DNA from: Alphaproteobacteria bacterium LSUCC0396
GTDB lineage: Bacteria > Pseudomonadota > Alphaproteobacteria > Puniceispirillales > Puniceispirillaceae
Reading direction: 5' to 3'
Length of the DNA stretch: 64,000 nt
Assembly (NCBI GenBank): GCA_041228345.1
Contig: CP166131.1
Coordinates: forward strand, 1,667,001 to 1,731,000
The notes beneath the pieces were generated by a model that searched no databases, was not told the origin of the DNA, and saw nothing but the letters and a program-made list of their open reading frames with translations. The position numbers were made by a program, and so were the translations under genes. Below, one piece after another: positions 1 through 64,000 of this stretch (positions are counted from its first letter, which is position 1; each line of letters starts with the position of its first letter).

Positions 1-2
1 TT

Positions 3-284
3 ACGCTGGTCTATATGAGCAATCCAGAGACTGAATTTGAATTGGAACTCACCATAAATAAGGGCCGAACAGAAGCCTATGAACTGGGCGATGGATACGG
101 CCATTTAGCGGTCAGCGTCGATGATATTGACGCCGAGCATGCGCGTTTTGAAGCCGCAGGACTCACGCCGCGAAAGGTCGTTGAGTTTGAGCAGGATGGC
201 GCCCTTTTGGCAAAGTTCTTCTTTGTTCAAGACCCAGATGGTTACGAGATCGAAGTGCTTCAAAGACACGGGCGTTTTAAATAG
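3..284 (+). CDS. gloA: Lactoylglutathione lyase (glyoxalase I), 3' part
   Basis: Partial gene: the reading frame is open from the first bases of the window, and the residues before the first Met (TLVY) fit the family, so the true start lies upstream. Glyoxalase I converts the methylglyoxal-glutathione hemithioacetal to S-lactoylglutathione in the cytoplasm. The visible part is the second VOC half, with the family strings NPETEFELELT, GYGHLAVSVDD and the metal-ligand region FVQDPDGYEIEVLQR near the end. It stops 26 bp before a Tat-signal gene on the same strand. The family is secure; the exact paralogue cannot be fixed from a fragment. Confidence 0.82.
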   Translation, partial: TLVYMSNPETEFELELTINKGRTEAYELGDGYGHLAVSVDDIDAEHARFEAAGLTPRKVVEFEQDGALLAKFFFVQDPDGYEIEVLQRHGRFK

Positions 285-310
285 GAAAATAGGAAATAGG
301 GGAGGAAATA

Positions 311-826
311 ATGAGTTACGTCAAAACACTCACAAGACGAGATTTGCTGAAGTCGAGTGTCGCCGCTGGCTCACTGCTAATCATTGGTGGCGGCTTCGTT
401 GCCGCATCAAATGCAGCTTGGGCACTGGAAGTCACGCATCTAAAACCAAGCACCATGGCAACCTTAATTCAAATGGCACGTGATATTTATCCGCATGACA
501 ATATTGCCGATGAATTTTATGCGGCGGCGGTAAAGGGTTATGACACGGCCGAGTCGAAAGAACCGGTTGAAGATGGTATCGCAGCCTTGAATGCCGCCGC
601 CGAAGGGCGCGGGCATGCAAGCTATCTTGCCGCTGGCTGGGAACGTGACCGGGTTGATATTCTTCGCTCACTGGAATCCAGCCCGTTTTTCCAGCAAATC
701 CGCGGCGGATTGATCACCGGCCTCTACAATCAAAAGGCAGTTTGGCCAGTGTTTGGATATGAGGGTGAGAGCTTTAGTAAAGGCGGTTATATCGATCGCG
801 GCTTTAACGATATTAAGTGGGTATAG
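311..826 (+). CDS. Tat-exported small subunit of a GMC oxidoreductase (gluconate 2-dehydrogenase subunit 3-like)
   Basis: A 171-residue protein with a twin-arginine signal (TRRDLLKSS, residues 8-16) and a hydrophobic stretch ending in an AWA-type cleavage region near residue 38. The mature part resembles the gluconate 2-dehydrogenase subunit 3 family, small proteins that travel through Tat with a cofactor-loaded GMC subunit. It has a clear Shine-Dalgarno (GGAGG, 5 nt before ATG) and ends 10 bp before the GMC gene, so the two are almost certainly co-transcribed. The large subunit has no signal of its own, which fits piggy-back export. The substrate is unknown. Confidence 0.8.
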   Translation: MSYVKTLTRRDLLKSSVAAGSLLIIGGGFVAASNAAWALEVTHLKPSTMATLIQMARDIYPHDNIADEFYAAAVKGYDTAESKEPVEDGIAALNAAAEGRGHASYLAAGWERDRVDILRSLESSPFFQQIRGGLITGLYNQKAVWPVFGYEGESFSKGGYIDRGFNDIKWV

Positions 827-836
827 GGGGGGTAAT

Positions 837-2408
837 ATGTCTGTATCTTTCGATAAAAAGGACGACAGTGTCGTTGTTGTGATCGGCACCGGACCAGGTG
901 GCGGCGTATTGGCCAGTGAATTGGCTCAAAAAGGTGTCAAGGTCGTAGCGTTAGAGGCTGGTGGCCGGCATGGCCCTGAAGATTTTGTCAATGATGAATG
1001 GGCGAGTTTTGGCCAGATTTCGTGGCTTGATAGTCGCTCAACGTCTGGAAGCTGGCGCGTTGCAAAGGATTTTTCCGGTTTGCCTGCATGGATTGTCAAA
1101 GGCGTTGGCGGTTCAAGCCAGCATTGGGCGGGGGCATCGCTGCGGTTCCAAGAGCATGAATGGAAAACCCAGACTGTCTACGGCAATGTAACGGGTGCTA
1201 GCCTGCTTGATTGGCCAATTGATGCAAAAACCATGGACCCCTATTACACAAAGGCCGAAGACAAACTTCGCGTTACCCGAACGGGTGGCCGTGACGGGCT
1301 TCCGGGGAACAATAATTATAAAGTGTTTGAGGCTGGTGCTAAAAAACTCGGTTACAAGAATGTTCATACCGGACGCATGGCAATCAATTCAAAAGATTAT
1401 GATGATTTTGTTGCGTGTCAGCAGACAGGTTTCTGTTTTCAAGGATGTAAATGGGGGGCGAAATGGTCAGCTGGCTATAATGAGATTCCTGTTGGTGAAG
1501 CCACCGGAAATCTTGAGGTTCGGATCAATTCGCAAGCCTTGAAGATTGAACATGACGCATCTGGTAAGGTTACTGGCGTTGTTTATGCTGATGCAGATGG
1601 CAAACAGCATGTTCAAAAAGCGCGGATTGTTTGCGTTGCCGGAAACTCAATCGAAAGCCCGCGCCTGCTGTTGAATTCGGCATCATCGATGTTCCCTGAT
1701 GGATTGGCAAATTCTTCTGGTCAGGTTGGCCGGAATTATATGCGCCACATGACGGGATCTGTTTATGCAACTTTCGACAAGCCGGTTAGAATGTGGCGTG
1801 GCACGACGATGGCGGGCATCATCCAAGACGAATCTCGGCATGATCCATCGCGTGGGTTTGTTGGCGGCTATGAGCTAGAAACATTGTCGCTTGGTATTCC
1901 GTTTATGGCGGCGTTCCTTGATCCTGGCGCGTGGGGGCGTGAGTTCACGTCAGCTCTCGATCAATATGAGAACATGGCTGGGATGTGGATTGTTGGTGAA
2001 GATATGCCGCAAGAAACAAACCGTGTGTCGTTAAATTACGATGTTAAGGATCAGTTTGGCTTGCCAACCCCTAATGTCCATTTCGACGATCATCCAAACG
2101 ATATCGCAATGCGTAACCACGCCTACAAGCAGGGTGCCGCAATCTATGATGCCGTGGGTGCGGTCAGAACATTCCCAACACCGCCATACCCGTCTACACA
2201 TAATCTTGGCACTAACAGAATGTCTGCCAAGGCGCGTGATGGGGTTGTCAATAAATGGGGACAAACGCACGATATCAAGAACCTGTTTGTATCGGATGGC
2301 AGCCAGTTTACCACTGGAGCCGCAGAAAACCCGACATTGACAATTGTCGCGCTTGCCATTCGTCAGGCGGAACGGATTGCGTCCGAGATGTCTAAAGGCA
2401 ATATCTGA
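837..2408 (+). CDS. GMC family FAD-dependent oxidoreductase (sugar or alcohol dehydrogenase large subunit)
   Basis: A 523-residue flavoprotein. An N-terminal FAD-binding Rossmann motif GTGPGGG lies at residues 17-23 and ALEAGG follows at the end of the second strand. A middle cysteine cluster (CQQTGFCFQGCKWGAK) is typical of the gluconate-dehydrogenase-like branch, and the C-terminal GMC block includes STHNLGTNRM and SQFTTGAAENPT. The start at 837 has a G-rich ribosome site directly upstream; an in-frame start at 753 would overlap the preceding gene by 74 bp and is rejected. It probably oxidises a sugar or polyol in the periplasm as a complex with the Tat-exported small subunit. No cytochrome c subunit is encoded next to it, so the electron acceptor is open. 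Confidence 0.9.
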   Translation: MSVSFDKKDDSVVVVIGTGPGGGVLASELAQKGVKVVALEAGGRHGPEDFVNDEWASFGQISWLDSRSTSGSWRVAKDFSGLPAWIVKGVGGSSQHWAGASLRFQEHEWKTQTVYGNVTGASLLDWPIDAKTMDPYYTKAEDKLRVTRTGGRDGLPGNNNYKVFEAGAKKLGYKNVHTGRMAINSKDYDDFVACQQTGFCFQGCKWGAKWSAGYNEIPVGEATGNLEVRINSQALKIEHDASGKVTGVVYADADGKQHVQKARIVCVAGNSIESPRLLLNSASSMFPDGLANSSGQVGRNYMRHMTGSVYATFDKPVRMWRGTTMAGIIQDESRHDPSRGFVGGYELETLSLGIPFMAAFLDPGAWGREFTSALDQYENMAGMWIVGEDMPQETNRVSLNYDVKDQFGLPTPNVHFDDHPNDIAMRNHAYKQGAAIYDAVGAVRTFPTPPYPSTHNLGTNRMSAKARDGVVNKWGQTHDIKNLFVSDGSQFTTGAAENPTLTIVALAIRQAERIASEMSKGNI

Positions 2409-2425
2409 TTACATTGAAACCTGAG

Positions 2426-2456
2426 AAAAGCGTCGCATTTTATGCGGCGCTTTTTT
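2426..2456 (+). terminator. Rho-independent terminator after the GMC gene
   Basis: A hairpin with arms AAAAGCG and CGCTTTT (inner pairs TCGC/GCGG and AT/AT) closes on a three-base loop and is followed by T6. The A-rich 5' side means it could also end transcription of the convergent minus-strand gene that stops at 2459. Confidence 0.8.
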
Positions 2457-2458
2457 GT

Positions 2459-2824
2459 TCAATATATCTGGCACTTTGCGCTAACAGCCCGTGAGCTGTG
2501 CGGGAAAACGGCAGCAAAATAAAAGTTCCCATCTAAAAATGAAATATAAAACCGGTCATAATCGGCCTGCCAGTCAGTCAGTGTCTCAAATTGCGAGATC
2601 TTGAATGCGTTGGTTCCACCGGTAAATCCATTGATGCCGAACGCCACAATATCGTTTGATACGGTCATTCTAAATGTTTCATTTTTTGACGTAATAATTT
2701 TATGCCGTTCCGTTTGCAGAATCTGCGTCGTCTCACAATAGATTGGTGTTTTGGCCTGACCGGTTGCAATGGTCGACACAAATAGACCTGTTGCCAGAAA
2801 TAATGTTGATATGGATTTGCGCAT
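2459..2824 (-). CDS. Small secreted protein of unknown function
   Basis: A 121-residue protein I do not recognise. The start at 2824 gives a canonical Sec signal (MRKSISTLFLATGLFVS, cleavage near ATGQA-KT). A longer form from 2869 would put 15 polar residues before the signal and is less likely. The mature part of about 98 residues has two cysteines, one near its N-terminus (IYCETTQ) and one near the C-terminus (SAKCQIY), which could form a disulfide in the periplasm. It faces the GMC operon tail to tail and is probably monocistronic. Confidence 0.6.
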   Translation of the reverse strand: MRKSISTLFLATGLFVSTIATGQAKTPIYCETTQILQTERHKIITSKNETFRMTVSNDIVAFGINGFTGGTNAFKISQFETLTDWQADYDRFYISFLDGNFYFAAVFPHSSRAVSAKCQIY

Positions 2825-2926
2825 AACAGCCTCGATCAGTTGCGTGTCATTGCCCAACATAGCGCCCACGGAAAACCGGTAACATCATCTGGTGTATTTG
2901 ACGAAATTGCCAACGCCCAACGGCCG

Positions 2927-3814
2927 TCATTTGCGATAGGATGTCTCATAGCGTGATGATGCCTCATAATAATCATCAAAGCCGATCCGGTGTCGCAGTT
3001 CGGAGAAATCCATCAGACCAGCATCTTGTCGTGTGTCAGTTTTGATGTGATCAAGCGCCAATTTCATCGCTTGCATTGATGCCGCCAAAAGAGTCAATGG
3101 ATAGACCGCCATCTGATAGCCGATCTCTTCAAGTTCGCCCATCGGCAAATCAGGTGTTAGGCCGCCCTCGACAATATTGGCCAATTTGCATCCCGGGACC
3201 TCGCGGCAAAGGGTGCGCATTTCATCAATTGATTTCGGTGCTTCAATAAAAATAATTTCGGCACCCAGCTCGTGATAACGCTGCCCGCGATAGATGGCCT
3301 CGCTTAGCCCATGCGTGTGATTGGCATCGGTACGCCCCATGATGACGATATCGGTATCTTCGCGGCTGGCATCAACCGCCGCCTGAATCCGGTCAAAGGC
3401 TTCCTCGCGGCTGACAACATCTTTGCCCGGCGTATGCCCACAGCGTTTTGGTGATAGCTGGTCTTCGATCAGAACGCCGGCACATCCAACTCTGGCAAAG
3501 CCGCTGACTGTGCGATAGACGTTCATCGCATTGCCATAGCCGGTATCGCCGTCAACGATAACCGGAATTGATGTGGCTTCGGTAACATTACGGGCTTGAT
3601 CCAGCACTTCGCCATAGGACATCAGCCCCAGATCAGGCGCACCAAGACGCGAAGCCGATGCAGCAAAGCCGGACATAAAGCTAAGGTCAAAGCCTGCCTG
3701 CTCAATCATCTTGGCCGATAATCCGTCAAAGCAGCTTGGCATTGGCAGAAATCTTCCCGACGCAATTTGCTGGCGCAGAGTCGCGGCCATCTTGTTTATG
3801 TTTTTAGGTGCCAT
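2927..3814 (-). CDS. Isocitrate lyase / PEP mutase superfamily enzyme (2-methylisocitrate or dimethylmalate lyase-like)
   Basis: A 295-residue TIM-barrel enzyme. It has the superfamily loop with catalytic cysteine (PKRCGH, inside EDQLSPKRCGHTPGKDVV), the DGDTGYG metal-site segment and MGRTDA. The KRCGH cysteine is typical of C-C bond lyases (isocitrate, 2-methylisocitrate, dimethylmalate) rather than of phosphonate-forming mutases, so cleavage of a hydroxy-di- or tricarboxylate into pyruvate or glyoxylate plus succinate is the best guess. Start: AAGGA abuts an upstream ATG at 3826 and lies 12 nt before the ATG at 3814. I chose 3814, but 3826 is possible. It follows the TRAP permease by 25 bp, so it probably acts on the imported acid. 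Confidence 0.82.
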   Translation of the reverse strand: MAPKNINKMAATLRQQIASGRFLPMPSCFDGLSAKMIEQAGFDLSFMSGFAASASRLGAPDLGLMSYGEVLDQARNVTEATSIPVIVDGDTGYGNAMNVYRTVSGFARVGCAGVLIEDQLSPKRCGHTPGKDVVSREEAFDRIQAAVDASREDTDIVIMGRTDANHTHGLSEAIYRGQRYHELGAEIIFIEAPKSIDEMRTLCREVPGCKLANIVEGGLTPDLPMGELEEIGYQMAVYPLTLLAASMQAMKLALDHIKTDTRQDAGLMDFSELRHRIGFDDYYEASSRYETSYRK

Positions 3815-3839
3815 CGCTTCGCACATTCCTTGTCAGATA

Positions 3840-5114
3840 TTAAAGTTTGAATGGTATGTAGAGTGCTAAATCCGGCCAGACATACATCACGAAAACAGTG
3901 AAAAGCATCAGCGCCAAAAATGGCAATACGCCCTTGGCAACATCGCCAAGCGGTGCCCCCGAGACGGATTGTATGACATAGAGATTAAGCCCAACCGGCG
4001 GCGTAATCAGCGCGCATTCGACCATGATCACCATAAAGATGCCAAACCAGATCGGATCAATGCCCATATTCATCGCCGCCGGCAATAATACCGGTACCAT
4101 GATTAGCACCATCGACAAGGTTTCAAAGACCAGCCCCATCGCAATCAGCACAATACAGACCACAAAAATAAACATGGCTTTACTGTCGATCAGCATTTGT
4201 ATTGCCATCGAAATTTCCTGTGGGATCCGGTAAAGGGTAATTGCCTTTCCGAAAATCTTAGCGCCCGCAATAATGATCAAGATCGCGGCGGTGGTAATCA
4301 TCGCCTCAAAAACTGCCTTTTTGAAATTGGCAAATGACAGTGAGCGTAAAATCCCGACCGTTAGGATTAGCGCTAACGCAAAACCAACGGCGGCAGCTTC
4401 GGTCGGGGTGAATACACCTGTATAAATACCCCCAAGGATCAGCGATGCCAGCCCGATCGTCGGGGCAACCTTGATCATGCTGCGGCGTCGCTCCTGCCAG
4501 CTTGCTGGTGCGCTTGGCGTATAGCCGCCAAAGAAATGCGCATAGATAATCGAAAACAGGATAAACAAACCGATCAGAAAAATGCCAGGCCCGATCCCTG
4601 CAAGGAATAATGCGATCACGCTTTCTTCGGTTATAAAGCCATATACAATCATCGGCAGGCTTGGCGGTATCAAAATGCCCAGAGTGCCGCCGGCCGCAAG
4701 TAATCCATAGACAAATTTCTTGTTATAGCCGCGCTCGATCATCTCTGGAATTGCCACGACGCCAATCGTTGCGGCGGTGGCAACCGACACGCCCGAAATA
4801 GCCGCAAAAATACCGCAAGATACAATTGTCGCAATCGCCAGCCCGCCCGGCCAGTGCCCAACCCATGCCTGAACAGCCGCATAGAGGTCCTTGCCGCATC
4901 CACCATAGAGTAGAATATTACTCATCAACAGGAACAGCGGGACGGCCAAAAGAATAAACCCGTCCAATGTAGACAAGATTGCTTGTGGTGCCATTAGCGG
5001 CGAGAACCCGCCAGCAACCAGAAGCCCAAGCCCGAGGCTGCCGAGTGAAAAAGCGACGGGTAGGCTGGCCAGCAGCAAACCAAACATTAAACCCAGAATA
5101 ATGACGAGTTTCAT
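3840..5114 (-). CDS. dctM: TRAP transporter large permease, DctM family
   Basis: A 424-residue, very hydrophobic inner-membrane protein with about 12 predicted membrane segments, including the family patterns GGTLGILIPPSLPMIVYG and ITPPVGLNLYVIQS. It forms the Na+-coupled transport channel of a tripartite ATP-independent periplasmic transporter. Its ATG overlaps the stop of the small permease gene by 4 bp (ATGA), showing translational coupling. With the binding protein and the lyase it forms a four-gene minus-strand unit. DctM sequence alone does not reveal the substrate; the neighbouring lyase suggests a C4-C7 carboxylate. Confidence 0.95.
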   Translation of the reverse strand: MKLVIILGLMFGLLLASLPVAFSLGSLGLGLLVAGGFSPLMAPQAILSTLDGFILLAVPLFLLMSNILLYGGCGKDLYAAVQAWVGHWPGGLAIATIVSCGIFAAISGVSVATAATIGVVAIPEMIERGYNKKFVYGLLAAGGTLGILIPPSLPMIVYGFITEESVIALFLAGIGPGIFLIGLFILFSIIYAHFFGGYTPSAPASWQERRRSMIKVAPTIGLASLILGGIYTGVFTPTEAAAVGFALALILTVGILRSLSFANFKKAVFEAMITTAAILIIIAGAKIFGKAITLYRIPQEISMAIQMLIDSKAMFIFVVCIVLIAMGLVFETLSMVLIMVPVLLPAAMNMGIDPIWFGIFMVIMVECALITPPVGLNLYVIQSVSGAPLGDVAKGVLPFLALMLFTVFVMYVWPDLALYIPFKL

Positions 5115-5617
5115 TCATGCCCTCCCGTAGGAATGGGGTGCCCGTCGATCAATTTTTTAATCTCGATGATGGCTTGAATTGCAAGACAAAAAAAGAACAC
5201 TGGAACGGGTAATTCGGCGATCCAGATCGGTAAATCTAACAGGCTGCCAGTGGTGCGGCCGCGTTCAAATGAATCATAGAAAATATCCCAACCGTAGATC
5301 GTTACATAAACGCAAAAGGCGATCAAAATGCCCATGGTTATCACTGCGGTAATGCGATGCGCACGGTCGGGCAGTTTTGCGGTGATCGCGTTAATTTGAA
5401 TATTGCGCCGAAAGCGTAAAATCCACGGCATCGCGAGTAACGTTCCATAGATCAGGCATAGCTGACTGAATTCAGCCGCCCATCTAGTGGGCGATAGAAA
5501 GAAATAGCGCGCGATTACCTCAAAGCTAAGCATCAGCCCTGACAGCACAAAGAGCCAGGCTGCAATCCATGCAAAGAGAGTCATTAGGCGCTCAAAATTT
5601 GAGATATATGACTTCAT
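5111..5617 (-). CDS. dctQ: TRAP transporter small permease, DctQ family
   Basis: A 168-residue membrane protein with four hydrophobic helices (roughly residues 10-35, 45-70, 85-110 and 125-145), the normal DctQ layout. The ATG at 5617 (MKSYISNFERL) is chosen over an upstream TTG at 5659, which has no ribosome site and would add 14 residues not expected in the family. It binds the large subunit and is needed for TRAP function. The stop overlaps the dctM start. It is separated from dctP by a strong hairpin with a T-rich tail. Confidence 0.9.
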   Translation of the reverse strand: MKSYISNFERLMTLFAWIAAWLFVLSGLMLSFEVIARYFFLSPTRWAAEFSQLCLIYGTLLAMPWILRFRRNIQINAITAKLPDRAHRITAVITMGILIAFCVYVTIYGWDIFYDSFERGRTTGSLLDLPIWIAELPVPVFFFCLAIQAIIEIKKLIDGHPIPTGGHE

Positions 5618-5667
5618 TGGAAAGTCCAAAAAAGAGATTTGGGCCGTAAAGACAGGCAACCCAGCTC

Positions 5668-5708
5668 GAAAAAAGAAACCCGGGCCGGGGCAAAACTGGC
5701 GCCGGGTT
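5668..5708 (-). terminator. Intra-operon terminator/attenuator between dctP and dctQ
   Basis: Read on the minus strand, arms AACCCGG and CCGGGTT (5702-5708 and 5677-5683) with extra inner GC pairing form a stable stem-loop followed by TTTCTTTTTT. It lies between the binding-protein gene and the permease genes. Partial termination here would give more dctP than dctQM transcript, as a periplasmic binding protein requires. Confidence 0.75.
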
Positions 5709-5718
5709 GGTTATGGTT

Positions 5719-6711
5719 TTACAGTTTTGATGCTGCGTCCAACAGCTGTGTGCCAAGCGGGCCTGCCTTGGCTTTATACTGGTCATAAACGGATGCGGCC
5801 GCCGCCTTAAACGCCTGAATGTCAGCATCAGATGGGGTCACAATTTTCATGCCATTTTCCCTGGCTACCTTATAGGCATCAGCCTCAATCTCGGCGATGT
5901 AGTTGCGAACATGCGCCTCAGCAACACCTGCGGCATCACCAATGATTTTACGCTGGCCATCGGTCAGCCCGTCCCACCATTTCGAATTAACCACAACGAT
6001 AAATTCAATGTCGGCATGGTTGGTAACGGTGATTGTGTCCATCACCTCATAGAGCTTGCGCGACTTGACGCCGGAAACCCCGGTCATGCCGGCATCGACT
6101 GTACCGCGCTGATAAGCAAGATACTGCTCAGACCCAGAAACCAATGTTGCGGCACCGCCAGTTGCTTCGACAAATTGGCCAAGTGTTTTGCCAAAGACGC
6201 GCACTTTTTTGCCCTTCATATCATCAGGATTTGAAATCGGTCCGCCTTTAGACAGCATGATTGCACCGCCATAGGCCTGCCACCACAGAACGTTTGAACC
6301 GGTGCCCTTGATGGCCTCATCAATTGGCCCCCGAATGGGCGATCCCTTGGCCACTGCCTTGCGGACTTTTTCCTCAGAATTAAACAGGAACGGCTGATAG
6401 AAAATATCAACTGCTGGCACATCGCCAACATAGCGCGTTAGCGAAGCAACGCCGGCTTCGATGGCGCCTGATCCCACAGCTGCTGGCACTTCCTTGTCTT
6501 TATATAGCTGCGCCGAGTCATAAATCTGTACTTCAATGCTGCCATTTGATTTCGCCTCAACCTCTTTCTTGAAGAGCTGAAGATTTTGTCCCAAATGACT
6601 TTTCATTGGCAATTGCAATGAAATTCGCATCGTCACATCGGCGGCGAATGCCGACGTCGACAAGAACAGGGCTACAGATCCTGCAGCCAACGTGGTTAGC
6701 AACTTATTCAT
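5719..6711 (-). CDS. dctP: TRAP transporter periplasmic solute-binding protein, DctP family
   Basis: A 330-residue exported protein. The Sec signal (MNKLLTTLAAGSVALFLSTSAFA-AD) is cleaved near residue 23. DctP-family features follow, including the hinge and ligand region with VRVFGKTLGQFVEATGGAAT and the later segment HADIEFIVVVNSKWW. Arg171 or its neighbours in KKVRVFG would be the carboxylate-clamp candidate, by family analogy. GGGAG lies 6 nt before the ATG. It is the first gene of the TRAP-lyase unit and captures the organic acid in the periplasm. The ligand cannot be read from the sequence. Confidence 0.93.
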   Translation of the reverse strand: MNKLLTTLAAGSVALFLSTSAFAADVTMRISLQLPMKSHLGQNLQLFKKEVEAKSNGSIEVQIYDSAQLYKDKEVPAAVGSGAIEAGVASLTRYVGDVPAVDIFYQPFLFNSEEKVRKAVAKGSPIRGPIDEAIKGTGSNVLWWQAYGGAIMLSKGGPISNPDDMKGKKVRVFGKTLGQFVEATGGAATLVSGSEQYLAYQRGTVDAGMTGVSGVKSRKLYEVMDTITVTNHADIEFIVVVNSKWWDGLTDGQRKIIGDAAGVAEAHVRNYIAEIEADAYKVARENGMKIVTPSDADIQAFKAAAASVYDQYKAKAGPLGTQLLDAASKL

Positions 6712-6818
6712 GAGAAACTCCCTAGTTTTTACTTTATTTTTTTAGCCTACATAAGTCGTAGAAAATGAAAACAGTTAAAGTGATTTAGCAATAAGCCCGA
6801 ATGAGTGTCTAGATAGTC

Positions 6819-6839
6819 CGTGTGATCCGCGTGTGATCC
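6819..6839. repeat. Direct repeat CGTGTGATCC x2 in the dctP/FKBP divergent region
   Basis: Two identical 10-mers CGTGTGATCC start at 6819 and 6830, an 11-bp period close to one helical turn. They sit in the 189-bp gap between the divergent dctP and FKBP-rhodanese genes, nearer the latter. They could be a same-face regulator site. No regulator gene is adjacent, so this is a position-based suggestion only. Confidence 0.4.
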
Positions 6840-6900
6840 CTCTAAACTTGTCAGCGCAAATGGAGTGGGGGCTAGCATATAGCGTAAAAAAATGAGATGA

Positions 6901-7719
6901 ATGAGGGTCTATCGACACCGGCCCACCGAAAAAGGGTTAAAGAAATTGATAAAGATTCTTCACTGGATAGAGACAGGCGGGCTGTTATCTGCCGTGCTGT
7001 CGGTTTTTTTGTTTTTGGGGGTTAGTGTGAACGCAGCCAATTTGTCATATGAAGTCACTGCCGAGGGCGATGGGGAAACTGCCCAGCAGGGTATGCAGGT
7101 ATCGGTGCATTATCAGGGGCGTTTGACAGATGGCACTGTTTTTGATGATTCGCAAAAACGCGGCGAGCCGATCAACTTTACCCTTGGCAGCGGGCAAGTA
7201 ATCCCGGGCTGGGAACAGGGTATCGAGGGAATGAAGGTTGGCGAAAAGCGCGTGCTAACAATCCCGCCCGAGCTTGGCTACGGTGCGGCTGGTGCCGGAT
7301 CAGTGATCCCGCCAAATGCAACATTGATCTTTAACGTCGAGCTTGTCGCGATTGCGATCCCACCGAAACTGGCTGATGCTAGCCCTGCTGATTTGAAGGC
7401 TGCACAGAAAAAAGGTGTCGTGGTGATTGATATCCGCCGCGCCGAAGAATGGGCGCAAACCGGTATCATCGAGGGTGCGCATACCATTACCGCCTTTACT
7501 CAATCTGGTCAGCTTCACCCCGAATTTCAGGCGAAATTTACCGCCATTGTGCCAACGCCGGATACACCGGTTATGCTCTATTGCCGAACCGGAAACCGGA
7601 CCGGGATTATCGGGAATGCGTTGGTAAGCCAGCTTGGTTATAGTGATGTTACCCATTTGACAGATGGTATCGTTGGATGGACGGTTGCCGAATCACCAGT
7701 CGTGCCGTATCAGCCCTAG
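6901..7719 (+). CDS. Exported FKBP-type prolyl isomerase fused to a rhodanese domain
   Basis: A 272-residue two-domain protein. Residues 1-45 are a long signal (basic start, hydrophobic LLSAVLSVFLFLGVSVNA, then ANLS). Residues about 50-150 form an FKBP domain with the usual VSVHYQGRLTDGTVFDDS, QVIPGWEQGIEGMKVGEKR and IPPNATLIFNVEL blocks. Residues about 155-272 form a rhodanese domain with VVVIDIRRAEEW and the active-site loop YCRTGNRT, whose catalytic cysteine is residue 228. The protein should act in the periplasm as a PPIase/chaperone with sulfurtransferase or Cys-based chemistry. The lipoprotein gene starts 2 bp after its stop. The fusion is unusual; the joint role is unknown. Confidence 0.87.
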   Translation: MRVYRHRPTEKGLKKLIKILHWIETGGLLSAVLSVFLFLGVSVNAANLSYEVTAEGDGETAQQGMQVSVHYQGRLTDGTVFDDSQKRGEPINFTLGSGQVIPGWEQGIEGMKVGEKRVLTIPPELGYGAAGAGSVIPPNATLIFNVELVAIAIPPKLADASPADLKAAQKKGVVVIDIRRAEEWAQTGIIEGAHTITAFTQSGQLHPEFQAKFTAIVPTPDTPVMLYCRTGNRTGIIGNALVSQLGYSDVTHLTDGIVGWTVAESPVVPYQP

Positions 7720-7721
7720 CC

Positions 7722-7982
7722 ATGCGATTATTGATAATTCTGGTGTTTTCATCAATGTTTTTGCTGGGTGGGTGCGCCGCGCCGGACCGGTCAATATTGA
7801 CTAAGCAAGGTGATGAGAATCTAGATTGCACGGGGCTGAAGGCCGAATTTGATTTTGCTGCCCAGCTTGGTGACAATGCGCCGGCGCGCCGCCGGCATAT
7901 CAGGGCGTTACAAGAAGAAAAGCAATGTGTGACGCCGCCAAAGGTTACAATTTCGATTGGTGTGTCAAAATCTTTTAATTAA
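7722..7982 (+). CDS. Small putative lipoprotein
   Basis: An 86-residue protein. The ATG at 7722 starts a lipoprotein signal with hydrophobic core LLIILVFSSMFLL and lipobox LGGC, the lipidated cysteine being about residue 18. The mature part of roughly 69 residues is polar, with two further cysteines (LDCTGL and KQCVTPP). It lies 2 bp downstream of the FKBP-rhodanese gene and is probably co-translated with it, so a role in the same envelope process is likely. It matches no family I know. It is tail to tail with the Lrp-type gene. Confidence 0.65.
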   Translation: MRLLIILVFSSMFLLGGCAAPDRSILTKQGDENLDCTGLKAEFDFAAQLGDNAPARRRHIRALQEEKQCVTPPKVTISIGVSKSFN

Positions 7983-7995
7983 CCCTGATGCAATC

Positions 7996-8451
7996 CTATC
8001 TGGTTCGTGCAGTTTGCGATTTAACGCGCCGCAGTGGAATTGATGATTCGATCGAGGCCACCCCCTCGGTGCGGGTCAATTCGCCAAGTAGGAATTTTTC
8101 ATAATCTTCAATATTACGTGTCACAACACGAAGCAGATAATCATAGCTGCCGGTCATCAGCCAGCAATCGACCACTTCGGGCATCGTGCTGATCCGGCGC
8201 TCAAATTTTGCTAGATTATCGTCAATCTGTTTCTCAAGCCGAACCGACACAAAGACTGAAAAACTGAAACCTAATCGGGTTTCATCCACCAGCGCTGTAT
8301 AGCCGGTAATGATTTTGCTTTCCTCTAGCTTTTTTACGCGGCGGGCCACCGGCGTCTGGCTTAGGTTGATCCGTTCGCTCAACTCATTGATCGACATCCG
8401 CCCATCAAGCGTCAATTGGTGGATAATTCGCAAATCAAAGTCATCAATCAT
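7996..8451 (-). CDS. Lrp/AsnC family transcriptional regulator
   Basis: A 151-residue protein with an N-terminal winged helix-turn-helix (residues about 3-55, MSINELSERINLSQTPVARRVKKLEE) and a C-terminal RAM ligand-binding domain (about 65-145, with VVDCWLMTGSYDYLLRVV). Such proteins are octameric or dimeric DNA-bending regulators that sense amino acids. It is divergent from the AceE-like gene across an AT-rich 127-bp gap, so it most likely controls that gene and itself. Its effector is probably an amino acid whose 2-oxo acid feeds the enzyme; this is inferred from context. Confidence 0.92.
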   Translation of the reverse strand: MIDDFDLRIIHQLTLDGRMSINELSERINLSQTPVARRVKKLEESKIITGYTALVDETRLGFSFSVFVSVRLEKQIDDNLAKFERRISTMPEVVDCWLMTGSYDYLLRVVTRNIEDYEKFLLGELTRTEGVASIESSIPLRRVKSQTARTR

Positions 8452-8578
8452 TTTTCGCTACCAAATATAATATTGTTAGTGTTTATCACTATAAAACTGG
8501 ATTTCATATGGCAATATAGGCAAATTTTCTATCAAAATATATAGTAATATCTTTCCATGTTTTGATGAGGATTAAGCG
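8452..8578. promoter_or_regulatory. Divergent regulatory region, Lrp-type gene / AceE-like gene
   Basis: A 127-bp, strongly AT-rich stretch between two divergent starts, with several A/T half-palindromes (for example AATATAATATT at 8464-8474 and the TATATAG region near 8539). Lrp-family proteins favour such bendable sequence. The AceE-like gene has AGGA 8 nt before its ATG. No exact operator can be defined by eye. Confidence 0.4.
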
Positions 8579-10927
8579 ATGGAAAGTCACATGGATTTTG
8601 CCCGGTTACGGCAGGTTGAAACACGGCTTTTATGGCTTTCGCATTGGATGATTCATCATGCAAATCATCTGCGGCCAAATGATGAGGGCATTAAAATTGG
8701 GGGCCATCAGGCCAGCAGCGCCTCGATGGTCTCGATTATGACGGCACTGTATTTTGCGGCGCTAAACCCAGAAGACCGTGTTGCGGTAAAGCCGCATGCC
8801 TCACCATTATTTCACGCTATGCAATATCTGATGGGTAATCTTGATGTTGCGCTGATGAAGAATTTTCGTGGCTATGGCGGTGTGCAATCCTATCCGTCGC
8901 GTACCAAAGATGTTGATGATGTCGATTTTTCCACTGGCTCGGTTGGGCTTGGGGTTGCGATCACCAGCTTTGCCGCGCTTTGCCAAGATTATATCAAAGC
9001 CAAGAAATGGGGCAGTGACCTCAAGCTTGGCCGGATGGTCGCATTAATGGGCGATGCCGAACTTGATGAGGGCAATATATATGAATGTCTTCAAGAAGGC
9101 TGGAAACATGATTTGCGCAATACTTGGTGGGTTATTGACTATAACCGGCAGTCGCTGGATGGCATTATCCATGAAGGCCTGTGGGAACGCGCCGAGAAGA
9201 CCTTTACCGCCTTTGGCTGGGATGTAATCCGGCTGAAATATGGTGCCCTGCAAATTTCAGCTTTTGCCGAGGCTGGCGGTGCCAAGCTAAAGGACTGGAT
9301 TGATCGCTGCCCCAATCAGGATTATGCCGCGTTGACTTTTATGGGGGGCAAGGTTTGGCGTGAGCGTTTGCTTGATGATCTTGGTGATCAGGGTGATTTT
9401 ACCGCATTCCTTGATCGGCGCAGTGACGATGAACTGGCGCGATTGATGGAAAATCTGGGCGGTAATTGCGTTGAGACAATGGCGACGCAATTTGCCGCAA
9501 TTGACCATGATCGTCCGGTCTGTTTTCTGGCCTATACAATCAAGGGGTGGGGAACACCAATTGCCGGCCACAAAGACAATCACGGTGGCTTGATGACACC
9601 GCAACAGATGCAGCAATGGCAATCTGATATGGGTGTTCGCGTCGGCCGCGAATGGGACCGGTTGGAGGCGGTGGATGATCCGCAAGGTTTTCAGCAATGG
9701 CTGGATCAGGTGCGCTTTTTCAAGACCAAGACACGCCGTTTTGATGATGCGGTGATTGATGTGCCGCCACTGGCACTTGATGCGTCGAAATCTGCTTCGA
9801 CGCAGGCGGGTTTTGGTAAAATACTGGATATTATCGCGCGCCGTGATGATGTGATTGCCGAACGTCTTGTGACCCTTAGCCCAGATGTTTCGGGCACCAC
9901 CAGTCTAGGTTCATGGATTAACCGCAAAAAGCTGTTTGCCCGTATTCCGATCCGCGATGTGTTTAAAGACTCAAAAATTCCATCAACTGCCAAATGGGAA
10001 TTTGATGCAAGCGGCCAGCATATTGAGCTGGGCATTGCCGAAATGAATCTGTTTCTGGCGCTTGCTGCTGCCGGCTTATCAACCGAGCTATTCGGCAAGC
10101 GGCTTTTGCCAATTGGCACGGTTTATGATCCGTTTGTTTGCCGTGGATTGGATGCGCTGAATTACGCTTGTTATCAAGATTCAAGATTTATGATTGTTGG
10201 CACCCCATCTGGTGTCACCCTTGCGCCGGAAGGCGGCGCGCATCAATCGATTGGCACACCGCTAATCGGCATGAGTCAGGACGGTCTCAGCAGTTTTGAG
10301 CCGGCATTTATTGATGAATTGGCGGTGATCATGGAATGGGGGCTGGCGCATATGCAGGCCGATGATGGTGGCTCGGTCTATCTGCGGCTGTCGACTAGGC
10401 CAATTGAACAGCCACAGCGCCGTATTGATTCGGCATTGGCGCAGGATATCATTGATGGCGCTTATTGGCTTCGGCGTCCCGGGCCAAATTGCGAATTGGT
10501 GATTGCCTATCAGGGCGTGATTGCCGAAGAGGCGATTCACGCGGCCGGCCGTCTTGCTGAATTTCGCCGTGATATCGGGGTTCTTGCGGTAACCTCGGCC
10601 GACCGCATCTATGCCGATTTTAATGCTGCCAGCAAGAGCCAGAACCGGATCTCGCATATCGAAAAGCTATTGGCTGATGTGCCGCATCATGCGTCAATTC
10701 TAACGGTTATCGACGGGCATCCTGCCACATTGGCATGGCTTGGTGGGGTGCGGGGTAATCCAACAACCGGCCATGGCGTTGAGACGTTTGGCCAGACCGG
10801 CCGTGTTATCGATCTATACCGGCATTTTGGGATAGATCACGAATCGCTGGTGCGATCTGCATTGCATCAAACGCCAGGTCGCCGGAATGTGAAACAGGTG
10901 CATCCAGCACAAATTAACGTTGCGTAA
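8579..10927 (+). CDS. AceE-type ThDP-dependent 2-oxo acid dehydrogenase E1 / transketolase-like protein
   Basis: A 782-residue ThDP enzyme that keeps alpha- and beta-type halves in one chain like homodimeric pyruvate dehydrogenase E1 (AceE). It is shorter than the roughly 890 residues usual for AceE. The ThDP motif region reads GDAELDEGN, then DYNRQSLDG, where AceE has GDGEMDE and NCNLQRLDG, so the second glycine of GDG is Ala here. The second half contains IELGIAEMNLFLALAAAGLS, the E1 activating-Glu region. There is no E2 or E3 gene nearby. With the divergent Lrp regulator the arrangement resembles amino-acid catabolic loci such as mdeR-mdeB (2-oxobutyrate), so oxidation of an amino-acid-derived 2-oxo acid is likely. 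It is often labelled simply transketolase. Confidence 0.82.
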   Translation: MESHMDFARLRQVETRLLWLSHWMIHHANHLRPNDEGIKIGGHQASSASMVSIMTALYFAALNPEDRVAVKPHASPLFHAMQYLMGNLDVALMKNFRGYGGVQSYPSRTKDVDDVDFSTGSVGLGVAITSFAALCQDYIKAKKWGSDLKLGRMVALMGDAELDEGNIYECLQEGWKHDLRNTWWVIDYNRQSLDGIIHEGLWERAEKTFTAFGWDVIRLKYGALQISAFAEAGGAKLKDWIDRCPNQDYAALTFMGGKVWRERLLDDLGDQGDFTAFLDRRSDDELARLMENLGGNCVETMATQFAAIDHDRPVCFLAYTIKGWGTPIAGHKDNHGGLMTPQQMQQWQSDMGVRVGREWDRLEAVDDPQGFQQWLDQVRFFKTKTRRFDDAVIDVPPLALDASKSASTQAGFGKILDIIARRDDVIAERLVTLSPDVSGTTSLGSWINRKKLFARIPIRDVFKDSKIPSTAKWEFDASGQHIELGIAEMNLFLALAAAGLSTELFGKRLLPIGTVYDPFVCRGLDALNYACYQDSRFMIVGTPSGVTLAPEGGAHQSIGTPLIGMSQDGLSSFEPAFIDELAVIMEWGLAHMQADDGGSVYLRLSTRPIEQPQRRIDSALAQDIIDGAYWLRRPGPNCELVIAYQGVIAEEAIHAAGRLAEFRRDIGVLAVTSADRIYADFNAASKSQNRISHIEKLLADVPHHASILTVIDGHPATLAWLGGVRGNPTTGHGVETFGQTGRVIDLYRHFGIDHESLVRSALHQTPGRRNVKQVHPAQINVA

Positions 10928-11107
10928 TTGGGTTTATCGCATCGTTCTGGGGCGTTTGCAGCATCGGGGCGAGGGGCTGTTTTTCATCTATCACAATTTT
11001 CTTGCCCGAAACTGGGTTGCATCATTGCGTTGAATCTATGATGGTAGCTCGTTGCTAATTAAGGCCGTGGTTAAGACCGTGGCTGGTTTGGGCTCGGGGC
11101 GTCGCAG

Positions 11108-12640
11108 ATGGCAAATCAAAACACAAAGCTCGACAAGATCGAAGCCGAGTTGCGCCGCCATGCAGATGGCATCGCATCGGTGCATCTGCGCGATTTGATC
11201 CATGCTAACGGACGTGATGCGCTGTGTTTTCAGTTCGAAGATCTGATGGTTGATTGCACGCGCCAACCCGTGACAGATGATATTATGAACCGGCTGCTTT
11301 TGCTGGCTGAGGCGAAAGCGCTGCCAAATTTTATTGATGCATTGCTGGCTGGCAAACCGATCAATCTCAGCGAGAACCGGCCAGTTTTACATTGTCGCCT
11401 TCGCACGCCGGATTATCGGCGCGGCGATGATTACCAGAAATTGATCGCTTTTGCCGACCATATACGGGCTGATCAGCGGATCAAATCGGTTGTTAATCTT
11501 GGTATTGGTGGGTCTGATCTCGGGCCGGCAATGGTTACTCAGGGTCTGGCCGGCGCCCATGATGGCCCAGCGATTCATTATGTCGGTAATATCGATCCGA
11601 ATGCGCTGCTCGATACATTGGCGCAGTGCGCGCCGCAATCAACTCTGTTCATAACCACCTCAAAAACCTTTACCACAAAGGAGACTCTTGCAAATGCCGC
11701 CTTGGCCAAGGGCTGGTTAGAGGCTGGCGGGGTTGAGCCTAATCAGGCCATGGTAGCGGTCACCGCCTATCCGGAGCGGGCTATCGGGTGGGGGCTTGAT
11801 GCGGATCATGTTTTTACTTTTGATGAGGGTGTTGGTGGGCGTTATTCGCTATGGTCGGCGGTTGGCCTATCAGTCATTATTGCGATTGGCAGCAAGGCGT
11901 TTGGACAGCTGTTAGACGGCGCCCATGCGATGGATGGGCATTTCGAAACTGCGCCACTTGCAAAGAATATACCGGTCATTATGGGGTTGTTGCGCGTCTG
12001 GCATCGTAGTTATCTTGGCCGCATGGCCTATGGTGTGATGCCTTATGATCAACGTTTGGCGCGATTGCCAGCGTGGGCACAGCAGTTGGAAATGGAAAGC
12101 AACGGTAAATCGGTCAGCAGGCAAGGCGATCCGCTTGGCCGGCCCGCAGGCTTGCTTGTCTGGGGCGAGGCTGGTGTTAATGCGCAGCATAGTTTTTTCC
12201 AATGGTTTCATCAGTCAGTTGATATCGTGCCGATTGATATTCTGGTGGCACGCAAGCCGGCCGGATTGCCAGATGATCCGATGTGGCAGAATAGCCACCG
12301 CGCATTGGTGATTAATGCGCTGGCGCAGGCCGAGGCGCTGGCGCTTGGTGTTGTTGATGCCGTGGCCCCGCACCGCCAATTCCCCGGGAACCGTCCGTCA
12401 GTGCTGATTAGCTGGAAGACAACGACGCCTTATGCGCTTGGCAGGCTGCTGGCGCTGTATGAACATATTACCATCGTGTCTGGTTTTATCTGGGATGTGA
12501 ACAGCTTTGACCAATGGGGGGTTGAGCTTGGCAAGCAAATGGCAAATGAAATCAGTCAAGGGGGTAACCTTGCTTGGCTTAGCCCATCGGCAAAGGCATT
12601 TTTGCGCCATCTGGATGAGGATAGTCTGGATAAGGAATAG
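11108..12640 (+). CDS. pgi: Glucose-6-phosphate isomerase
   Basis: A 510-residue cytoplasmic enzyme interconverting glucose-6-phosphate and fructose-6-phosphate. It has the SIS-domain phosphate loop (NLGIGGSDLGPAM, then TTSKTFTTKETLANA), the catalytic-Glu region LEMESNGKSV, the catalytic-His region NAQHSFFQW, and the C-terminal PGI signature DQWGVELGKQMA with the catalytic Lys. The length is near the family norm of about 550. The 180-bp upstream gap shows no strong ribosome site. Its stop is only 24 bp from the end of a convergent SDR gene. Confidence 0.97.
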   Translation: MANQNTKLDKIEAELRRHADGIASVHLRDLIHANGRDALCFQFEDLMVDCTRQPVTDDIMNRLLLLAEAKALPNFIDALLAGKPINLSENRPVLHCRLRTPDYRRGDDYQKLIAFADHIRADQRIKSVVNLGIGGSDLGPAMVTQGLAGAHDGPAIHYVGNIDPNALLDTLAQCAPQSTLFITTSKTFTTKETLANAALAKGWLEAGGVEPNQAMVAVTAYPERAIGWGLDADHVFTFDEGVGGRYSLWSAVGLSVIIAIGSKAFGQLLDGAHAMDGHFETAPLAKNIPVIMGLLRVWHRSYLGRMAYGVMPYDQRLARLPAWAQQLEMESNGKSVSRQGDPLGRPAGLLVWGEAGVNAQHSFFQWFHQSVDIVPIDILVARKPAGLPDDPMWQNSHRALVINALAQAEALALGVVDAVAPHRQFPGNRPSVLISWKTTTPYALGRLLALYEHITIVSGFIWDVNSFDQWGVELGKQMANEISQGGNLAWLSPSAKAFLRHLDEDSLDKE

Positions 12641-12664
12641 CTGTTTTTCTTGTCCCGCGACGGC

Positions 12665-13429
12665 CTAATCGGCGGTCCAGCCACCATCGACAATAAGCGC
12701 CGAACCAGTCACCATTGCAGCGGCATCAGATACGAGAAACTGCACCGCGCCCATGATATCCTCAACAGTGCCAACGCGCCCAAGTTTGATCTTATCTTCA
12801 ACCCATTGCCGTCGTTCAGGGTTATTAAAGGTTGGCACCGTCAACGGCGTCAAGATAAAGGTCGGGCAGATCGTATTCACCCGAATCCCATAAGCCCCCC
12901 ATTCAATCGCCATTGATTTGGTAAAGCCCTCAACCGCGTGTTTGGTGGCAGCATAAACGGCGCGATCAACGCCGCCGACCAGCGCCATCTGTGACGATAT
13001 ATTGATCAATGATCCGGCTTTTTTGGATGTGATCAGCCCTTTGGCAACCGCCTGTGTCAGGAAATAGGCGCTTTTGAAATTCAGATTTGCAACAAAGTCG
13101 AAATCTTCCGGCGTTGTTTTGGTGGCGGTGCTATGCCGCGCAACACCAGCTGAATTCACCAGAATATCGAATGGCCCTTCGGCGGCGATGCTGGTCTGTA
13201 CCTTGTCAATATCTGTTATGTCGATCGGTAATATTTCGGCGATCATGCCAGCCTGGCGCATCTCATCGGCAACTGTCTCAAGGGCGCTGGCACGCCGCGC
13301 CAAAAGCGTTACCGCGGCGCCATTTTCCCCAAGTGCGGCAGCACAAGCCCGCCCAATACCCGATGACGCACCCGCAACAAGTGCCCGCTTTCCGGCAACC
13401 GAAAATGATGGCGTCTTTGGCAAAGTCAT
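12665..13429 (-). CDS. Short-chain dehydrogenase/reductase (SDR)
   Basis: A 254-residue classical SDR. It has the NAD(P) motif GASSGIG near residue 23 and LVNSAG, and the catalytic Ser-Tyr-Lys set in NISSQMA and YAATKHA, followed by RVNTICPTFILTPL and the C-terminal VDGGW. The ATG at 13429 has GGAG 9 nt upstream and is preferred over one at 13444, which has no such site. It oxidises or reduces a hydroxyl/keto substrate; sugar-alcohol and 3-oxoacyl types look alike and cannot be separated here. It is flanked by slyX upstream on the same strand. Confidence 0.88.
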   Translation of the reverse strand: MTLPKTPSFSVAGKRALVAGASSGIGRACAAALGENGAAVTLLARRASALETVADEMRQAGMIAEILPIDITDIDKVQTSIAAEGPFDILVNSAGVARHSTATKTTPEDFDFVANLNFKSAYFLTQAVAKGLITSKKAGSLINISSQMALVGGVDRAVYAATKHAVEGFTKSMAIEWGAYGIRVNTICPTFILTPLTVPTFNNPERRQWVEDKIKLGRVGTVEDIMGAVQFLVSDAAAMVTGSALIVDGGWTAD

Positions 13430-13505
13430 TGGGTCGGTCTCCATGTGGCCGGATTATTTTGGGGTGGCTTGCGGCACGTGCAATCCGGGCGCCATCGCAA
13501 GACAA

Positions 13506-13712
13506 TCAATAATGCGGCGGCGGTATATCCTCGCTTGCTGTCAGAATGCCGCTTTCCGGCTGCACCCCTTCTAGCCGTGACTTTAGCTTTTCGATCTCGA
13601 GAAGCAGGTGAGACAGTTCTTTTTGCTGTGCATAAACCTCATGGCTCATCTGTGCCATTTCGTGCTGCAAGATCGCCATCTGTTCTTCAAGGTGATTAAT
13701 CTTTGTTTCCAT
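13506..13712 (-). CDS. slyX: SlyX family coiled-coil protein
   Basis: A 68-residue protein made of a long amphipathic coiled coil (residues about 3-48, with heptad-like spacing in INHLEEQMAILQHEM and LSHLLLEIEKLKSRL) and the characteristic C-terminal PPPHY tail of SlyX. It is widespread in proteobacteria and its biochemical role is not established. It lies upstream of the SDR gene on the same strand with a 76-bp gap. Confidence 0.88.
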   Translation of the reverse strand: METKINHLEEQMAILQHEMAQMSHEVYAQQKELSHLLLEIEKLKSRLEGVQPESGILTASEDIPPPHY

Positions 13713-13903
13713 GATCGAGGTTTAGCATTTGTGTATGCCTTCGGCAAAGGCGGAAATGCAGTTATTGGCAAAAGTGATTTGACCTTGGTGGTCAATTTCG
13801 TAGGGTTTAACTGATTGGCGCCAGATTTATGGGATGGTGTAAAATTTATCGGGGCATCGCTGGATTAACATCTTGCTTAATCAGCAGTCTTGAGGGGGGG
13901 TAA

Positions 13904-14893
13904 TTGACACGAAAAGCGGTAAAAGCTGGTCTCGCCGGATTGGCTTTTTTGATTCTTGGCATATGGTTGTTTGGCGCGCGTGAACCGGTGCGCCTTACCA
14001 TCTCGCTTGACCGCAGTGAGGCTCAAAACCAGATGCAGAAAGCAGGCCTTGATGCCTATCTGGCCGAGCGTGAGGGGCGATTTGACGATATTATTGACGG
14101 GGTTGAAAAGCAGATTATCTGGGCTGGTGAAGCCGGCGTAAAAACACCAATTTCGATTGTCTATTTTCATGGATTTACCGCGACCTCAAAAGAAATTCGC
14201 CCAGTGCCAGACAAGCTGGCTGCTGGCCTGGGGGCAAATCTCTATCTTGGCCGATTTGCCGGACATGGCCGCGCCCCGATGGCGATGGCTGAGGTGACTG
14301 TTGCGCACTGGATGGATGATGTAGGCGAAGCCGTTGAGATTGGTGGTCAGATTGGCGAGAAGGTAATTATTCTGGCAACATCAACCGGCGGCACGCTGGC
14401 GGCTGCGGCCGCCCTCGATACGGCGGCGATGGAAAAAATTGCTGGAATCATTTTTATCTCGCCAAATTTTGCCATCCAGAGCCGTGCAGCCAGTCTGTTG
14501 ACCTGGCCCTTTGCACGGCAATGGGTGCCGCTGGTTGTTGGATCGTGGCAAAAGGGTAATCCCCGCAATGAACAGCATGCCCGCTATTGGACAATTGATT
14601 ATCCAACCACTGCGCTGATACCAATGGCGGCGATTGTTAGGGCGGTGGATGCGCAATCATTTGCCGATGTGCAAATCCCCGCCTTGTTTTATTACAGCCT
14701 TGAAGATCAGGTAGTGGTGCCGGAAAAAACTGCTGCCTTTGCAAAATCTTGGGGTGGTCCCGCCACGACCATTATTGCCCGCATGACGGCCGCTGATGAT
14801 AAATTTGCCCATATTATTGCTGGCGATATTGTGTCACCAAACCAAACGCAAGCGGCGGTCGCGCATTTTCTTGCTTGGGTAAAAGATCTTTAA
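13904..14893 (+). CDS. Membrane-anchored alpha/beta hydrolase
   Basis: A 329-residue protein with one N-terminal hydrophobic segment (residues about 8-24, AGLAGLAFLILGIWLFG) as an uncleaved anchor or signal. An alpha/beta hydrolase fold follows, with oxyanion HGFTATSKE, nucleophile motif ATSTGG (Ser replacing the usual GxSxG context with Ala first), acid LEDQVV and a C-terminal His in KFAHII. TTG is the start codon; a run AGGGGGGG lies 5 nt upstream, and no in-frame ATG occurs before residue 40. It is probably a periplasmic esterase or lipase-like enzyme. The substrate is unknown. Confidence 0.82.
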   Translation: MTRKAVKAGLAGLAFLILGIWLFGAREPVRLTISLDRSEAQNQMQKAGLDAYLAEREGRFDDIIDGVEKQIIWAGEAGVKTPISIVYFHGFTATSKEIRPVPDKLAAGLGANLYLGRFAGHGRAPMAMAEVTVAHWMDDVGEAVEIGGQIGEKVIILATSTGGTLAAAAALDTAAMEKIAGIIFISPNFAIQSRAASLLTWPFARQWVPLVVGSWQKGNPRNEQHARYWTIDYPTTALIPMAAIVRAVDAQSFADVQIPALFYYSLEDQVVVPEKTAAFAKSWGGPATTIIARMTAADDKFAHIIAGDIVSPNQTQAAVAHFLAWVKDL

Positions 14894-15056
14894 ACAATCT
14901 TTGCGTGAATAATCCCAATCGGGTGATGGTTGGGTTGTTGATTTACGCGTTCTTTGCTCACAGCCTCTTGATTTTCTCACGCAACCTAGTGAGCATAGAC
15001 CATCATAATTAATTGGCCACCGGTTATCTAGCGGCAAATCCTTCAAAGGCAAAGCA

Positions 15057-15704
15057 ATGCACCCATCCGACGATCGCGAGCAACTACCAGAGACAACTTA
15101 TAGATCCTTGATAGGCTCGCCGGCAATTGATTTTGCGGCACGGTCAACAATGGGCGAGGTGCGCTTATCGGCGCTTGCTGGCCGCTGGATTTTGCTGTTT
15201 TGCCATCCGGCCGATTTTACCCCTGTTTGCACATCCGAATTTGTTGCGCTGGCACGCGAACAGGATAAGTTTGCCGAAATGGATGTACAGCTTTTGGGGC
15301 TGTCGGTTGATAGTGTATATAGCCATATGGGCTGGGTCGAATGGATCGAAACTGAATTTGACCTAAGCGTCAAATTTCCGGTGATCGAAGATGTGTCGAT
15401 GGATATTGCCCGCGCCTATGGCATGATTGACAGCCACAGTGACACCACATCGACAGTACGCGCTTGTATGTTTATTGACCCTGCGCAAAAGGTGCAGGCG
15501 CTAATCCATTATCCGATGCATATTGGCCGGTCTGTTGATGAATTGCTGCGCGTGCAGCGCGCCCTCATCGACACCTATCAAACGCCAAGGGCAGCACCGG
15601 CAAATTGGAAACCGGGTGATGCTTTTATGCAATCTGCGGCTGATGCCGTATCTGGTGGCACCAAAGGCTGGCTTCAACGGGTGATGCGGTCAATCTCGAA
15701 ATAA
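15057..15704 (+). CDS. Peroxiredoxin, 1-Cys/Prx6 type
   Basis: A 215-residue thiol peroxidase. The peroxidatic cysteine sits in DFTPVCTSEF (about residue 57). The C-terminal part carries the Prx6-type stretch HIGRSVDELLRVQRAL, and the tail GDAFMQSAA matches the Prx6 pattern GEDVMI. It reduces H2O2 and organic peroxides in the cytoplasm. Its gene ends 104 bp before the sox regulator. Proximity to the sox locus may be chance, although many sulfur oxidisers keep peroxidases nearby. Confidence 0.9.
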   Translation: MHPSDDREQLPETTYRSLIGSPAIDFAARSTMGEVRLSALAGRWILLFCHPADFTPVCTSEFVALAREQDKFAEMDVQLLGLSVDSVYSHMGWVEWIETEFDLSVKFPVIEDVSMDIARAYGMIDSHSDTTSTVRACMFIDPAQKVQALIHYPMHIGRSVDELLRVQRALIDTYQTPRAAPANWKPGDAFMQSAADAVSGGTKGWLQRVMRSISK

Positions 15705-15734
15705 TTACAACGAAGCAATTGAATTTGGTTATTG

Positions 15735-15751
15735 TTTGCATACATGGTAAA
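15735..15751 (+). promoter_or_regulatory. Candidate SoxR operator upstream of soxR
   Basis: TTTGCATACATGGTAAA lies 58 bp before the ArsR-type regulator start. It resembles the perfect palindrome found upstream of soxX (TTTGCA...TGCAAA) and a related sequence before soxV. The position suits autoregulation by the encoded repressor. This is inferred from shared sequence only. Confidence 0.45.
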
Positions 15752-15808
15752 TAGTCTATATAAATCGCGAATATAGCCCGATCTTGGAAACTAGCATAGG
15801 GGCCACCT

Positions 15809-16243
15809 ATGAGTGCGCACGAAAAAAGTAAATCTGCATTTGATTTGTTGATGAACCGGGCCTCAGACGTGTTTCAGGCTCTATCACACCCGCTGCGACT
15901 GGCTATCTGTTTTGCGCTAAATGACGGTGAAAAATCTGTAGGCCAGCTATGCGAAGCGTTGCATCAGCCACAACACAGTATTTCGCAGCATCTAGCGTTA
16001 CTGCGGAAACACGAGGTGGTGTTCGCCCGCAAGCAATCACGTCAGGTCTTTTATCAGGTCAACGATCCGCAAGTGCAAAAGCTGCTAAACTGTATTAAAA
16101 GCGAAGTTCTGGTGGCAGGGACTAGTAAAATGGAGGAAGCAGCGCCAGCTGCACCAGTTGAATTGATCGCGGCTGACGAGGCTGGCAGGTTCTCAACCGT
16201 TTTCAAGACGACGATGCCACGTGGGCAGCATGGCAAGGGCTAG
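15809..16243 (+). CDS. soxR: ArsR-family repressor of the sox genes (SoxR-type)
   Basis: A 144-residue winged-helix regulator. The HTH is clear: ALSHPLRLAICFAL, then VGQLCEALHQPQHSISQHLALLRKHEVV, roughly residues 25-75. Cysteines occur at LCEAL and LNCIKSE. In the sox-linked ArsR repressors known from alphaproteobacteria, paired cysteines sense sulfane sulfur. The C-terminal tail of about 45 residues (KMEEAAPAAPVEL) is unstructured-looking. It opens the sox cluster. The name SoxR here means the ArsR-type sox repressor, not the redox [2Fe-2S] regulator. Confidence 0.85.
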   Translation: MSAHEKSKSAFDLLMNRASDVFQALSHPLRLAICFALNDGEKSVGQLCEALHQPQHSISQHLALLRKHEVVFARKQSRQVFYQVNDPQVQKLLNCIKSEVLVAGTSKMEEAAPAAPVELIAADEAGRFSTVFKTTMPRGQHGKG

Positions 16244-16310
16244 CTTTCGATCCAGATCACGGCTGATCTATCAGCTCACCAATGATGAGCTAGTGATATC
16301 ACGCCCCGCG

Positions 16311-16706
16311 ATGCCTCATCTTAGCAAGGTCCGTCTTTTTGTGCTGCGTTTCGTGGCTTTGTTGGTTTTATGGCTTGGTATTGCGCTATTGCCGACTGGC
16401 ACTAATGCTTCGCAAAGTGCCTATCCTGCAGGTCAACTATTGATGATTACTTCGTCAAGTTGTCCTTGGTGTGAGGCTTTTGAGGAGGAGGTTGGCAGAG
16501 GCTACTCCCGCACCGAAGAATCTAAGGTTCTGCCGTTACGCCGACATGATTTCTTCGCAAAAATGCCATCTGATCTGGCTCACATGACGCCAGCAACTAT
16601 GACGCCAACTTTTATAATCATTAAAAATGGTGAAGAAACTGGCCGGATTATTGGTTACCCGGGAGCCGAATTATTTTGGTGGCGTTTGGCGGAATTTTTG
16701 CATTGA
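16311..16706 (+). CDS. soxS: SoxS-like periplasmic thioredoxin
   Basis: A 131-residue protein with a Sec signal (MPHLSKVRLFVLRFVALLVL, ending in NAS-Q) and a short thioredoxin-like domain with active site CPWC (Cys51 and Cys54), then MTPTFIIIKNGEE containing the cis-Pro. SoxS keeps the SoxY cysteine reduced or reactivates the SoxYZ carrier. A longer GTG start at 16221 would overlap the regulator and add 30 non-signal residues, so 16311 is preferred although its ribosome site is weak. It lies between the repressor and the soxX promoter. Confidence 0.82.
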   Translation: MPHLSKVRLFVLRFVALLVLWLGIALLPTGTNASQSAYPAGQLLMITSSSCPWCEAFEEEVGRGYSRTEESKVLPLRRHDFFAKMPSDLAHMTPATMTPTFIIIKNGEETGRIIGYPGAELFWWRLAEFLH

Positions 16707-16750
16707 AAAACTTTGTTGTCATCTTCAGCTTTCTGCAACCGCATGCGTTT

Positions 16751-16777
16751 GATTTTTTTTGCTAAGTCAAAAAAATC
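16751..16777. promoter_or_regulatory. A/T inverted repeat between soxS and soxX
   Basis: GATTTTTTT and AAAAAAATC form perfect 9-bp arms around a 9-bp centre. The stem is almost all A:T, so it is a weak terminator and might instead be a DNA-bending or regulator site in the soxX promoter region. It lies 105-131 bp before the soxX start. Confidence 0.4.
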
Positions 16778-16832
16778 GGAAAGTTGTTTTACAATTTAAA
16801 AAAAATATGTTCAGATTTAATATAAATGAAAA

Positions 16833-16850
16833 TTTGCATGTATGTGCAAA
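16833..16850. promoter_or_regulatory. Palindromic candidate SoxR operator upstream of soxX
   Basis: TTTGCATGTATGTGCAAA is a perfect 6-bp inverted repeat with a 6-bp spacer, 32 bp before the soxX ATG in an AT-rich promoter region. Size and symmetry fit an ArsR-family dimer, and a related sequence stands before soxR itself. A repressor bound here would overlap the expected promoter or transcription start. Confidence 0.55.
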
Positions 16851-16881
16851 AGAAAAATAACGATAGATAAGGTGGGGGATA

Positions 16882-17358
16882 ATGAAAACAGCTGTTGTAT
16901 CCTTTTTAATGTTTGCTGCTATGGGGTTTGCCACGGCGCATTCAGCTTCTGTGACTATCAGGGATCCTGGCTTAGTGGCCTACACTATTGTCGATGATGT
17001 CTCGATACCCAAATCTTTGACTGGAAAAGCAGGCGATCCAGCGAATGGACGTAAGTTGGCAATAAGCCGCAAAAAGGGCAATTGTCTGGCCTGCCATGCT
17101 ATGCCTATTCCTGAGCAACAGTTCCATGGTGAAACTGCCCCATCCCTCTATGGTGTTGGAAAGCGATTGAGCGAGGGTGAATTGCGCATGCAGTTGGTAA
17201 ACGCAAAGGTTACTAACGATAGCACGTTAATGCCGTCTTTCTACAGAACCTACGGTTTTAATTCGGTGTTGAAGAAATTTGCAGGCAAATCAATTCTAGA
17301 GGCGCAAGAAGTTGAAGACATAGTTGCCTATTTGCAGACGTTGCAGACTGATCAATAA
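16882..17358 (+). CDS. soxX: SoxX, c-type cytochrome subunit of SoxAX
   Basis: A 158-residue periplasmic monoheme cytochrome with a signal peptide (MKTAVVSFLMFAAMGFATAHSAS). The heme motif CLACH is at residues 68-72, and MPSFYRTYG near residue 115 supplies the distal Met. SoxX pairs with SoxA to couple thiosulfate oxidatively to the SoxY cysteine. GGTGGGGG lies just before the ATG. It is the first gene of the soxXYZA unit, with 16 bp to soxY. Confidence 0.95.
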   Translation: MKTAVVSFLMFAAMGFATAHSASVTIRDPGLVAYTIVDDVSIPKSLTGKAGDPANGRKLAISRKKGNCLACHAMPIPEQQFHGETAPSLYGVGKRLSEGELRMQLVNAKVTNDSTLMPSFYRTYGFNSVLKKFAGKSILEAQEVEDIVAYLQTLQTDQ

Positions 17359-17374
17359 GCGGGAGTAAATTGAG

Positions 17375-17842
17375 ATGAAAAAAAATTTGGAAATGCGTGA
17401 AATTTCGAGACGCCACGCCCTTGGGATGATTGTTGCCGCTGGTTCTGTTGTGGCTACTGGTTTGCCGGCATTCGCCGACGGCGCTGCAGTCGCATCAAAA
17501 ATTAAGGGATTAACGGGAGCCAAGTCGATTGGGGAAGGCTCCATTGAGTTGGACCTTCCAGAGATTGCCGAGAATGGAAATGCGGTAAAAGTCGCGTTCT
17601 CAATTGATAGCCCCATGACTTCTGATAATTACGTCAAGACTGTGCACGTCATGGCTGATGGCAACCCTACACCCGAAGTTGCGTCGTTCAATTTCACGCC
17701 AGCAATGGGTGCGTGTAGTGCCTCGACACGGATGCGTTTGGCCAAAACCCAGAATATCATTGTGCTAGCAGAAATGAGTGATGGCAGCTTCAAACAAGCT
17801 CAATCAATAGTCAAGGTTACCATCGGTGGCTGCGGCGGTTGA
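17375..17842 (+). CDS. soxY: SoxY, sulfur-carrier subunit
   Basis: A 155-residue protein with a Tat signal (ISRRHALGMIVAAG, residues 10-23) and the diagnostic C-terminal swinging arm GGCGG, whose cysteine bears the sulfur intermediates. SoxY forms SoxYZ and is exported folded with SoxZ, which has no signal of its own. It sits between soxX and soxZ with short gaps (16 and 24 bp). All hallmark features are intact. Confidence 0.97.
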   Translation: MKKNLEMREISRRHALGMIVAAGSVVATGLPAFADGAAVASKIKGLTGAKSIGEGSIELDLPEIAENGNAVKVAFSIDSPMTSDNYVKTVHVMADGNPTPEVASFNFTPAMGACSASTRMRLAKTQNIIVLAEMSDGSFKQAQSIVKVTIGGCGG

Positions 17843-17866
17843 TAAAATAGCTAAAGGAGAACAAAA

Positions 17867-18193
17867 ATGACAAAAATTAAACCTCGGGTAAAAGTTCCAT
17901 CAAAAGCTGCTGTTGGTGAAATGTTGGAAATAAAAGCGTTGATTTCACACCCGATGCACACGGGTCGAGCTAAAGATAAGAAGGGGAATAAAATACCTCG
18001 CAAGATTATCAACAAATTTTCAGCGAGTTTTGATGGTCAAGATGTTTTCTCAGCAAATTTCGAGCCAGCTGTTTCTGCAAACCCATACATCGCTTTTCCA
18101 TTCAAAGCCACTAAGTCTGGAGAGTTTAAATTCACCTGGGTAGAGGACGGTGGAGCAGAATTCACCGCAACAAAAACAATGACTGTTAGCTAG
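17867..18193 (+). CDS. soxZ: SoxZ, SoxYZ chaperone subunit
   Basis: A 108-residue immunoglobulin-like protein without signal peptide. It has the family strings KVPSKAAVGEMLEIKALISHPMHTG and KFSASFDGQDVFSANFEPAVSANPYIAFPF. It pairs with SoxY for Tat export and positions the swinging arm. AAAGGAG lies 8 nt before the ATG. The coding sequence is visibly more A/T-rich than the soxC-soxB half of the locus. Confidence 0.97.
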   Translation: MTKIKPRVKVPSKAAVGEMLEIKALISHPMHTGRAKDKKGNKIPRKIINKFSASFDGQDVFSANFEPAVSANPYIAFPFKATKSGEFKFTWVEDGGAEFTATKTMTVS

Positions 18194-18229
18194 AATGGCC
18201 ATTTAAATGAATTAAAAGGGAGGGCTCTT

Positions 18230-19057
18230 ATGAGACTTGCAATTTCAATAATGATGGCTTTAGGCCTTTTGGCTGCGGGTGCTAATGCAAAAACCCCATA
18301 TCACGACGGGACAGCGGAGGTAATCAAGCCAAAGGATAAAGATCACCCTTTGGGCGAAGTTGTATCAGGGTATGACTTTCGGAAAGCTATGATACGTGAT
18401 GTTCAAGATGATGACTTCGCTAACCCTGCAATGTTGGTGGCGGATTATGGTGAAGAGCAATGGACAAAAGTTGAAGGCACAGCTGGAAAATCAATGTCTG
18501 AGGTGTTTCAAGGATGTGCAGAGGTTCCTCTGAACACGGTTGGTGCCGTTTATCCAAGATACCACAGCGCTGGTGGAAAGGTTATGACGCTTGAGCAGGT
18601 AATTAACATGTGCCGCGAAACTGCTATGGGCGCCAAGCCTTACAAATGGGAAAGCCGAGAAATGCTGGGTTTAACAGCTTTCATTAAACTTCAGTCCCGT
18701 GGAAGCAGGTTGGAAGTTGCGATTGATGGTCCCGCGTCAAAAACCTTTGAGCGCGGTAAGGAGCTTTATTACACAAGGTTCGGTCAACTTGATATGTCTT
18801 GTGCCCATTGCCATGAAGATAATTACGGGAACTATATTCGTGCTGACATGTTGTCTCAAGGTCAAACAAATGGTTTTCCGCTCTATCGCTTGAAGTGGAA
18901 TGGCGTTGGCTCCGTGCATCGTCGTTTTCGCGGGTGTTTAGAAAATATACGAGCTGCAAAGCCACCTTATGGGCATGAGGATCTCGTAGCTCTTGAGCTT
19001 TACACCGCATGGCGGGGGAATGGCCTCAAGGTGGAGACGCCGGCCTACCGCAACTAA
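18230..19057 (+). CDS. soxA: SoxA, diheme-family cytochrome retaining one heme site
   Basis: A 275-residue periplasmic protein with a signal peptide (MRLAISIMMALGLLAAGANA). The C-terminal heme motif CAHCH is at residues 191-195, and the reactive persulfide cysteine is at 236 (RFRGCLENIRA). The N-terminal domain has lone cysteines (QGCAEV and NMCRET) but no CxxCH, so it is the single-heme type of SoxA in which the first heme site is replaced by a disulfide. With SoxX it forms the L-cysteine S-thiosulfotransferase. It ends the XYZA unit and is followed by a strong terminator. Confidence 0.96.
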   Translation: MRLAISIMMALGLLAAGANAKTPYHDGTAEVIKPKDKDHPLGEVVSGYDFRKAMIRDVQDDDFANPAMLVADYGEEQWTKVEGTAGKSMSEVFQGCAEVPLNTVGAVYPRYHSAGGKVMTLEQVINMCRETAMGAKPYKWESREMLGLTAFIKLQSRGSRLEVAIDGPASKTFERGKELYYTRFGQLDMSCAHCHEDNYGNYIRADMLSQGQTNGFPLYRLKWNGVGSVHRRFRGCLENIRAAKPPYGHEDLVALELYTAWRGNGLKVETPAYRN

Positions 19058-19089
19058 CTGAGAGTGGTTTTTAAAGGCACCGCCACGTC

Positions 19090-19132
19090 AAATAAACCCC
19101 ATACTGCCAGGCGGTATGGGGTATTTATTTTG
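19090..19132 (+). terminator. Terminator after soxA
   Basis: Perfect 9-bp arms ACCCCATAC and GTATGGGGT (19096-19104, 19114-19122) with flanking A-rich and T-rich sequence (AAATAA before, ATTTATTTT after). It separates soxXYZA from soxVW, so soxV needs its own promoter, consistent with the candidate operator at 19160. Confidence 0.85.
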
Positions 19133-19159
19133 AAATAATCGAAAAAACCTATATAATAG

Positions 19160-19184
19160 TTAATGCATAGTAAAATTTATATGT
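19160..19184 (+). promoter_or_regulatory. Candidate SoxR operator/promoter upstream of soxV
   Basis: TTAATGCATAGTAAA, followed by TTTATATGTA, lies 38-62 bp before the soxV GTG. It shares GCATA...GTAAA with the site before soxR and has an imperfect inverted relation between ATGCATA and TATATGTAT. It is the weakest of the three candidate sites. Confidence 0.35.
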
Positions 19185-19221
19185 ATCTTCTTAAAGAATA
19201 CATTTAGATGGGGGCGTTTTA

Positions 19222-19965
19222 GTGACGGTTAGTTTTGGGGCAGCATTACTCGCGGGCTTGCTGAGCTTTTTGTCGCCGTGTGTTTTACCATTGGTGCCTG
19301 GCTATATTGGCTACCTTAGCGGGCTTGGCAACCAGTCAAATCACGTGGATCGAATTAATTCTGATCCACATGGCAAAACCATTGCAGTGCGTTTGCAATT
19401 GGTAATGGCATCAACCTTATTTGTCAGTGGGTTTTTGACAGTTTTTGTCGTTTTGGGCGCTTCGTCCAGTATGGCCGGCAGCTTTGTTGCGCGCCATTTA
19501 GACCTCTTCCAAATTATTGGTGGAGGGTTGATCACCACCCTTGGGTTACATTTTGTTGGCTTGTTTAGCATTGGTTTTCTTAACCGCGATGTACGGTTTA
19601 TGCCGTCTTCAAAAAGGTTTGGTAGAGTTGGTGCCTATTTTGTAGGGCTGGCATTTGGGTTCGGCTGGACGCCGTGTGTTGGGCCTGTCCTTGCAACTAT
19701 TTTAATGTTGTCTGCAGGAACAAATGATGGGGCGGGCTTACTTCTTGCCTATGGTATTGGTATGGGGTTGCCTTTTATATTAGTTGCTGTTTTTGCTGAT
19801 TTATTTCTGTCAAAATTCACTTATTTTACTCGCCAGGCGCGCACGGTAAAATGGCTGCTTGGCGGATTGTTAATCGTTACAGGGTTGGCGGTAATGACGG
19901 GCACTTTGTCTCAGGCGGGGTTCTGGCTTCTGCGTAATGTTTCATTTTTCCAGGGAGTAGGGTGA
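19222..19965 (+). CDS. soxV: SoxV, CcdA-family thiol:disulfide electron transporter
   Basis: A 247-residue inner-membrane protein with six hydrophobic helices and the two conserved cysteine motifs SPCVLPL (residue about 19) and TPCVGP (about 153). CcdA/SoxV proteins move reducing equivalents from cytoplasmic thioredoxin to periplasmic SoxW or SoxS. The start is GTG at 19222, with GGGGGCG a few bases before it. Its TGA overlaps the soxW ATG by one base, so the two are translationally coupled. Confidence 0.92.
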   Translation: MTVSFGAALLAGLLSFLSPCVLPLVPGYIGYLSGLGNQSNHVDRINSDPHGKTIAVRLQLVMASTLFVSGFLTVFVVLGASSSMAGSFVARHLDLFQIIGGGLITTLGLHFVGLFSIGFLNRDVRFMPSSKRFGRVGAYFVGLAFGFGWTPCVGPVLATILMLSAGTNDGAGLLLAYGIGMGLPFILVAVFADLFLSKFTYFTRQARTVKWLLGGLLIVTGLAVMTGTLSQAGFWLLRNVSFFQGVG

Positions 19966-20582
19966 TGTTTAGAATAGCAATGATTCAGGTTTTATCTTTT
20001 TTCGCCCTTTTAGGTTTTCTGAGCTCCGCCTCTGCTGGGGTCTTAAAGCCAACAATGGGTGATGACGGTATATATCACTATGACTGGTACCATCAGTCTT
20101 TTTTTGAGCTTGCTGATGATGTCGATGAAGCGCTAGCCAACGGCAAGGTGCTCATGGTCAAATTTGATCAGAAAGGGTGTATATATTGTGAGAAAGTTGC
20201 GACAGAAATACTAAGTGAACCAGCCATAAACAAATATGTTCGAGAGAATTTCTTGGTTGTTCAGATGGATATATTTGGTTCACGGGATGTTACTGACCTA
20301 GATGGAACAGTTTTGCCTGAGAACGAAATGGCGGCCCGCTGGGGTGTGGTTTTTACCCCGTCAATCTACTTCATCACTGAAAAAAAAGACGTTGAGAAAT
20401 TAACAGAAGCTGCAGCTGCTGTTATGCCTGGCGCTTTCATGAGAGGTACTTTCATGGGGATGTTGCAGTGGGTAAAAACCGGAGCCTATAAAACAGAACC
20501 GAGGTTTCAAAAGTATTACAATGATAACTTCCAGCGCCTTCGGGAAGAGATGAAAGCTGCGCGTACTGCGGCTCAAAGCTAG
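19965..20582 (+). CDS. soxW: SoxW, periplasmic thioredoxin
   Basis: A 205-residue exported thioredoxin-like protein with signal MMFRIAM...FLSSASA and active site CIYC at residues 72-75. Then come the Trx features DIFGSRDVTDLDG and VVFTPSIYFI (cis-Pro). It receives electrons from SoxV and reduces disulfides or polysulfides on Sox components. The ATG at 19965 is used; the upstream GTG at 19962 differs by only one residue. It is followed by a 53-bp gap and soxC. Confidence 0.9.
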   Translation: MFRIAMIQVLSFFALLGFLSSASAGVLKPTMGDDGIYHYDWYHQSFFELADDVDEALANGKVLMVKFDQKGCIYCEKVATEILSEPAINKYVRENFLVVQMDIFGSRDVTDLDGTVLPENEMAARWGVVFTPSIYFITEKKDVEKLTEAAAAVMPGAFMRGTFMGMLQWVKTGAYKTEPRFQKYYNDNFQRLREEMKAARTAAQS

Positions 20583-20635
20583 TTTAAATTTGTGAACCAC
20601 AGCCTTAAAATTACAGATAATTCGGGGAAAGTAAT

Positions 20636-21910
20636 ATGAGCCAGAAAACAATTAAAAGTGCAATCTCGCGGCGGCAATTGCTTGGCGGTGCCGCAGCCAC
20701 AGTTGGCGGTATGGCGGCAGCTCCCCTGGCTGGTGCCGCGGAATCTAATCCTGCAAATTTGCCGCCTAATGTTTCTGAATGGACGCCTTATCTTGGCGCG
20801 GGGGTGGATGCCAATCCTTATGGCATGCCATCCGAGCATGAGTCGCACGTTATCAGGCGCACGGTTGAATGGCTCACGGCGAGTGCTGAATCGTCAGTTA
20901 ATTTTACTCCTTTGCAGGATCTTGACGGCATTGTAACGCCAAATGGCTTGTGTTTTGAGCGCCACCATGGCGGCGTTCCAGAGGTAGTGCCAGCTGATTA
21001 TCGATTAATGATCAATGGTTTAGTTGATCGTGAATTACTCTTTAGCATTGATGATCTTAAACGGTTTCCGCAAGTGAACCGGTTCCATTTTCTTGAATGT
21101 GCGGCCAATGGCGGCATGGAATGGCGTGGGGCGCAGCTTAATGGTTGTCAGTATACCTTTGGAATGGTCCATAACGTCCAATATAGTGGCGTCCGTTTAT
21201 CCGATATCTGCCGTGAAGCTGGGGTGAAGCCTTCGGCCAAATGGGTGCTTGCTGAGGGTGGGGACTCGGCTGGCATGAATCGCTCAATTCCTATTGAGAA
21301 AATTCTTGATGATTGCATGATCGCCTATTCGATGAATGGTGAGGCGCTGCGGCCTGAACAGGGCTATCCGGCGCGCCTCGTCGTGCCAGGCTGGGAAGGT
21401 AATATGTGGGTGAAATGGATCCGCCGGCTTGAATTTGGCGATGCGCCTTACATGGCACGCGAAGAAACCTCAAAATATACTGATGTTATGGAGAATGGTA
21501 AGGCGCGAATGTTCACCTGGGTTATGGATGCCAAGTCAGTCGTAACCTCGCCTTGTCCAGAAAAGCCAATGATTTCGAAGGGCCAGAATTTGTTAAAAGG
21601 TTTGGCGTGGTCAGGACGCGGCAAGATTGCTCGTGTGGATGTCTCGCTCGACGGTGGGGTCAATTGGCAGACTGCTGAATTGCATGGCCCAATTCTAAAT
21701 AAAAGCCTAACTCGTTTTACAATGCCTTTTAAATGGAACGGTGAAGAGCTTAAGGTTCAATCTCGTGCCATAGACGAAACTGGTTATGTCCAGCCAACGA
21801 TTGAAGCGCTGCAAAAGGAGCGCGGCGTTAATTCGATCTATCATAATAATTCAATTGCTACTTGGTTGGTGAAGTCAAACGGCGAGGTGGAAAATGTACG
21901 GCTTGGATAA
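20636..21910 (+). CDS. soxC: SoxC, sulfane dehydrogenase molybdenum subunit
   Basis: A 424-residue protein of the sulfite-oxidase family with a Tat signal (ISRRQLLGGAAATVG). The molybdenum-ligating cysteine is residue 155 in FLECAANGG, a dimerisation domain follows after about residue 290, and the typical ending is SIATWLVKSNGEVENV. With cytochrome SoxD it oxidises the SoxY-bound sulfane atom by six electrons, which raises the electron yield of thiosulfate and prevents sulfur globules. Its 3' end overlaps soxD by 17 bp. Confidence 0.96.
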   Translation: MSQKTIKSAISRRQLLGGAAATVGGMAAAPLAGAAESNPANLPPNVSEWTPYLGAGVDANPYGMPSEHESHVIRRTVEWLTASAESSVNFTPLQDLDGIVTPNGLCFERHHGGVPEVVPADYRLMINGLVDRELLFSIDDLKRFPQVNRFHFLECAANGGMEWRGAQLNGCQYTFGMVHNVQYSGVRLSDICREAGVKPSAKWVLAEGGDSAGMNRSIPIEKILDDCMIAYSMNGEALRPEQGYPARLVVPGWEGNMWVKWIRRLEFGDAPYMAREETSKYTDVMENGKARMFTWVMDAKSVVTSPCPEKPMISKGQNLLKGLAWSGRGKIARVDVSLDGGVNWQTAELHGPILNKSLTRFTMPFKWNGEELKVQSRAIDETGYVQPTIEALQKERGVNSIYHNNSIATWLVKSNGEVENVRLG

Positions 21911-22559
21911 GACAAAAAAAGACATAAGAATCGTTACCGGCTTTGCTGCTGTAGCTGGGTTTGCTGTGGCCGTTTCGGGAATGGCTTTGGCGTCCGAGCG
22001 CCCATTTGGCCTTGGCACAATCGCGACGGCAGAACAGGTTGCTGGCTGGGATATCGATGTGCGACCAGATGGTAAGGGTGCTCCGATTGGAAGCGGCACT
22101 GCCGTACAGGGCGAAGCGGTATATGCCGAACGTTGTGCCGCGTGTCATGGCGACTTTGGTGAGGGTGTTGACCGCTGGCCAATTCTTGCGGGCGGGCATG
22201 GTTCGTTGGCAACAAATGATCCGGTTAAGACCGTTGGAAGCTACTGGCCCTATGCGTCGACGGTTTATGATTATGTGTATCGCGCGATGCCGTTTGGCGA
22301 GGCTCAATCACTTACCCATGACGAGACCTACCAGGTTGTTGCGTATATTCTTAATATGAATGACGTGATTGACGATGAGTTTGTGCTAAGCAACAAGACT
22401 ATTGGCTCGGTCAAAATGCCAAATCGAAATGGTTTTAGCTTGCCCGATCCGCGCCCCGATGGTCAGCCAAAAGGCGAGCCATGCATGACGAACTGTAAGG
22501 TTTCAACCAAAATTATTGGCCGCGCACGTATCATTGATGTGACGCCTGAAAGCCAATAA
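21894..22559 (+). CDS. soxD: SoxD, c-type cytochrome partner of SoxC (short, single-heme form)
   Basis: A 221-residue exported cytochrome with an N-terminal hydrophobic segment (GFAAVAGFAVAVSGMALAS). Its single CAACH heme motif is at residues 81-85, followed by WPILAGGHGSLA and ILNMNDVIDDEFVLS as in SoxD. The well-known Paracoccus SoxD is diheme and about 160 residues longer. Here the second heme domain is absent and the protein ends naturally after PCMTNCK, which is not a heme site. The reading frame is clean and the downstream 80 bp hold no leftover domain, so it is a short variant rather than a frameshift. Confidence 0.92.
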   Translation: MYGLDKTKKDIRIVTGFAAVAGFAVAVSGMALASERPFGLGTIATAEQVAGWDIDVRPDGKGAPIGSGTAVQGEAVYAERCAACHGDFGEGVDRWPILAGGHGSLATNDPVKTVGSYWPYASTVYDYVYRAMPFGEAQSLTHDETYQVVAYILNMNDVIDDEFVLSNKTIGSVKMPNRNGFSLPDPRPDGQPKGEPCMTNCKVSTKIIGRARIIDVTPESQ

Positions 22560-22658
22560 ACTAATCAGGTGTCTGCTGGGGCGTAAGGCGCCTCGCCGGA
22601 ATCACCTTGCCAAAATCGGCGCATAAAGGCCGGTCACTAAATGGGAAGAAGGTGTAGA

Positions 22659-23576
22659 ATGCGTTTCACCCGTCGTCAATTTACCGCTTATATGGCGACC
22701 AGCATGACTTTGGCCGCGATGCCAAATAGCCTGCTTGCCTCAAGTCAGCCGTTTGCCGGTGGCAGGCTCTACAGCTTTTCCGATGGGGTGATGAATTTAC
22801 CGGTTGAAACATTATTTACTGATGTGCCGGTCGCTGCACGTGATCAGATTTTGGCAAAAAGTGGTGTTACCGATGGGCGTTTGCGCCGTCCGGTGAATGT
22901 TAATCTGCTTGATCTTGGCGAGCGCAAGATATTGTTTGATGTTGGCTCCGGGGTAAATTTTTTGCCAACCCTTGGTGAATTACCGGCCGCACTTGATGCG
23001 GCTGATGTTGATATCAGCACGATCACTGATGTGGTCTTTACCCATGCACACCCCGATCATATCTGGGGTATCCTTGATGATTTTGACGATTTGCTGATGC
23101 CTGATGCCGCCTATTATATTAGTCAGGCCGAGTGGGATTTCTGGGATTCGGATGATGCGATGAGCGTCATGCCAGCTGGCCGCGAAAATTTTGCCGCTGG
23201 TGCAAAGTCACGCTTTGAAAAGCTGCGTGATCAAATCTCACTGTTTAGGGTCGGGGATGAAATTCTGCCGAACATCGAAGTTGTTGACAGCGCCGGTCAT
23301 ACGCCGGGCCACGCGTCTTTGTTGCTGCATGATCCAGCCGGATCAGTGCTGATTGCTGGTGATGCGCTGACCCATTCGGTGATTTCTTTTGAGCATCCAG
23401 ACTGGCTGAACGAGTCCGATATGGACCGCGATCAGGGGGCTGTGGCACGCAAACGTCTGCTTGACCGGCTGGCCGCTGATAAGGTCGGGCTGGCGGCTAC
23501 CCATCTTCCTGCACCCGGATTTGGCCGCGTGGAAAGAAACCAGTTGGTATGGCGCTATGTTGCCGCTGACAGTTGA
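22659..23576 (+). CDS. soxH: SoxH-like metallo-beta-lactamase-fold hydrolase
   Basis: A 305-residue exported metallohydrolase. It starts with a short Tat-like signal (FTRRQFTAYMATSMTLA). The MBL metal motif THAHPDH lies near residue 128, followed by SAGHTPGHASLL and IAGDALTH. The ATG at 22659 has AAGGTG about 5 nt upstream; the earlier ATG at 22641 adds six residues with no better site. SoxH is present in several sox operons but is not needed for thiosulfate oxidation in the model system. Here it lies between soxD and soxB. Confidence 0.85.
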   Translation: MRFTRRQFTAYMATSMTLAAMPNSLLASSQPFAGGRLYSFSDGVMNLPVETLFTDVPVAARDQILAKSGVTDGRLRRPVNVNLLDLGERKILFDVGSGVNFLPTLGELPAALDAADVDISTITDVVFTHAHPDHIWGILDDFDDLLMPDAAYYISQAEWDFWDSDDAMSVMPAGRENFAAGAKSRFEKLRDQISLFRVGDEILPNIEVVDSAGHTPGHASLLLHDPAGSVLIAGDALTHSVISFEHPDWLNESDMDRDQGAVARKRLLDRLAADKVGLAATHLPAPGFGRVERNQLVWRYVAADS

Positions 23577-23617
23577 CCAATGTTTATGTTGACCAGTTTT
23601 GAATAGGGAATAGATTT

Positions 23618-25309
23618 ATGTTGTCTCGTCGCGAATTTATGCAAATGGCCGCCGTAACTGCGGGCATTTATGGCACTACATCAAACTGGAACCGTGCTGC
23701 CGCGCAGCAAGCCATGACCCAAGATGATTTGCTAAAATTTGACAGCAAAGGTCAGGTCACCCTGCTGCATCTTACCGACATCCATGCCCAGCTAAAGCCA
23801 GTTTATTTCCGCCCACCATCGGAGAATTATGGTGTTGGTGCTTTTGAGGGACGGCCTCCGCATCTGGTTGCCGAGGATTTTTTGAAGCATTTCAACATTG
23901 ATCCCGGAACACCGCTTGCCTATGCGCATACGATGGTCGATTACGCCAATTTGGCACAGACCTATGGGCGGCTTGGCGGGCTTGACCGTACGGCCACATT
24001 GATCAAATCAATCCGCGCTGATCGCGGTGATGACAAGGTTTTGCTGCTTGATGGTGGCGACACATGGCAGGGGTCCTATACCTCACTAAAGACCAATGGC
24101 CAGGACATGGTCGATGCAATGGCGATGCTGCGGCCAGATGCGATGGTCGGGCATTGGGAATTCACCTTTGGCGTTGATCGGGTTAATGAAATCATCGGCG
24201 CGATGGATTACCCGTTCCTTGGCGGCAACGTGTTTGATACAGAATGGGAAGAGCCGGTTTTTGAGAGCACGGCCTTTTTTGAAAAGGGCGGGGTCAAGGT
24301 GGCTGTTATCGGTCAGCATTTCCCGTATACGCCAATTGCCAATCCACGCTACATGGTGCCGCAATGGTCCTTTGGTATTCGTCCTGAAACTGTGCAGAAA
24401 AACGTGAATGCGGCGCGTGATGCCGGTGCCCAGATTGTGGTGCTGCTGTCGCATAACGGTTTTGACGTTGATCAAAAGCTGGCAACGGTGGTCTCGGGCA
24501 TTGATGTGATTCTGACCGGCCATACGCATGACGCGGTGCCGCAAGCGCTAAAGATCAATAAGACATTGCTGTTATCATCCGGGTCGCACGGGAAATATCT
24601 TGGCCGTGTTGATCTCGACGTCAAAGGCGGCGAGGTTGTTGATTATAATTCAACGCTAATCCCGGTTTTCTCGGATGTGATCGCTCCTGATGCCGAGATG
24701 GCGGCGCATATTGATGCGTTGCGGGAACCCTATGAGGCCGAATGTAACAGGGTGATTGGCACAACGAGCGGGCTGTTATACCGGCGCGGCAATTTCAACG
24801 GCACATGGGATGATCTGATTTGTCAGGGCATTATAGAAGAGCGTGATGTTGAAATTTCGCTAAGCCCGGGATTTAGATGGGGAACAACATTGCTTCCCGG
24901 CCAAAACATCAGCATTGATGATCTCTATACCCAGACCAGTATGAATTATCCGAATGTCTACCGAACCGAAATGACCGGCGCACAGATCAAAACCATCCTC
25001 GAGGATGTCTGTGACAATCTGTTCAATGTCGATCCGTTCTATCAGCAGGGCGGCGATATGGTGCGTGTTGGTGGAATGAATTATACCTGTGAGCCAAAAG
25101 CCAGCATGGGTAACCGGATTAGCGAGATGACCATGACCAAGACTGGCGAAAAGCTGGATGCCGACCGGAAATATGTTGTTGGTGGTTGGGCATCGATAAA
25201 TGAAAATGTTGAAGGTCCAGCCATCTATGATTTGATGGAAGGATATATCAGTCGTAAAAAATCAATCGATTTGCCGGCCCAGCAAGCGGTAAAGGTTATT
25301 GGTCTTTAA
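23618..25309 (+). CDS. soxB: SoxB, sulfate thiohydrolase (dimanganese)
   Basis: A 563-residue periplasmic enzyme with a Tat signal (LSRREFMQMAAVTAG). 5'-nucleotidase-family metal motifs follow in order: LTDIHAQL, DGGDTWQGS, GHWEFTFG, LSHNGFD and TGHTHDAVP. The SoxB-specific segment PVYFRPPSENYG is present. It hydrolyses sulfate off the SoxY-bound S-sulfonate. It closes the cluster, with a 41-bp gap from soxH and a strong terminator after it. soxB is the usual marker gene for thiosulfate oxidation. Confidence 0.97.
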   Translation: MLSRREFMQMAAVTAGIYGTTSNWNRAAAQQAMTQDDLLKFDSKGQVTLLHLTDIHAQLKPVYFRPPSENYGVGAFEGRPPHLVAEDFLKHFNIDPGTPLAYAHTMVDYANLAQTYGRLGGLDRTATLIKSIRADRGDDKVLLLDGGDTWQGSYTSLKTNGQDMVDAMAMLRPDAMVGHWEFTFGVDRVNEIIGAMDYPFLGGNVFDTEWEEPVFESTAFFEKGGVKVAVIGQHFPYTPIANPRYMVPQWSFGIRPETVQKNVNAARDAGAQIVVLLSHNGFDVDQKLATVVSGIDVILTGHTHDAVPQALKINKTLLLSSGSHGKYLGRVDLDVKGGEVVDYNSTLIPVFSDVIAPDAEMAAHIDALREPYEAECNRVIGTTSGLLYRRGNFNGTWDDLICQGIIEERDVEISLSPGFRWGTTLLPGQNISIDDLYTQTSMNYPNVYRTEMTGAQIKTILEDVCDNLFNVDPFYQQGGDMVRVGGMNYTCEPKASMGNRISEMTMTKTGEKLDADRKYVVGGWASINENVEGPAIYDLMEGYISRKKSIDLPAQQAVKVIGL

Positions 25310-25354
25310 GAGCTTGGCGCCCTGACCAAGGCGGTAAATATCGCGATGAGTTTG

Positions 25355-25385
25355 AAAAAGGCTGGCCGATGGGTCGGCCTTTTTT
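25355..25385 (+). terminator. Terminator at the end of the sox cluster
   Basis: A 13-pair stem, AAAAAGGCTGGCC against GGTCGGCCTTTTT with two G-T wobbles, around the loop GATG and ending in T6. It lies 46 bp after soxB. The remaining 213 bp up to the next gene hold no open frame that I would call. Confidence 0.88.
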
Positions 25386-25598
25386 GATGTTGTTTCTAAT
25401 CATAAATTTTCTGAATTTGATTTGACAAGCCTACGTGAGCATCTTCTAATCAACAGGAGCGATTACCTGTTAATGAACTCTGGATTCCCCCAATGACCCC
25501 AAATGTGCCTGATCAATCTGGTTCTGCTCGCATCCTAAATGTCTGCGGTGCAACTCTATGATATCGGGCCTTTTTAGCTGATAAACGGATAGAACCGG

Positions 25599-26471
25599 AT
25601 GAAACCTGTTCGCTTTGACTACAAACGCCCAGCCACAATCGACGAGGCTTGCGGCCTGCTTGCTAGTGACGACAATGCCCGGATTCTGGCAGGTGGCCAG
25701 TCACTGATCCCGATGTTGTCAATGCGTTTGTCGCGCCCTTCATTGCTGGTTGATATCGCGCATATACCCGAGCTAACCGGCCTCGTCGAAACCGAAACCC
25801 ATATCGAAATTGGCGCAATGGTTCGCCAAGCCAATGCCCGGGCCTCTGCAATGGTCAAAGCGCATCTGCCGCTATTATTCAAGGCGTTGGCGTTTGTTGG
25901 CCATCCGCCAACTCGCGCTCGTGGAACGATTGGCGGCTCGGTTGCCCATGCTGATCCATCGGCAGAAATCGCGCTAGTGGCGGCAACATTGGGTGCCGAG
26001 ATTACCTACCGTGTTGATGGTGCTGATGAAATATTTGACGCTTCCAGCTTTTTCATTGGGCCGATGTTGACCCTTGCCCCGCCTGCTGGATGTTTGACGA
26101 AACTATGCTTTACTAAAGCACCAGCGATTTGCGGCACTGGTTTTCATGAGGTGGCACCGCGCAAAAGCGATTATGCGCTGGCCTCGGCAGCGGCACAGAT
26201 CAATGCCGAGGTCGGCGTAGGCGTGACTGGTATTTATCTTGGGGTCGGCTCGGTTGGCGATTTTCCTGAACCTCTGGATGTTGGTGGGTTAATCGGGACA
26301 TCACTGGATGATGCCGTGATTGGTGATGTTGTCCATGCGGCGATGGAGGTGGTTGAAACTGTCGAGGATCTTCATGCATCTGCTGCGTATCGTAAACGTG
26401 TTGCAACCGAGCTTGCTATCCGCGCGCTTCGTGATGCGCGTGACGAAATATCAAAGGACCTTAATCAATGA
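25599..26471 (+). CDS. Molybdenum hydroxylase FAD-binding subunit (CoxM/XdhB-like)
   Basis: A 290-residue medium subunit of the xanthine-oxidase family. FAD-binding motifs ILAGGQSLIPMLSMR (about residue 30) and RARGTIGGSVAHADPSAE (about 107) are present, and a CO_deh_flav_C-type tail follows. It passes electrons from the Fe-S subunit to an acceptor. Its stop overlaps the start of the Fe-S subunit gene by 4 bp (ATGA). The three subunit genes lie in the M-S-L order common for such hydroxylases. Confidence 0.93.
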   Translation: MKPVRFDYKRPATIDEACGLLASDDNARILAGGQSLIPMLSMRLSRPSLLVDIAHIPELTGLVETETHIEIGAMVRQANARASAMVKAHLPLLFKALAFVGHPPTRARGTIGGSVAHADPSAEIALVAATLGAEITYRVDGADEIFDASSFFIGPMLTLAPPAGCLTKLCFTKAPAICGTGFHEVAPRKSDYALASAAAQINAEVGVGVTGIYLGVGSVGDFPEPLDVGGLIGTSLDDAVIGDVVHAAMEVVETVEDLHASAAYRKRVATELAIRALRDARDEISKDLNQ

Positions 26472-26983
26472 ATGATGTGACTTTGAGCATTAATGGTAAG
26501 GCCGTTTCTGCAGCGACTGAACCGCGCGTGACGTTGCTAGATTATCTGCGCGATGTTGCTGGATTAAAGGGCACCCATGCTGGGTGCGAGCATGGGGTTT
26601 GTGGTGCCTGTACCGTGCTGGTGGATGGAGATGCGGTGCGGTCGTGCCTAATGCTGGCGGTGCAGGCAGAAGGCGTTGACATTACCACGATCGAGGGCAT
26701 TGGCGGGCTGGGCGCACGGGCTGGCGAGCTTGGCATCATTCAAGATGCTTTTTGCGAGGCGCATGGCCTGCAATGCGGCTATTGCACGCCTGGTATGATC
26801 CTAGCGGCCGAGGCTTTGTTATCGGTCAATACTGCCCCAAGCGAACATGATGTTCGCGAGGCTATCTCGGGCAATATTTGTCGTTGTACCGGCTATGTCC
26901 AGATCGTCGAGGCAATTATGCTGGCGGCAGAACGGCTTCGTCAGCGCAACGATACCAGTGCGCCAGACATGACGCCGGCTTGA
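26468..26983 (+). CDS. Molybdenum hydroxylase 2Fe-2S subunit (CoxS/XdhC-type small subunit)
   Basis: A 171-residue protein with two [2Fe-2S] domains: a plant-ferredoxin-type cluster (CEHGVCGACTVLVDG, about residues 40-54) and the C-terminal four-helix cluster (CGYCTPGM and CRCTGY). Both sets of four cysteines are complete. It relays electrons between the molybdenum and flavin subunits. It is translationally coupled to the flavin subunit gene and lies 13 bp before the large subunit gene. Confidence 0.95.
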   Translation: MNDVTLSINGKAVSAATEPRVTLLDYLRDVAGLKGTHAGCEHGVCGACTVLVDGDAVRSCLMLAVQAEGVDITTIEGIGGLGARAGELGIIQDAFCEAHGLQCGYCTPGMILAAEALLSVNTAPSEHDVREAISGNICRCTGYVQIVEAIMLAAERLRQRNDTSAPDMTPA

Positions 26984-26996
26984 TGGGGGCAACCAG

Positions 26997-29375
26997 ATGA
27001 GTGAGCCAAAATACAAGTTTCTCTCAACCCCGCGCCGTCCGGTTGAGGATCGCCGCTTTGTTGCCGGACGCGGCAAATATATCGCCGACCTTGAACGGCC
27101 AGATATGCTGCATGTCGCCCCGCTGGCGTCGCATTATGCGGCGGCGGTGATCAACAGCATTGATGCCAGCAAGGCGCTTGCCATGCCCGGCGTTATTGAT
27201 GTGATTACTGGTGACGAGATTGCTGGCGCGGTTCAGCCGTTGATGAACGGGCTGAATACACCCAATGTTCGCCGCTTTCCATTGGCGGTTGGGCGGGTGC
27301 GTTATGCTGGTGAATGGGTTTGCGCGGTGGTGGCTGAAAGCCGTGCTATCGCCGAAGATGCGCTGGAAAAAATTATTGTTGATGCAACGCCGCAGCCATT
27401 TGTTCTTGATGCCGAGCAGGCCTTGCTGGATAGCAGCACACCTGTGCATCCCGAGCATGGCAGCAACCTGCTGCTTGATCGGAAATTTGTCTGGGGACCG
27501 GTTGATGAGGATTTTGCAGCGGCGGCGCATAGCCTGTCATTCTCGGTAACATGGGGGCGAAACTCTACCGTGCCAATCGAAACATTTGGGGTGATTGCTG
27601 AATGGAACGGCTGGGATCAGATGCTGGATGTCTGGGCGTCTATTCAGATGCCGAAATATGCCGATCAGATTGCCCGCAGTCTTGGCCTGCCCGGAAATGC
27701 CATCCGCGTTCACTATGATGTTGATGTTGGCGGCAGCTATGGGGTAAAGCGCGGAATTAAACATTCGGTACTGGTCGGCTATATCGCACGCAAGTTAGGG
27801 CGCGCCGTCCGTCTGATCGAAGACCGGCTGGAAAATATGCGAGCAGGCGACGCGCATGGCCCGGAACGTAAATTTGATGTTACTGTGGCCTTTGATGATG
27901 ATGGTACGGTGCGGGCAATGAAAATGCGTGCGCTGGATAATGCTGGTGCCTATGCAGGCCGGGCCCCGTTTCAGCTTGGAAAGCCGATCAGCGCGATTGT
28001 CGGCCCCTATCAGATTAATTCGGTGGCCTATCACGCATTGTCGGTAACCACCAACAAAACCGTTCAAGAAGCGGTGCGCGGATTTGGACAGGCACCAACC
28101 AATTATGCCATTGAAACGGCGATGGACCGCGTTGCTGAATATCTTGGTATGGATCGGCTGGCACTTCGTCAGCATAACCTCATCCGCGCGGATCAGTTCC
28201 CCTATCTGATCCCAAGTGGAAGCCATTATGACAGCGGTGATTATCATGCGGTGATCGACAAGGTTTTGGCGGCAGCTGATTATCCGGCGATGCTGGCTGA
28301 ACGTGACCGGCTTCGGGCTGATGGGATGATGGCTGGCATCGGGATTGCTGCCTGTCTTGAGCCAAGTGGCGGTAATTCGTCGTTTGAACCTTTGCTAAAT
28401 GAAAGCAATAAAACGTCAACATGGATGGAATCCTGTCAGGTGAATGTTGATGCGTTGGGATGTGTCACCGCGCGAATTCACACAACATCATCAGGTCAGG
28501 GACATGAAACGCTGGTATCAACAATCCTTGGCGAAGTATTGCAGATCGATCCTGAATTGATCCGTATCACCCGGCCAAATTCGATTGAGAGCTTGCCCGG
28601 AAATTCACCCGTTGGCAGCCGCATGGCGATTATGCTTGGCGGTGCGGCCGCGCGGGCCGGTGAAAAGCTAAAGGCAAAGATTATGGCCATTGCGGCGCAT
28701 CACCTTGCGGTGGATGTCGACCAGCTACGTTATGAAAGCGGTGATGTAATAGCCCCTGATGGTCGCAGTCTGGTCTGGGATGATATGATTGAGCTGGCGC
28801 ACCGGCAATATCACAGCCTTCCCGATGGGATGGATCCGGGGCTTGCCAGCTTTGATATTATGCAGGTACCAACGGGCGAGGCTTTGCCAGCTGATGGCAA
28901 AGTTCAGATGTATCCCTGCTATGCGTTTGAATTTCACCTTGTGCTGGTTTCGTTTGATCCAATCATTGGGCGGCCGGATATTCATTCCTATTTCATCGGT
29001 CATGATTGCGGAACGGTAATAAATCCGGCGATTGTCAGTGGCATGACTTATGGCGGGATCGCGCATGGTATTGGTGCGGCGCTGTTTGAAGAATTTGCCT
29101 ATGATGCCAATGGCCAGCTATTGACGCAAAGCTTTCTTGATTATCTGATGCCATCTTCGCATGAAGTGCCCGCCATCAAGATTGTCAAACATTGCACACC
29201 GTCGCCTCATACTGTCTTTGGTCAAAAAGGCTCGGGTGAAAGCGGTTATCTTGGCTCACCAGCGGCGGTGTCGGGGGCGATCAATGATGCGGTTGCTGGA
29301 CTAGGTATTCATTTTGAAAAGCTGCCCATTCGGATGAGTGCGATCAGTGATGCGATTGCTGCAAAAACATCTTAA
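26997..29375 (+). CDS. Molybdenum hydroxylase large (molybdopterin) subunit, xanthine-oxidase family
   Basis: A 792-residue catalytic subunit. The moco-loop segment reads EAVRGFGQAP and the catalytic glutamate lies in KGSGESGYLGSPAA near the C-terminus. The active-site loop of true form I CO dehydrogenase (AYxCSFR) is absent, and the form II AYRGAGR is not matched either. VRGFGQ instead recalls the AFRGFG of xanthine dehydrogenases. I therefore read it as a hydroxylase of an aldehyde or N-heterocycle, not CO dehydrogenase. It is followed by an amidohydrolase and a CoxG-like gene in apparent operon order. Confidence 0.92.
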   Translation: MSEPKYKFLSTPRRPVEDRRFVAGRGKYIADLERPDMLHVAPLASHYAAAVINSIDASKALAMPGVIDVITGDEIAGAVQPLMNGLNTPNVRRFPLAVGRVRYAGEWVCAVVAESRAIAEDALEKIIVDATPQPFVLDAEQALLDSSTPVHPEHGSNLLLDRKFVWGPVDEDFAAAAHSLSFSVTWGRNSTVPIETFGVIAEWNGWDQMLDVWASIQMPKYADQIARSLGLPGNAIRVHYDVDVGGSYGVKRGIKHSVLVGYIARKLGRAVRLIEDRLENMRAGDAHGPERKFDVTVAFDDDGTVRAMKMRALDNAGAYAGRAPFQLGKPISAIVGPYQINSVAYHALSVTTNKTVQEAVRGFGQAPTNYAIETAMDRVAEYLGMDRLALRQHNLIRADQFPYLIPSGSHYDSGDYHAVIDKVLAAADYPAMLAERDRLRADGMMAGIGIAACLEPSGGNSSFEPLLNESNKTSTWMESCQVNVDALGCVTARIHTTSSGQGHETLVSTILGEVLQIDPELIRITRPNSIESLPGNSPVGSRMAIMLGGAAARAGEKLKAKIMAIAAHHLAVDVDQLRYESGDVIAPDGRSLVWDDMIELAHRQYHSLPDGMDPGLASFDIMQVPTGEALPADGKVQMYPCYAFEFHLVLVSFDPIIGRPDIHSYFIGHDCGTVINPAIVSGMTYGGIAHGIGAALFEEFAYDANGQLLTQSFLDYLMPSSHEVPAIKIVKHCTPSPHTVFGQKGSGESGYLGSPAAVSGAINDAVAGLGIHFEKLPIRMSAISDAIAAKTS

Positions 29376-29423
29376 GGCTGCCCCTATTCTCATTATCTTT
29401 TTATTATTGCGAGACCAACCATC

Positions 29424-30398
29424 ATGATTATTGATAGCCACGCACATTTCATTCCCCCCAGCCTGCTTGCCGCAATCGAGGATCGAGCGAGTGAATTTGC
29501 CTCATTGTCGCTAGCGCATGATGATACGGGCAGCTTTGGCTTTTCCTTTGCTGGCGGCAAGCCAACGCGCCCTGCTTCAAGGATGCTGTCTGATACAAAG
29601 GGCCGGATTGATTGGATGGATGCCAACAAGATTGATTTGCAGGTAATTGGCGGCTGGCTTGATATGTTTGGCTATGAAATGCCCGTTGATGAAGGCCAGC
29701 GCTGGTCGCGCATGATCAATGATCACCTTCGCCAATTCTGCGCTGAAAATGATCGGTTTATACCGCTGGCAAGCTTGCCGATGCAAGATGGTGGTGCGGC
29801 GGCGATGGTGCTTGATGAGGCGCATCAGCAAGGATTCAAGGGCGCAATGATTGGAACCCAGCCAAAGGGTAAAGCTGGGGTTCTGGATGATCCGACATTA
29901 ACGCCATTTTGGGAATTGGCGCATCGCAATAAATCGATCCTGTTTATCCATCCGGTGTTTGACTCAGGCGATGACCGGGTCAATGACTATGGAATGAATA
30001 ATGCCATCGGGCGCATTACCGATACATTGATTGCGATCTCGCGTATCATCTATTCTGGCCATGTCGAAACCTATCATGGTGCCAAGATCGTAATCGGCAT
30101 TGGTGGGTCGGCATTGCCATATGTACTTGGCCGGATGATGCGCAATTACAATCTCCATAAAGATACGCTTGCCGATCCTTCCAAGGCTCTGTCGATGCTG
30201 TATTATGATACATTGCTGCATGATCCGGCGGCATTGGAATTTCTGCTTAGCGCCGTTGGCAGTGACCGCATTATGCTGGGATCGGATATGCCGTTTCCGA
30301 TTGGTGACCCGTCGCCATTGGCGGTTCTTGATGGTCTGGACACGGCCGTGCGGACCAAGCTGGTCAGCGGTGTCGCAGGCCAGCTATTCGGGCTTTAG
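29424..30398 (+). CDS. Amidohydrolase family 2 protein (ACMSD / resorcylate decarboxylase-like)
   Basis: A 324-residue TIM-barrel metalloenzyme. It has the N-terminal HAHF metal motif (DSHAHFIPP, residues 4-12), IHPVFD in the middle and the late Asp motif LGSDMPFPIGDP. This is the family of aminocarboxymuconate-semialdehyde decarboxylase and related aromatic-acid decarboxylases or ring-product hydrolases. It lies 48 bp after the molybdenum hydroxylase and 29 bp before the CoxG-like gene, so it probably acts on the hydroxylated product. In place of the usual zinc-ligand H it keeps the Asp and first His pair; the exact reaction is open. Confidence 0.88.
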   Translation: MIIDSHAHFIPPSLLAAIEDRASEFASLSLAHDDTGSFGFSFAGGKPTRPASRMLSDTKGRIDWMDANKIDLQVIGGWLDMFGYEMPVDEGQRWSRMINDHLRQFCAENDRFIPLASLPMQDGGAAAMVLDEAHQQGFKGAMIGTQPKGKAGVLDDPTLTPFWELAHRNKSILFIHPVFDSGDDRVNDYGMNNAIGRITDTLIAISRIIYSGHVETYHGAKIVIGIGGSALPYVLGRMMRNYNLHKDTLADPSKALSMLYYDTLLHDPAALEFLLSAVGSDRIMLGSDMPFPIGDPSPLAVLDGLDTAVRTKLVSGVAGQLFGL

Positions 30399-30427
30399 GC
30401 CGGCTGCAGTCAAACGGGAGAGATAGA

Positions 30428-30877
30428 GTGAATATTGAGCTAAATGGCAGTGAGCAAATCAATACTAGCCCAGAAACCCTATGGGCATCGGTGATTGATC
30501 CGGTGGTTTTGCAACGTGCGATCCCGGGCTGTACCAGCATGACCGAAACCGGCGAGGGCCAGTATCTGATGTCTCTGGAATTAAAGGTGGCGGCTGTTGG
30601 TGGCAGTTTTGAGGGCGCGGTTTCCCTATCCGAAATGAACCCGCCACATAGCTGTGTTATCAACGTATCGGGCAGTGGCTCGCTTGGGTCTGGTGGCGGT
30701 AATGCGGCTGTATCAATTACCGAAGGCGAAGACGGAACAGCGCAGATTTCCTATCAGGCCCAAGGCGAGGTAAGCGGGCTTGTCGCTGGTGTAGGCCAAC
30801 GTATCTTGATGGGCGTCGCCAAACATCTGGCGCGGCAGTTTTTTGCTGCATTGAAAAAAGAATTTGCCGCCAGCTAA
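30428..30877 (+). CDS. CoxG-like SRPBCC-fold protein
   Basis: A 149-residue protein of the carbon monoxide dehydrogenase subunit G family (SRPBCC fold), with LNGSEQINTSPETLWASVIDP at the start and ISYQAQGEVSGLVAGVGQRI later. The GTG start has GGGAG 7 nt upstream. CoxG-like proteins accompany molybdenum hydroxylases and help membrane recruitment or assembly. Unlike longer CoxG proteins it has no C-terminal membrane anchor. Its presence with a large subunit lacking the CODH loop supports a general accessory role. Confidence 0.85.
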   Translation: MNIELNGSEQINTSPETLWASVIDPVVLQRAIPGCTSMTETGEGQYLMSLELKVAAVGGSFEGAVSLSEMNPPHSCVINVSGSGSLGSGGGNAAVSITEGEDGTAQISYQAQGEVSGLVAGVGQRILMGVAKHLARQFFAALKKEFAAS

Positions 30878-30931
30878 TGCGTGCGGCGAGGATTGATCAC
30901 TTCATGTTTTGTTTCTTTGGGGGCGCGTTTG

Positions 30932-32593
30932 ATGAAAACCTATGATGTAGTTGCAGCGGCGATTGAGGCGCAGGAATCTGGCCATTGTTTTGCCCTTCTT
31001 GGTGATGGGAATATGCATTTTGCCGGTGCGCTGGCGCATTTGGGTGTGCCGTTTACCTATGCACGGCATGAACATTGTGCCGTGTCGATGGCGATGGCTT
31101 ATGCCCGAGTCACCGGACGACCTGGGCTTGCCACGGTTACCTGTGGCCCCGGTTTGACTCAGGTTATGACCGGCCTGACCGCCGCAGTGCGCGCGCGCAT
31201 CCCATTGGTTCTTTTTGTTGGCGAGTCCCCATTAAAGAATTCTTGGTATAATCAGGAAATTGATCAGGCGCCTTTTGTGACGGCGTGCGGTGCGGAATAT
31301 GTGCGGATTTTGCATAAACCGCGCATTACCCGGCAAATCCAAGAGGCGTTTGCCCGCACTCAGATTACCGGTATTCCGGTTGTCATCGGCATGCCATTTG
31401 ATTTGCAGGAAAGCGAGTGGGGCGATCTTGCCTATAGCGTCCTAAAGGCGCGTGACTTGATCCCGGCGGCAGGAAAATTGTTCCCTGACCCGGCTAATGT
31501 TGCGGCAATGGCCGCGATGGTGGCGGGCGCGAAAAAGCCGGTGATTATTGGGGGGCGCGGGGCGATCTTGGCCGATGCTGGCCCTGCTTGTGTTCGGCTT
31601 GCTGATCGTATTGGTGGGGTGTTGCTGACCACGCTTCCGGCTCGTGGCCTATTCCATCGTTCAGCCCATTCGCTGAATGTGGTTGGTGGATTTGCCTCTG
31701 ATGCCGCGCGTGAGGCCTGTCTTGATGCCGATCTTGTGATTGCGGTGGGCACGAGCCTTGCATCGCATTCTGCCGATGCTGGCAAGCTGTATCCAAATGC
31801 AAAAATCCTGCATATTGACACCAAACCAGTGATCTATAGTCAGGGCCGCGTTGCCGCACATTTCCATTTAGGTGCGGATGCTAAAATTGGCGTTGAGGCG
31901 TTGCTCGCGGCGATCGAAAGTGATTTTGGCGCAACGCCGGCTGATAGTGGCTGGCGTAACGCGTGTGTCGCCAAACAGGATGCGGCTGAATATCCTGATG
32001 CAATGCCATTTCAGGTGGCACCCGATGTGGTGGATCCGCGCGCGATGATCAAGGCGCTTGACCAGAAATTGCCAAAAGACTGGTTTATGGTCAATTCATC
32101 GGGCCATTGCTCTTATTATGCGGCGCATATGACGGGGCGGTCATCGGATGATTTTCTGACGATCAGGGAATTTGGCGCCATTGGTAATGGCCTGTCTTAT
32201 GCGATCGGTGTTGCCGCGGCACGGCCCGAAACCCAGGTCGTATTGATTGATGGTGATGGCGGGTTTTTGATGCATGCACAAGAGCTTGAAACGGTTCAGC
32301 GGCATGGAATCAAGCTATTAATGATTATGATGAATGATGCGGCCTACGGATCAGAAATTCATAAATTGCGGGTTGACGGCCATGATGAAGAGGGTGCGGC
32401 CTTTGGTGCAACCGATCTTGCCTCGATGGCACGCGGCTTTGGTCTTGGCGGCGTTACCTTCCGCAATCTTGGCGGGCTGGATGCGGCGTTTGACGATTTT
32501 GTGGCTTCGGATAAGGCGGCATTATGGGATTTTCATATTTCTGATAAGGTGGTCTCGCCGGTGATGCGCCGTCTTACCGCCGCCAAGGCATAA
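30932..32593 (+). CDS. ThDP-dependent enzyme (acetolactate synthase / benzoylformate decarboxylase family)
   Basis: A 553-residue enzyme with the three ThDP-family domains. The N-terminal PYR domain carries the activating Glu in RHEHCAVSMA. The central domain follows, and the C-terminal PP domain has GDGGFLMHAQELETVQ and then MMND, the GDG...N(N/D) cofactor motif. The ATG at 30932 (MKTYDV) has GGGGGCG upstream and is preferred over a start at 30881 that would abut the CoxG gene. It may decarboxylate or ligate a 2-oxo acid made by this pathway. Substrate-binding residues cannot be interpreted by eye. Confidence 0.88.
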   Translation: MKTYDVVAAAIEAQESGHCFALLGDGNMHFAGALAHLGVPFTYARHEHCAVSMAMAYARVTGRPGLATVTCGPGLTQVMTGLTAAVRARIPLVLFVGESPLKNSWYNQEIDQAPFVTACGAEYVRILHKPRITRQIQEAFARTQITGIPVVIGMPFDLQESEWGDLAYSVLKARDLIPAAGKLFPDPANVAAMAAMVAGAKKPVIIGGRGAILADAGPACVRLADRIGGVLLTTLPARGLFHRSAHSLNVVGGFASDAAREACLDADLVIAVGTSLASHSADAGKLYPNAKILHIDTKPVIYSQGRVAAHFHLGADAKIGVEALLAAIESDFGATPADSGWRNACVAKQDAAEYPDAMPFQVAPDVVDPRAMIKALDQKLPKDWFMVNSSGHCSYYAAHMTGRSSDDFLTIREFGAIGNGLSYAIGVAAARPETQVVLIDGDGGFLMHAQELETVQRHGIKLLMIMMNDAAYGSEIHKLRVDGHDEEGAAFGATDLASMARGFGLGGVTFRNLGGLDAAFDDFVASDKAALWDFHISDKVVSPVMRRLTAAKA

Positions 32594-32605
32594 TGCACAT
32601 CTAGG

Positions 32606-33919
32606 TCAGGCCCGGGGCGCGTCTTTTGAGAGGGTGGCAGATTGTTTTTTGCCATACCGGATTGCTGGTACAAACCAGAACATCGAAAGGCCAAGGCAGG
32701 CAAAGCCAAGGCTGATGGCAAAGCCGGTATTATAGCCGCCGGTAATGTCATAGAGATATCCGGCGAGAAACGCACCAAGTGCCGCCCCGCACCCCTGCCC
32801 AATATTGGTAGCACCAAAAATGGATGCCAGCCCCTGTCCGGCAAACAGCTCAGCCATTTGTGCGGTGATGATCGGGCCACGTGCGCCTGCTGATAGGCCG
32901 AATGCCACCACGAACACCACCAATAGAAACCAGCTTGGATATAGCTGCATGGCCGCGAGTGCGATAATGCCGATGATGGTCAGGCCATAGCTGAGGGTTG
33001 CGACCAGATGGCGGGCATATCGTTCGGCTAGAATCCCGGTAAGTGCGATGCCGAGGATCGTCAGCATACCAATACAGCCAAACGCAAACGCTGATTCTAC
33101 AGTGCTAAATCCGCGCTCGACCAGATAGGCAACCGCTTGCAGGGATACTGAAAAAACGGCAATGGCTGACGCCCCAAAAATAGTGAAAAATCCCCAGAAT
33201 TCAGCACGTTTTATCGCCTCTCCTAATGATAGGCCTTCTTTGGGTGCCAGACTTTCTTTGGGTGCCAACGGCACATTGGCGTTGGCAGTGGCATTGGCGT
33301 TTTTTTGCTGCGGGGTAACGCCAGCGTTGATCGCTACCCACGGCATTAACAAGATCAGACCAAAGGCGACCATAAACCCATAGCTTGCCAGCATATAGGC
33401 ATCTTGCCAGCCGATCGCTTCGATGGTGATTTGCGCGGCTGGTGCCAGCATCATCACGCCGATGCCTTGGCCTGAATAGGCAATCGACAGCGCGGTTGTG
33501 CGGCCGCGGGTAAACCAGCGGGAAATCAGGCTTTGGGTTGGGACAATCCCCACCATTGCCGCCCCGACACCACCGCAAACACCAATTACAAGATAAAAAG
33601 ACAGAATAGATTCGAGCTTGCCAGCAAAACCATAACAGCCCGCTAGCATGCCAAGCCCGATCACATAATTGAACCGCGGCCCAAGACGATCAAAAACAAG
33701 GCCGGATAGCAATGATCCAAAGCCAAACGCCACCATATAGACCGAATAGATCGAGGTAACATTTGCCCGGTTCCAGCCGAAATTATCACTTAAGGGCAAC
33801 AGGAAAATAGCATAGGTCTCGCCCATACCACGGCTGGCGGCAATCATCATAAGACAAAAGGCGAAAACCGATAGCGCCGCCAAAAGCCGAGGCTGTTTCT
33901 GTTGTCTATGCGGTGCCAT
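32606..33919 (-). CDS. MFS transporter
   Basis: A 437-residue membrane protein with twelve hydrophobic segments and major-facilitator signatures (FDRLGPRFNY between helices 2 and 3, and SRWFTRGRTTALSIAYSGQGIG). The central loop has a repeated LAPKESLAPKEGLSLGEA linker. It resembles the oxalate/formate-antiporter-like and monocarboxylate branch by overall pattern only. It is convergent with the ThDP gene (12-bp gap), so it belongs to the region but is transcribed separately. It is likely the uptake or efflux system for a pathway acid. Confidence 0.9.
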   Translation of the reverse strand: MAPHRQQKQPRLLAALSVFAFCLMMIAASRGMGETYAIFLLPLSDNFGWNRANVTSIYSVYMVAFGFGSLLSGLVFDRLGPRFNYVIGLGMLAGCYGFAGKLESILSFYLVIGVCGGVGAAMVGIVPTQSLISRWFTRGRTTALSIAYSGQGIGVMMLAPAAQITIEAIGWQDAYMLASYGFMVAFGLILLMPWVAINAGVTPQQKNANATANANVPLAPKESLAPKEGLSLGEAIKRAEFWGFFTIFGASAIAVFSVSLQAVAYLVERGFSTVESAFAFGCIGMLTILGIALTGILAERYARHLVATLSYGLTIIGIIALAAMQLYPSWFLLVVFVVAFGLSAGARGPIITAQMAELFAGQGLASIFGATNIGQGCGAALGAFLAGYLYDITGGYNTGFAISLGFACLGLSMFWFVPAIRYGKKQSATLSKDAPRA

Positions 33920-34205
33920 TGTCGATGAATTCCCAAAGATGCGTTGCCGGGATCGGCAGCAAGCGCGCGGCTAGCGTGAAAATGATAATGCTGTATGGCC
34001 GGTGATATTACGAGACTTATTGGCGATCATTCTTTAGGGGATAATTCTGGCGGGCATCGCTTAAATTGCAACTGACTTTTTTACCAAATATGAAATAAAT
34101 TGAGGAATCATGACTGGATTTTTTAGGCCAAATCGCGCCTCATAGACGAGGTGAAACCAATGCCATGACGTGCTGTTGCCAGTGGCCAAAGCAGGATTAT
34201 ATCTA

Positions 34206-35129
34206 ATGAATTTAAACGCCGCCGAAAACCCGCTAAATGAAAATTCGAAACTTGGCTTCATTGGGCTTGGTAATATGGGGGCGGCACTTGCCATGCGGTT
34301 GCTTGCCCCGAATTTAATGGTTTTTGATCCAAACCCCGCGCATATGGCCCCCTTTATTGACGGCGGTGCAATGGCGGGTGCAGATGCGACTATGATCGCC
34401 GAGGAATGCGATGTTATTTTTGCCTGCTTGCCAACTTCGGCGGTAACCGAGTCTGTTTTATTTGGCGATGGTGGCATTGCCAGCCGGATGAAACCGGGGC
34501 AGGTTTTTATCGATATGACCTCGGGTGATCCGGCAATAAGCCGCGATCAGGCGGCGCGGCTTGCGGCGGCGGGCATTGATTTTGTCGACGCGCCGGTCAG
34601 TGGTGGGCCGCGCGGCGCCCGCGAGGGTGTGATCGCAATTATCGTTGGTGGCGATCGGGTGCTTTATGACAATCTGTTGCCGCTGTTCCAACGCATAAGC
34701 TGCAATATCTTTCACGCGGGGCCGGTTGGCGCGGGTCATGCGTTAAAGGCGGGTAACAATCTGTTGAATCTGATTTGCCGCATGGCAAGTTTTGAGGTGG
34801 TTTCTTTGCTGGTAAATGCTGGTGTTGATCCGGATCGTGCCGTTGATATTCTGCAAAAAAGTTCGGGCCGTAATTATGCAACCGAGATCACTTTGCCGGA
34901 TAATATTCTTTCCGGGAAAATGCATCAGGGTTTTTCAATGGAATTGATGCGAAAAGATGCCGGATTGGCGCTTGGCATGGCGGCAGCAATGGCGCAGGAT
35001 ATGCCGCTTGGAGCGTCAGCTTTTCGTGCCCTGCAAGAGGCCATTCATAGCCATGGCGCTGACGCTGATATGAGCCTTGTTGCGCTGTCTTATGAGGTTA
35101 AAACGGGCGCGCGTATCCGGCCGAAATAA
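34206..35129 (+). CDS. Beta-hydroxyacid dehydrogenase (3-hydroxyisobutyrate dehydrogenase family)
   Basis: A 307-residue NAD(P)-dependent enzyme. It has the Rossmann motif GFIGLGNMG after a 13-residue leader, the substrate loop DAPVSGGPRGAREG and the catalytic Lys in LKAGNNLLN. The ATG at 34206 is chosen; an upstream alternative at 34170 has no ribosome site. It belongs to the tartronate semialdehyde reductase / 3-hydroxyisobutyrate dehydrogenase group but its substrate is unclear. It starts a three-gene plus-strand operon with YtoQ and a dipeptidase. Confidence 0.9.
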   Translation: MNLNAAENPLNENSKLGFIGLGNMGAALAMRLLAPNLMVFDPNPAHMAPFIDGGAMAGADATMIAEECDVIFACLPTSAVTESVLFGDGGIASRMKPGQVFIDMTSGDPAISRDQAARLAAAGIDFVDAPVSGGPRGAREGVIAIIVGGDRVLYDNLLPLFQRISCNIFHAGPVGAGHALKAGNNLLNLICRMASFEVVSLLVNAGVDPDRAVDILQKSSGRNYATEITLPDNILSGKMHQGFSMELMRKDAGLALGMAAAMAQDMPLGASAFRALQEAIHSHGADADMSLVALSYEVKTGARIRPK

Positions 35130-35152
35130 AACTTAAGAGGGAGGCATCAGTG

Positions 35153-35611
35153 ATGCATCTAACGGTTTATCTATCAGGCGAAATTCACACTGATTGGCGT
35201 GATGAGGTGGCGGCCGCCTGCGCGCAGAAAAAACTTGATATTACTTTTCTTGGGCCGGTTACCGATCATGATGCCTCGGATGATTGCGGTGTCCGGATCA
35301 TGGGCGGCGAGCCGGATAAGATCTGGCATGATCACAAAGGCGCCAAGTTGAACGCCATTCGTACCCGCACTGCAATTGGTCGGGCGGATGTTGTGGTGGT
35401 GCGATTTGGTGAGAAATACAAGCAATGGAACGCTGCCTTTGATGCCGGATATGCGGCCGCCCTTGGCAAGGCGCTTGTCATCATGCATGGCAGCGATCAC
35501 CAGCATGCGCTAAAGGAGGTTGATGCGGCTGCGCTGGCTGTTGTTGAAACGGCAGATCAGATTGCCGCAATCTTGAATTATGTCATCACTGGGGAGTTAT
35601 CAGCAAAATGA
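35153..35611 (+). CDS. YtoQ family protein
   Basis: A 152-residue protein matching the YtoQ family, a small uncharacterised group with a nucleoside 2-deoxyribosyltransferase-like fold. It begins LTVYLSGEIHTDWR and contains ITFLGPVTDHDASDDCG and FGEKYKQWNAAFDAGYAAALGKA. An AGGGAGG sequence precedes it; GTG at 35150 and ATG at 35153 are both possible and differ by one residue. The ATGA overlap with the dipeptidase gene points to coupled translation. YtoQ often travels with sugar or hydroxyacid catabolism, and its reaction is unknown. Confidence 0.8.
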   Translation: MHLTVYLSGEIHTDWRDEVAAACAQKKLDITFLGPVTDHDASDDCGVRIMGGEPDKIWHDHKGAKLNAIRTRTAIGRADVVVVRFGEKYKQWNAAFDAGYAAALGKALVIMHGSDHQHALKEVDAAALAVVETADQIAAILNYVITGELSAK

Positions 35612-36702
35612 CCGAGAGTTTCCCGCCCATACCCGCGCCAATATCCCCGGCAATTTTTGACGGTCACAACGATATTCTATCGGTGCTTCACAAAGCCGGC
35701 ATGACCGCCGATGCGCCTGCTGACATTGCGCAATTTAGCCGCGGTATGGCGGGGCATCTTGATCTTGATAAGATGCGTAACGGCGGATTTGCTGGTGGGT
35801 TTTTTGCCATCTGGGTGCCATCGCCGATTGATCTAGACGCCAAAACGACGCAAATGAATTTACCGGTCTATGACCTGCCGTTACCGCCGGAAATTACCGT
35901 TGATGAGGCGTTGCCAGTGGCGGTTGCACAAGCGGCAATTTTGCACCGGATGGAACAGGCTGGCTATTTGAAAATTTGTACCAGCACGGCAATGCTAGAG
36001 GCGTCGATTGCCAATGGCGAGATTGCCGCGATCATGCATATTGAAGGCGCCGAGCCGATTGATCGCGATTTTTATAATCTTGATATGTTTCGGCGGGCTG
36101 GCCTAAGGTCGATTGGCCCGGTCTGGAGTCGGCCAAACCGTTTTGGTCATGGTGTGCCGTTCCGCTATCCCAGCACTGGTGATATCGGCGCTGGTCTTAC
36201 CGAAGATGGTAAAAGGCTGGTCACCTATTGCGACGAAAATGGCATTCTGATTGATCTGTCACATTTGAATGAGGCTGGATTTTGGGATGTGGCGAAAATC
36301 TCTGGCAAACCATTGGTGGCAACCCATTCCAATGCCTATGCTATTAGCCCGCACGCGCGTAACCTAACCGACCGCCAGCTTGCCGCGATTGCTGAAAGTG
36401 ACGGGATGGTGGGGCTGAATTTTGCTGTCGCTTTTTTGCGCCCTGATGGGCGTATGCAGGCCAATACCGGCTTTGATATCATGCTGCGCCACCTCGACCA
36501 TCTGATTGAACATCTTGGTGAAGACCGGGTTGGGCTTGGGTCAGATTTTGATGGCACTACCGTCCCACAGGTCATCGGTGATGCCGCCGGTTTACCAGCG
36601 TTGCGCCGCGCCATGATAGCCCATGGTTATGATGCCAAATTGATGACCAAATTATGCCATGCCAACTGGGTGAATGTGCTCGGCCGGATTTGGCATGATT
36701 AG
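35608..36702 (+). CDS. Membrane dipeptidase-like amidohydrolase (peptidase M19)
   Basis: A 364-residue metallopeptidase of the renal dipeptidase family. It has DGHNDIL near residue 18 (first metal pair), HIEGAEPI (bridging Glu), DLSHLNEAGF, VATHSNAYA and GSDFDGT. No signal peptide is seen, so it is cytoplasmic despite the family name. M19 enzymes hydrolyse dipeptides, and some act on beta-lactam-like or D-amino-acid amides. It is the last gene of the operon with the hydroxyacid dehydrogenase and YtoQ, and ends 3 bp from a convergent acyl-CoA dehydrogenase. Confidence 0.9.
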   Translation: MTESFPPIPAPISPAIFDGHNDILSVLHKAGMTADAPADIAQFSRGMAGHLDLDKMRNGGFAGGFFAIWVPSPIDLDAKTTQMNLPVYDLPLPPEITVDEALPVAVAQAAILHRMEQAGYLKICTSTAMLEASIANGEIAAIMHIEGAEPIDRDFYNLDMFRRAGLRSIGPVWSRPNRFGHGVPFRYPSTGDIGAGLTEDGKRLVTYCDENGILIDLSHLNEAGFWDVAKISGKPLVATHSNAYAISPHARNLTDRQLAAIAESDGMVGLNFAVAFLRPDGRMQANTGFDIMLRHLDHLIEHLGEDRVGLGSDFDGTTVPQVIGDAAGLPALRRAMIAHGYDAKLMTKLCHANWVNVLGRIWHD

Positions 36703-36705
36703 GGA

Positions 36706-37866
36706 TTATGCGCGCTGATTGAACCGTTTGCCAACAAGCGCGGCAGCGATATTAATTTTCTGAATATCAATTGATCCGCCAGCAATACCCCATCCCCACG
36801 CATCACGCATTTTTTGTTCCATCGGATAGGATTTGGAATAGCCATAGCCGCCCATAAGCTGTACCGCGGCACTGGCAACGTCGCGGGCAATTTCGTTCGC
36901 ATAGCATTTGGCGATTGAGCTGTCGGCGATTGAGGGCAGGGCCTGTTCGGCATTATTGACCGCGCGATAGAGTAACAGCCGCGCCGCATCAAGCTTCATC
37001 TTCATTTGCGCAATCTGTAATTGCACCGCCTGAAATTCGATGATCGGTTTGCCAAATTGCTCGCGCTCTTGCACATAAGCCAACGCATAATCAAACGCAG
37101 ATTGACCGCAGGCGAGGCTCATTGTGGTATTGCCGCAACGCTCAAGGTCAAAGGCTTCCATCAATTTCTTAAAGCCGCCAGCCGGAACGATAATATTGTC
37201 AGCGGGAACCTCGACATTGTCGAAATACATATCGGCGCTGGAAATGCCGCGCCACCCCATATGTGATTCCGGCGCACCAAAGGTAAATCCATCGGCGCCC
37301 TTTTCGACGAGAACCGCGCCAATACCCTTTGCGCCCGGCGCATCAGACAGCCGGCAATAAACAACATAGGCATCGGCATGGCCGCCGCCTGAACACCAGC
37401 GTTTATTGCCATTTAAAATGACCTTGTCGCCGTCAATTCTGCCGGTTGTTTTCAGATCGGTAAGCGCCGTACCCGCTTGTGGTTCCGACATTGAAACCGC
37501 CACAACCATGTCACCTGAACAGACTTGGGGCAGGATACGCTGGCGCAGTGGCTCTGGCGCAAAATGAGCAATCGCCAAGGCCGGGCCAAAGCTGGCTTCA
37601 AACACCGGGAAGGCGACTGCGACCGAGATTTTTGCGAGCTCTTCAAGAATCAGCACGGCCTCAAAATGGCCAAGACCAGCACCGCCATATCTGGTTGGCA
37701 GATTGATCCCCATAAAGCCCATTTCGGAAAAACGTTTGCGAATCGCAAGGCTTGGCGGCGTGTCATTTTCCTCAATGGCCTTGGCATGGGCGGGTAATTC
37801 GTCTTGGGCAAACCGGCGCGCGGTATCTTGAAGCATCTGCTGTTCGGCGTTTAGCGAAAAATCCAT
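36706..37866 (-). CDS. Acyl-CoA dehydrogenase
   Basis: A 386-residue FAD enzyme with the three ACAD domains. It opens with DFSLNAEQQMLQDTARRFAQDE, has the middle-domain segment VAVSMSEPQAGTALTDLKTT, and the C-terminal helical domain with GGYGYSKSYPMEQKMRDAW, where the catalytic base region ends. It introduces the alpha-beta double bond into a short or branched acyl-CoA. It is divergent from a family III CoA-transferase across 250 bp, so activation by CoA transfer followed by dehydrogenation is a plausible two-step module. Confidence 0.93.
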   Translation of the reverse strand: MDFSLNAEQQMLQDTARRFAQDELPAHAKAIEENDTPPSLAIRKRFSEMGFMGINLPTRYGGAGLGHFEAVLILEELAKISVAVAFPVFEASFGPALAIAHFAPEPLRQRILPQVCSGDMVVAVSMSEPQAGTALTDLKTTGRIDGDKVILNGNKRWCSGGGHADAYVVYCRLSDAPGAKGIGAVLVEKGADGFTFGAPESHMGWRGISSADMYFDNVEVPADNIIVPAGGFKKLMEAFDLERCGNTTMSLACGQSAFDYALAYVQEREQFGKPIIEFQAVQLQIAQMKMKLDAARLLLYRAVNNAEQALPSIADSSIAKCYANEIARDVASAAVQLMGGYGYSKSYPMEQKMRDAWGWGIAGGSIDIQKINIAAALVGKRFNQRA

Positions 37867-37928
37867 GTCAAATCCATATCGGTTGGTGGTGCTGTAACGT
37901 TAGGTGGGGTTCAAAATTTATGACTGGC

Positions 37929-37960
37929 AAATCAGCCTTATTTTTGTCAGCTGATTTTTT
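37929..37960 (+). terminator. Hairpin with T6 tail inside the acyl-CoA dehydrogenase/CoA-transferase promoter gap
   Basis: Arms AAATCAGC and GCTGATTT (8 bp) around a 13-nt loop end in TTTTTT on the plus strand. It stands 157 bp upstream of the CoA-transferase start and 63 bp upstream of the divergent dehydrogenase start. It may stop stray plus-strand transcription or act as a leader element. Weak evidence. Confidence 0.4.
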
Positions 37961-38116
37961 AAGTTAGCGAATGGTAAGCCTGCCAATTTTCCCATAGGCT
38001 GTAAATTGAAAATCAGCAGAATTGACAATTATGAGCGGGTTTATAATGGTTTGCCGGCGGCATTGTTCGCCGGACAATAGCATCCGTGAAGCAGGCCAAT
38101 TTTCACGAATGGAAGA

Positions 38117-39355
38117 ATGATGACAAATAGCGATATCCCAATGGCGCTTGCCGGATTAAAGGTGCTTGATCTTAGCCGGATTCTGGCTGGCCCCTATGCC
38201 GCCCAGACCTTTGCCGATCTTGGCGCGGATGTGGTCAAGGTCGAGAATCCGGATGGCGGCGATGATACGCGCAAATGGGGCCCGCCCTTTACCCGAAATG
38301 GCGATGGAAGCCGCGACGATGCGGCCTATTTCACCGCTTGCAACCGGAACAAACGTTCGGTGACAATTGATTTCTCAACCAAGGAAGGGGCTGATCTTGT
38401 CCGCAAATTGGCGGCTAAGGCAGATATCCTAATCGAAAATTTCAAACCGGGTGGATTGCAAAAATACGGCCTCGACTATGCGTCAATTGCCACGTTTAAC
38501 CCGGGAATTATCTATTGCTCGATTACCGGCTTTGGCCAGACTGGCCCTTATTCGCACCGGTCAGGATATGACTTTTTGATACAAGGCATGGGCGGATTGA
38601 TGAGCATAACCGGTCACCCTGATGGCAGCCCGGGTGGTGCGCCGATGAAGGTTGGGGTCGCGGTATGTGATCTTTTCACCGGAATGTTTGCGGCGAATGC
38701 GGCATTGGCGGCATTGGCCTATCGCCATAAGACTGGCCTTGGTCAGCATATTGATTGCGCGCTATTGGACAGCCAAATTGCGATGCTGGCAAACCAGTCA
38801 GCCAATTGGCTGAATGCCGAGGTTTGTCCGGGGCGGATGGGCAATAGCCACCCCAGCGTTGTGCCCTATACGGTTTATCAGGCCAAGGACGGATTTATCA
38901 TTATCGCTTGCGGCAATGATAAGCAGTTTATCCGTCTAACCGCGGCGCTTGGCGTGCCTGCATTGGCGGATGATGCCGATTTTGCCAGCAATGAAGCGCG
39001 CATTAAAAATCGTGATCGGCTGGATGCAATGCTTGGCGATATTATCGCAGCGCTGGATCGCGCCGAGGTGATTAACAAGCTGGAGACAGCCGGCGTATCA
39101 TGCGGCCCGATCAATGATATAGCCGAGGTTTTTGCCGATCCGCATGTCAAGGCTCGTGGCGCACGAATTGACCAGATGCGTGATGATGGTAGCCAGATCT
39201 CGACGACTGCCTATGCGGCGCGTCTCGGGGTTACACCAGCGCAATATCGCACGCCGCCGCCGCGCCTAGGCGAGCATAATGATCAGGTCATCACAGAATG
39301 GGCAGGGCTGACAGCAGATGAAATTGCGGCCTTGCGCGTGGCAAAGGTGATGTAG
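38117..39355 (+). CDS. Family III (CaiB/BaiF) CoA-transferase
   Basis: A 412-residue CoA-transferase. Hallmarks are LDLSRILAGPYAAQTFADLGADVVKVENP at the N-terminus, CNRNKRSVTIDF, FKPGGLQKYGLDY, GFGQTGPYSHRSGYD and the catalytic-Asp region CALLDSQIAM. Family III enzymes move CoA from succinyl- or acetyl-CoA to carboxylic acids in the cytoplasm. Divergent pairing with an acyl-CoA dehydrogenase suggests activation of a dicarboxylic or branched acid. The acceptor cannot be predicted from sequence. Confidence 0.95.
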   Translation: MMTNSDIPMALAGLKVLDLSRILAGPYAAQTFADLGADVVKVENPDGGDDTRKWGPPFTRNGDGSRDDAAYFTACNRNKRSVTIDFSTKEGADLVRKLAAKADILIENFKPGGLQKYGLDYASIATFNPGIIYCSITGFGQTGPYSHRSGYDFLIQGMGGLMSITGHPDGSPGGAPMKVGVAVCDLFTGMFAANAALAALAYRHKTGLGQHIDCALLDSQIAMLANQSANWLNAEVCPGRMGNSHPSVVPYTVYQAKDGFIIIACGNDKQFIRLTAALGVPALADDADFASNEARIKNRDRLDAMLGDIIAALDRAEVINKLETAGVSCGPINDIAEVFADPHVKARGARIDQMRDDGSQISTTAYAARLGVTPAQYRTPPPRLGEHNDQVITEWAGLTADEIAALRVAKVM

Positions 39356-39754
39356 CTATTGTTTGAAGCGATCTTGCATTGAGCCAAAAATTGATCGCAG
39401 CCTTGGCGATACTGAACAATCAGCTATCAGGGTGACGGTCGGGGCAACCACCTGCGGCACATCCTCATAGGTAAAGGCCGGATAGGCGCTGGAGACGGCA
39501 AGCTGGATTTTTGCCCCTTCAGGTAGCCGCATGATCGCCACCCCATCGTAGAATTTTGCAGTGCGTCCCTGTTCGGGCGCTCTGGCAACAAACGCATCAC
39601 TAGTGACCGAACAACGATTATCCAGATAGGCTTTGACTTGAATGATCTTTGGCGGTTCAAACTGTTTGCTAAAGCCGGGCATAAAAGCCCATAGAAGGCC
39701 AAAGAGGCTGGCAATCGTGACGCCAAATCCCACCAGAGATATAAAAACCTTCAT
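39356..39754 (-). CDS. Single-pass membrane protein of unknown function
   Basis: A 132-residue protein I do not recognise. One N-terminal hydrophobic helix (KVFISLVGFGVTIASLFGLLWAF) is an anchor or uncleaved signal. The rest is a soluble domain with two cysteines (NRCSVTSD and IADCSVSP) likely facing the periplasm. The ATG at 39754 is preferred to TTG at 39757. The stop abuts that of the CoA-transferase (adjacent bases, convergent). Confidence 0.6.
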   Translation of the reverse strand: MKVFISLVGFGVTIASLFGLLWAFMPGFSKQFEPPKIIQVKAYLDNRCSVTSDAFVARAPEQGRTAKFYDGVAIMRLPEGAKIQLAVSSAYPAFTYEDVPQVVAPTVTLIADCSVSPRLRSIFGSMQDRFKQ

Positions 39755-39816
39755 CAAAGTCCAACTCGTTTTATCGTTATCTTGAAAGTCAGTATCATGA
39801 TGCAGGGCAAAACCGG

Positions 39817-40719
39817 CTAGAAATGCATGCCAAATTCGGTGGCAAGTCCGGTGGCCAGCGCGTCGAGCTTATCCTTATCCATCGGGCGCATTGGCGGGCG
39901 CAAATTGCCCCATGCGCTGTGACCGGTTGATCTGGCGAGCAGCGCCTTTTGTGCCGGAATTGGCGCATAATCCTGAAACATTAGCCGCACTGCGCAGACT
40001 TTTTTATGTTTGGCTTCGGCCTGATCCCATTCGCCTGCAAGACAAAGCGCAATGACCTCGGCAATGTCGGTGCCGTTCAAATTCGCCGTTGCTGAAATAC
40101 AGCCAGGCGCGCCAAGCCGGATGGCCTCAATCACCGGTAATTCTGCCCCCGGATAGACGATCAACCCGTCAATCTCAAGCAGTGCTTTGGTGTTGTCCCA
40201 GACGCCCGAGCTGTCTTTGATGCCAACAATTATATCGGGGAAATCAGTATGCAGCTTGCGAACAAGCTCAATTGATAGACCAACGCCGGACACTTGCGGA
40301 ATATGGTAAAGATAGATCTGCATCCGCGGGTCATTTACGCCGGCAATAAGCTGGGCATAATAATCATAAAGGCCGGCATCACTCATCCCCTTGAAATAAA
40401 AGGGCGGCAATACCATCACACCAGCGCAGCCAAGCGATACGGCATGCTGGCAAAGATCAATCGTATCGGGAAGATTGCACAGCCCTGTTCCGGGGATCAT
40501 CACCGCTGGATCAATGCCAGCAGCAACAAGCCCGTCAAGCGCGGCTTTGCGCTCGCCATGGCTAACCGACAGCGCCTCGCCGGTTGTGCCAAAGGGGACA
40601 AGGCCACTAACGCCGGTGGCAAGCAGATGTTTGGCAAGGTCGTTATAGAGTGACTGGTCAAGCTTGAGACTGTCGTCAAACGGGGTAAGGATAGGGGCAA
40701 TAAGACCTTGGATCATCAT
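39817..40719 (-). CDS. Dihydrodipicolinate synthase family (DapA-like) aldolase/lyase
   Basis: A 300-residue class I aldolase-fold enzyme. It carries the family motif GTTGEALSVSHGER, the Tyr in YLYHIPQVSG and the Schiff-base Lys in VGIKDSSG. The family includes DapA, N-acetylneuraminate lyase and KDG or hydroxyproline-derived keto-acid lyases. Being outside any lysine operon and near catabolic genes, it is more likely a pyruvate-dependent keto-acid lyase or dehydratase than biosynthetic DapA. This is inferred from context. It is divergent from pyruvate kinase over a 339-bp gap. Confidence 0.9.
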   Translation of the reverse strand: MMIQGLIAPILTPFDDSLKLDQSLYNDLAKHLLATGVSGLVPFGTTGEALSVSHGERKAALDGLVAAGIDPAVMIPGTGLCNLPDTIDLCQHAVSLGCAGVMVLPPFYFKGMSDAGLYDYYAQLIAGVNDPRMQIYLYHIPQVSGVGLSIELVRKLHTDFPDIIVGIKDSSGVWDNTKALLEIDGLIVYPGAELPVIEAIRLGAPGCISATANLNGTDIAEVIALCLAGEWDQAEAKHKKVCAVRLMFQDYAPIPAQKALLARSTGHSAWGNLRPPMRPMDKDKLDALATGLATEFGMHF

Positions 40720-41058
40720 TTTGCTTTCTGTTGTGAAATACGCCCAGCAGGCAGGATCAGCGGCTAAATTAAGCGGAATGAATTTATCGTGATGAGTATG
40801 GCGTTAAATTTGCCGTTTCTCAAGCCACTAACCGAATGTCGATGCGGGATCTGAAATGTTAAAATTTTGTGAATTGGAAGTTGCCGCTTTGCTTTCCCTC
40901 TAATCAGCCCTAGAATCAGAACTGGTGAAAATCCTAGGCTATTACCCGTTACAACCTTAATGGATAAGGCTCATCTAATGCCAAATTTGGATCCAATGCC
41001 AGATTTGGCCGGAATAATATCAACCGCTAACCTGACGCGATAGAAAGACTGTTTTTAA
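40720..41058. other. 339-bp divergent intergenic region, DapA-like / pyk
   Basis: No long frame is convincing on either strand. It holds a direct repeat (AATGCCAAATTTGG at 40977 and AATGCCAGATTTGG at 40995, one mismatch, 18-bp spacing) that lies inside a short frame ending 15 bp before pyk. Otherwise the sequence is AT-rich with no clear hairpin terminator, so both divergent promoters must be in it. Confidence 0.6.
40978..41043 (+). CDS. Possible 21-residue leader peptide upstream of pyk
   Basis: ATG to TAG frame MPNLDPMPDLAGIISTANLTR ending 15 bp before the pyruvate kinase ATG. TAAGG lies about 9 nt before its ATG. The 5' part contains a duplicated 14-mer, which makes the repeated NLDPMP/DLAG pattern. 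It may be a real small leader or chance; nothing known matches it. Confidence 0.25.
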   Translation: MPNLDPMPDLAGIISTANLTR

Positions 41059-42483
41059 ATGACTGCTGAATTTCCTGCCCTCCAGCGTGCAACGAAAATT
41101 GTTGCAACCCTTGGCAATGTGTCATCAAGCCCTGAAATGCTCGGCAAATTAGCCGCCGCCGGGGTCAATGTCTTTCGTTTGAATTTTTCACATGGCACGC
41201 GTGAAGAACAGGGTGCGCGGATTGATGCTATTCGCGCTCTTGAGGCCAAGACTGGCAATCCGAGCTGTATTCTAGCTGATTTGCAGGGGCCAAAATTCCG
41301 CGTTGGCAAGGTCGCCGATGATACAGTTGTGATCAGTGGTGAGCGAATTGTTTTTGATATAAAAACCGATATGGGCAATGCCAAAATTGTGGGTCTGCCA
41401 CACGCTGAAATTTTCAAGGCGATGTATCCCGGTGCACGGTTGCTGATGGATGATGGTAAACTGGTTTTTAAAGTCGTGTCGGTTGATACCGAAAGTTTCG
41501 AGGCCGAAATCATTGTCGGTGGCCCGCTGAAAAGTCGGAAAGGGGTCAACCTTCCGGACATTATCCTTGATACAACGCCGCTAACAGAAAAGGATCTGGC
41601 TGATCTTGCTTATGCGCTGGAAAAGGGCGTTGATTGGGTGGCGCTATCATTTGTGCAGCGCGCTAGTGATGTTATTGCCGCGCGTACCATTGTTGGCAAA
41701 CAGGCAGCATTGATGTCAAAAATTGAAAAGCCGGCCGCGCTAAAGGATCTAGATGATATCATTGCCGCATCGGATGGGGTGATGGTGGCACGTGGCGATC
41801 TTGGTGTTGAACTGCCGCCCGAACAGGTGCCGGGCTGGCAGAAAACGATCATTTCCAAATGCCGCATGGTCGGCAAGCCCGTTGTGGTGGCAACCCAGAT
41901 GCTGGAGTCAATGATTGAAGCGCCCACCCCGACCCGCGCCGAGGCATCGGATGTTGCTGGTGCGGTGTTTGATGGTGCTGATGCGGTGATGCTGTCGGCA
42001 GAAACTGCGGCGGGTCATTATCCGGTTGAATCGGTCGAGTTTATGGCGCGGATTGTTACTGCTGCCGAGGCGCATATCCGGTCTGATCCAGCATCAGGGC
42101 CGGGCGAATTGCCAGTTGAGCATAGTGTATATCATGCCGTTGCGCGGACCAGTGTTGCGCTTGCAGAAACTGTCGAGGCAAAGGCGATGGTGGCTTTTTC
42201 AAGCTCGGGCAATACCGCTGTTCGGATTGCGCGTGAACGGCCCGGTATCCCATTTTTGGTGATGACGCCGCATCCTGATGTGCAGCGAAAACTATGTTTG
42301 TTATGGGGAACGCACAGCGCCGCCAGTGCATATAGCGAAGATTTTGAGTCGGCAATTACCGAGGCGATCACCGAAATTCGCCGCCGCGGTATGGCTGGCA
42401 CGGGCCAGCAGGTTGTGGTTGTCGCCGGTATGCCGTTTGGCATTGTTGGCACAACAAACTCGATGCGGGTCGTCACGCTCTAG
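41059..42483 (+). CDS. pyk: Pyruvate kinase
   Basis: A 474-residue glycolytic enzyme making pyruvate and ATP from PEP and ADP. It has FRLNFSHGTREEQ, ADLQGPKFRVG, the active-site signature SKIEKPAALKDLDDIIAASDG with MVARGDLGVELP, and the B-domain substrate loop. The C-terminal domain (about residues 350-474) carries SSSGNTAVRIARERP, an effector-type region. Length is normal for the bacterial dimer/tetramer form. The start has only a weak ribosome site (AGAAAGA) and follows a possible leader frame. Confidence 0.97.
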   Translation: MTAEFPALQRATKIVATLGNVSSSPEMLGKLAAAGVNVFRLNFSHGTREEQGARIDAIRALEAKTGNPSCILADLQGPKFRVGKVADDTVVISGERIVFDIKTDMGNAKIVGLPHAEIFKAMYPGARLLMDDGKLVFKVVSVDTESFEAEIIVGGPLKSRKGVNLPDIILDTTPLTEKDLADLAYALEKGVDWVALSFVQRASDVIAARTIVGKQAALMSKIEKPAALKDLDDIIAASDGVMVARGDLGVELPPEQVPGWQKTIISKCRMVGKPVVVATQMLESMIEAPTPTRAEASDVAGAVFDGADAVMLSAETAAGHYPVESVEFMARIVTAAEAHIRSDPASGPGELPVEHSVYHAVARTSVALAETVEAKAMVAFSSSGNTAVRIARERPGIPFLVMTPHPDVQRKLCLLWGTHSAASAYSEDFESAITEAITEIRRRGMAGTGQQVVVVAGMPFGIVGTTNSMRVVTL

Positions 42484-42610
42484 GCAAATCTCATTCGGAT
42501 CAAGATTTTACTTTTATTGAACTAATTTTACTGGATTCTAGCTGATTTTGCTGATCATCTAACGGCAAAGATATGAGGTCACATTGATCTCCATGCTAGG
42601 GAGATAGAAA

Positions 42611-43576
42611 ATGCATTCAGTTGGGTTTATCGGGCTTGGAAATGTTGGTGGCAAGCTGGCGGGCAGCTTGTTAAGGAACAAATGCGATGTCATGGTTCGC
42701 GATCTTGATCAGGACGTGGCGGCGCCATTCCTGGCCGCTGGTGCGAAATGGGCTGACAGCCCAAAGGCTATGGCTGAGGCCTGCGACATCATTATAACCT
42801 GCCTGCCATCTCCGGCTGCAAGCGCCGCAGTCATGGAAGCTGAAGACGGCATTCTTGCTGGCCTTAGTGCAGGTAAAATCTGGGCTGAAATGAGCACGAC
42901 TGACGCGGCCGAAGTTGGTCGTCTTGGCGGCTTGGTTCTGGCGAAAGGGGCTAGTCCAGTTGATTGCCCGGTCTCGGGTGGTTGTCACCGGGCGGCAACT
43001 GGTAATATCGCTATTTTTGCCGGTTGTGATCGGCCCGTTTTTGAGCGGCTTTTGCCAGTGTTGACAATCCTTGGTCGGCGCGTTCTCCACACTGGGCCAT
43101 TGGGCACTGCATCCGTGCTTAAAGTGATGACAAATTATCTGGCGACGGCCAATTTGATTACATTATGCGAGGCGCTGGTAACGTCAAAAATGGCTGGAAT
43201 GGATTTAAACACCACCTATGAGGCGATTCGCATTTCGTCGGGCAACTCGTTTGTCCATGAAACCGAAAGTCAGGTTATCCTGAACGGCAGCCGTGATATC
43301 AATTTCACCATGGATCTGGTGCTAAAGGACATTGGCCTGTTTCAGTCGATTGCCGAGCAGCATAATGTGCCGCTGGAGGTGTCTCCACTATTGATCAAGA
43401 TTTTTGAAGATGGGCAAAACCGGTTTGGCCCGCGAGAATGGTCGCCAAATATTATTAAACGCTTAGAAGAAGCCTGTAACACCGAAATTCTGGCACCGGG
43501 GTTTCCGGCAGAAATGACTGATGATGAACCCGAAGAGCCGGGCTATGAGGTTATCCCAAAATCTTTAAGCCATTGA
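42611..43576 (+). CDS. Beta-hydroxyacid dehydrogenase with C-terminal extension
   Basis: A 321-residue member of the 3-hydroxyisobutyrate dehydrogenase family, the second in this window. The Rossmann motif GFIGLGNVG starts at residue 5. The substrate loop is CPVSGGCHRAATG and the catalytic Lys lies in VLKVMTNYL. After the usual fold it has about 25 acidic residues (MTDDEPEEPGYEV) not seen in the other two. AGGGAG stands before the ATG. Its last 34 bp overlap the 3' end of a convergent zinc-knuckle protein gene. The substrate is unknown. Confidence 0.88.
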   Translation: MHSVGFIGLGNVGGKLAGSLLRNKCDVMVRDLDQDVAAPFLAAGAKWADSPKAMAEACDIIITCLPSPAASAAVMEAEDGILAGLSAGKIWAEMSTTDAAEVGRLGGLVLAKGASPVDCPVSGGCHRAATGNIAIFAGCDRPVFERLLPVLTILGRRVLHTGPLGTASVLKVMTNYLATANLITLCEALVTSKMAGMDLNTTYEAIRISSGNSFVHETESQVILNGSRDINFTMDLVLKDIGLFQSIAEQHNVPLEVSPLLIKIFEDGQNRFGPREWSPNIIKRLEEACNTEILAPGFPAEMTDDEPEEPGYEVIPKSLSH

Positions 43577-44067
43577 TCAATCGGCAATTGGCCGGTTTCT
43601 CGTGCCCAGTAAAGATAAACCGCAAGACAGGCGATAATCAGCAGATATAACGGGACGCGCGTAACGGTCTGATCGCGTTCTGGCGGGCGAAGATTTTCGG
43701 TGGTGATTATGTCGTCTGGACTGTGATAATCGGTGATCGGTGCCGCTGATTGCATCAGATCAGCTGGATTGATCGCGCAATCACACAAAGGGCAGACTAA
43801 ATCAACAATCGCAGGATCAGGCAACGGATCGGGGACGCTGATCGGATTTCTGCAGCTCGGGCAGTCAAAAATATCCATCTTGGCAAGCCGCGCTCGTTTG
43901 GTTCCGGTCGCGCGATTATGATCAAGACCGAATTGCGCATTACAACTGTGACAGGCAATTGCCACAGTTCTGCCATCTGCCTCCGCTGCGGCAATTGCGC
44001 TTTGTGATAACAGGCAAACACTTCCGCATTGTGGGCAATGACGCATGTTTATATTAAGCTCGCTCAT
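43543..44067 (-). CDS. Zinc-knuckle (MJ0042-type) membrane-anchored protein
   Basis: A 174-residue protein with two Cys4 zinc-ribbon units: CPQCGSVC...CHSC (residues about 11-43), which resembles the MJ0042 finger with a conserved GRTVAIAC spacing, and CPSC...CPLC (about 66-95). A single membrane helix LLIIACLAVYLYWA follows near residue 145, so the fingers face the cytoplasm. Its 3' end overlaps the convergent dehydrogenase gene by 34 bp. GGAG is 9 nt before the ATG at 44067; the 44073 start is an alternative. The role is unknown. Confidence 0.7.
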   Translation of the reverse strand: MSELNINMRHCPQCGSVCLLSQSAIAAAEADGRTVAIACHSCNAQFGLDHNRATGTKRARLAKMDIFDCPSCRNPISVPDPLPDPAIVDLVCPLCDCAINPADLMQSAAPITDYHSPDDIITTENLRPPERDQTVTRVPLYLLIIACLAVYLYWARETGQLPIDQWLKDFGITS

Positions 44068-44268
44068 TATCATCTGCTCCGCGTCAGCTAAACATCAGCT
44101 TATTATAATTGCCGCCGGTCATTAGGTCGACCACAGCACCTGATCCCGATCAATGGTAACAAACAATTTAATGCGCATCATCAGGCAATTTTAACTATTT
44201 TTGTCAGAACCTTAGGGCCGTTTATATTCTGGGTCTATGCGACCAGTGTCAAACATTCACCGTCAAGT

Positions 44269-44877
44269 CTATAACGCGCGTCCGTTCAGCTGTTTTGCCA
44301 ACTGATTAATAATGGTCTCAATGTTCGGCAGATGAGGATTTAAACGCTGGGCAGCACGATAAGCCTGCAAGCCGCCTTGCAGGTCGCCAGCCCGCACCCG
44401 AATCATACCCAATCCCGAAAGCGCTCCGAAATGGCGCGGCTCTAGCGTGATAACTTGCAAAATATCACGTGCTGATCCATCGTCATTGCCACGAAAAAAC
44501 CGGACAGTGGCACGTTTATTCCACGCTTCGGCAAAGCTCGGTTGGCGTGCAATGATCGCGCTAAAAGCCGCTTCGGCTTCGTCAAGGCGACCAGCATTCA
44601 TCAAATTGATGCCATTTGCCATCTGACCATTGATGAGCGAATTATCCGGAAATTTAGTCCATCTTGCCCATATTTCGCGCTCATAATTTGCCGCCTTGGC
44701 TGGCGATATGCTGGTTTGCAAGGCAGCGAAAAGTCCGTCCAGCTTTGGGTCATGCTGGTCGGCGCCAACAATTGGGCTAAACAGGGCAATGGTTACAAAC
44801 ACTATCACCTGTCGCCAGCATAATTTTGCCCAGTATATTTTCGTAAGGTCTATGTTGGGTCGAACATACATCATCAT
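44269..44877 (-). CDS. TPR-repeat periplasmic protein
   Basis: A 202-residue protein with a signal segment after a 20-residue basic leader (QVIVFVTIALFSPIVGA-DQ). Tetratricopeptide repeats follow (about residues 85-195: NLMNAGRLDEAEAAFSAIIA, AWNKRATVRFF, ALSGLGMIRVRAGDLQGGLQ). TPR domains make protein contacts, so this is probably an envelope-assembly or scaffold protein. Three adjacent ATGs exist; the longest is given. It has no operon partner: a 195-bp gap follows and a 149-bp gap precedes it. Confidence 0.78.
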   Translation of the reverse strand: MMMYVRPNIDLTKIYWAKLCWRQVIVFVTIALFSPIVGADQHDPKLDGLFAALQTSISPAKAANYEREIWARWTKFPDNSLINGQMANGINLMNAGRLDEAEAAFSAIIARQPSFAEAWNKRATVRFFRGNDDGSARDILQVITLEPRHFGALSGLGMIRVRAGDLQGGLQAYRAAQRLNPHLPNIETIINQLAKQLNGRAL

Positions 44878-45026
44878 AGCTTACCGCGTGATTATTTGAT
44901 TGCCAAGCCGAAGGCGTGGGTGCGTGGCATCGTTATTTTGTTACAAATCCTAATTGAGATAAAATTAACGCGTTACGAAGCAGATTTTTATTTGCATCGA
45001 TTCTTTAAGGGGTTTGGTGGGAGATA

Positions 45027-45386
45027 TTGTTTGGGTCATCTGATTTTTTAACGACGCTGGTTCCGTTTATGCGTTCTTATCGGCGTGGCGTGTTGTTAGC
45101 TTGCCGGTGTGGCATTATGACCGATGTGGCAGCCGCGGACAGGCTTGATAAACCATTGAAGGCAGCATTGCAGGCAACCATGATCCGCTTCATTGATAAC
45201 GCGTCAGATGATGATGGCGGGTTTCGCTATATTGATCGACAAAGCGGAAAATTAATCACCGCTTATCCCGGCGCAATCCATCCAAAAATCATTCCGGTTG
45301 GATCGAATTATTTTCTTTGTATTGATACAATGGCGGCAAATGGGACGCTGCGGCTTGTTGTTTTTCTGGTTCGTGAAGGGCGCTAG
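45027..45386 (+). CDS. Conserved-looking small protein of unknown function
   Basis: A 119-residue protein that I do not recognise. TTG is the likely start, since GGTGGGAG stands 5 nt before it; the first ATG lies 42 bp later (MRSYRRG) without a ribosome site. It has a positively charged N-terminal half, one cysteine pair in LLACRCG, then a compact domain with IDNASDDDGGFRYIDR and GSNYFLCIDTMAANG. No signal peptide or membrane helix is clear. Confidence 0.55.
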   Translation: MFGSSDFLTTLVPFMRSYRRGVLLACRCGIMTDVAAADRLDKPLKAALQATMIRFIDNASDDDGGFRYIDRQSGKLITAYPGAIHPKIIPVGSNYFLCIDTMAANGTLRLVVFLVREGR

Positions 45387-45588
45387 GGCCAGATGGTTGT
45401 TGATGTAATCATCGTGTAACAGCAATTAACCAAATTGGTGGAACCGATCAAATTCCATCAAAAACAGCCTTTGAACAAATACAACAGGCTGGCAGAATGC
45501 TGCTAATTAAGAATTTGCTCAAATTGAAATCTTACATGCGGGCATTTTTGCGGTAATCGAGCACAGTTTTTTAGCGGTTTATTGCTGG

Positions 45589-45990
45589 CTAGCTTTGCCG
45601 CCATTGGAGGCCGCTAAACCGCCAGCCATTTATGTGACCTCGTTGCTGATGGGCATCAAGATCGCCCTCAAATCCGTCACTGATGTTGATTACGCTCTTG
45701 TAGCCGGCCGCCAGTGCGGCATTGCCCGCTGCCAAAGATCGCACCCCCGATCTGCATAGCATCAGCACGCAAGTGTCGTCCGGGACTGCGGCAGCCAAAT
45801 CTTCGATGAAACGTGGGTTCGCCGTGCCATCAACGCCGACCCATTCAATGAGAATCGGTTGCCGGTCAAGATCATCCAGATTGGTGATACCAACAAAATG
45901 CCACTCGGCACGGGTGCGCACATCAACAAGCTGGGCGTCTGGGTTCTGGGCCAAATGAGCCCAAGCCTCGGCGGCGGTCATCTCCAACAT
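45589..45990 (-). CDS. Single-domain rhodanese
   Basis: A 133-residue sulfurtransferase-like protein with QLVDVRTRAEWHFVG and the active loop LCRSGVRS, whose catalytic cysteine is residue 79; ISDGFEG follows. The ATG at 45990 has AGGA 8 nt upstream; a longer frame from 46059 is not supported. No signal peptide is present, so it is cytoplasmic. It may take sulfane sulfur generated by the sox system or by cysteine metabolism. It is divergent from acuI over 196 bp. Confidence 0.87.
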   Translation of the reverse strand: MLEMTAAEAWAHLAQNPDAQLVDVRTRAEWHFVGITNLDDLDRQPILIEWVGVDGTANPRFIEDLAAAVPDDTCVLMLCRSGVRSLAAGNAALAAGYKSVINISDGFEGDLDAHQQRGHINGWRFSGLQWRQS

Positions 45991-46186
45991 GGTAAAAATC
46001 CTGCAACAAACGGTAAGATGTTTATTATTAGCCAAAGGATCATTGATGCCAAGCCTCAATTGATTAGGGCCAGCGGCTCTAGCATAGAGGTTTGACGCCA
46101 GCTTGATTAGGGCTGTTTGGCATCGGTGAAAAATGCTATTGAAAATTTGTCAGATAATCACATCAGATACATATAGGAGCAACGCC

Positions 46187-47185
46187 ATGTCTAGTTTTAG
46201 AGCCCTTATGGTGCATCGCGGCGAAGATAAATCTATAAGTCATGAAATGACAGATTTGCGGCATGATGATTTGCCTGCAGATGGTGATGTTCTGGTGGCA
46301 ATCAAATATTCAACGGTCAATTACAAGGACGGTCTATGCCTGTCGGGCAAGGGCGGGTTGGTGCGAAACTATCCGCATGTTCCGGGCATTGATTTTGCCG
46401 GTGAAGTGGTCAGCAGTGCCGACAAGCGTTACAAGGCGGGCGATCTTGTGGTGCTGACGGGATGGCGGGTTGGCGAGGTATGGTGGGGCGGTTACGCGCA
46501 ATTTGCCAAGGTGCGCGCCGACTGGCTGGTGCCGCTTGCAGATGGGTTGGATTGCCAGCAGGCAATGGCGATCGGTACCGCCGGTGTCACTGCGATGCTA
46601 TCGGTTCTGGCGCTTGAAAATGCAGGGATTACGCCAGATCGCGGGCCGGTGCTGGTTACTGGTGCTGCTGGCGGTGTTGGCTCGCTTGCAACAGCATTGC
46701 TGGCCGTGCGCGGCTATCACGTTACCGCGGTAACGGGCCGGCCTGAAACGGCTGATTATCTGCGGGGGCTTGGTGCCAGCGATATTCTGCCGCGGGCTGA
46801 GATGCTGGACGGCGGTGGGCGGCCGCTGGAATCGGAAAGCTGGGCCGGATGTGTCGACTCGGTTGGTAGCGCAATATTGGCAAGAGCCCTTGCCCAGATG
46901 CAATATGGCGGTGCAGTGGCGACGGTCGGGCTTGCTGGTGGTGCTGACCTGCCAACAACGGTAATTCCATTTATTATCCGCGGCGTGTCGCTATTGGGAA
47001 TCGATTCGGTAATGGCGGCGTATGATCGCCGGGTTGCGGCGTGGCAGCGTCTTGCAAGCGATTTGCCAACGGCGCAGATCGCAGCAACCATGTCGGTGAT
47101 CGGGCTTGGCGAGGTGCCAGCGGCAGGTGCCGATATTCTGGCGGGCAAGGTTATGGGCCGATTGGTTGTTGATGTAAATGCCTAG
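46187..47185 (+). CDS. acuI: Acryloyl-CoA reductase AcuI (YhdH/YhfP-type quinone oxidoreductase)
   Basis: A 332-residue medium-chain reductase without zinc ligands. It has FRALMVHRGEDKS at the start, STVNYKDGLCLSGKG, the NADP motif TGAAGGVGSLATALL (about residue 160) and PFIIRGVSLLGIDS, all typical of AcuI/YhdH. AcuI turns acryloyl-CoA to propionyl-CoA, the step that detoxifies and assimilates DMSP-derived acrylate. AGGAG stands 6 nt before the ATG. The gene directly downstream is a DMSP lyase, which strongly supports this role over a generic quinone reductase. Confidence 0.92.
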   Translation: MSSFRALMVHRGEDKSISHEMTDLRHDDLPADGDVLVAIKYSTVNYKDGLCLSGKGGLVRNYPHVPGIDFAGEVVSSADKRYKAGDLVVLTGWRVGEVWWGGYAQFAKVRADWLVPLADGLDCQQAMAIGTAGVTAMLSVLALENAGITPDRGPVLVTGAAGGVGSLATALLAVRGYHVTAVTGRPETADYLRGLGASDILPRAEMLDGGGRPLESESWAGCVDSVGSAILARALAQMQYGGAVATVGLAGGADLPTTVIPFIIRGVSLLGIDSVMAAYDRRVAAWQRLASDLPTAQIAATMSVIGLGEVPAAGADILAGKVMGRLVVDVNA

Positions 47186-47307
47186 GCTAGGGCCGATGGC
47201 TGTGCCGCGATCGCCAATGATAAAATGATTGCCATATCGCAATTTTAGCGTTTAGCTGAGGCAAAGATCAGGCCAATCTGCTTGGCAATAGTGGCAAGGA
47301 GGCGGCG

Positions 47308-48636
47308 ATGGATAAAACCATTATTGGCTCAAACCGAAAAATCGACCCTAGCCGGCGGGTGCATCTTAAAGCTGATTTAACACCAGATGATAATGATCGT
47401 GTCGAGATTGGCCCGACCGCAGTGGCCTTTGATGAGTGGCACGCTGCCGGCATCAGCCCGCCCGATCTTCCCGCTTTGAGATCATATCGATTGTCACGCT
47501 TGCAAGCGCAAATCCGCCAGCATGATTGTGCCGGTTTGCTGTTGTTTGATCCGTTGAATATTCGCTATGCCAGTGATTGCACTAATATGCAGCTTTGGAT
47601 TGCGCATAATCCGGCACGGGCGGTGTTTGTGCCGCCTGAGGGCAAGATGATCTTGTGGGATTTTCATAATTGTGAGCATCTTTCGGCGCATCTGCCACTG
47701 ATCGGTGAATTGCGCGGTGGTGCCAGTTTTTTCTATTTTGAAACCGGCGACCATACTGCGCGGGCGGCCAAGGATTTCGCCACTCAGATTGTCGATTTGA
47801 TGGCGCATCACGCTGGCACAAATAAACGCTTGGCGGTCGACCGGATCGAGCATGTTGGCTATGCCGCATTAACTGATCTTGGGGTCGAGGTGCTAGAAGG
47901 CCAAGTACTGACCGAACATGCACGCTCGATCAAGAATGATAATGAATTAAACGCGATGCGATGCGCCATTCATACGTGTGAGCGGGCGGTTGATGAAATG
48001 CGCGAAATCATGCGCCCGGGGCTGAGCGAGACTGAATTATGGGCGGCATTACATGCTGGCAATATCAAACGCGGCGGTGAATGGATTGAAACGCGGATTT
48101 TGGCATCGGGCCCGCGCACCAATCCGTGGTTTCAGGAATGTGGGCCGCGCATTATGCAGACCGGCGATCTGATGGCCTTTGATACTGACCTTGTCGGCAC
48201 ATATGGCTATTGCTGCGATATTTCACGGACATGGATCGTGGGTGATGCTGTGCCAACTGACCGGCAAAAGCATCTTTACCAGATTGCCTATGATCATGTG
48301 ATGACAAACATCGGCCTGATCGAGGCCGGCATGAGCTTTGCCGATATGACGCGAATTGCGCACCGCTTGCCAGAGGCGTTTCGCCCGCTGCGCTATGGTG
48401 TATTGGCGCATGGCGTTGGGCTTTGCGATGAATATCCGTCGGTACGCTATCCAGAAGATGTCGAGGCGCATGGCTATGGCGGCAATTTTGAGGTCGGAAT
48501 GACACTTTGTGTCGAGGCCTATGTTGGCGCTGTTGGCGGTGTTGATGGGGTCAAGCTTGAAGAACAGGTGCTTGTCACCGACAGGGGTGCGGTGCCGCTA
48601 TCTACCTATCGGTATGAAGACCAATTCCTAGCCTGA
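47308..48636 (+). CDS. dddP: DMSP lyase DddP (M24 metallopeptidase-like)
   Basis: A 442-residue M24-fold protein that cleaves dimethylsulfoniopropionate to dimethyl sulfide and acrylate. It shares DddP-specific strings: RKIDPSR, DNDRVEIGPT, FDPLNIRYASD, NMQLWIAHNP, RGGEWIETRILASGPRTNP. The family metal ligands all appear: Asp292, Asp294, Asp304, His368, Glu403 and Glu418, with the same spacing I recall for the Roseobacter enzyme (295/297/307/371/406/421). Asp374 matches the proposed catalytic base. AGGAGG precedes the ATG. It lies 122 bp after acuI, forming a complete DMSP-to-propionyl-CoA pair. Confidence 0.95.
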   Translation: MDKTIIGSNRKIDPSRRVHLKADLTPDDNDRVEIGPTAVAFDEWHAAGISPPDLPALRSYRLSRLQAQIRQHDCAGLLLFDPLNIRYASDCTNMQLWIAHNPARAVFVPPEGKMILWDFHNCEHLSAHLPLIGELRGGASFFYFETGDHTARAAKDFATQIVDLMAHHAGTNKRLAVDRIEHVGYAALTDLGVEVLEGQVLTEHARSIKNDNELNAMRCAIHTCERAVDEMREIMRPGLSETELWAALHAGNIKRGGEWIETRILASGPRTNPWFQECGPRIMQTGDLMAFDTDLVGTYGYCCDISRTWIVGDAVPTDRQKHLYQIAYDHVMTNIGLIEAGMSFADMTRIAHRLPEAFRPLRYGVLAHGVGLCDEYPSVRYPEDVEAHGYGGNFEVGMTLCVEAYVGAVGGVDGVKLEEQVLVTDRGAVPLSTYRYEDQFLA

Positions 48637-48720
48637 GCGGATAGGCATCCTAATAGCGCGCCACCATAAGTCAGACCAGCAGAGGCAATAGCTAAAGAGG
48701 GATTATCGGCAAAGCTGTTA

Positions 48721-49263
48721 TTAAAGGTCTTTAACAACACCAATATGTGGAAGATTGCGACCTTGTTGGGCAAAATCAATGCCATAGCCAATGACAAATG
48801 CGTCTGGAATGTCAAAGCCAACCCAATCGACATTCACATCAACTTCGCGCCGAGACGGTTTATTCAACAGCGTGCAGATCGACAGGCTTTTTGGTGATCG
48901 TGTCATTAAGATTTTTTGCACTTGCGACAAGGTATGGCCGGTGTCGACAATATCCTCGACAATCAGGACATCGCGGTTTTTGATCGGGGTTTCGAGATCT
49001 TGAATGATTCGCACCTGACGGGATGAAACCGTGTCATTACCGTAAGACGAAACGGTCATGAAATCAACCTCGACGGGAAGCGCCAACCGGCGCACAAGAT
49101 CGGCAATAAACACAAATGACCCGCGTAATAGCCCGACGACAACCAACTGTTCGGTGCCTTTGTAATGTTCGGTAATTTGACGGGCAAGATTAATCGTTCG
49201 GGCGGCAATCTCGGCTTCGGTAATCAGAATGTCGATTTCCTGCTGGCTTGATAATACGGTCAT
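48721..49263 (-). CDS. hpt: Hypoxanthine phosphoribosyltransferase
   Basis: A 180-residue purine-salvage enzyme making IMP from hypoxanthine and PRPP. It has the PRPP-binding motif [14 protein letters not shown] (about residues 98-111), [15 protein letters not shown] earlier and DFMTVSSYG, as in bacterial Hpt. It acts in the cytoplasm. Its stop lies 84 bp from the end of the convergent dddP gene. Confidence 0.94.
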
Positions 49264-49454
49264 GCGCTAAGATCACCCCTGTCTTGGCAAGTGGTATTTG
49301 ATTGTTAGATCGGCTGCTTCTTGATGTTACACCGCCGAACGCGCCTCAGTATAATCGTGCTGACGGAAATGGCTATGGCAAATTACGGTGGCGACAATCT
49401 CATTAAGGTTTCGACCATTGAGGTTCTGGCCGATAAATTGAAAAGGAATATTTT

Positions 49455-50324
49455 ATGTCAAAAGTTGCATTTCTGGGTATGGGTGTCATGGGCTATCCGA
49501 TGGCAGGTCATATCGCAGCTGCTGGTCACGACGTGACCGTTTATAACCGGACACCAGCTAAAGCCGAGGCGTGGGCTGGCCAGCATGGTGGCGCTTTCGC
49601 GCTGACCCCGGCTGCCGCTGCTAGGGACGCTGATTTCGTGTTCTGCTGTGTTGGTGATGATCCTGATGTGTTGTCAGTTGCGCTTGGTGATGAGGGCGCA
49701 ATTCCGGCAATGAAGAATGGCGCGGTCTTTATTGATAATAGCACTGTTTCGGCCGATGTCGCGCGGCAGGTTTATTCAGCTGCCAAGGCGGCGAGTATCT
49801 CCTCGCTGGATGCACCGGTTTCTGGTGGTCAGGCAGGTGCTGAAAATGGCAAATTGACGGTGATGGTTGGCGGTGATGATGCGGCGTTTGCGGTGGCGCT
49901 TCCGCTGATGGAATGCTATGGAGCGCGGGTTGTCCATATGGGTGATGCTGGCAAAGGTCAGCAAGCCAAGATGGTCAATCAAATCTGCATTGCCGGTCTG
50001 GTTCAGGCGCTGTCTGAGGGGCTTAGCTTTGCGATGGATGCGGGCCTCGACACGGATAAATTGCTTGAGGCGATTTCAGGGGGTGCCGCGCAATCATGGC
50101 AGATGGTTAATCGCGGCGAAACCATGGTCAAGGGCGAGTTTGATTTTGGCTTTGCCGTCGACTGGATGCGCAAGGATTTGCGGATTTGTCTGGAAGAGGC
50201 GAAGCGCAATGGGGCGTCCTTGCCGGTAACTGAAATTGTTGCCGGATATTACGCCGAGCTTAGTGCCGATGGCTATGGCCGCAATGATACCTCAAGCCTG
50301 ATCCGCCGGTTGCGGCAGGGCTAG
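49455..50324 (+). CDS. Beta-hydroxyacid dehydrogenase (2-hydroxy-3-oxopropionate reductase / 3-hydroxyisobutyrate dehydrogenase type)
   Basis: A 289-residue NAD(P)-dependent enzyme, the most canonical of the three family members in this window. It has GMGVMGYPMAGH, then DAPVSGGQAGAENGKLTVMVGG and the catalytic Lys in AKMVNQIC; YAELSADGYGRNDTSSLIR is typical near the end. AAAGGA is just upstream of the ATG. It reduces tartronate semialdehyde or oxidises 3-hydroxyisobutyrate; which one is undecided. A strong terminator follows. Confidence 0.92.
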   Translation: MSKVAFLGMGVMGYPMAGHIAAAGHDVTVYNRTPAKAEAWAGQHGGAFALTPAAAARDADFVFCCVGDDPDVLSVALGDEGAIPAMKNGAVFIDNSTVSADVARQVYSAAKAASISSLDAPVSGGQAGAENGKLTVMVGGDDAAFAVALPLMECYGARVVHMGDAGKGQQAKMVNQICIAGLVQALSEGLSFAMDAGLDTDKLLEAISGGAAQSWQMVNRGETMVKGEFDFGFAVDWMRKDLRICLEEAKRNGASLPVTEIVAGYYAELSADGYGRNDTSSLIRRLRQG

Positions 50325-50345
50325 TCAAAATCTGTTGGAATCGAA

Positions 50346-50372
50346 TAAGGCCGGGAACTCCCGGCCTTTTTT
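50346..50372 (+). terminator. Terminator after the 49455 dehydrogenase
   Basis: AAGGCCGGG and CCCGGCCTT (9-bp perfect arms) around AACT, followed by T6. It is the strongest GC-stem terminator in this part of the window. Confidence 0.92.
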
Positions 50373-50376
50373 ATAG

Positions 50377-50421
50377 CGTTGATTCTTAAAACGTTGATCC
50401 TTAGTGCGTTGATTCTGGTGG
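50377..50421. repeat. 15-bp tandem repeat, three copies
   Basis: CGTTGATTCTTAAAA, CGTTGATCCTTAGTG and CGTTGATTCTGGTGG start at 50377, 50392 and 50407, an exact 15-bp period with an 8-of-9 or better conserved core CGTTGATYC. It lies between a terminator and the 3' end of the convergent gabD gene, so a regulatory role is unlikely; local duplication is the simplest reading. Confidence 0.7.
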
Positions 50422-50446
50422 ATAGTTTTTGACGTGGTGGCGGTAA

Positions 50447-51898
50447 TTACACGCCGATACAGACAAATTTAATCTCTAGAAACTCATCAATGCCATATTT
50501 CGACCCTTCACGGCCAAGGCCGGAATTCTTGACCCCGCCAAACGGGCCAACCTCGGATGAGAAAATGCCTGTGTTGGCCGCGACAATGCCATATTCCAAT
50601 GCCTCACTGACGCGGAACAGGCGCGATGCATTTTCGGTAAACAGATAGGCAGCAAGGCCAAATTCAGTGTCATTTGCCGCTTCGATGGCTTCGGCTTCAT
50701 CGGTAAATCTGAACAGGCCAGCGACTGGACCAAAGGTTTCCTCGCGGAACATCCGCATCGACGTGTTCATGTTTGTCAGGACTGTTGGCTCAAAAAATGT
50801 GCCGCCAAGATCATGTGGCTTGCCGCCGGTTAATGCCGTCGCCCCTTTTGCCAGCGCATCCTCAACATGGGCTGACACTTTTTCAAACCCCTGCTGATCA
50901 ATTAACGGACCCTGTTCAACACCATCCTCAAGGCCGTTGCCGACCCGCATCGCGGCCGATTTTTCGGCGAGACGCTTGGCGAATTCATCATAGATTCCAT
51001 CTTGAACGAAAATCCGGTTTGCACAGACGCAAGTCTGCCCCGCATTGCGGTATTTTGACATCATCGCGCCTTCGACAGCAACGTCAAGATTGGCATCATC
51101 AAACACCAGCAATGGCGCGTTACCGCCAAGCTCAAGGCTCATTTTCTTTACCGTATCAGCGCTCTGGCGCATCAGGATACGGCCGACTTCGGTCGATCCG
51201 GTAAAGGTCATTTTGCGGATACGGCTGTCGCTGCAAAGCGCCTGACCAATCGCCGGCGCATCGAGGCCAGTGACGATGTTCATTACCCCTGCCGGAATAC
51301 CGGCGCGGGTTGCAAGTTCGGCAAGCGCCAGCGCAGATAGCGGGGTTTGCTCGGCCGGTTTCAACACACAAGCACATCCCGCGGCAATGCCGGGGGCAAC
51401 TTTTCGGGTAATCATCGCAATTGGAAAATTCCACGGCGTGATGGCACCAAAAACGCCGATCGGCTGTTTGAATGTCAGCAGGCGTTTGTCGGCCTGCGGG
51501 CTTTCCATGACATCGCCACAAACCCGGCGCGCTTCTTCACCAAACCAGTCAATAAAGCTGGATCCATAGGCAATTTCTCCTTTTGCTTCGGCCAAAGGCT
51601 TGCCCATTTCAGTGGTAAGGATCATCGCCAGATCATCGGTGTTTTCGACCACCAGATCATACCAGCGCCGCAAAATCATTGCGCGGGTTTTGGCCGGCGT
51701 AGCTGCCCAGGCTTTTTGCGCTGGAACAGCAGCATCAATCGCCGCAGTAATGGCACCGGCGCCAAGATCGGCAACCTCGGCAATCAGGCTGCCATCGGCC
51801 GGATTATGAACACCAAAAACGCGGCCATCTTCGGCGCTAACCCATGCGCCATTGATATAGGCCTCAGTGCGAAGAAGTGACGGATCCTTTAATTTCAT
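50447..51898 (-). CDS. gabD: NAD(P)-dependent succinate-semialdehyde dehydrogenase
   Basis: A 483-residue aldehyde dehydrogenase. It opens KDPSLLRTEAYINGAW, typical of GabD, with the glutamate LELGGNAPLLVFDDA and the nucleophile Cys in NAGQTCVCANR. It oxidises succinate semialdehyde (or a similar semialdehyde) to the acid. The ATG at 51898 has GGAGG 8 nt upstream; an upstream 51949 start would add 17 residues without such a site. It stands alone with no gabT nearby. Confidence 0.9.
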   Translation of the reverse strand: MKLKDPSLLRTEAYINGAWVSAEDGRVFGVHNPADGSLIAEVADLGAGAITAAIDAAVPAQKAWAATPAKTRAMILRRWYDLVVENTDDLAMILTTEMGKPLAEAKGEIAYGSSFIDWFGEEARRVCGDVMESPQADKRLLTFKQPIGVFGAITPWNFPIAMITRKVAPGIAAGCACVLKPAEQTPLSALALAELATRAGIPAGVMNIVTGLDAPAIGQALCSDSRIRKMTFTGSTEVGRILMRQSADTVKKMSLELGGNAPLLVFDDANLDVAVEGAMMSKYRNAGQTCVCANRIFVQDGIYDEFAKRLAEKSAAMRVGNGLEDGVEQGPLIDQQGFEKVSAHVEDALAKGATALTGGKPHDLGGTFFEPTVLTNMNTSMRMFREETFGPVAGLFRFTDEAEAIEAANDTEFGLAAYLFTENASRLFRVSEALEYGIVAANTGIFSSEVGPFGGVKNSGLGREGSKYGIDEFLEIKFVCIGV

Positions 51899-52040
51899 TT
51901 TATCGGCCTCCAATGCCGCTAGACGATCGGTAAATCTTTTGGAACGCATGAGAGACCAGCTGGCCTGCGCCCTATGTGGTTAATTAGCATCATTTATAGC
52001 CGGCTTACAATCTACGAAAACAGATGATCCGGGCAATTGG

Positions 52041-52619
52041 TCACATGGACGGCAATGGATGGCTGTGCATATCAATAAACGGCGCGCCCGCGGCACCAAG
52101 CCTGTGCGCCCGCCCAACCTCGACATAATGGCGGGCAATACGGCGGTTATTGGCAATTTCATCGGCTGTCAGATCGCGCATCTTGCGCGCCGGGCGTCCG
52201 CCCCACAGCTCGCCAGCGGGAATCCGTTTTCGCGGTGTCAGCATGCCGCCAGCAGCCAACATACCGTCAGACTCGATAACCGCGCCATCCATTACGATTG
52301 ACCCCATCCCGACAAAGGCATGGTCATGTAAATGACACGCATGGACAAGCGCGCTATGGCCAATATTCACATTATTGCCGATGATCGTTGGAAAATCGCG
52401 GCTGTTAATGTGAACGCAGCTATTATCCTGAATATTGGTGCCCTCACCAACGGTAATGAAATTATTATCACCACGCAAAGTCACCTGATGCCAGATGGTG
52501 CTGTTCTTGCCGATGCGCACCGCGCCAACGACTGCAGCGGTCTCGGCGATATAAGCACTATCATCGATTTCCGGGTGATGATCTAAAAAAGGGGCAATAT
52601 AGGCTTTTCGGCCAGTCAT
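52041..52619 (-). CDS. Gamma-class carbonic anhydrase family protein
   Basis: A 192-residue left-handed beta-helix (hexapeptide repeat) protein. It has hexapeptide-like rungs IGKNSTIWHQVTLRG, VGEGTNIQDNSCVHIN and NVNIGHSALVHACHLHDH, whose His residues match the zinc triad of gamma carbonic anhydrases. It forms a trimer. A simple carnitine-operon-type or bacterial gamma-CA role is possible. AGAGGA stands 7 nt before the ATG. Confidence 0.88.
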   Translation of the reverse strand: MTGRKAYIAPFLDHHPEIDDSAYIAETAAVVGAVRIGKNSTIWHQVTLRGDNNFITVGEGTNIQDNSCVHINSRDFPTIIGNNVNIGHSALVHACHLHDHAFVGMGSIVMDGAVIESDGMLAAGGMLTPRKRIPAGELWGGRPARKMRDLTADEIANNRRIARHYVEVGRAHRLGAAGAPFIDMHSHPLPSM

Positions 52620-52843
52620 GCTATTTTCCTCTGTCTTGAATCCTATTTCTCGGGCCAGTCTGTCTTGAGCCTTATGTCTTGATGCCTTTGCTCTAGGGCG
52701 GAGATGGCATTAACCCAAGGCTGTTTGGTGATAATTTAGCAGGTTGCCGCCGCCTGTCAGTTTTATTTTGTTGGCATTTGAAAATTCGTGACTATATCTG
52801 TTTAGAGATAGATTAATCACCAGAGATAATTTTGGAGACCAAA

Positions 52844-53443
52844 ATGGCATTTGAACTACCTGACCTTCCTTATGCGCACGATGCACTCGCAGATTTTGGC
52901 ATGAGCGCCGAAACCCTTGAATATCATCATGACTTGCATCACAACGCCTATGTGGTCAATGGTAATAACCTGATCGCTGGTACCGAATGGGAAGGCAAAG
53001 CACTCGAAGATATCATCACCGGCACTTATGATGCCAATGCGGTTGCGCAAAATGGCATTTTCAACAATGCATCGCAGCATTGGAATCACATGAAATTCTG
53101 GGAAATGATGGGGCCAAAAGGGCGCGCCATGCCATCTGAGTTGGAGGCCGCATTGACGGAATCATTTGGGTCGGTCGACGCGTTCAAAGACGCGTTCAAG
53201 GCTGCAGGTGCAGGTCAATTTGGCTCAGGCTGGTGCTGGCTTGTCAAAAATAGCGACGGTGGCCTTGCTGTGACCAAAACCGAAAATGGCGTGAACCCGC
53301 TATGTTTTGGGCAAACAGCACTGCTTGGGTGTGATGTGTGGGAACATTCCTATTACATCGATTTCCGGAATAAGCGCCCTGACTATCTGGCAAATTTCCT
53401 CGAAAATCTTGTTGATTGGGAATATGTTGCTGCCCAGCTATAG
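52844..53443 (+). CDS. sodB: Iron/manganese superoxide dismutase
   Basis: A 199-residue enzyme that dismutates superoxide in the cytoplasm. It shows FELPDLPYAHDAL, the metal His in HHDLHHNAYV, NASQHWNHMKFW with the second His, and DVWEHSYYIDFRNKRPDYLANF with the last Asp and His. TTGGAGA is just before the ATG at 52844, so the upstream in-frame TTG at 52832 is rejected. A terminator follows 48 bp after the stop. Fe versus Mn cannot be decided from this sequence by eye. Confidence 0.96.
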   Translation: MAFELPDLPYAHDALADFGMSAETLEYHHDLHHNAYVVNGNNLIAGTEWEGKALEDIITGTYDANAVAQNGIFNNASQHWNHMKFWEMMGPKGRAMPSELEAALTESFGSVDAFKDAFKAAGAGQFGSGWCWLVKNSDGGLAVTKTENGVNPLCFGQTALLGCDVWEHSYYIDFRNKRPDYLANFLENLVDWEYVAAQL

Positions 53444-53490
53444 GCATCTTTGTTGGCTTAAAGCCGCTATAGATTTGCGGTGAATTATGA

Positions 53491-53526
53491 AAGCCGTCAC
53501 CCTGCTAAAGGGCGACGGTTTTTTTA
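53491..53526 (+). terminator. Terminator after sodB
   Basis: CCGTC and GACGG arms (53494-53498, 53514-53518) with an inner CCC/GGG pair form the stem, followed by T7. Confidence 0.85.
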
Positions 53527-53668
53527 TGGTTCTTTTGGTGGCCTGAATTTAAGCGAAAATTAGCCTCAATTGACTGTCAAAAACCCCTCATCCAAAGGCC
53601 TCGTTGTCGACGGCGTCATGCCAAGCCGGATAGCAAGGTTAACAGCAACTAGAGGGAGAGGCATCACA

Positions 53669-53899
53669 ATGGGCGTTGCAATAGCAATTCTGGTCATGCT
53701 CGGATTTTATCATTCTGAATCGATGCAGGAATTTCGAGCCAACAGCAACCACAATCCTGTTTATAAATTTGTCCCCGGGGTTCCCTGCGATTCGGGCCTA
53801 AAACAGTCAGGCTTTTCGGTAGTTCCGACGGGAAGACTATATCTTAAACAGGTTAATCGCGATGGCAAGGTCGGTGATATTTGCCGTCCGCAAGACTAG
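53669..53899 (+). CDS. Small single-helix membrane or secreted protein of unknown function
   Basis: A 76-residue protein. The ATG at 53669 is supported by GGGAGAGG about 7 nt upstream, whereas earlier in-frame starts (TTG at 53570) lack a site. It begins [14 protein letters not shown], a short hydrophobic stretch that could be a signal or anchor. Two cysteines occur, in VPCDSG and DICRPQ. It overlaps the 3' end of argG on the opposite strand by 4 bp. I recognise no family. Confidence 0.55.
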
Positions 53900-55113
53900 C
53901 TGTCCTGCACCATTTTCTGCACACGAAGGCGAAGTGCGTTCAACCGGATAAAGCCGTGTGCATCGCCGTGATCATAGTCAACGGCGCCATCCTCAAAGGT
54001 TACAAGATCAGCGTTATAGAGTGAGTTTGGCGACTTGCGACCCGTCACGGTAACATTGCCCTTATAGAGTTTGATCCGAACCACCCCATTGACTGCATCA
54101 CGGCAGCTATCAATGGCGGCTTGCAGCATTTCACGCTCGGGCGAGAACCAGAAACCGTTATAGACCAGCTCGGCATAACGCGGCATCAGCTCGTCTTTGG
54201 TGTGCATCGCGCCACGGTCGAGCGTGATTGACTCCATTGCCCGCCGTGCGGTCAGCAAAATTGTGCCGCCCGGTGTTTCGTAAACACCGCGTGACTTCAT
54301 GCCGACAAACCGGTTTTCAACCAGGTCAAGGCGGCCAATACCGTTATCGCCGCCAAGCCGGTTCAACGCGGCAAGCAAATTGGCTGGTGACAACTCTTTG
54401 CCGTCAATGGCAATGGGATCGCCAGATTTAAAGGTGATTTCGATTTCAGTCGGCTTGTCGGGTGCCTGTTCGGGCGACACACTTCTCGAGAAAACATATT
54501 CTTCCGGCGCGACCCATGGATCTTCCAGCACTTTACCTTCGGCGGAAATATGCAGCAGGTTGGCATCAACACTAAATGGCGCTTCGCCGCGTTTATCCTT
54601 TGGAATTGGGATTTGATTGGCCTCGGCATAGGCGATCAATTTTGTGCGGCTGCTAAGGTCCCATTCGCGCCATGGTGCAATCACTTTAATATCGGGCTGC
54701 TGGGCATAATAGGCCAATTCAAAGCGCACCTGATCATTGCCTTTACCGGTGGCGCCATGCGAGACGGCCTCGGCACCAACATCTCGGGCAATTTCGATTT
54801 GCCGTTTGGCGATCAATGGTCGTGCGATTGATGTGCCAAGAAGATAGGCACCCTCATAGAGCGGGTTTGCCCGGAACATGGGGAACACATAATCGCGCAC
54901 GAACTCTTCACGCAAATCCTCGATGTAGATTTGCTTAATGCCCAAAAGCTCGGCCTTGGCGCGGGCTGGTTCAATGTCTTCGCCCTGACCAATATCGGCG
55001 GTAAAGGTTACCACCTCGGCGCGGTAATGATCTTGCAACCACCGCAAAATAACCGAAGTATCAAGGCCGCCGGAATAGGCGAGAACGACTTTTTTAATAT
55101 CTTGCTTGCTCAT
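53896..55113 (-). CDS. argG: Argininosuccinate synthase
   Basis: A 405-residue enzyme of arginine biosynthesis joining citrulline and aspartate with ATP. It has the N-type ATP motif [14 protein letters not shown] (residues 10-23), [18 protein letters not shown], the aspartate/citrulline region [16 protein letters not shown] and [13 protein letters not shown]. Length and order are normal. No other arg gene is next to it, which is common in alphaproteobacteria. Confidence 0.97.
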
Positions 55114-55226
55114 AAGAAATTTCTATATCCGATCACCTGCTGCCTCGCAACGACGTTTTTTGTGATTTGGATTTTGGCGAGGATCCATTCGCACTCCAAT
55201 TTATAGTTCGCGCCCCGATTTATAGT

Positions 55227-57815
55227 CTATAATTCGCGAAGCAAAGGTGCCGGCTTGCGGCCAAGCGTTTTCATCGCTCCGGTCAGTCCTAAAACCGCAG
55301 TCGCCACCGCACCGGCGAGCGTCGTTCCAAAGACGAGCCAGCCATCAAGGATGAATTCAGCCCCCAGAAACCCGCTTACCAAGGCCCAGCTTGCCAGACT
55401 GCCAATCACTGCGGCGGCAATCGCTGTTAGTAAACCCAAGAACGCATATTCGAGAAACCAGGCAAGGCCAATCGACAGGCGGGTTGCGCCAAGCACCTTT
55501 AGAATCACCGAGTCTGTAAGGCGCTGTGACTCGCTGCTGGCGACGGTTCCGGCAAGAACCGCAATGCCCGCAATCAGCGTCACAAATGCGGTTAACCTTA
55601 CCGCACCACCAAGCAGGCCAATGACCCTTTGGGCGGTTGCCACCGCCTCTTTTACCGATACTGCAGAAATATTGGAAAAACGGCTGGTAATGGCACGTTC
55701 GACCGCATCGGCGGCGGCGTCATTATCGGCATGGGTAGTTGCAATCCAGCTATGCGGGGCAGCATCCAGAACGCCCGGATTTAGGATAAACACGAAATTA
55801 ATTTGAAAACTCTGCCAATCAACCTTGCGAAGATTGGCGATTGTCGCAGTGACTTCCCGGCCAAGAACATTGATGCTAACCGTGTCTCCGATGCCCATGC
55901 CAAAATCGGCAGCGGCGTCCTCTGACATCGACACCAAGGGCGGGCCGCTATAATCTGGTGCCCACCAGTTGCCGGCGATAATCTCGCTGCCTTTTGGCGC
56001 AGTGGCTGCCCATGTCAGGGCGCGGTCGCCGCGTAAAATCCATGCCGACCCCTCTGGCGGCGTGATATTGGCGGCTGAGACACCGTTCATTTTAACAACA
56101 CGGCCGCGCAGCATCGGGGTTTTGGTAATTTGCGAAATACCGGCGATCGATCCAGCCAGTTTTTCAAAATCATCAATTTGGCCCGGCTGGATATCAATAA
56201 AGAACCAAGCTGGCGCATCCTCGGCGACACGGTTATCAATCTGGCGCCCCAAGTTTGACTCGCTGACCGATACCGCCACAAGCACTGACAGGCCGAGGCC
56301 GAAGGCGATAATAACTGACCGAACCGGCGATCCGGGGCGAGTAATATTAGAAAGAGCCAGCCGTGCAGGCACAAAATTGGGTAACGGCGCAAGCCGCAAG
56401 AGGCGCACAAGAAGATTGCCAAGGAGTGATAGCAGCAACAAGGCAGCAAGCGACCCACCAATGAAGCTGGCAGTAATCGCAAGATTATGCGTGGCAAGAT
56501 AGGCAAGTATGGTCAGGCCGCTGGCGGCAAGCAGCATCATCACCAGATAGCGCGGTTTAGGCCAGCCATCAGGCATTTCTATCAGACTACGAAACAGATC
56601 AGCCGCGCGCACTTCTTCGGCTTTGGCAAGCGGCCAGACAGCAAATAGAAAGGCGGTACCCATTCCAAAACCCGCAGCGATCATCAATGACAGTGGATAG
56701 ATCGTCATCTCCAAAGGCACGGTGACGTAACTCGACAAGATGCGAATGGCAAATAGCGGTGCAATCGCAGCGACAATCAACCCTGCCAGAACGCCGCAAG
56801 CGGCAATGACCAAGATTTGTAAAAGATAGATCCGAAAGATCAATAATGATGGCGCGCCAAGACATTTCAATGTGGCGATCACTGGCATCCGGCTTGCCAG
56901 CCATGCGCGCACGGCACCAGCAACCCCCAGCCCGCCGATCAACAGCGCGGTAAGCCCAACAAGCACCAGAAAGATTTCTGCCTGATTGATAAAGCGGTCA
57001 AAACCGGGCGCGGCATTGGCAACTTCGCGCACTCTTACATGCGTCGGCTCGGTAATCTGGCGCAGCGCACCCAGCGCCGGTTCGCGCGCCGCAGCCTGAT
57101 CCAGCAAAAGCCTGTAACGATATGTAATAAATGATCCGGGCTGTTGCAGCCCGGTAGCTGCCAATGTTGCATCTGAAACCAGAACGCGCGGACCAAAGCT
57201 GACAAAGCTGATCGAGCGATCAGGCTCAATCGTCAGAGCCGCGCGCACGCTAACGTCCATGCCACCAAGACGGGCCGTATCACCCGGCTTTAGGCCAAGG
57301 CTTCGCAGCAATGCGTCATCAGCCACGATCCCGCCATCAGCAAGCGCCTCGGCAAGGGGCATATCCGGTTTCAGTTCGGCAGTGCCGACCAGTGGCCAGT
57401 TTTCATCGACAGCTTTCAGTTCAACCAGTTTGCGCCGGTCACTAGCCTGCAACATGGCGCGCATCTGCACCACTTTTGATACGGTGCCAAACTTGGCCGC
57501 AGTTTCCAAAATTTCGGCTCCGGGCGGGGTGTGAAGGCTGCTGATTTCAAGATCACCACCAAGCAGGATACGGGCATTATCATTAATGCCGCTCCGCATC
57601 GCATCGGCGACGGAACCAACCGTACCGATGGCAGCAACGCCAAGCAGCAATGCGCCCAGAAAGACACGGAACCGGCTTAAATTGCCGCGCATCTCGCGCT
57701 GAGCCAATTGCCAGGCAAAATGCCAGCCATCTCGGCTTGCAGAAATCCCATTCATACTATAAAGGCCAGCCCCTTGGTCGGCGCCTGTTTTGATATCTTT
57801 GTTGGTGCGGGTCAC
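55227..57815 (-). CDS. ybbP: ABC transporter permease, FtsX/YbbP family
   Basis: An 862-residue inner-membrane protein. It has the FtsX-type layout of one long N-terminal helix, a large periplasmic domain, then helix groups around residues 270-440 and 720-850, with repeated FtsX blocks (LIGGLGVAGAVRAWLASR and VILKVLGATRLSIGLAW). The GTG start overlaps the stop of the ATPase gene by 4 bp. This family exports or moves lipids or lipoproteins, or works with a hydrolase. The E. coli ybbA-ybbP pair lies divergent from tesA, exactly as here. Confidence 0.9.
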   Translation of the reverse strand: MTRTNKDIKTGADQGAGLYSMNGISASRDGWHFAWQLAQREMRGNLSRFRVFLGALLLGVAAIGTVGSVADAMRSGINDNARILLGGDLEISSLHTPPGAEILETAAKFGTVSKVVQMRAMLQASDRRKLVELKAVDENWPLVGTAELKPDMPLAEALADGGIVADDALLRSLGLKPGDTARLGGMDVSVRAALTIEPDRSISFVSFGPRVLVSDATLAATGLQQPGSFITYRYRLLLDQAAAREPALGALRQITEPTHVRVREVANAAPGFDRFINQAEIFLVLVGLTALLIGGLGVAGAVRAWLASRMPVIATLKCLGAPSLLIFRIYLLQILVIAACGVLAGLIVAAIAPLFAIRILSSYVTVPLEMTIYPLSLMIAAGFGMGTAFLFAVWPLAKAEEVRAADLFRSLIEMPDGWPKPRYLVMMLLAASGLTILAYLATHNLAITASFIGGSLAALLLLSLLGNLLVRLLRLAPLPNFVPARLALSNITRPGSPVRSVIIAFGLGLSVLVAVSVSESNLGRQIDNRVAEDAPAWFFIDIQPGQIDDFEKLAGSIAGISQITKTPMLRGRVVKMNGVSAANITPPEGSAWILRGDRALTWAATAPKGSEIIAGNWWAPDYSGPPLVSMSEDAAADFGMGIGDTVSINVLGREVTATIANLRKVDWQSFQINFVFILNPGVLDAAPHSWIATTHADNDAAADAVERAITSRFSNISAVSVKEAVATAQRVIGLLGGAVRLTAFVTLIAGIAVLAGTVASSESQRLTDSVILKVLGATRLSIGLAWFLEYAFLGLLTAIAAAVIGSLASWALVSGFLGAEFILDGWLVFGTTLAGAVATAVLGLTGAMKTLGRKPAPLLREL

Positions 57816-58564
57816 TTTTTTGTGTCTCCGGCAATGACGCCATCTTCGATCTGAAGGACACGTGAACAGCGCGCCGCCAATGCGGCATCATGCGTTACAA
57901 GCACCAGCGCAGCGCCTGCATCCTGCGCACTTTTGAATAATGTATTCACGACCTTTTCACCGGTGGCACTATCAAGATTTCCAGTTGGCTCATCCGCAAG
58001 AAGAATCCGCGGTTTGGGCGCAATCGCCCGCGCAATCGCCACGCGTTGCTGTTCGCCGCCAGACATCTGGTCGGGAAGATGCGTCATCCGGTGGCCAAGG
58101 CCAACCGATTTCAGGGCGGCACCGGCAATGGCTTCGGCATCAGGCCGGCCGGCTAGCTCCAGCGGGATGGCAACATTCTGCAGGGCGGTTAACGACGGGA
58201 TTAGCCGGAACGCCTGAAACACAATACCAACAAGATCGCGGCGCAACGCTGCCAATGGGTCTTCCGGCATTCTGGTGATGTCAGTTCCGGCAAGCGCGAT
58301 CCGCCCTTTCGTCAGGGTTTCAAGGCCTGCCATCACCATCAACAGGCTGGTCTTGCCAGCACCACTTGGCCCCAAGACGCCAACAGTCTCGCCAGCGCCA
58401 ATCTGCAAATTAATGCCTTTCAGGATTTTAACAATCGCCGCTGCATTGCCGAGGGTCAGATGTGCCGCATTCAGATCAATGACCGGCTGCACCGCAACCT
58501 CATCTGATTTTGCGGCCTTCGAAGATGATGGCCGGGACGATGGTGGCGTGGAAGATGATGGCAT
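57812..58564 (-). CDS. ybbA: ABC transporter ATP-binding protein, YbbA/LolD type
   Basis: A 250-residue ATPase. Walker A is GPSGAGKTSLL and the signature is MSGGEQQRVAIARA, followed by Walker B LLADEPTGNLDSATGEKV and the His switch VTHDAAL. The ATG at 58564 gives a Ser/Pro-rich tail of about 25 residues before the domain; a TTG at 58615 is an alternative with no better site. It powers the YbbP-type permease encoded directly downstream and is divergent from tesA. Confidence 0.92.
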   Translation of the reverse strand: MPSSSTPPSSRPSSSKAAKSDEVAVQPVIDLNAAHLTLGNAAAIVKILKGINLQIGAGETVGVLGPSGAGKTSLLMVMAGLETLTKGRIALAGTDITRMPEDPLAALRRDLVGIVFQAFRLIPSLTALQNVAIPLELAGRPDAEAIAGAALKSVGLGHRMTHLPDQMSGGEQQRVAIARAIAPKPRILLADEPTGNLDSATGEKVVNTLFKSAQDAGAALVLVTHDAALAARCSRVLQIEDGVIAGDTKK

Positions 58565-58790
58565 GGAAATTGTCCAATTCTTGATCGTTGCCCCGAAATC
58601 AGGGCGGGTGGGCAACAGAAAATGCGCCCGCTCTGGAAAATCTGACTTGCCCTTCCTACATGCAGTTAAACCTTATGACAGACGCGACATCGTGTTTTAC
58701 GTAACGGTCAGTACCGCATGGTTGAATAATTAGGCCTTCGTCGGTAGCCGAGATATGGGTTTACCGACCAGTTAGATCAAGGGAAGCGTG

Positions 58791-59492
58791 ATGATCTATA
58801 CCAAATTTTTCCGTTGCCTTTTGCGGCTGATAAACCGGCTTTGTGCAGCTGTTCTGGGGTTTATCGCCAAAACTGTGATGATCGCCTTGATTGCGGCGGC
58901 ATCATTGCAGCCCGCATTTGCCGCAAGCCCGCCGGTGCTGATGGTGCTGGGTGACTCGTTGGTCGCAGGTCACGGTTTACCGCAAGGCGAAGCGTTCCCT
59001 GACGTGCTGGGGCGGATGCTTATTGCTGACGGAATTGATGTGACGATGGTGAATTCTGGTGTCTCGGGGGATACGACAGCTGGCGGGCTAGCCCGGCTGA
59101 ACTGGTCACTCGCTAGTAAGCCGGAGGCGGCGATTATTGTTCTGGGCGGGAATGACCTGCTTCGGGGGCTTGAGCCATCAGCCAGCTATGAAAATCTTGA
59201 GGCGATAATCGAACAGCTAAAAGCCCGCAATGTTGAGGTGCTTTTGGCGGGAATGCAGGCGCCGCGCAATTTGGGTGCGGATTATGCCAATGAATTTGAT
59301 GCTATCTATCAAAAATTGGCACAAGCGCATGACATATTATTCTATCCGTTTTTTCTAGACGGGGTGGCGTTACAGCCCGAAATGAACCTGTCCGACGGAA
59401 TGCATCCAAACCAGCGAGGGATCACCCATATCGCCGAAAAGATTCTGCCGCAGGCAAAGGCGTTGCTGGCACGGGTCAAAAGTGCTGAGTAA
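58791..59492 (+). CDS. tesA: Arylesterase / lysophospholipase TesA (GDSL family)
   Basis: A 233-residue periplasmic SGNH hydrolase. It has a long signal (MIYTKFFRC..., cleaved near FAAS). Block I is GDSLVAGHGLP, followed by SGVSGDTTAGGLARL and block III GGNDLLRG. The catalytic Asp/His pair is in DGMHPNQRG. It hydrolyses thioesters and lysophospholipids. The ATG at 58791 (AGGGAA upstream) is chosen over the adjacent GTG. It is divergent from ybbA-ybbP, a gene order also kept in E. coli. Confidence 0.92.
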   Translation: MIYTKFFRCLLRLINRLCAAVLGFIAKTVMIALIAAASLQPAFAASPPVLMVLGDSLVAGHGLPQGEAFPDVLGRMLIADGIDVTMVNSGVSGDTTAGGLARLNWSLASKPEAAIIVLGGNDLLRGLEPSASYENLEAIIEQLKARNVEVLLAGMQAPRNLGADYANEFDAIYQKLAQAHDILFYPFFLDGVALQPEMNLSDGMHPNQRGITHIAEKILPQAKALLARVKSAE

Positions 59493-59841
59493 AGGCGAGA
59501 CAAAATGCGCCAAACCGCGATTTGGAAAGTCTTTGCATCACAGCGCGAGGTATCCTAAAACAAACTGTGTCGCCGCATAGCAGGTTAGGTGTCCTTTTCA
59601 TATTGATGCCACAAACCACTGACAGACTATGGAGACGCTGGGACATTAGGGCGCGGATTAGGGGTCGCGGATTATAGTGCGCGCCTGAATATTTGTGTCA
59701 ATGAGACCGTCACCTCAGTTAAGACCGTGAAACAAATGAGACTTGCAAGACGAATAAAGCAATAGCGAACGCAACCACCCCAGCGAAGAACGCGACTAGA
59801 GCGAAGATAGCCACTAGAGCGAAGATAGAAAGAGCGAATGA
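59493..59841. other. 349-bp intergenic region before ialB, rich in repeats
   Basis: No gene is visible. The first half has a direct repeat GCGGATTA (59653, 59667) inside a GGCGCG/CGCGCC inverted pair (59650-59655, 59680-59685). The second half, from about 59765, is an 18-bp-period repeat (GCGAA core, see its own entry) running up to the ialB start. No ribosome site stronger than the repeat itself (AGAGCGAA) is present. Confidence 0.6.
59765..59840. repeat. 18-bp-period repeat directly upstream of ialB
   Basis: The core AGCGAA recurs at 18-bp steps (GCGAA at 59765, 59783, 59801, 59819, then 59834). Two copies are nearly full: ACTAGAGCGAAGATAG at 59795-59810 and 59813-59828, identical over 16 bp. 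The last unit ends 1 bp before the ialB ATG. Confidence 0.75.
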
Positions 59842-60363
59842 ATGTTTAAACTAAGCAGAATTTTGGGTGTTTTCACGATGGTGATTGCGACCAGTTTTGC
59901 AGCGTTGCCAGCAATCGCCGATCCGGTTGAGATGCTTGTTGAAAAAGACTGGGGTGCCTATCGGTATGACAATGACGGCAGCCGCATCTGTTTTGTCAGC
60001 AGTGTGCCGACCAAGAGTGAGGGCAAATATGACCCGAAAAACCGCGGTGACATCCGGGTTTTTGTCTCGCATGGCCCGGGCAAGGCCGAACGCGATGTGG
60101 TACAGGTGATTGCGGGTTACCGTTACAAGCCGCAGTCTGATGTCACATTGACGATCGACGGTAAAAAATTCAAATTATTCACCCTCGAAGATCGCGCCTA
60201 TGCGGAAAGCGAAGAGGATGATCGGCGTATTATTGTGCTGATGAAGCGCGGCTCTAAAATGACTGTTGTTGGGACGTCAAGCCGCGGCACGAAAACGACT
60301 GACACTTATTCATTATCAGGCTTTACCAAAACCAAAGCTGTGATCGACAAGACCTGCAAATGA
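59842..60363 (+). CDS. Invasion-associated locus B (IalB) family protein
   Basis: A 173-residue exported protein with signal [26 protein letters not shown] and IalB family features: [35 protein letters not shown] and [15 protein letters not shown]. IalB proteins are common in alphaproteobacteria with little functional data outside Bartonella; here the role is presumably envelope-related. The ATG lies at the end of a repeat array. Its 3' end overlaps the rlmN start (ATGA, 4 bp), a neighbourhood often seen in the group. Confidence 0.88.
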
Positions 60364-61496
60364 CCGTTGCTCCTGCCACTGCTGCGGCCGATCCGTTAAT
60401 GGCAATAGCGCCAAAGACCAACTTGCTTGGCGTGGCCTTTGCCGAGTTGGAGGCAGAAATGCAAGCGCTTGGCCTGCCAAAATTTCGGGCACGGCAAGTA
60501 TGGCGTTGGATTTGGCGGCATGGGCTGACCAGCTTTGATGAGATGAGTGATCTTGGTAAGCCGGTGCGTGAATTGCTGGCAGCGCAGTTTTCGGTTGACC
60601 GGCCAGCGGTATCACGGCGGCTGCAGTCGGTTGACGGCACCATCAAATGGTTGATCCGCTTTGCCGATGGGAATGAGGCTGAATGCGTTTATATCCCTGA
60701 TAAAGCGCGCGGTACTTTATGTATCTCATCGCAGGTTGGTTGTACCCTTACCTGCAGTTTCTGTCACACAGGCACGCAAAAACTAGTGCGTAACCTGACT
60801 GTTGCGGAAATTTGCGGTCAGGTGTTGCTGGCGATGGATGAATTGAATGACTGGCCTGCGGGCAAGCCGGATCGCCGACTGACCAATATCGTGCTGATGG
60901 GTATGGGTGAGCCTCTATTCAATTATGACAATGTCGCAACGGCAATGCGAATGATCATGAGTGGTGAAGGCGTGGCGATTTCTAAACGCCGCATCACCCT
61001 GTCAACATCAGGCGTGGTTCCGGAAATCAAGCGTTGTGGTGATGAATTGGGGGTAAATCTGGCGATCTCGCTTCATGCTACCCGCGATGAATTACGCAAT
61101 GAACTAGTGCCGATTAACCGTAAATACCCGCTGGCTGAATTGATTGATGCCTGCCGCAATTACCCGGGCCTATCGAATGCTCGCCGGATCACATGGGAAT
61201 ATGTTATGCTAGATGGGGTGAATGACAGTGATGAGGATTGCCGCGCGCTGTTGGCGCTGATTAAGGGAATTCCGTCAAAGCTGAACCTGATTCCGTTCAA
61301 TCCATGGCCTGGCAGCCCGTATATATGCTCGTCTGATGACCGAATTGAGGCCTTTGCAAAGCGGGTTTTGAACGCCGGTTACGCATCGCCGGTTCGCACC
61401 CCGCGTGGCCGCGATATTCTGGCTGCTTGTGGGCAATTAAAGTCTGAATCCCAACGTGAAAGACGGCAAAAAACTGGCATAGCTGGCGCAGCATAG
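60360..61496 (+). CDS. rlmN: Dual-specificity 23S rRNA/tRNA adenine-C2 methyltransferase RlmN
   Basis: A 378-residue radical SAM enzyme methylating A2503 of 23S rRNA and A37 of some tRNAs. It has the cluster motif CTLTCSFC (C-x3-C-x2-C) after ISSQVG, then [35 protein letters not shown] and the C-terminal [17 protein letters not shown], whose late Cys is the catalytic methyl-carrying residue. Translationally coupled to ialB. Normal length. Confidence 0.97.
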
Positions 61497-61624
61497 CCGA
61501 ATAGAAATCCAGTATTTTTCATTGTCCAAGATAACAGTCTGACCTTGAAAAATTTGATTTTGCACCCTACATTCAAGACACATCAATGCAATCTGATGGC
61601 AATGCTATTTTGGGGAGTTACAAA

Positions 61625-62344
61625 ATGCAGGATAATCGCTTTATGAATACCGCCGCAGCGGCCGCTGCCCAGACTGATGTCGGGCTGCGGGCTTATATGC
61701 TTGGCGTGTATAATCACATGACCACAGCCCTGTTGCTGACAGGCTTTTTTGCCTATGCGACGAAATGGGCGGTGATGAATGTTGCAGGTCTTGGCCAGCT
61801 TATGTACGGCACACCGCTGAAATGGGTCATCATGCTGGCCCCGCTAGGCATGGTGTTCTGGTTGTCAGCACGCATCAGTCATATGTCAGCCAGTAAGGCA
61901 CGCACATTGTTCTATGTCTATGGCGCAATGATGGGTCTGTCGCTTGCATCAATCTTGCTGGTTTATACCGGAGAAAGCGTGGCGCGGGCGTTCTTTATTA
62001 CGGCAGGTGCCTTTGCTGGTCTCAGCCTTTATGGCTACACCACAAAGCGCAGCCTCTCGGCAATGGGCTCGTTCATGATCATTGGTCTGTTTGGCCTGAT
62101 CATCGCATCCGTGGTGAATATCTTCATGGCATCAAGCCAGATGGAATTCGTAATCTCGGTTGCTGGTGTGTTGATCTTTGCCGGTCTGACCGCATGGGAT
62201 ACACAGCGTATCAAATCTATGTATCTAGCTGGTGACAGCCGCGAGGTTGCCGCAAAGAAATCAATCTTTGGCGCGCTGACCTTGTATCTGGATTTCATCA
62301 ACATGTTCCTGTTCATTCTGCGCCTGTTCGGAAACCGCGAATAG
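61625..62344 (+). CDS. Bax inhibitor-1 / YccA family membrane protein
   Basis: A 239-residue inner-membrane protein with seven hydrophobic helices and the family endings FAGLTAWDTQRIKSMYLAGD and LTLYLDFINMFLFILRLFGNRE. The ATG at 61625 has GGGGAG 8 nt upstream; an earlier ATG at 61586 has none. BI-1 family proteins are pH-gated Ca2+-leak channels or, as YccA, modulators of FtsH. Alone between rlmN and fbp, with a terminator following. Confidence 0.92.
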   Translation: MQDNRFMNTAAAAAAQTDVGLRAYMLGVYNHMTTALLLTGFFAYATKWAVMNVAGLGQLMYGTPLKWVIMLAPLGMVFWLSARISHMSASKARTLFYVYGAMMGLSLASILLVYTGESVARAFFITAGAFAGLSLYGYTTKRSLSAMGSFMIIGLFGLIIASVVNIFMASSQMEFVISVAGVLIFAGLTAWDTQRIKSMYLAGDSREVAAKKSIFGALTLYLDFINMFLFILRLFGNRE

Positions 62345-62393
62345 CAGAACTGCCAGTGACGAAAGAAACATTCGCGAATTAGGAAATGATTGG

Positions 62394-62430
62394 AACGCCC
62401 GTGCCGCTATGGTGCGGGCGTTTTCTTTTT
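62394..62430 (+). terminator. Terminator after the YccA-family gene
   Basis: AACGCCCGTGCC and GGTGCGGGCGTT arms around GCTAT, with wobble or mismatch pairs only near the loop, followed by TTCTTTTT. Confidence 0.88.
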
Positions 62431-62521
62431 GCTAATCTACTAATCTTTTTGGTCGGGCGGCGCTTTTGCTAAATTGCCTGCCGGTCAGTCTCTATCCCGT
62501 TGTAAAACCTGGTGCCGTCTC

Positions 62522-63478
62522 ATGTCGAACCTCTCTTCTATGCTCGAATCACTCGCCAACAAAAACCCGGCCAAGGCTGCGGCCTGTGATGCGGTGGCGG
62601 CGCTGGCAGCGGCGGCGGCATCTATTTCGGCGGTGATCCGGCAGCCAGATGCCGATGCCGCGCTTGGCGCGATAAGAGGCAGTGCTAACGCTGATGGCGA
62701 TGATCAGAAGGCGCTTGATGTTCTGGCTGATGAAATGATCGAGCGTGCGCTGGCTGTCGTGCCGGCGGTGGCGGCCTATCTTTCCGAAGAACAGGATGCA
62801 GCCGTTCCGTTGCATGATGACGGGCAGGTGATTGTGGCAAGCGATCCGCTGGATGGATCGTCAAATATTGATACGAATGTGTCGGTTGGCACTATTTTTT
62901 CAATATTACCGGCATCTGGTGGGATCTTACAGCCCGGTCGAAACCAGCTTGCTGCGGGGTTTTTCGTCTATGGGCCGCAAACCACTTTACTGGTGAGTTT
63001 TGGGGGGCCGGTGATGGCGTTCCAATTAGGCGATGATGGTCATTTCCATGATATGGGCTGGTCGGTGTCGATTACGACCGACACGCGCGAATTTTCGATT
63101 AATGCTTCGAATATGCGGCATTGGCGGCCCGATGTAGCGGCTTATATTGCTGATTGTTTGGCAGGTGAAACTGGCCCGCGCAAGATGAATTTCAATATGC
63201 GCTGGGTTGGCTCGCTTGTTGCTGATGGCTGGCGCATTTTCCGGCGTGGCGGTATTTTTCTTTATCCTGCTGACGCGCGGCGCGGTTATGAGGCTGGGCG
63301 ATTGCGGCTGGTCTATGAGGCTAATCCGGTGGCGTTTTTGGTTGAGGCGGCGGGCGGCAAGGCCATCAATGGCGATGGTCCTATTCTTGACCTTGTGCCA
63401 GAAACGCTGCATGCGCGCGTTCCGCTGGTTTTCGGGTCTGCTAATGAAGTTGACGAATTTGCCCGCTATAGGCCATAA
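62522..63478 (+). CDS. fbp: Fructose-1,6-bisphosphatase, class 1
   Basis: A 318-residue class I FBPase, a gluconeogenic or Calvin-cycle enzyme removing the C1 phosphate. It has the metal-site segments YLSEEQDA and SDPLDGSSNIDTNVSVGTIF, then the sugar-phosphate site region ending NMRHWRPDVAAYI, and SLVADGWRIFRRGGIFLYP. The ATG at 62522 (MSNLSSMLES) is used; an upstream frame from 62474 is not supported. It lies 38 bp before fba, as in many cbb or gluconeogenic clusters. Confidence 0.95.
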   Translation: MSNLSSMLESLANKNPAKAAACDAVAALAAAAASISAVIRQPDADAALGAIRGSANADGDDQKALDVLADEMIERALAVVPAVAAYLSEEQDAAVPLHDDGQVIVASDPLDGSSNIDTNVSVGTIFSILPASGGILQPGRNQLAAGFFVYGPQTTLLVSFGGPVMAFQLGDDGHFHDMGWSVSITTDTREFSINASNMRHWRPDVAAYIADCLAGETGPRKMNFNMRWVGSLVADGWRIFRRGGIFLYPADARRGYEAGRLRLVYEANPVAFLVEAAGGKAINGDGPILDLVPETLHARVPLVFGSANEVDEFARYRP

Positions 63479-63516
63479 CTAATCATCAGAGTTTTGCTTC
63501 GACATAGGATAATCAT

Positions 63517-64000
63517 ATGCTGATTTCACTCCGCCAACTTCTTGATGATGCTGCCGAACATGGGTATGGCGTCCCGGCTTTCAATATTAACAATATGGAA
63601 CAGGGCCTTGCCATTTTAAAAGCAGCTGACCGGGTTGATGCGCCGGTAATTATTCAGGCTAGCCGCGGGGCGCGTAATTATGCAGGCGATGTCATGTTGC
63701 AGGCGATGGTGAAGGCGCTGGCTGAAATGTACCCGCATATTCCGGTTTGTATGCATCAGGATCATGGTAATAACGAAGCCACCTGTATGACGGCGATTCA
63801 ATATGGGTTTACCTCGGTGATGATGGACGGCTCGCTAGAGGCCGATGCTGCGACACCTGCCTCTTATGACTATAATCTTGATATCACCCGCCGGGTTACG
63901 GAAATGGCGCATCATGCCGGTGTATCGGTTGAGGGAGAACTTGGCGTTCTAGGCTCGTTGGAAACAGGCGAGGGCGAGCAAGAAGACGGGCATGGTGCAA
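63517..64000 (+). CDS. fba: Fructose-bisphosphate aldolase class II, 5' part
   Basis: Partial gene, cut by the window end after 161 codons. It reads [26 protein letters not shown] from the ATG at 63517, with AGGA before it. Class II markers follow: QDHGNN with a zinc His, then [14 protein letters not shown] and [18 protein letters not shown] with further metal residues. The Calvin-cycle/CbbA-type subgroup has this acidic insert. Reversible cleavage of fructose-1,6-bisphosphate. Paired with fbp. Confidence 0.95.

Follow-up and report, generated by a model that had tools for sequence, protein, structure and literature searches.

Retention and apparent loss of dddP beside acuI in a SAR116 genome and its relatives

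The window analysed here, a 64,000-nucleotide stretch of the single-contig genome (2,592,803 bp) of the SAR116 isolate LSUCC0396, carries acuI and dddP side by side. We put a probability of roughly 0.87 on an explanation, drawn from sequence comparison, in which DddP would lyse DMSP, the acrylate would be activated elsewhere, AcuI would reduce the resulting acrylyl-CoA, and dddP would be an accessory gene that can be lost. In the proposed series of steps, DddP, a two-metal enzyme of the M24 fold, would cleave imported DMSP to DMS and acrylate, as its homology and invariant active site suggest; a PrpE-like ligase would be the likeliest enzyme to turn acrylate into acrylyl-CoA, a step taking place elsewhere in the cell; AcuI, judged by homology, would use NADPH to turn the toxic acrylyl-CoA into propionyl-CoA; and propionyl-CoA would enter the methylmalonyl-CoA route, whose mutase is present in the genome as sequence. 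The dddP gene itself would be an accessory member of a neighbourhood between acuI and an HPRT-type gene that is conserved in the family, and appears to have been lost there in several relatives, three of them with relics. LSUCC0396 has been assigned to subclade Ia.IV with a G+C content of 0.51 (PMC12262181), and the G+C content of the window is 0.514. The features considered are as follows.

38117..39355, plus strand: family III CoA-transferase gene, 6.8 kb from acuI; a role as acrylate activator is not supported
45589..46059, minus strand: rhodanese-domain gene upstream of acuI, a neighbour with no pathway role assigned
46187..47185, plus strand: acuI, predicted acrylyl-CoA reductase, 332 aa (PDB 5gxf 440 bits; TIGR02823 431.6; NF051456 419.3)
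47186..47307, plus strand: acuI-dddP gap, 122 bp, with an AAGGAGG ribosome-binding motif at 47296-47302
47308..48636, plus strand: dddP, encoding a predicted M24-fold DMSP lyase of 442 aa, assigned from models, structures, trees and residues
48181..48561, plus strand: metal-ligand codons together with those of the proposed catalytic residues (Asp292, Asp294, Asp304, Tyr363, His368, Asp374, Glu403 and Glu418)
48721..49263, minus strand: phosphoribosyltransferase gene (HPRT type), convergent with dddP and used as the site marker in relatives

Both acuI and dddP are intact and lie on the plus strand, 122 bp apart. An AGGAG motif stands 7 nt ahead of the acuI ATG at 46187, and AAGGAGG stands 5 nt ahead of the dddP ATG. 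A longer acuI frame opening at 46133 proved unnecessary, given that the match to 5gxf begins at residue 4 counted from the 46187 start and that this start has its own AGGAG. Scanning the gap between the two genes revealed no terminator-like site on the plus strand, and promoter-like and terminator-like sites occurred at chance level only. Moreover, no Rfam family matched within positions 38000-56000, and the gap folded no better than its shuffles (z = -0.43); on these grounds, an RNA element or terminator in the gap was rejected.

The initial annotation had identified the M24-fold gene as dddP on the strength of its metal ligands and of an Asp374 at the proposed base, and this identification is borne out. 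The best solved structures for the protein were 4rzy (490 bits) and 4b28 (453 bits), with the next M24 protein at 68 bits, and the NCBIfam DddP model scored 568.7 bits versus 55.7 for the next model; the M24 domain PF00557 was matched at 115.9 bits against a cut-off of 23. All six metal ligands (Asp292, 294, 304, His368, Glu403, 418), together with Tyr363 and Asp374, are present in the window's protein and do not vary among the 102 distinct DddP rows compared, so that realignment cost no ligand; these rows derive from 143 loci matching DddP, after merging of duplicates and exclusion of six loci with internal stops or short length, three of which were the same broken gene. The ligand and catalytic roles have been described under the numbering Asp295, 297, 307, Tyr366, His371, Asp377, Glu406 and 421 (PMC4108388). 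Trees placed the window's protein inside the DddP clade, apart from other M24 proteins, with very long outgroup branches in one tree, and neither the trees nor the structure matches grouped it with non-DddP M24 peptidases. Pairwise dN/dS values of dddP were 0.079, 0.077, 0.076 and 0.089 against the relatives G086, G093, G078 and G073, respectively, dS being saturated for the last two. Separately, the DddP frame of an uncultured Rhodobacteraceae (L102) contains one internal stop and is perhaps a broken copy or an assembly error.

We also considered whether the gene could encode a peptidase or another hydrolase of the prolidase, creatinase or ectoine hydrolase type, a reading with which the M24 domain and a score below the NCBIfam DddP cut-off (568.7 of 600) would agree. 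We judge it very improbable, in view of the low scores of the top non-DddP model and structure, the retention of Tyr363 and Asp374 in every DddP row, and the absence of Asp374 from all six other M24 proteins of this genome, three of which align poorly. The DddP of G078, which we take from its gene order to be the DMS-making Ca. Puniceispirillum marinum IMCC1322, likewise misses the cut-off at 572.2 bits. Among ten further relatives, eight DddP proteins scored under 600 and the other two 600.7 and 610.6, so that 10 of the 12 tested SAR116 copies of the window's type fall below a value that is a naming threshold for the equivalog rather than a biological feature; on the same model, Roseovarius nubinhibens DddP reached 895.7 and Oceanimonas DddP 629. 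Because G078 and most of these relatives miss it too, we read the shortfall of the window's protein as threshold bias. For the same reason, automatic annotation may name such genes plain M24 peptidases and undercount the group, an effect of which we found no published account in the literature on SAR116 dddP and acuI. Collectively, these comparisons place the predicted product of 47308-48636 among the DddP DMSP lyases, far beyond chance.

For the upstream gene, the best structure was the AcuI of Ruegeria pomeroyi (PDB 5gxf), matched over its full length at 440 bits, and the score on the NCBIfam acrylyl-CoA reductase family TIGR02823 (431.6 bits) passed the cut-off of 297, which places the product in the YhdH/AcuI group of MDR reductases. 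On the narrower AcuI model NF051456, it scored 419.3 bits, 21 short of the cut-off of 440, and the G078 AcuI scored 396.6. These matches indicate that 46187-47185 encodes a predicted AcuI-type acrylyl-CoA reductase, in keeping with the earlier report of an AcuI-family gene adjoining dddP. In the AcuI tree, the SAR116 rows, including the window's copy, formed one group of 45 with a support of 96, outside which R. pomeroyi grouped with other alphaproteobacterial rows; an exception among the SAR116 rows was the acuI of G122, which lies on another contig and fell near R. pomeroyi in a weak group. That a Roseobacter acuI had replaced the native copy in the window's genus was hinted at by an AcuI only 48-61% identical to those of other SAR116 members, with DddP identity being higher, and was rejected on the basis of this tree.

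The pair as such is not new, being a known pair in one further SAR116 genome. The pair in G078 is the same as that in the window in gene order, strand and neighbourhood (HPRT, HIBADH, SSADH, SOD, ArgG), with 83% identity in DddP and 61% in AcuI; G078 belongs to another genus, and the differences are of sequence distance only, with a gap of 90 bp versus 125 bp in the window when measured between coding ends without the stop codon. Todd et al. (2012) had already drawn acuI upstream of dddP in the SAR116 strain IMCC1322 (SAR116_1428/1427) and described it as the sole closely linked case then known (PMC3338564), and Choi et al. (2015) showed DMS production from DMSP by this strain, the dddP transcript rising as well (PMC4304780). 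The word acuI is absent from the main text of two further SAR116 papers (PMC12262181, PMC8547437). The DddP proteins of Roseovarius nubinhibens, Roseobacter denitrificans and Ruegeria (4b28, 4rzy) share the fold family, the six ligands and the Tyr366/Asp377 equivalents with that of the window; nevertheless, R. nubinhibens DddP is approximately 51% identical to it and falls in a separate clade (support 100/98 and 100/100), and Roseobacter dddP is described as not linked to acuI (PMC3338564), unlike the pair examined here. The Oceanimonas-type DddP (L053, Oceanimonas sp. CHS3-5) shares the wider clade at 60% identity, but its locus has no acuI within 6 kb of dddP.

The arrangement Pyk-HIBADH-TPR-(rhodanese)-acuI-dddP-HPRT-HIBADH-SSADH-(carbonic anhydrase type)-SOD-ArgG is found repeatedly, with gaps, across the window's family. 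Of the 38 family genomes with this dddP type, 32 carry acuI upstream of dddP with both genes sharing contig and strand, and in 26 of these the two are at most 250 bp apart. Four genomes without acuI upstream (G096, G108, G109 and G123) have only 172-1023 bp left to the contig end, and the dddP copy of G118 (L052) is itself cut by a contig end; G122 truly lacks acuI at this position, with 5.7 kb of upstream sequence available. As a side observation, a 119-aa open reading frame with a TTG start and no Pfam match (45027-45386, plus strand) is matched by 37-72% identical proteins at the corresponding position of several relatives and is a conserved unknown.

Within the window's genus, acuI is found in 13 genomes and is followed by dddP in six; in the other seven (G080, G081, G087-G090 and G092), acuI and HPRT are just 85-322 bp apart, without any dddP. 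The same empty site occurs in G101 and G103 (genus g7) and in G095 (genus g6). In the gaps of G080, G081 and G090, we detected 3' relics of dddP that correspond to all or some of DddP residues 387-435, in the expected orientation and position, with scores reached by none of 300 shuffles. No relic was found in the other seven of the ten empty gaps, six of which gave matches whose scores were reached by 30 to 142 of 300 shuffles and one of which gave no match. The three relic genomes are close kin, and the losses there may be one event. In G084, whose acuI is 98% identical, dddP is broken by two in-frame stops, its start codon is altered and its ribosome-binding site is shorter; the gene's dN/dS of 0.18 is the highest of seven genes compared (others 0.02-0.07). 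In G077, too, the dddP copy is interrupted, but a further dddP of Roseobacter-like type is present in the same genome. The relatives are draft assemblies in which single breaks may be errors; assembly error is an unlikely source of several independent breaks in one gene. Together, these alignments mark dddP as an apparently removable piece between acuI and the HPRT gene, and we found no published account of such removal in the literature on SAR116 dddP and acuI.

Since acuI stays where dddP has been lost, it must also serve something besides this dddP. Conceivably, DddP cleaves DMSP, and AcuI acts mainly on acrylyl-CoA or methylthio-acrylyl-CoA of other origin, for instance from DMSP demethylation, the neighbourhood being only historical. 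The seven same-genus genomes with acuI and an empty site speak for this proposal, as do family f4 (for example L230 and L235), in at least 8 of whose 12 genomes a DmdA-like gene follows acuI at a distance of 36-122 bp, and the Roseobacters, most of which have acuI 3' of dmdA (Todd et al., PMC3338564). The window's genome also encodes a DmdA over the cut-off (559 bits against 410), and two paralogues score 384 and 376 bits among the 4 of 14 GCV_T matches scanned; with a true DmdA in addition to DddP, both DMSP routes appear to be encoded. However, the same strand and close spacing of acuI and dddP are kept in 32 of 38 genomes, and the DmdA-like gene of f4 is a sub-cut-off paralogue (382-396 bits); the two such genes compared share 59-60% identity with the window genome's own 384-bit paralogue and 42% and 38% with its true DmdA. 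We hold this proposal to be a tentative possibility, short of even odds. Order-wide, among 136 genomes, 52 have both genes, 6 dddP only, 14 acuI only and 64 neither, giving dddP of either type in 58 and acuI in 66. This co-occurrence arises mostly because one family lacks both genes, and a tight genome-wide coupling was rejected: without that family it is weak (p = 0.066, 78 genomes), and among 37 genomes at least 90% complete p is 0.43, both counts ignoring kinship.

In our preferred explanation, AcuI would take up the product of DddP after activation elsewhere. The pair had been presented as a complete lyase-to-propionyl-CoA module, which goes too far, and the accompanying remark that the acrylate activation step was not obvious locally was accurate: no gene for converting acrylate to acrylyl-CoA was found in the stretch of the window examined. 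Profile searches of the genome yielded 12 AMP-binding, 11 CoA-transferase III, 14 GCV_T and 15 crotonase matches, of which all 12, 5 (the window's gene included), 4 and 10, respectively, were scanned with models. The likeliest candidate for acrylate activation is the PrpE-like ligase L150, 0.69 Mb away, the only one of the 12 AMP-binding proteins with propionate-CoA ligase as its best model (735.2 bits, below the cut-off of 955). AcuN, an established enzyme of acrylate activation, is a family III CoA-transferase. Were the gene at 38117 to act in this manner, the region would hold a full pathway, AcuN-AcuK being one of two published acrylate routes (PMC5651017). The initial annotation was correct that such a gene lies near acuI, but the acrylate role is highly unlikely: its best matches among the families compared are succinate-glutarate (507.5 bits, below the cut-off of 750) and succinate-hydroxymethylglutarate CoA-transferases; it is kept at the same place in six of the seven same-genus genomes without dddP here, the seventh stretch being too short to reach it; and the genome has ten further matches to the domain, two of these to one open frame.

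Downstream of acrylyl-CoA, several crotonases (10 of 15 scanned) pass general enoyl-CoA hydratase cut-offs, one of which may act as AcuH, and methylmalonyl-CoA mutase is matched at 1133 bits (cut-off 876), 11 kb beyond the window. The carboxyltransferase candidate for propionyl-CoA matches the methylmalonyl-CoA decarboxylase model at 771 bits, below its cut-off of 999. A search that was positive in 4 of 14 control genomes found no BCCT-type transporter in this genome; a BCCT-family DMSP importer was rejected on this ground, and DMSP must enter by another importer. Half of the GCV_T matches (seven of 14) fall within reading frames longer than 800 aa, which presumably resemble dehydrogenase fusions for methylated amines. 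As to the suggested pairing of DMSP use with sulfur oxidation in one organism, Sox-type proteins are indeed encoded at 18.2-25.3 kb of the window, 21-28 kb from the pair; the combination itself is already published, with dddP, dmdA and sox genes reported in SAR116 (PMC12262181, PMC8547437).

A second dddP lineage occupies a similar position in family f4, 11 of whose 12 genomes have dddP and HPRT in convergent orientation, 27-1612 bp apart; the twelfth, G131, has no HPRT in the remaining 1.5 kb of its contig. Five f4 DddP rows shared 60-66% identity with R. nubinhibens and 49-54% with the window, and three rows from the window's family shared 60-64% with Oceanimonas and 51-53% with R. nubinhibens. 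In a 60-row tree without fungal rows, the window's family (f1) grouped as a single clade within the Oceanimonas side (100/100), and f4 fell on the Roseobacter side (100/99); SAR116 dddP has previously been placed next to fungi (PMC4304780). Forcing f1 and f4 together was 195 log-likelihood units worse, with a p-AU of 0.0002 (model LG+G4) that is indicative, as the group was named after the first tree was seen. Exchange in place and two separate insertions would both fit this pattern. Separately, the second, Roseobacter-side dddP copies of G075 (L214) and G110 (L215) are nearly identical between two genera (branches 0.009 and 0), reflecting either recent transfer or mixed-up bins.

We found no published account, in the literature on SAR116 dddP and acuI, of Roseobacter-type and Oceanimonas-type dddP by the same HPRT gene. 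We lean slightly towards a broader view in which the HPRT-flanked site would be a long-lived seat of DMSP lyases in Puniceispirillales whose occupant has been exchanged, with either an Oceanimonas-type or a Roseobacter-type dddP beside HPRT-SSADH-SOD-ArgG; acuI would have exchanged a DmdA-like partner, as seen in one family, for dddP, as seen in the other; and in the window's genus dddP would have been shed in place with acuI kept, so that close SAR116 strains would differ in DMS emission.

In some areas of the oligotrophic northwestern Pacific, the majority of dddP sequences came from SAR116 (PMC4304780). If dddP comes and goes among close SAR116 members while acuI stays, the presence of SAR116, or of acuI, would be no proxy for DMS production; if so, matched strains with and without dddP would provide a clean natural experiment on the value of the lyase to its host cell.
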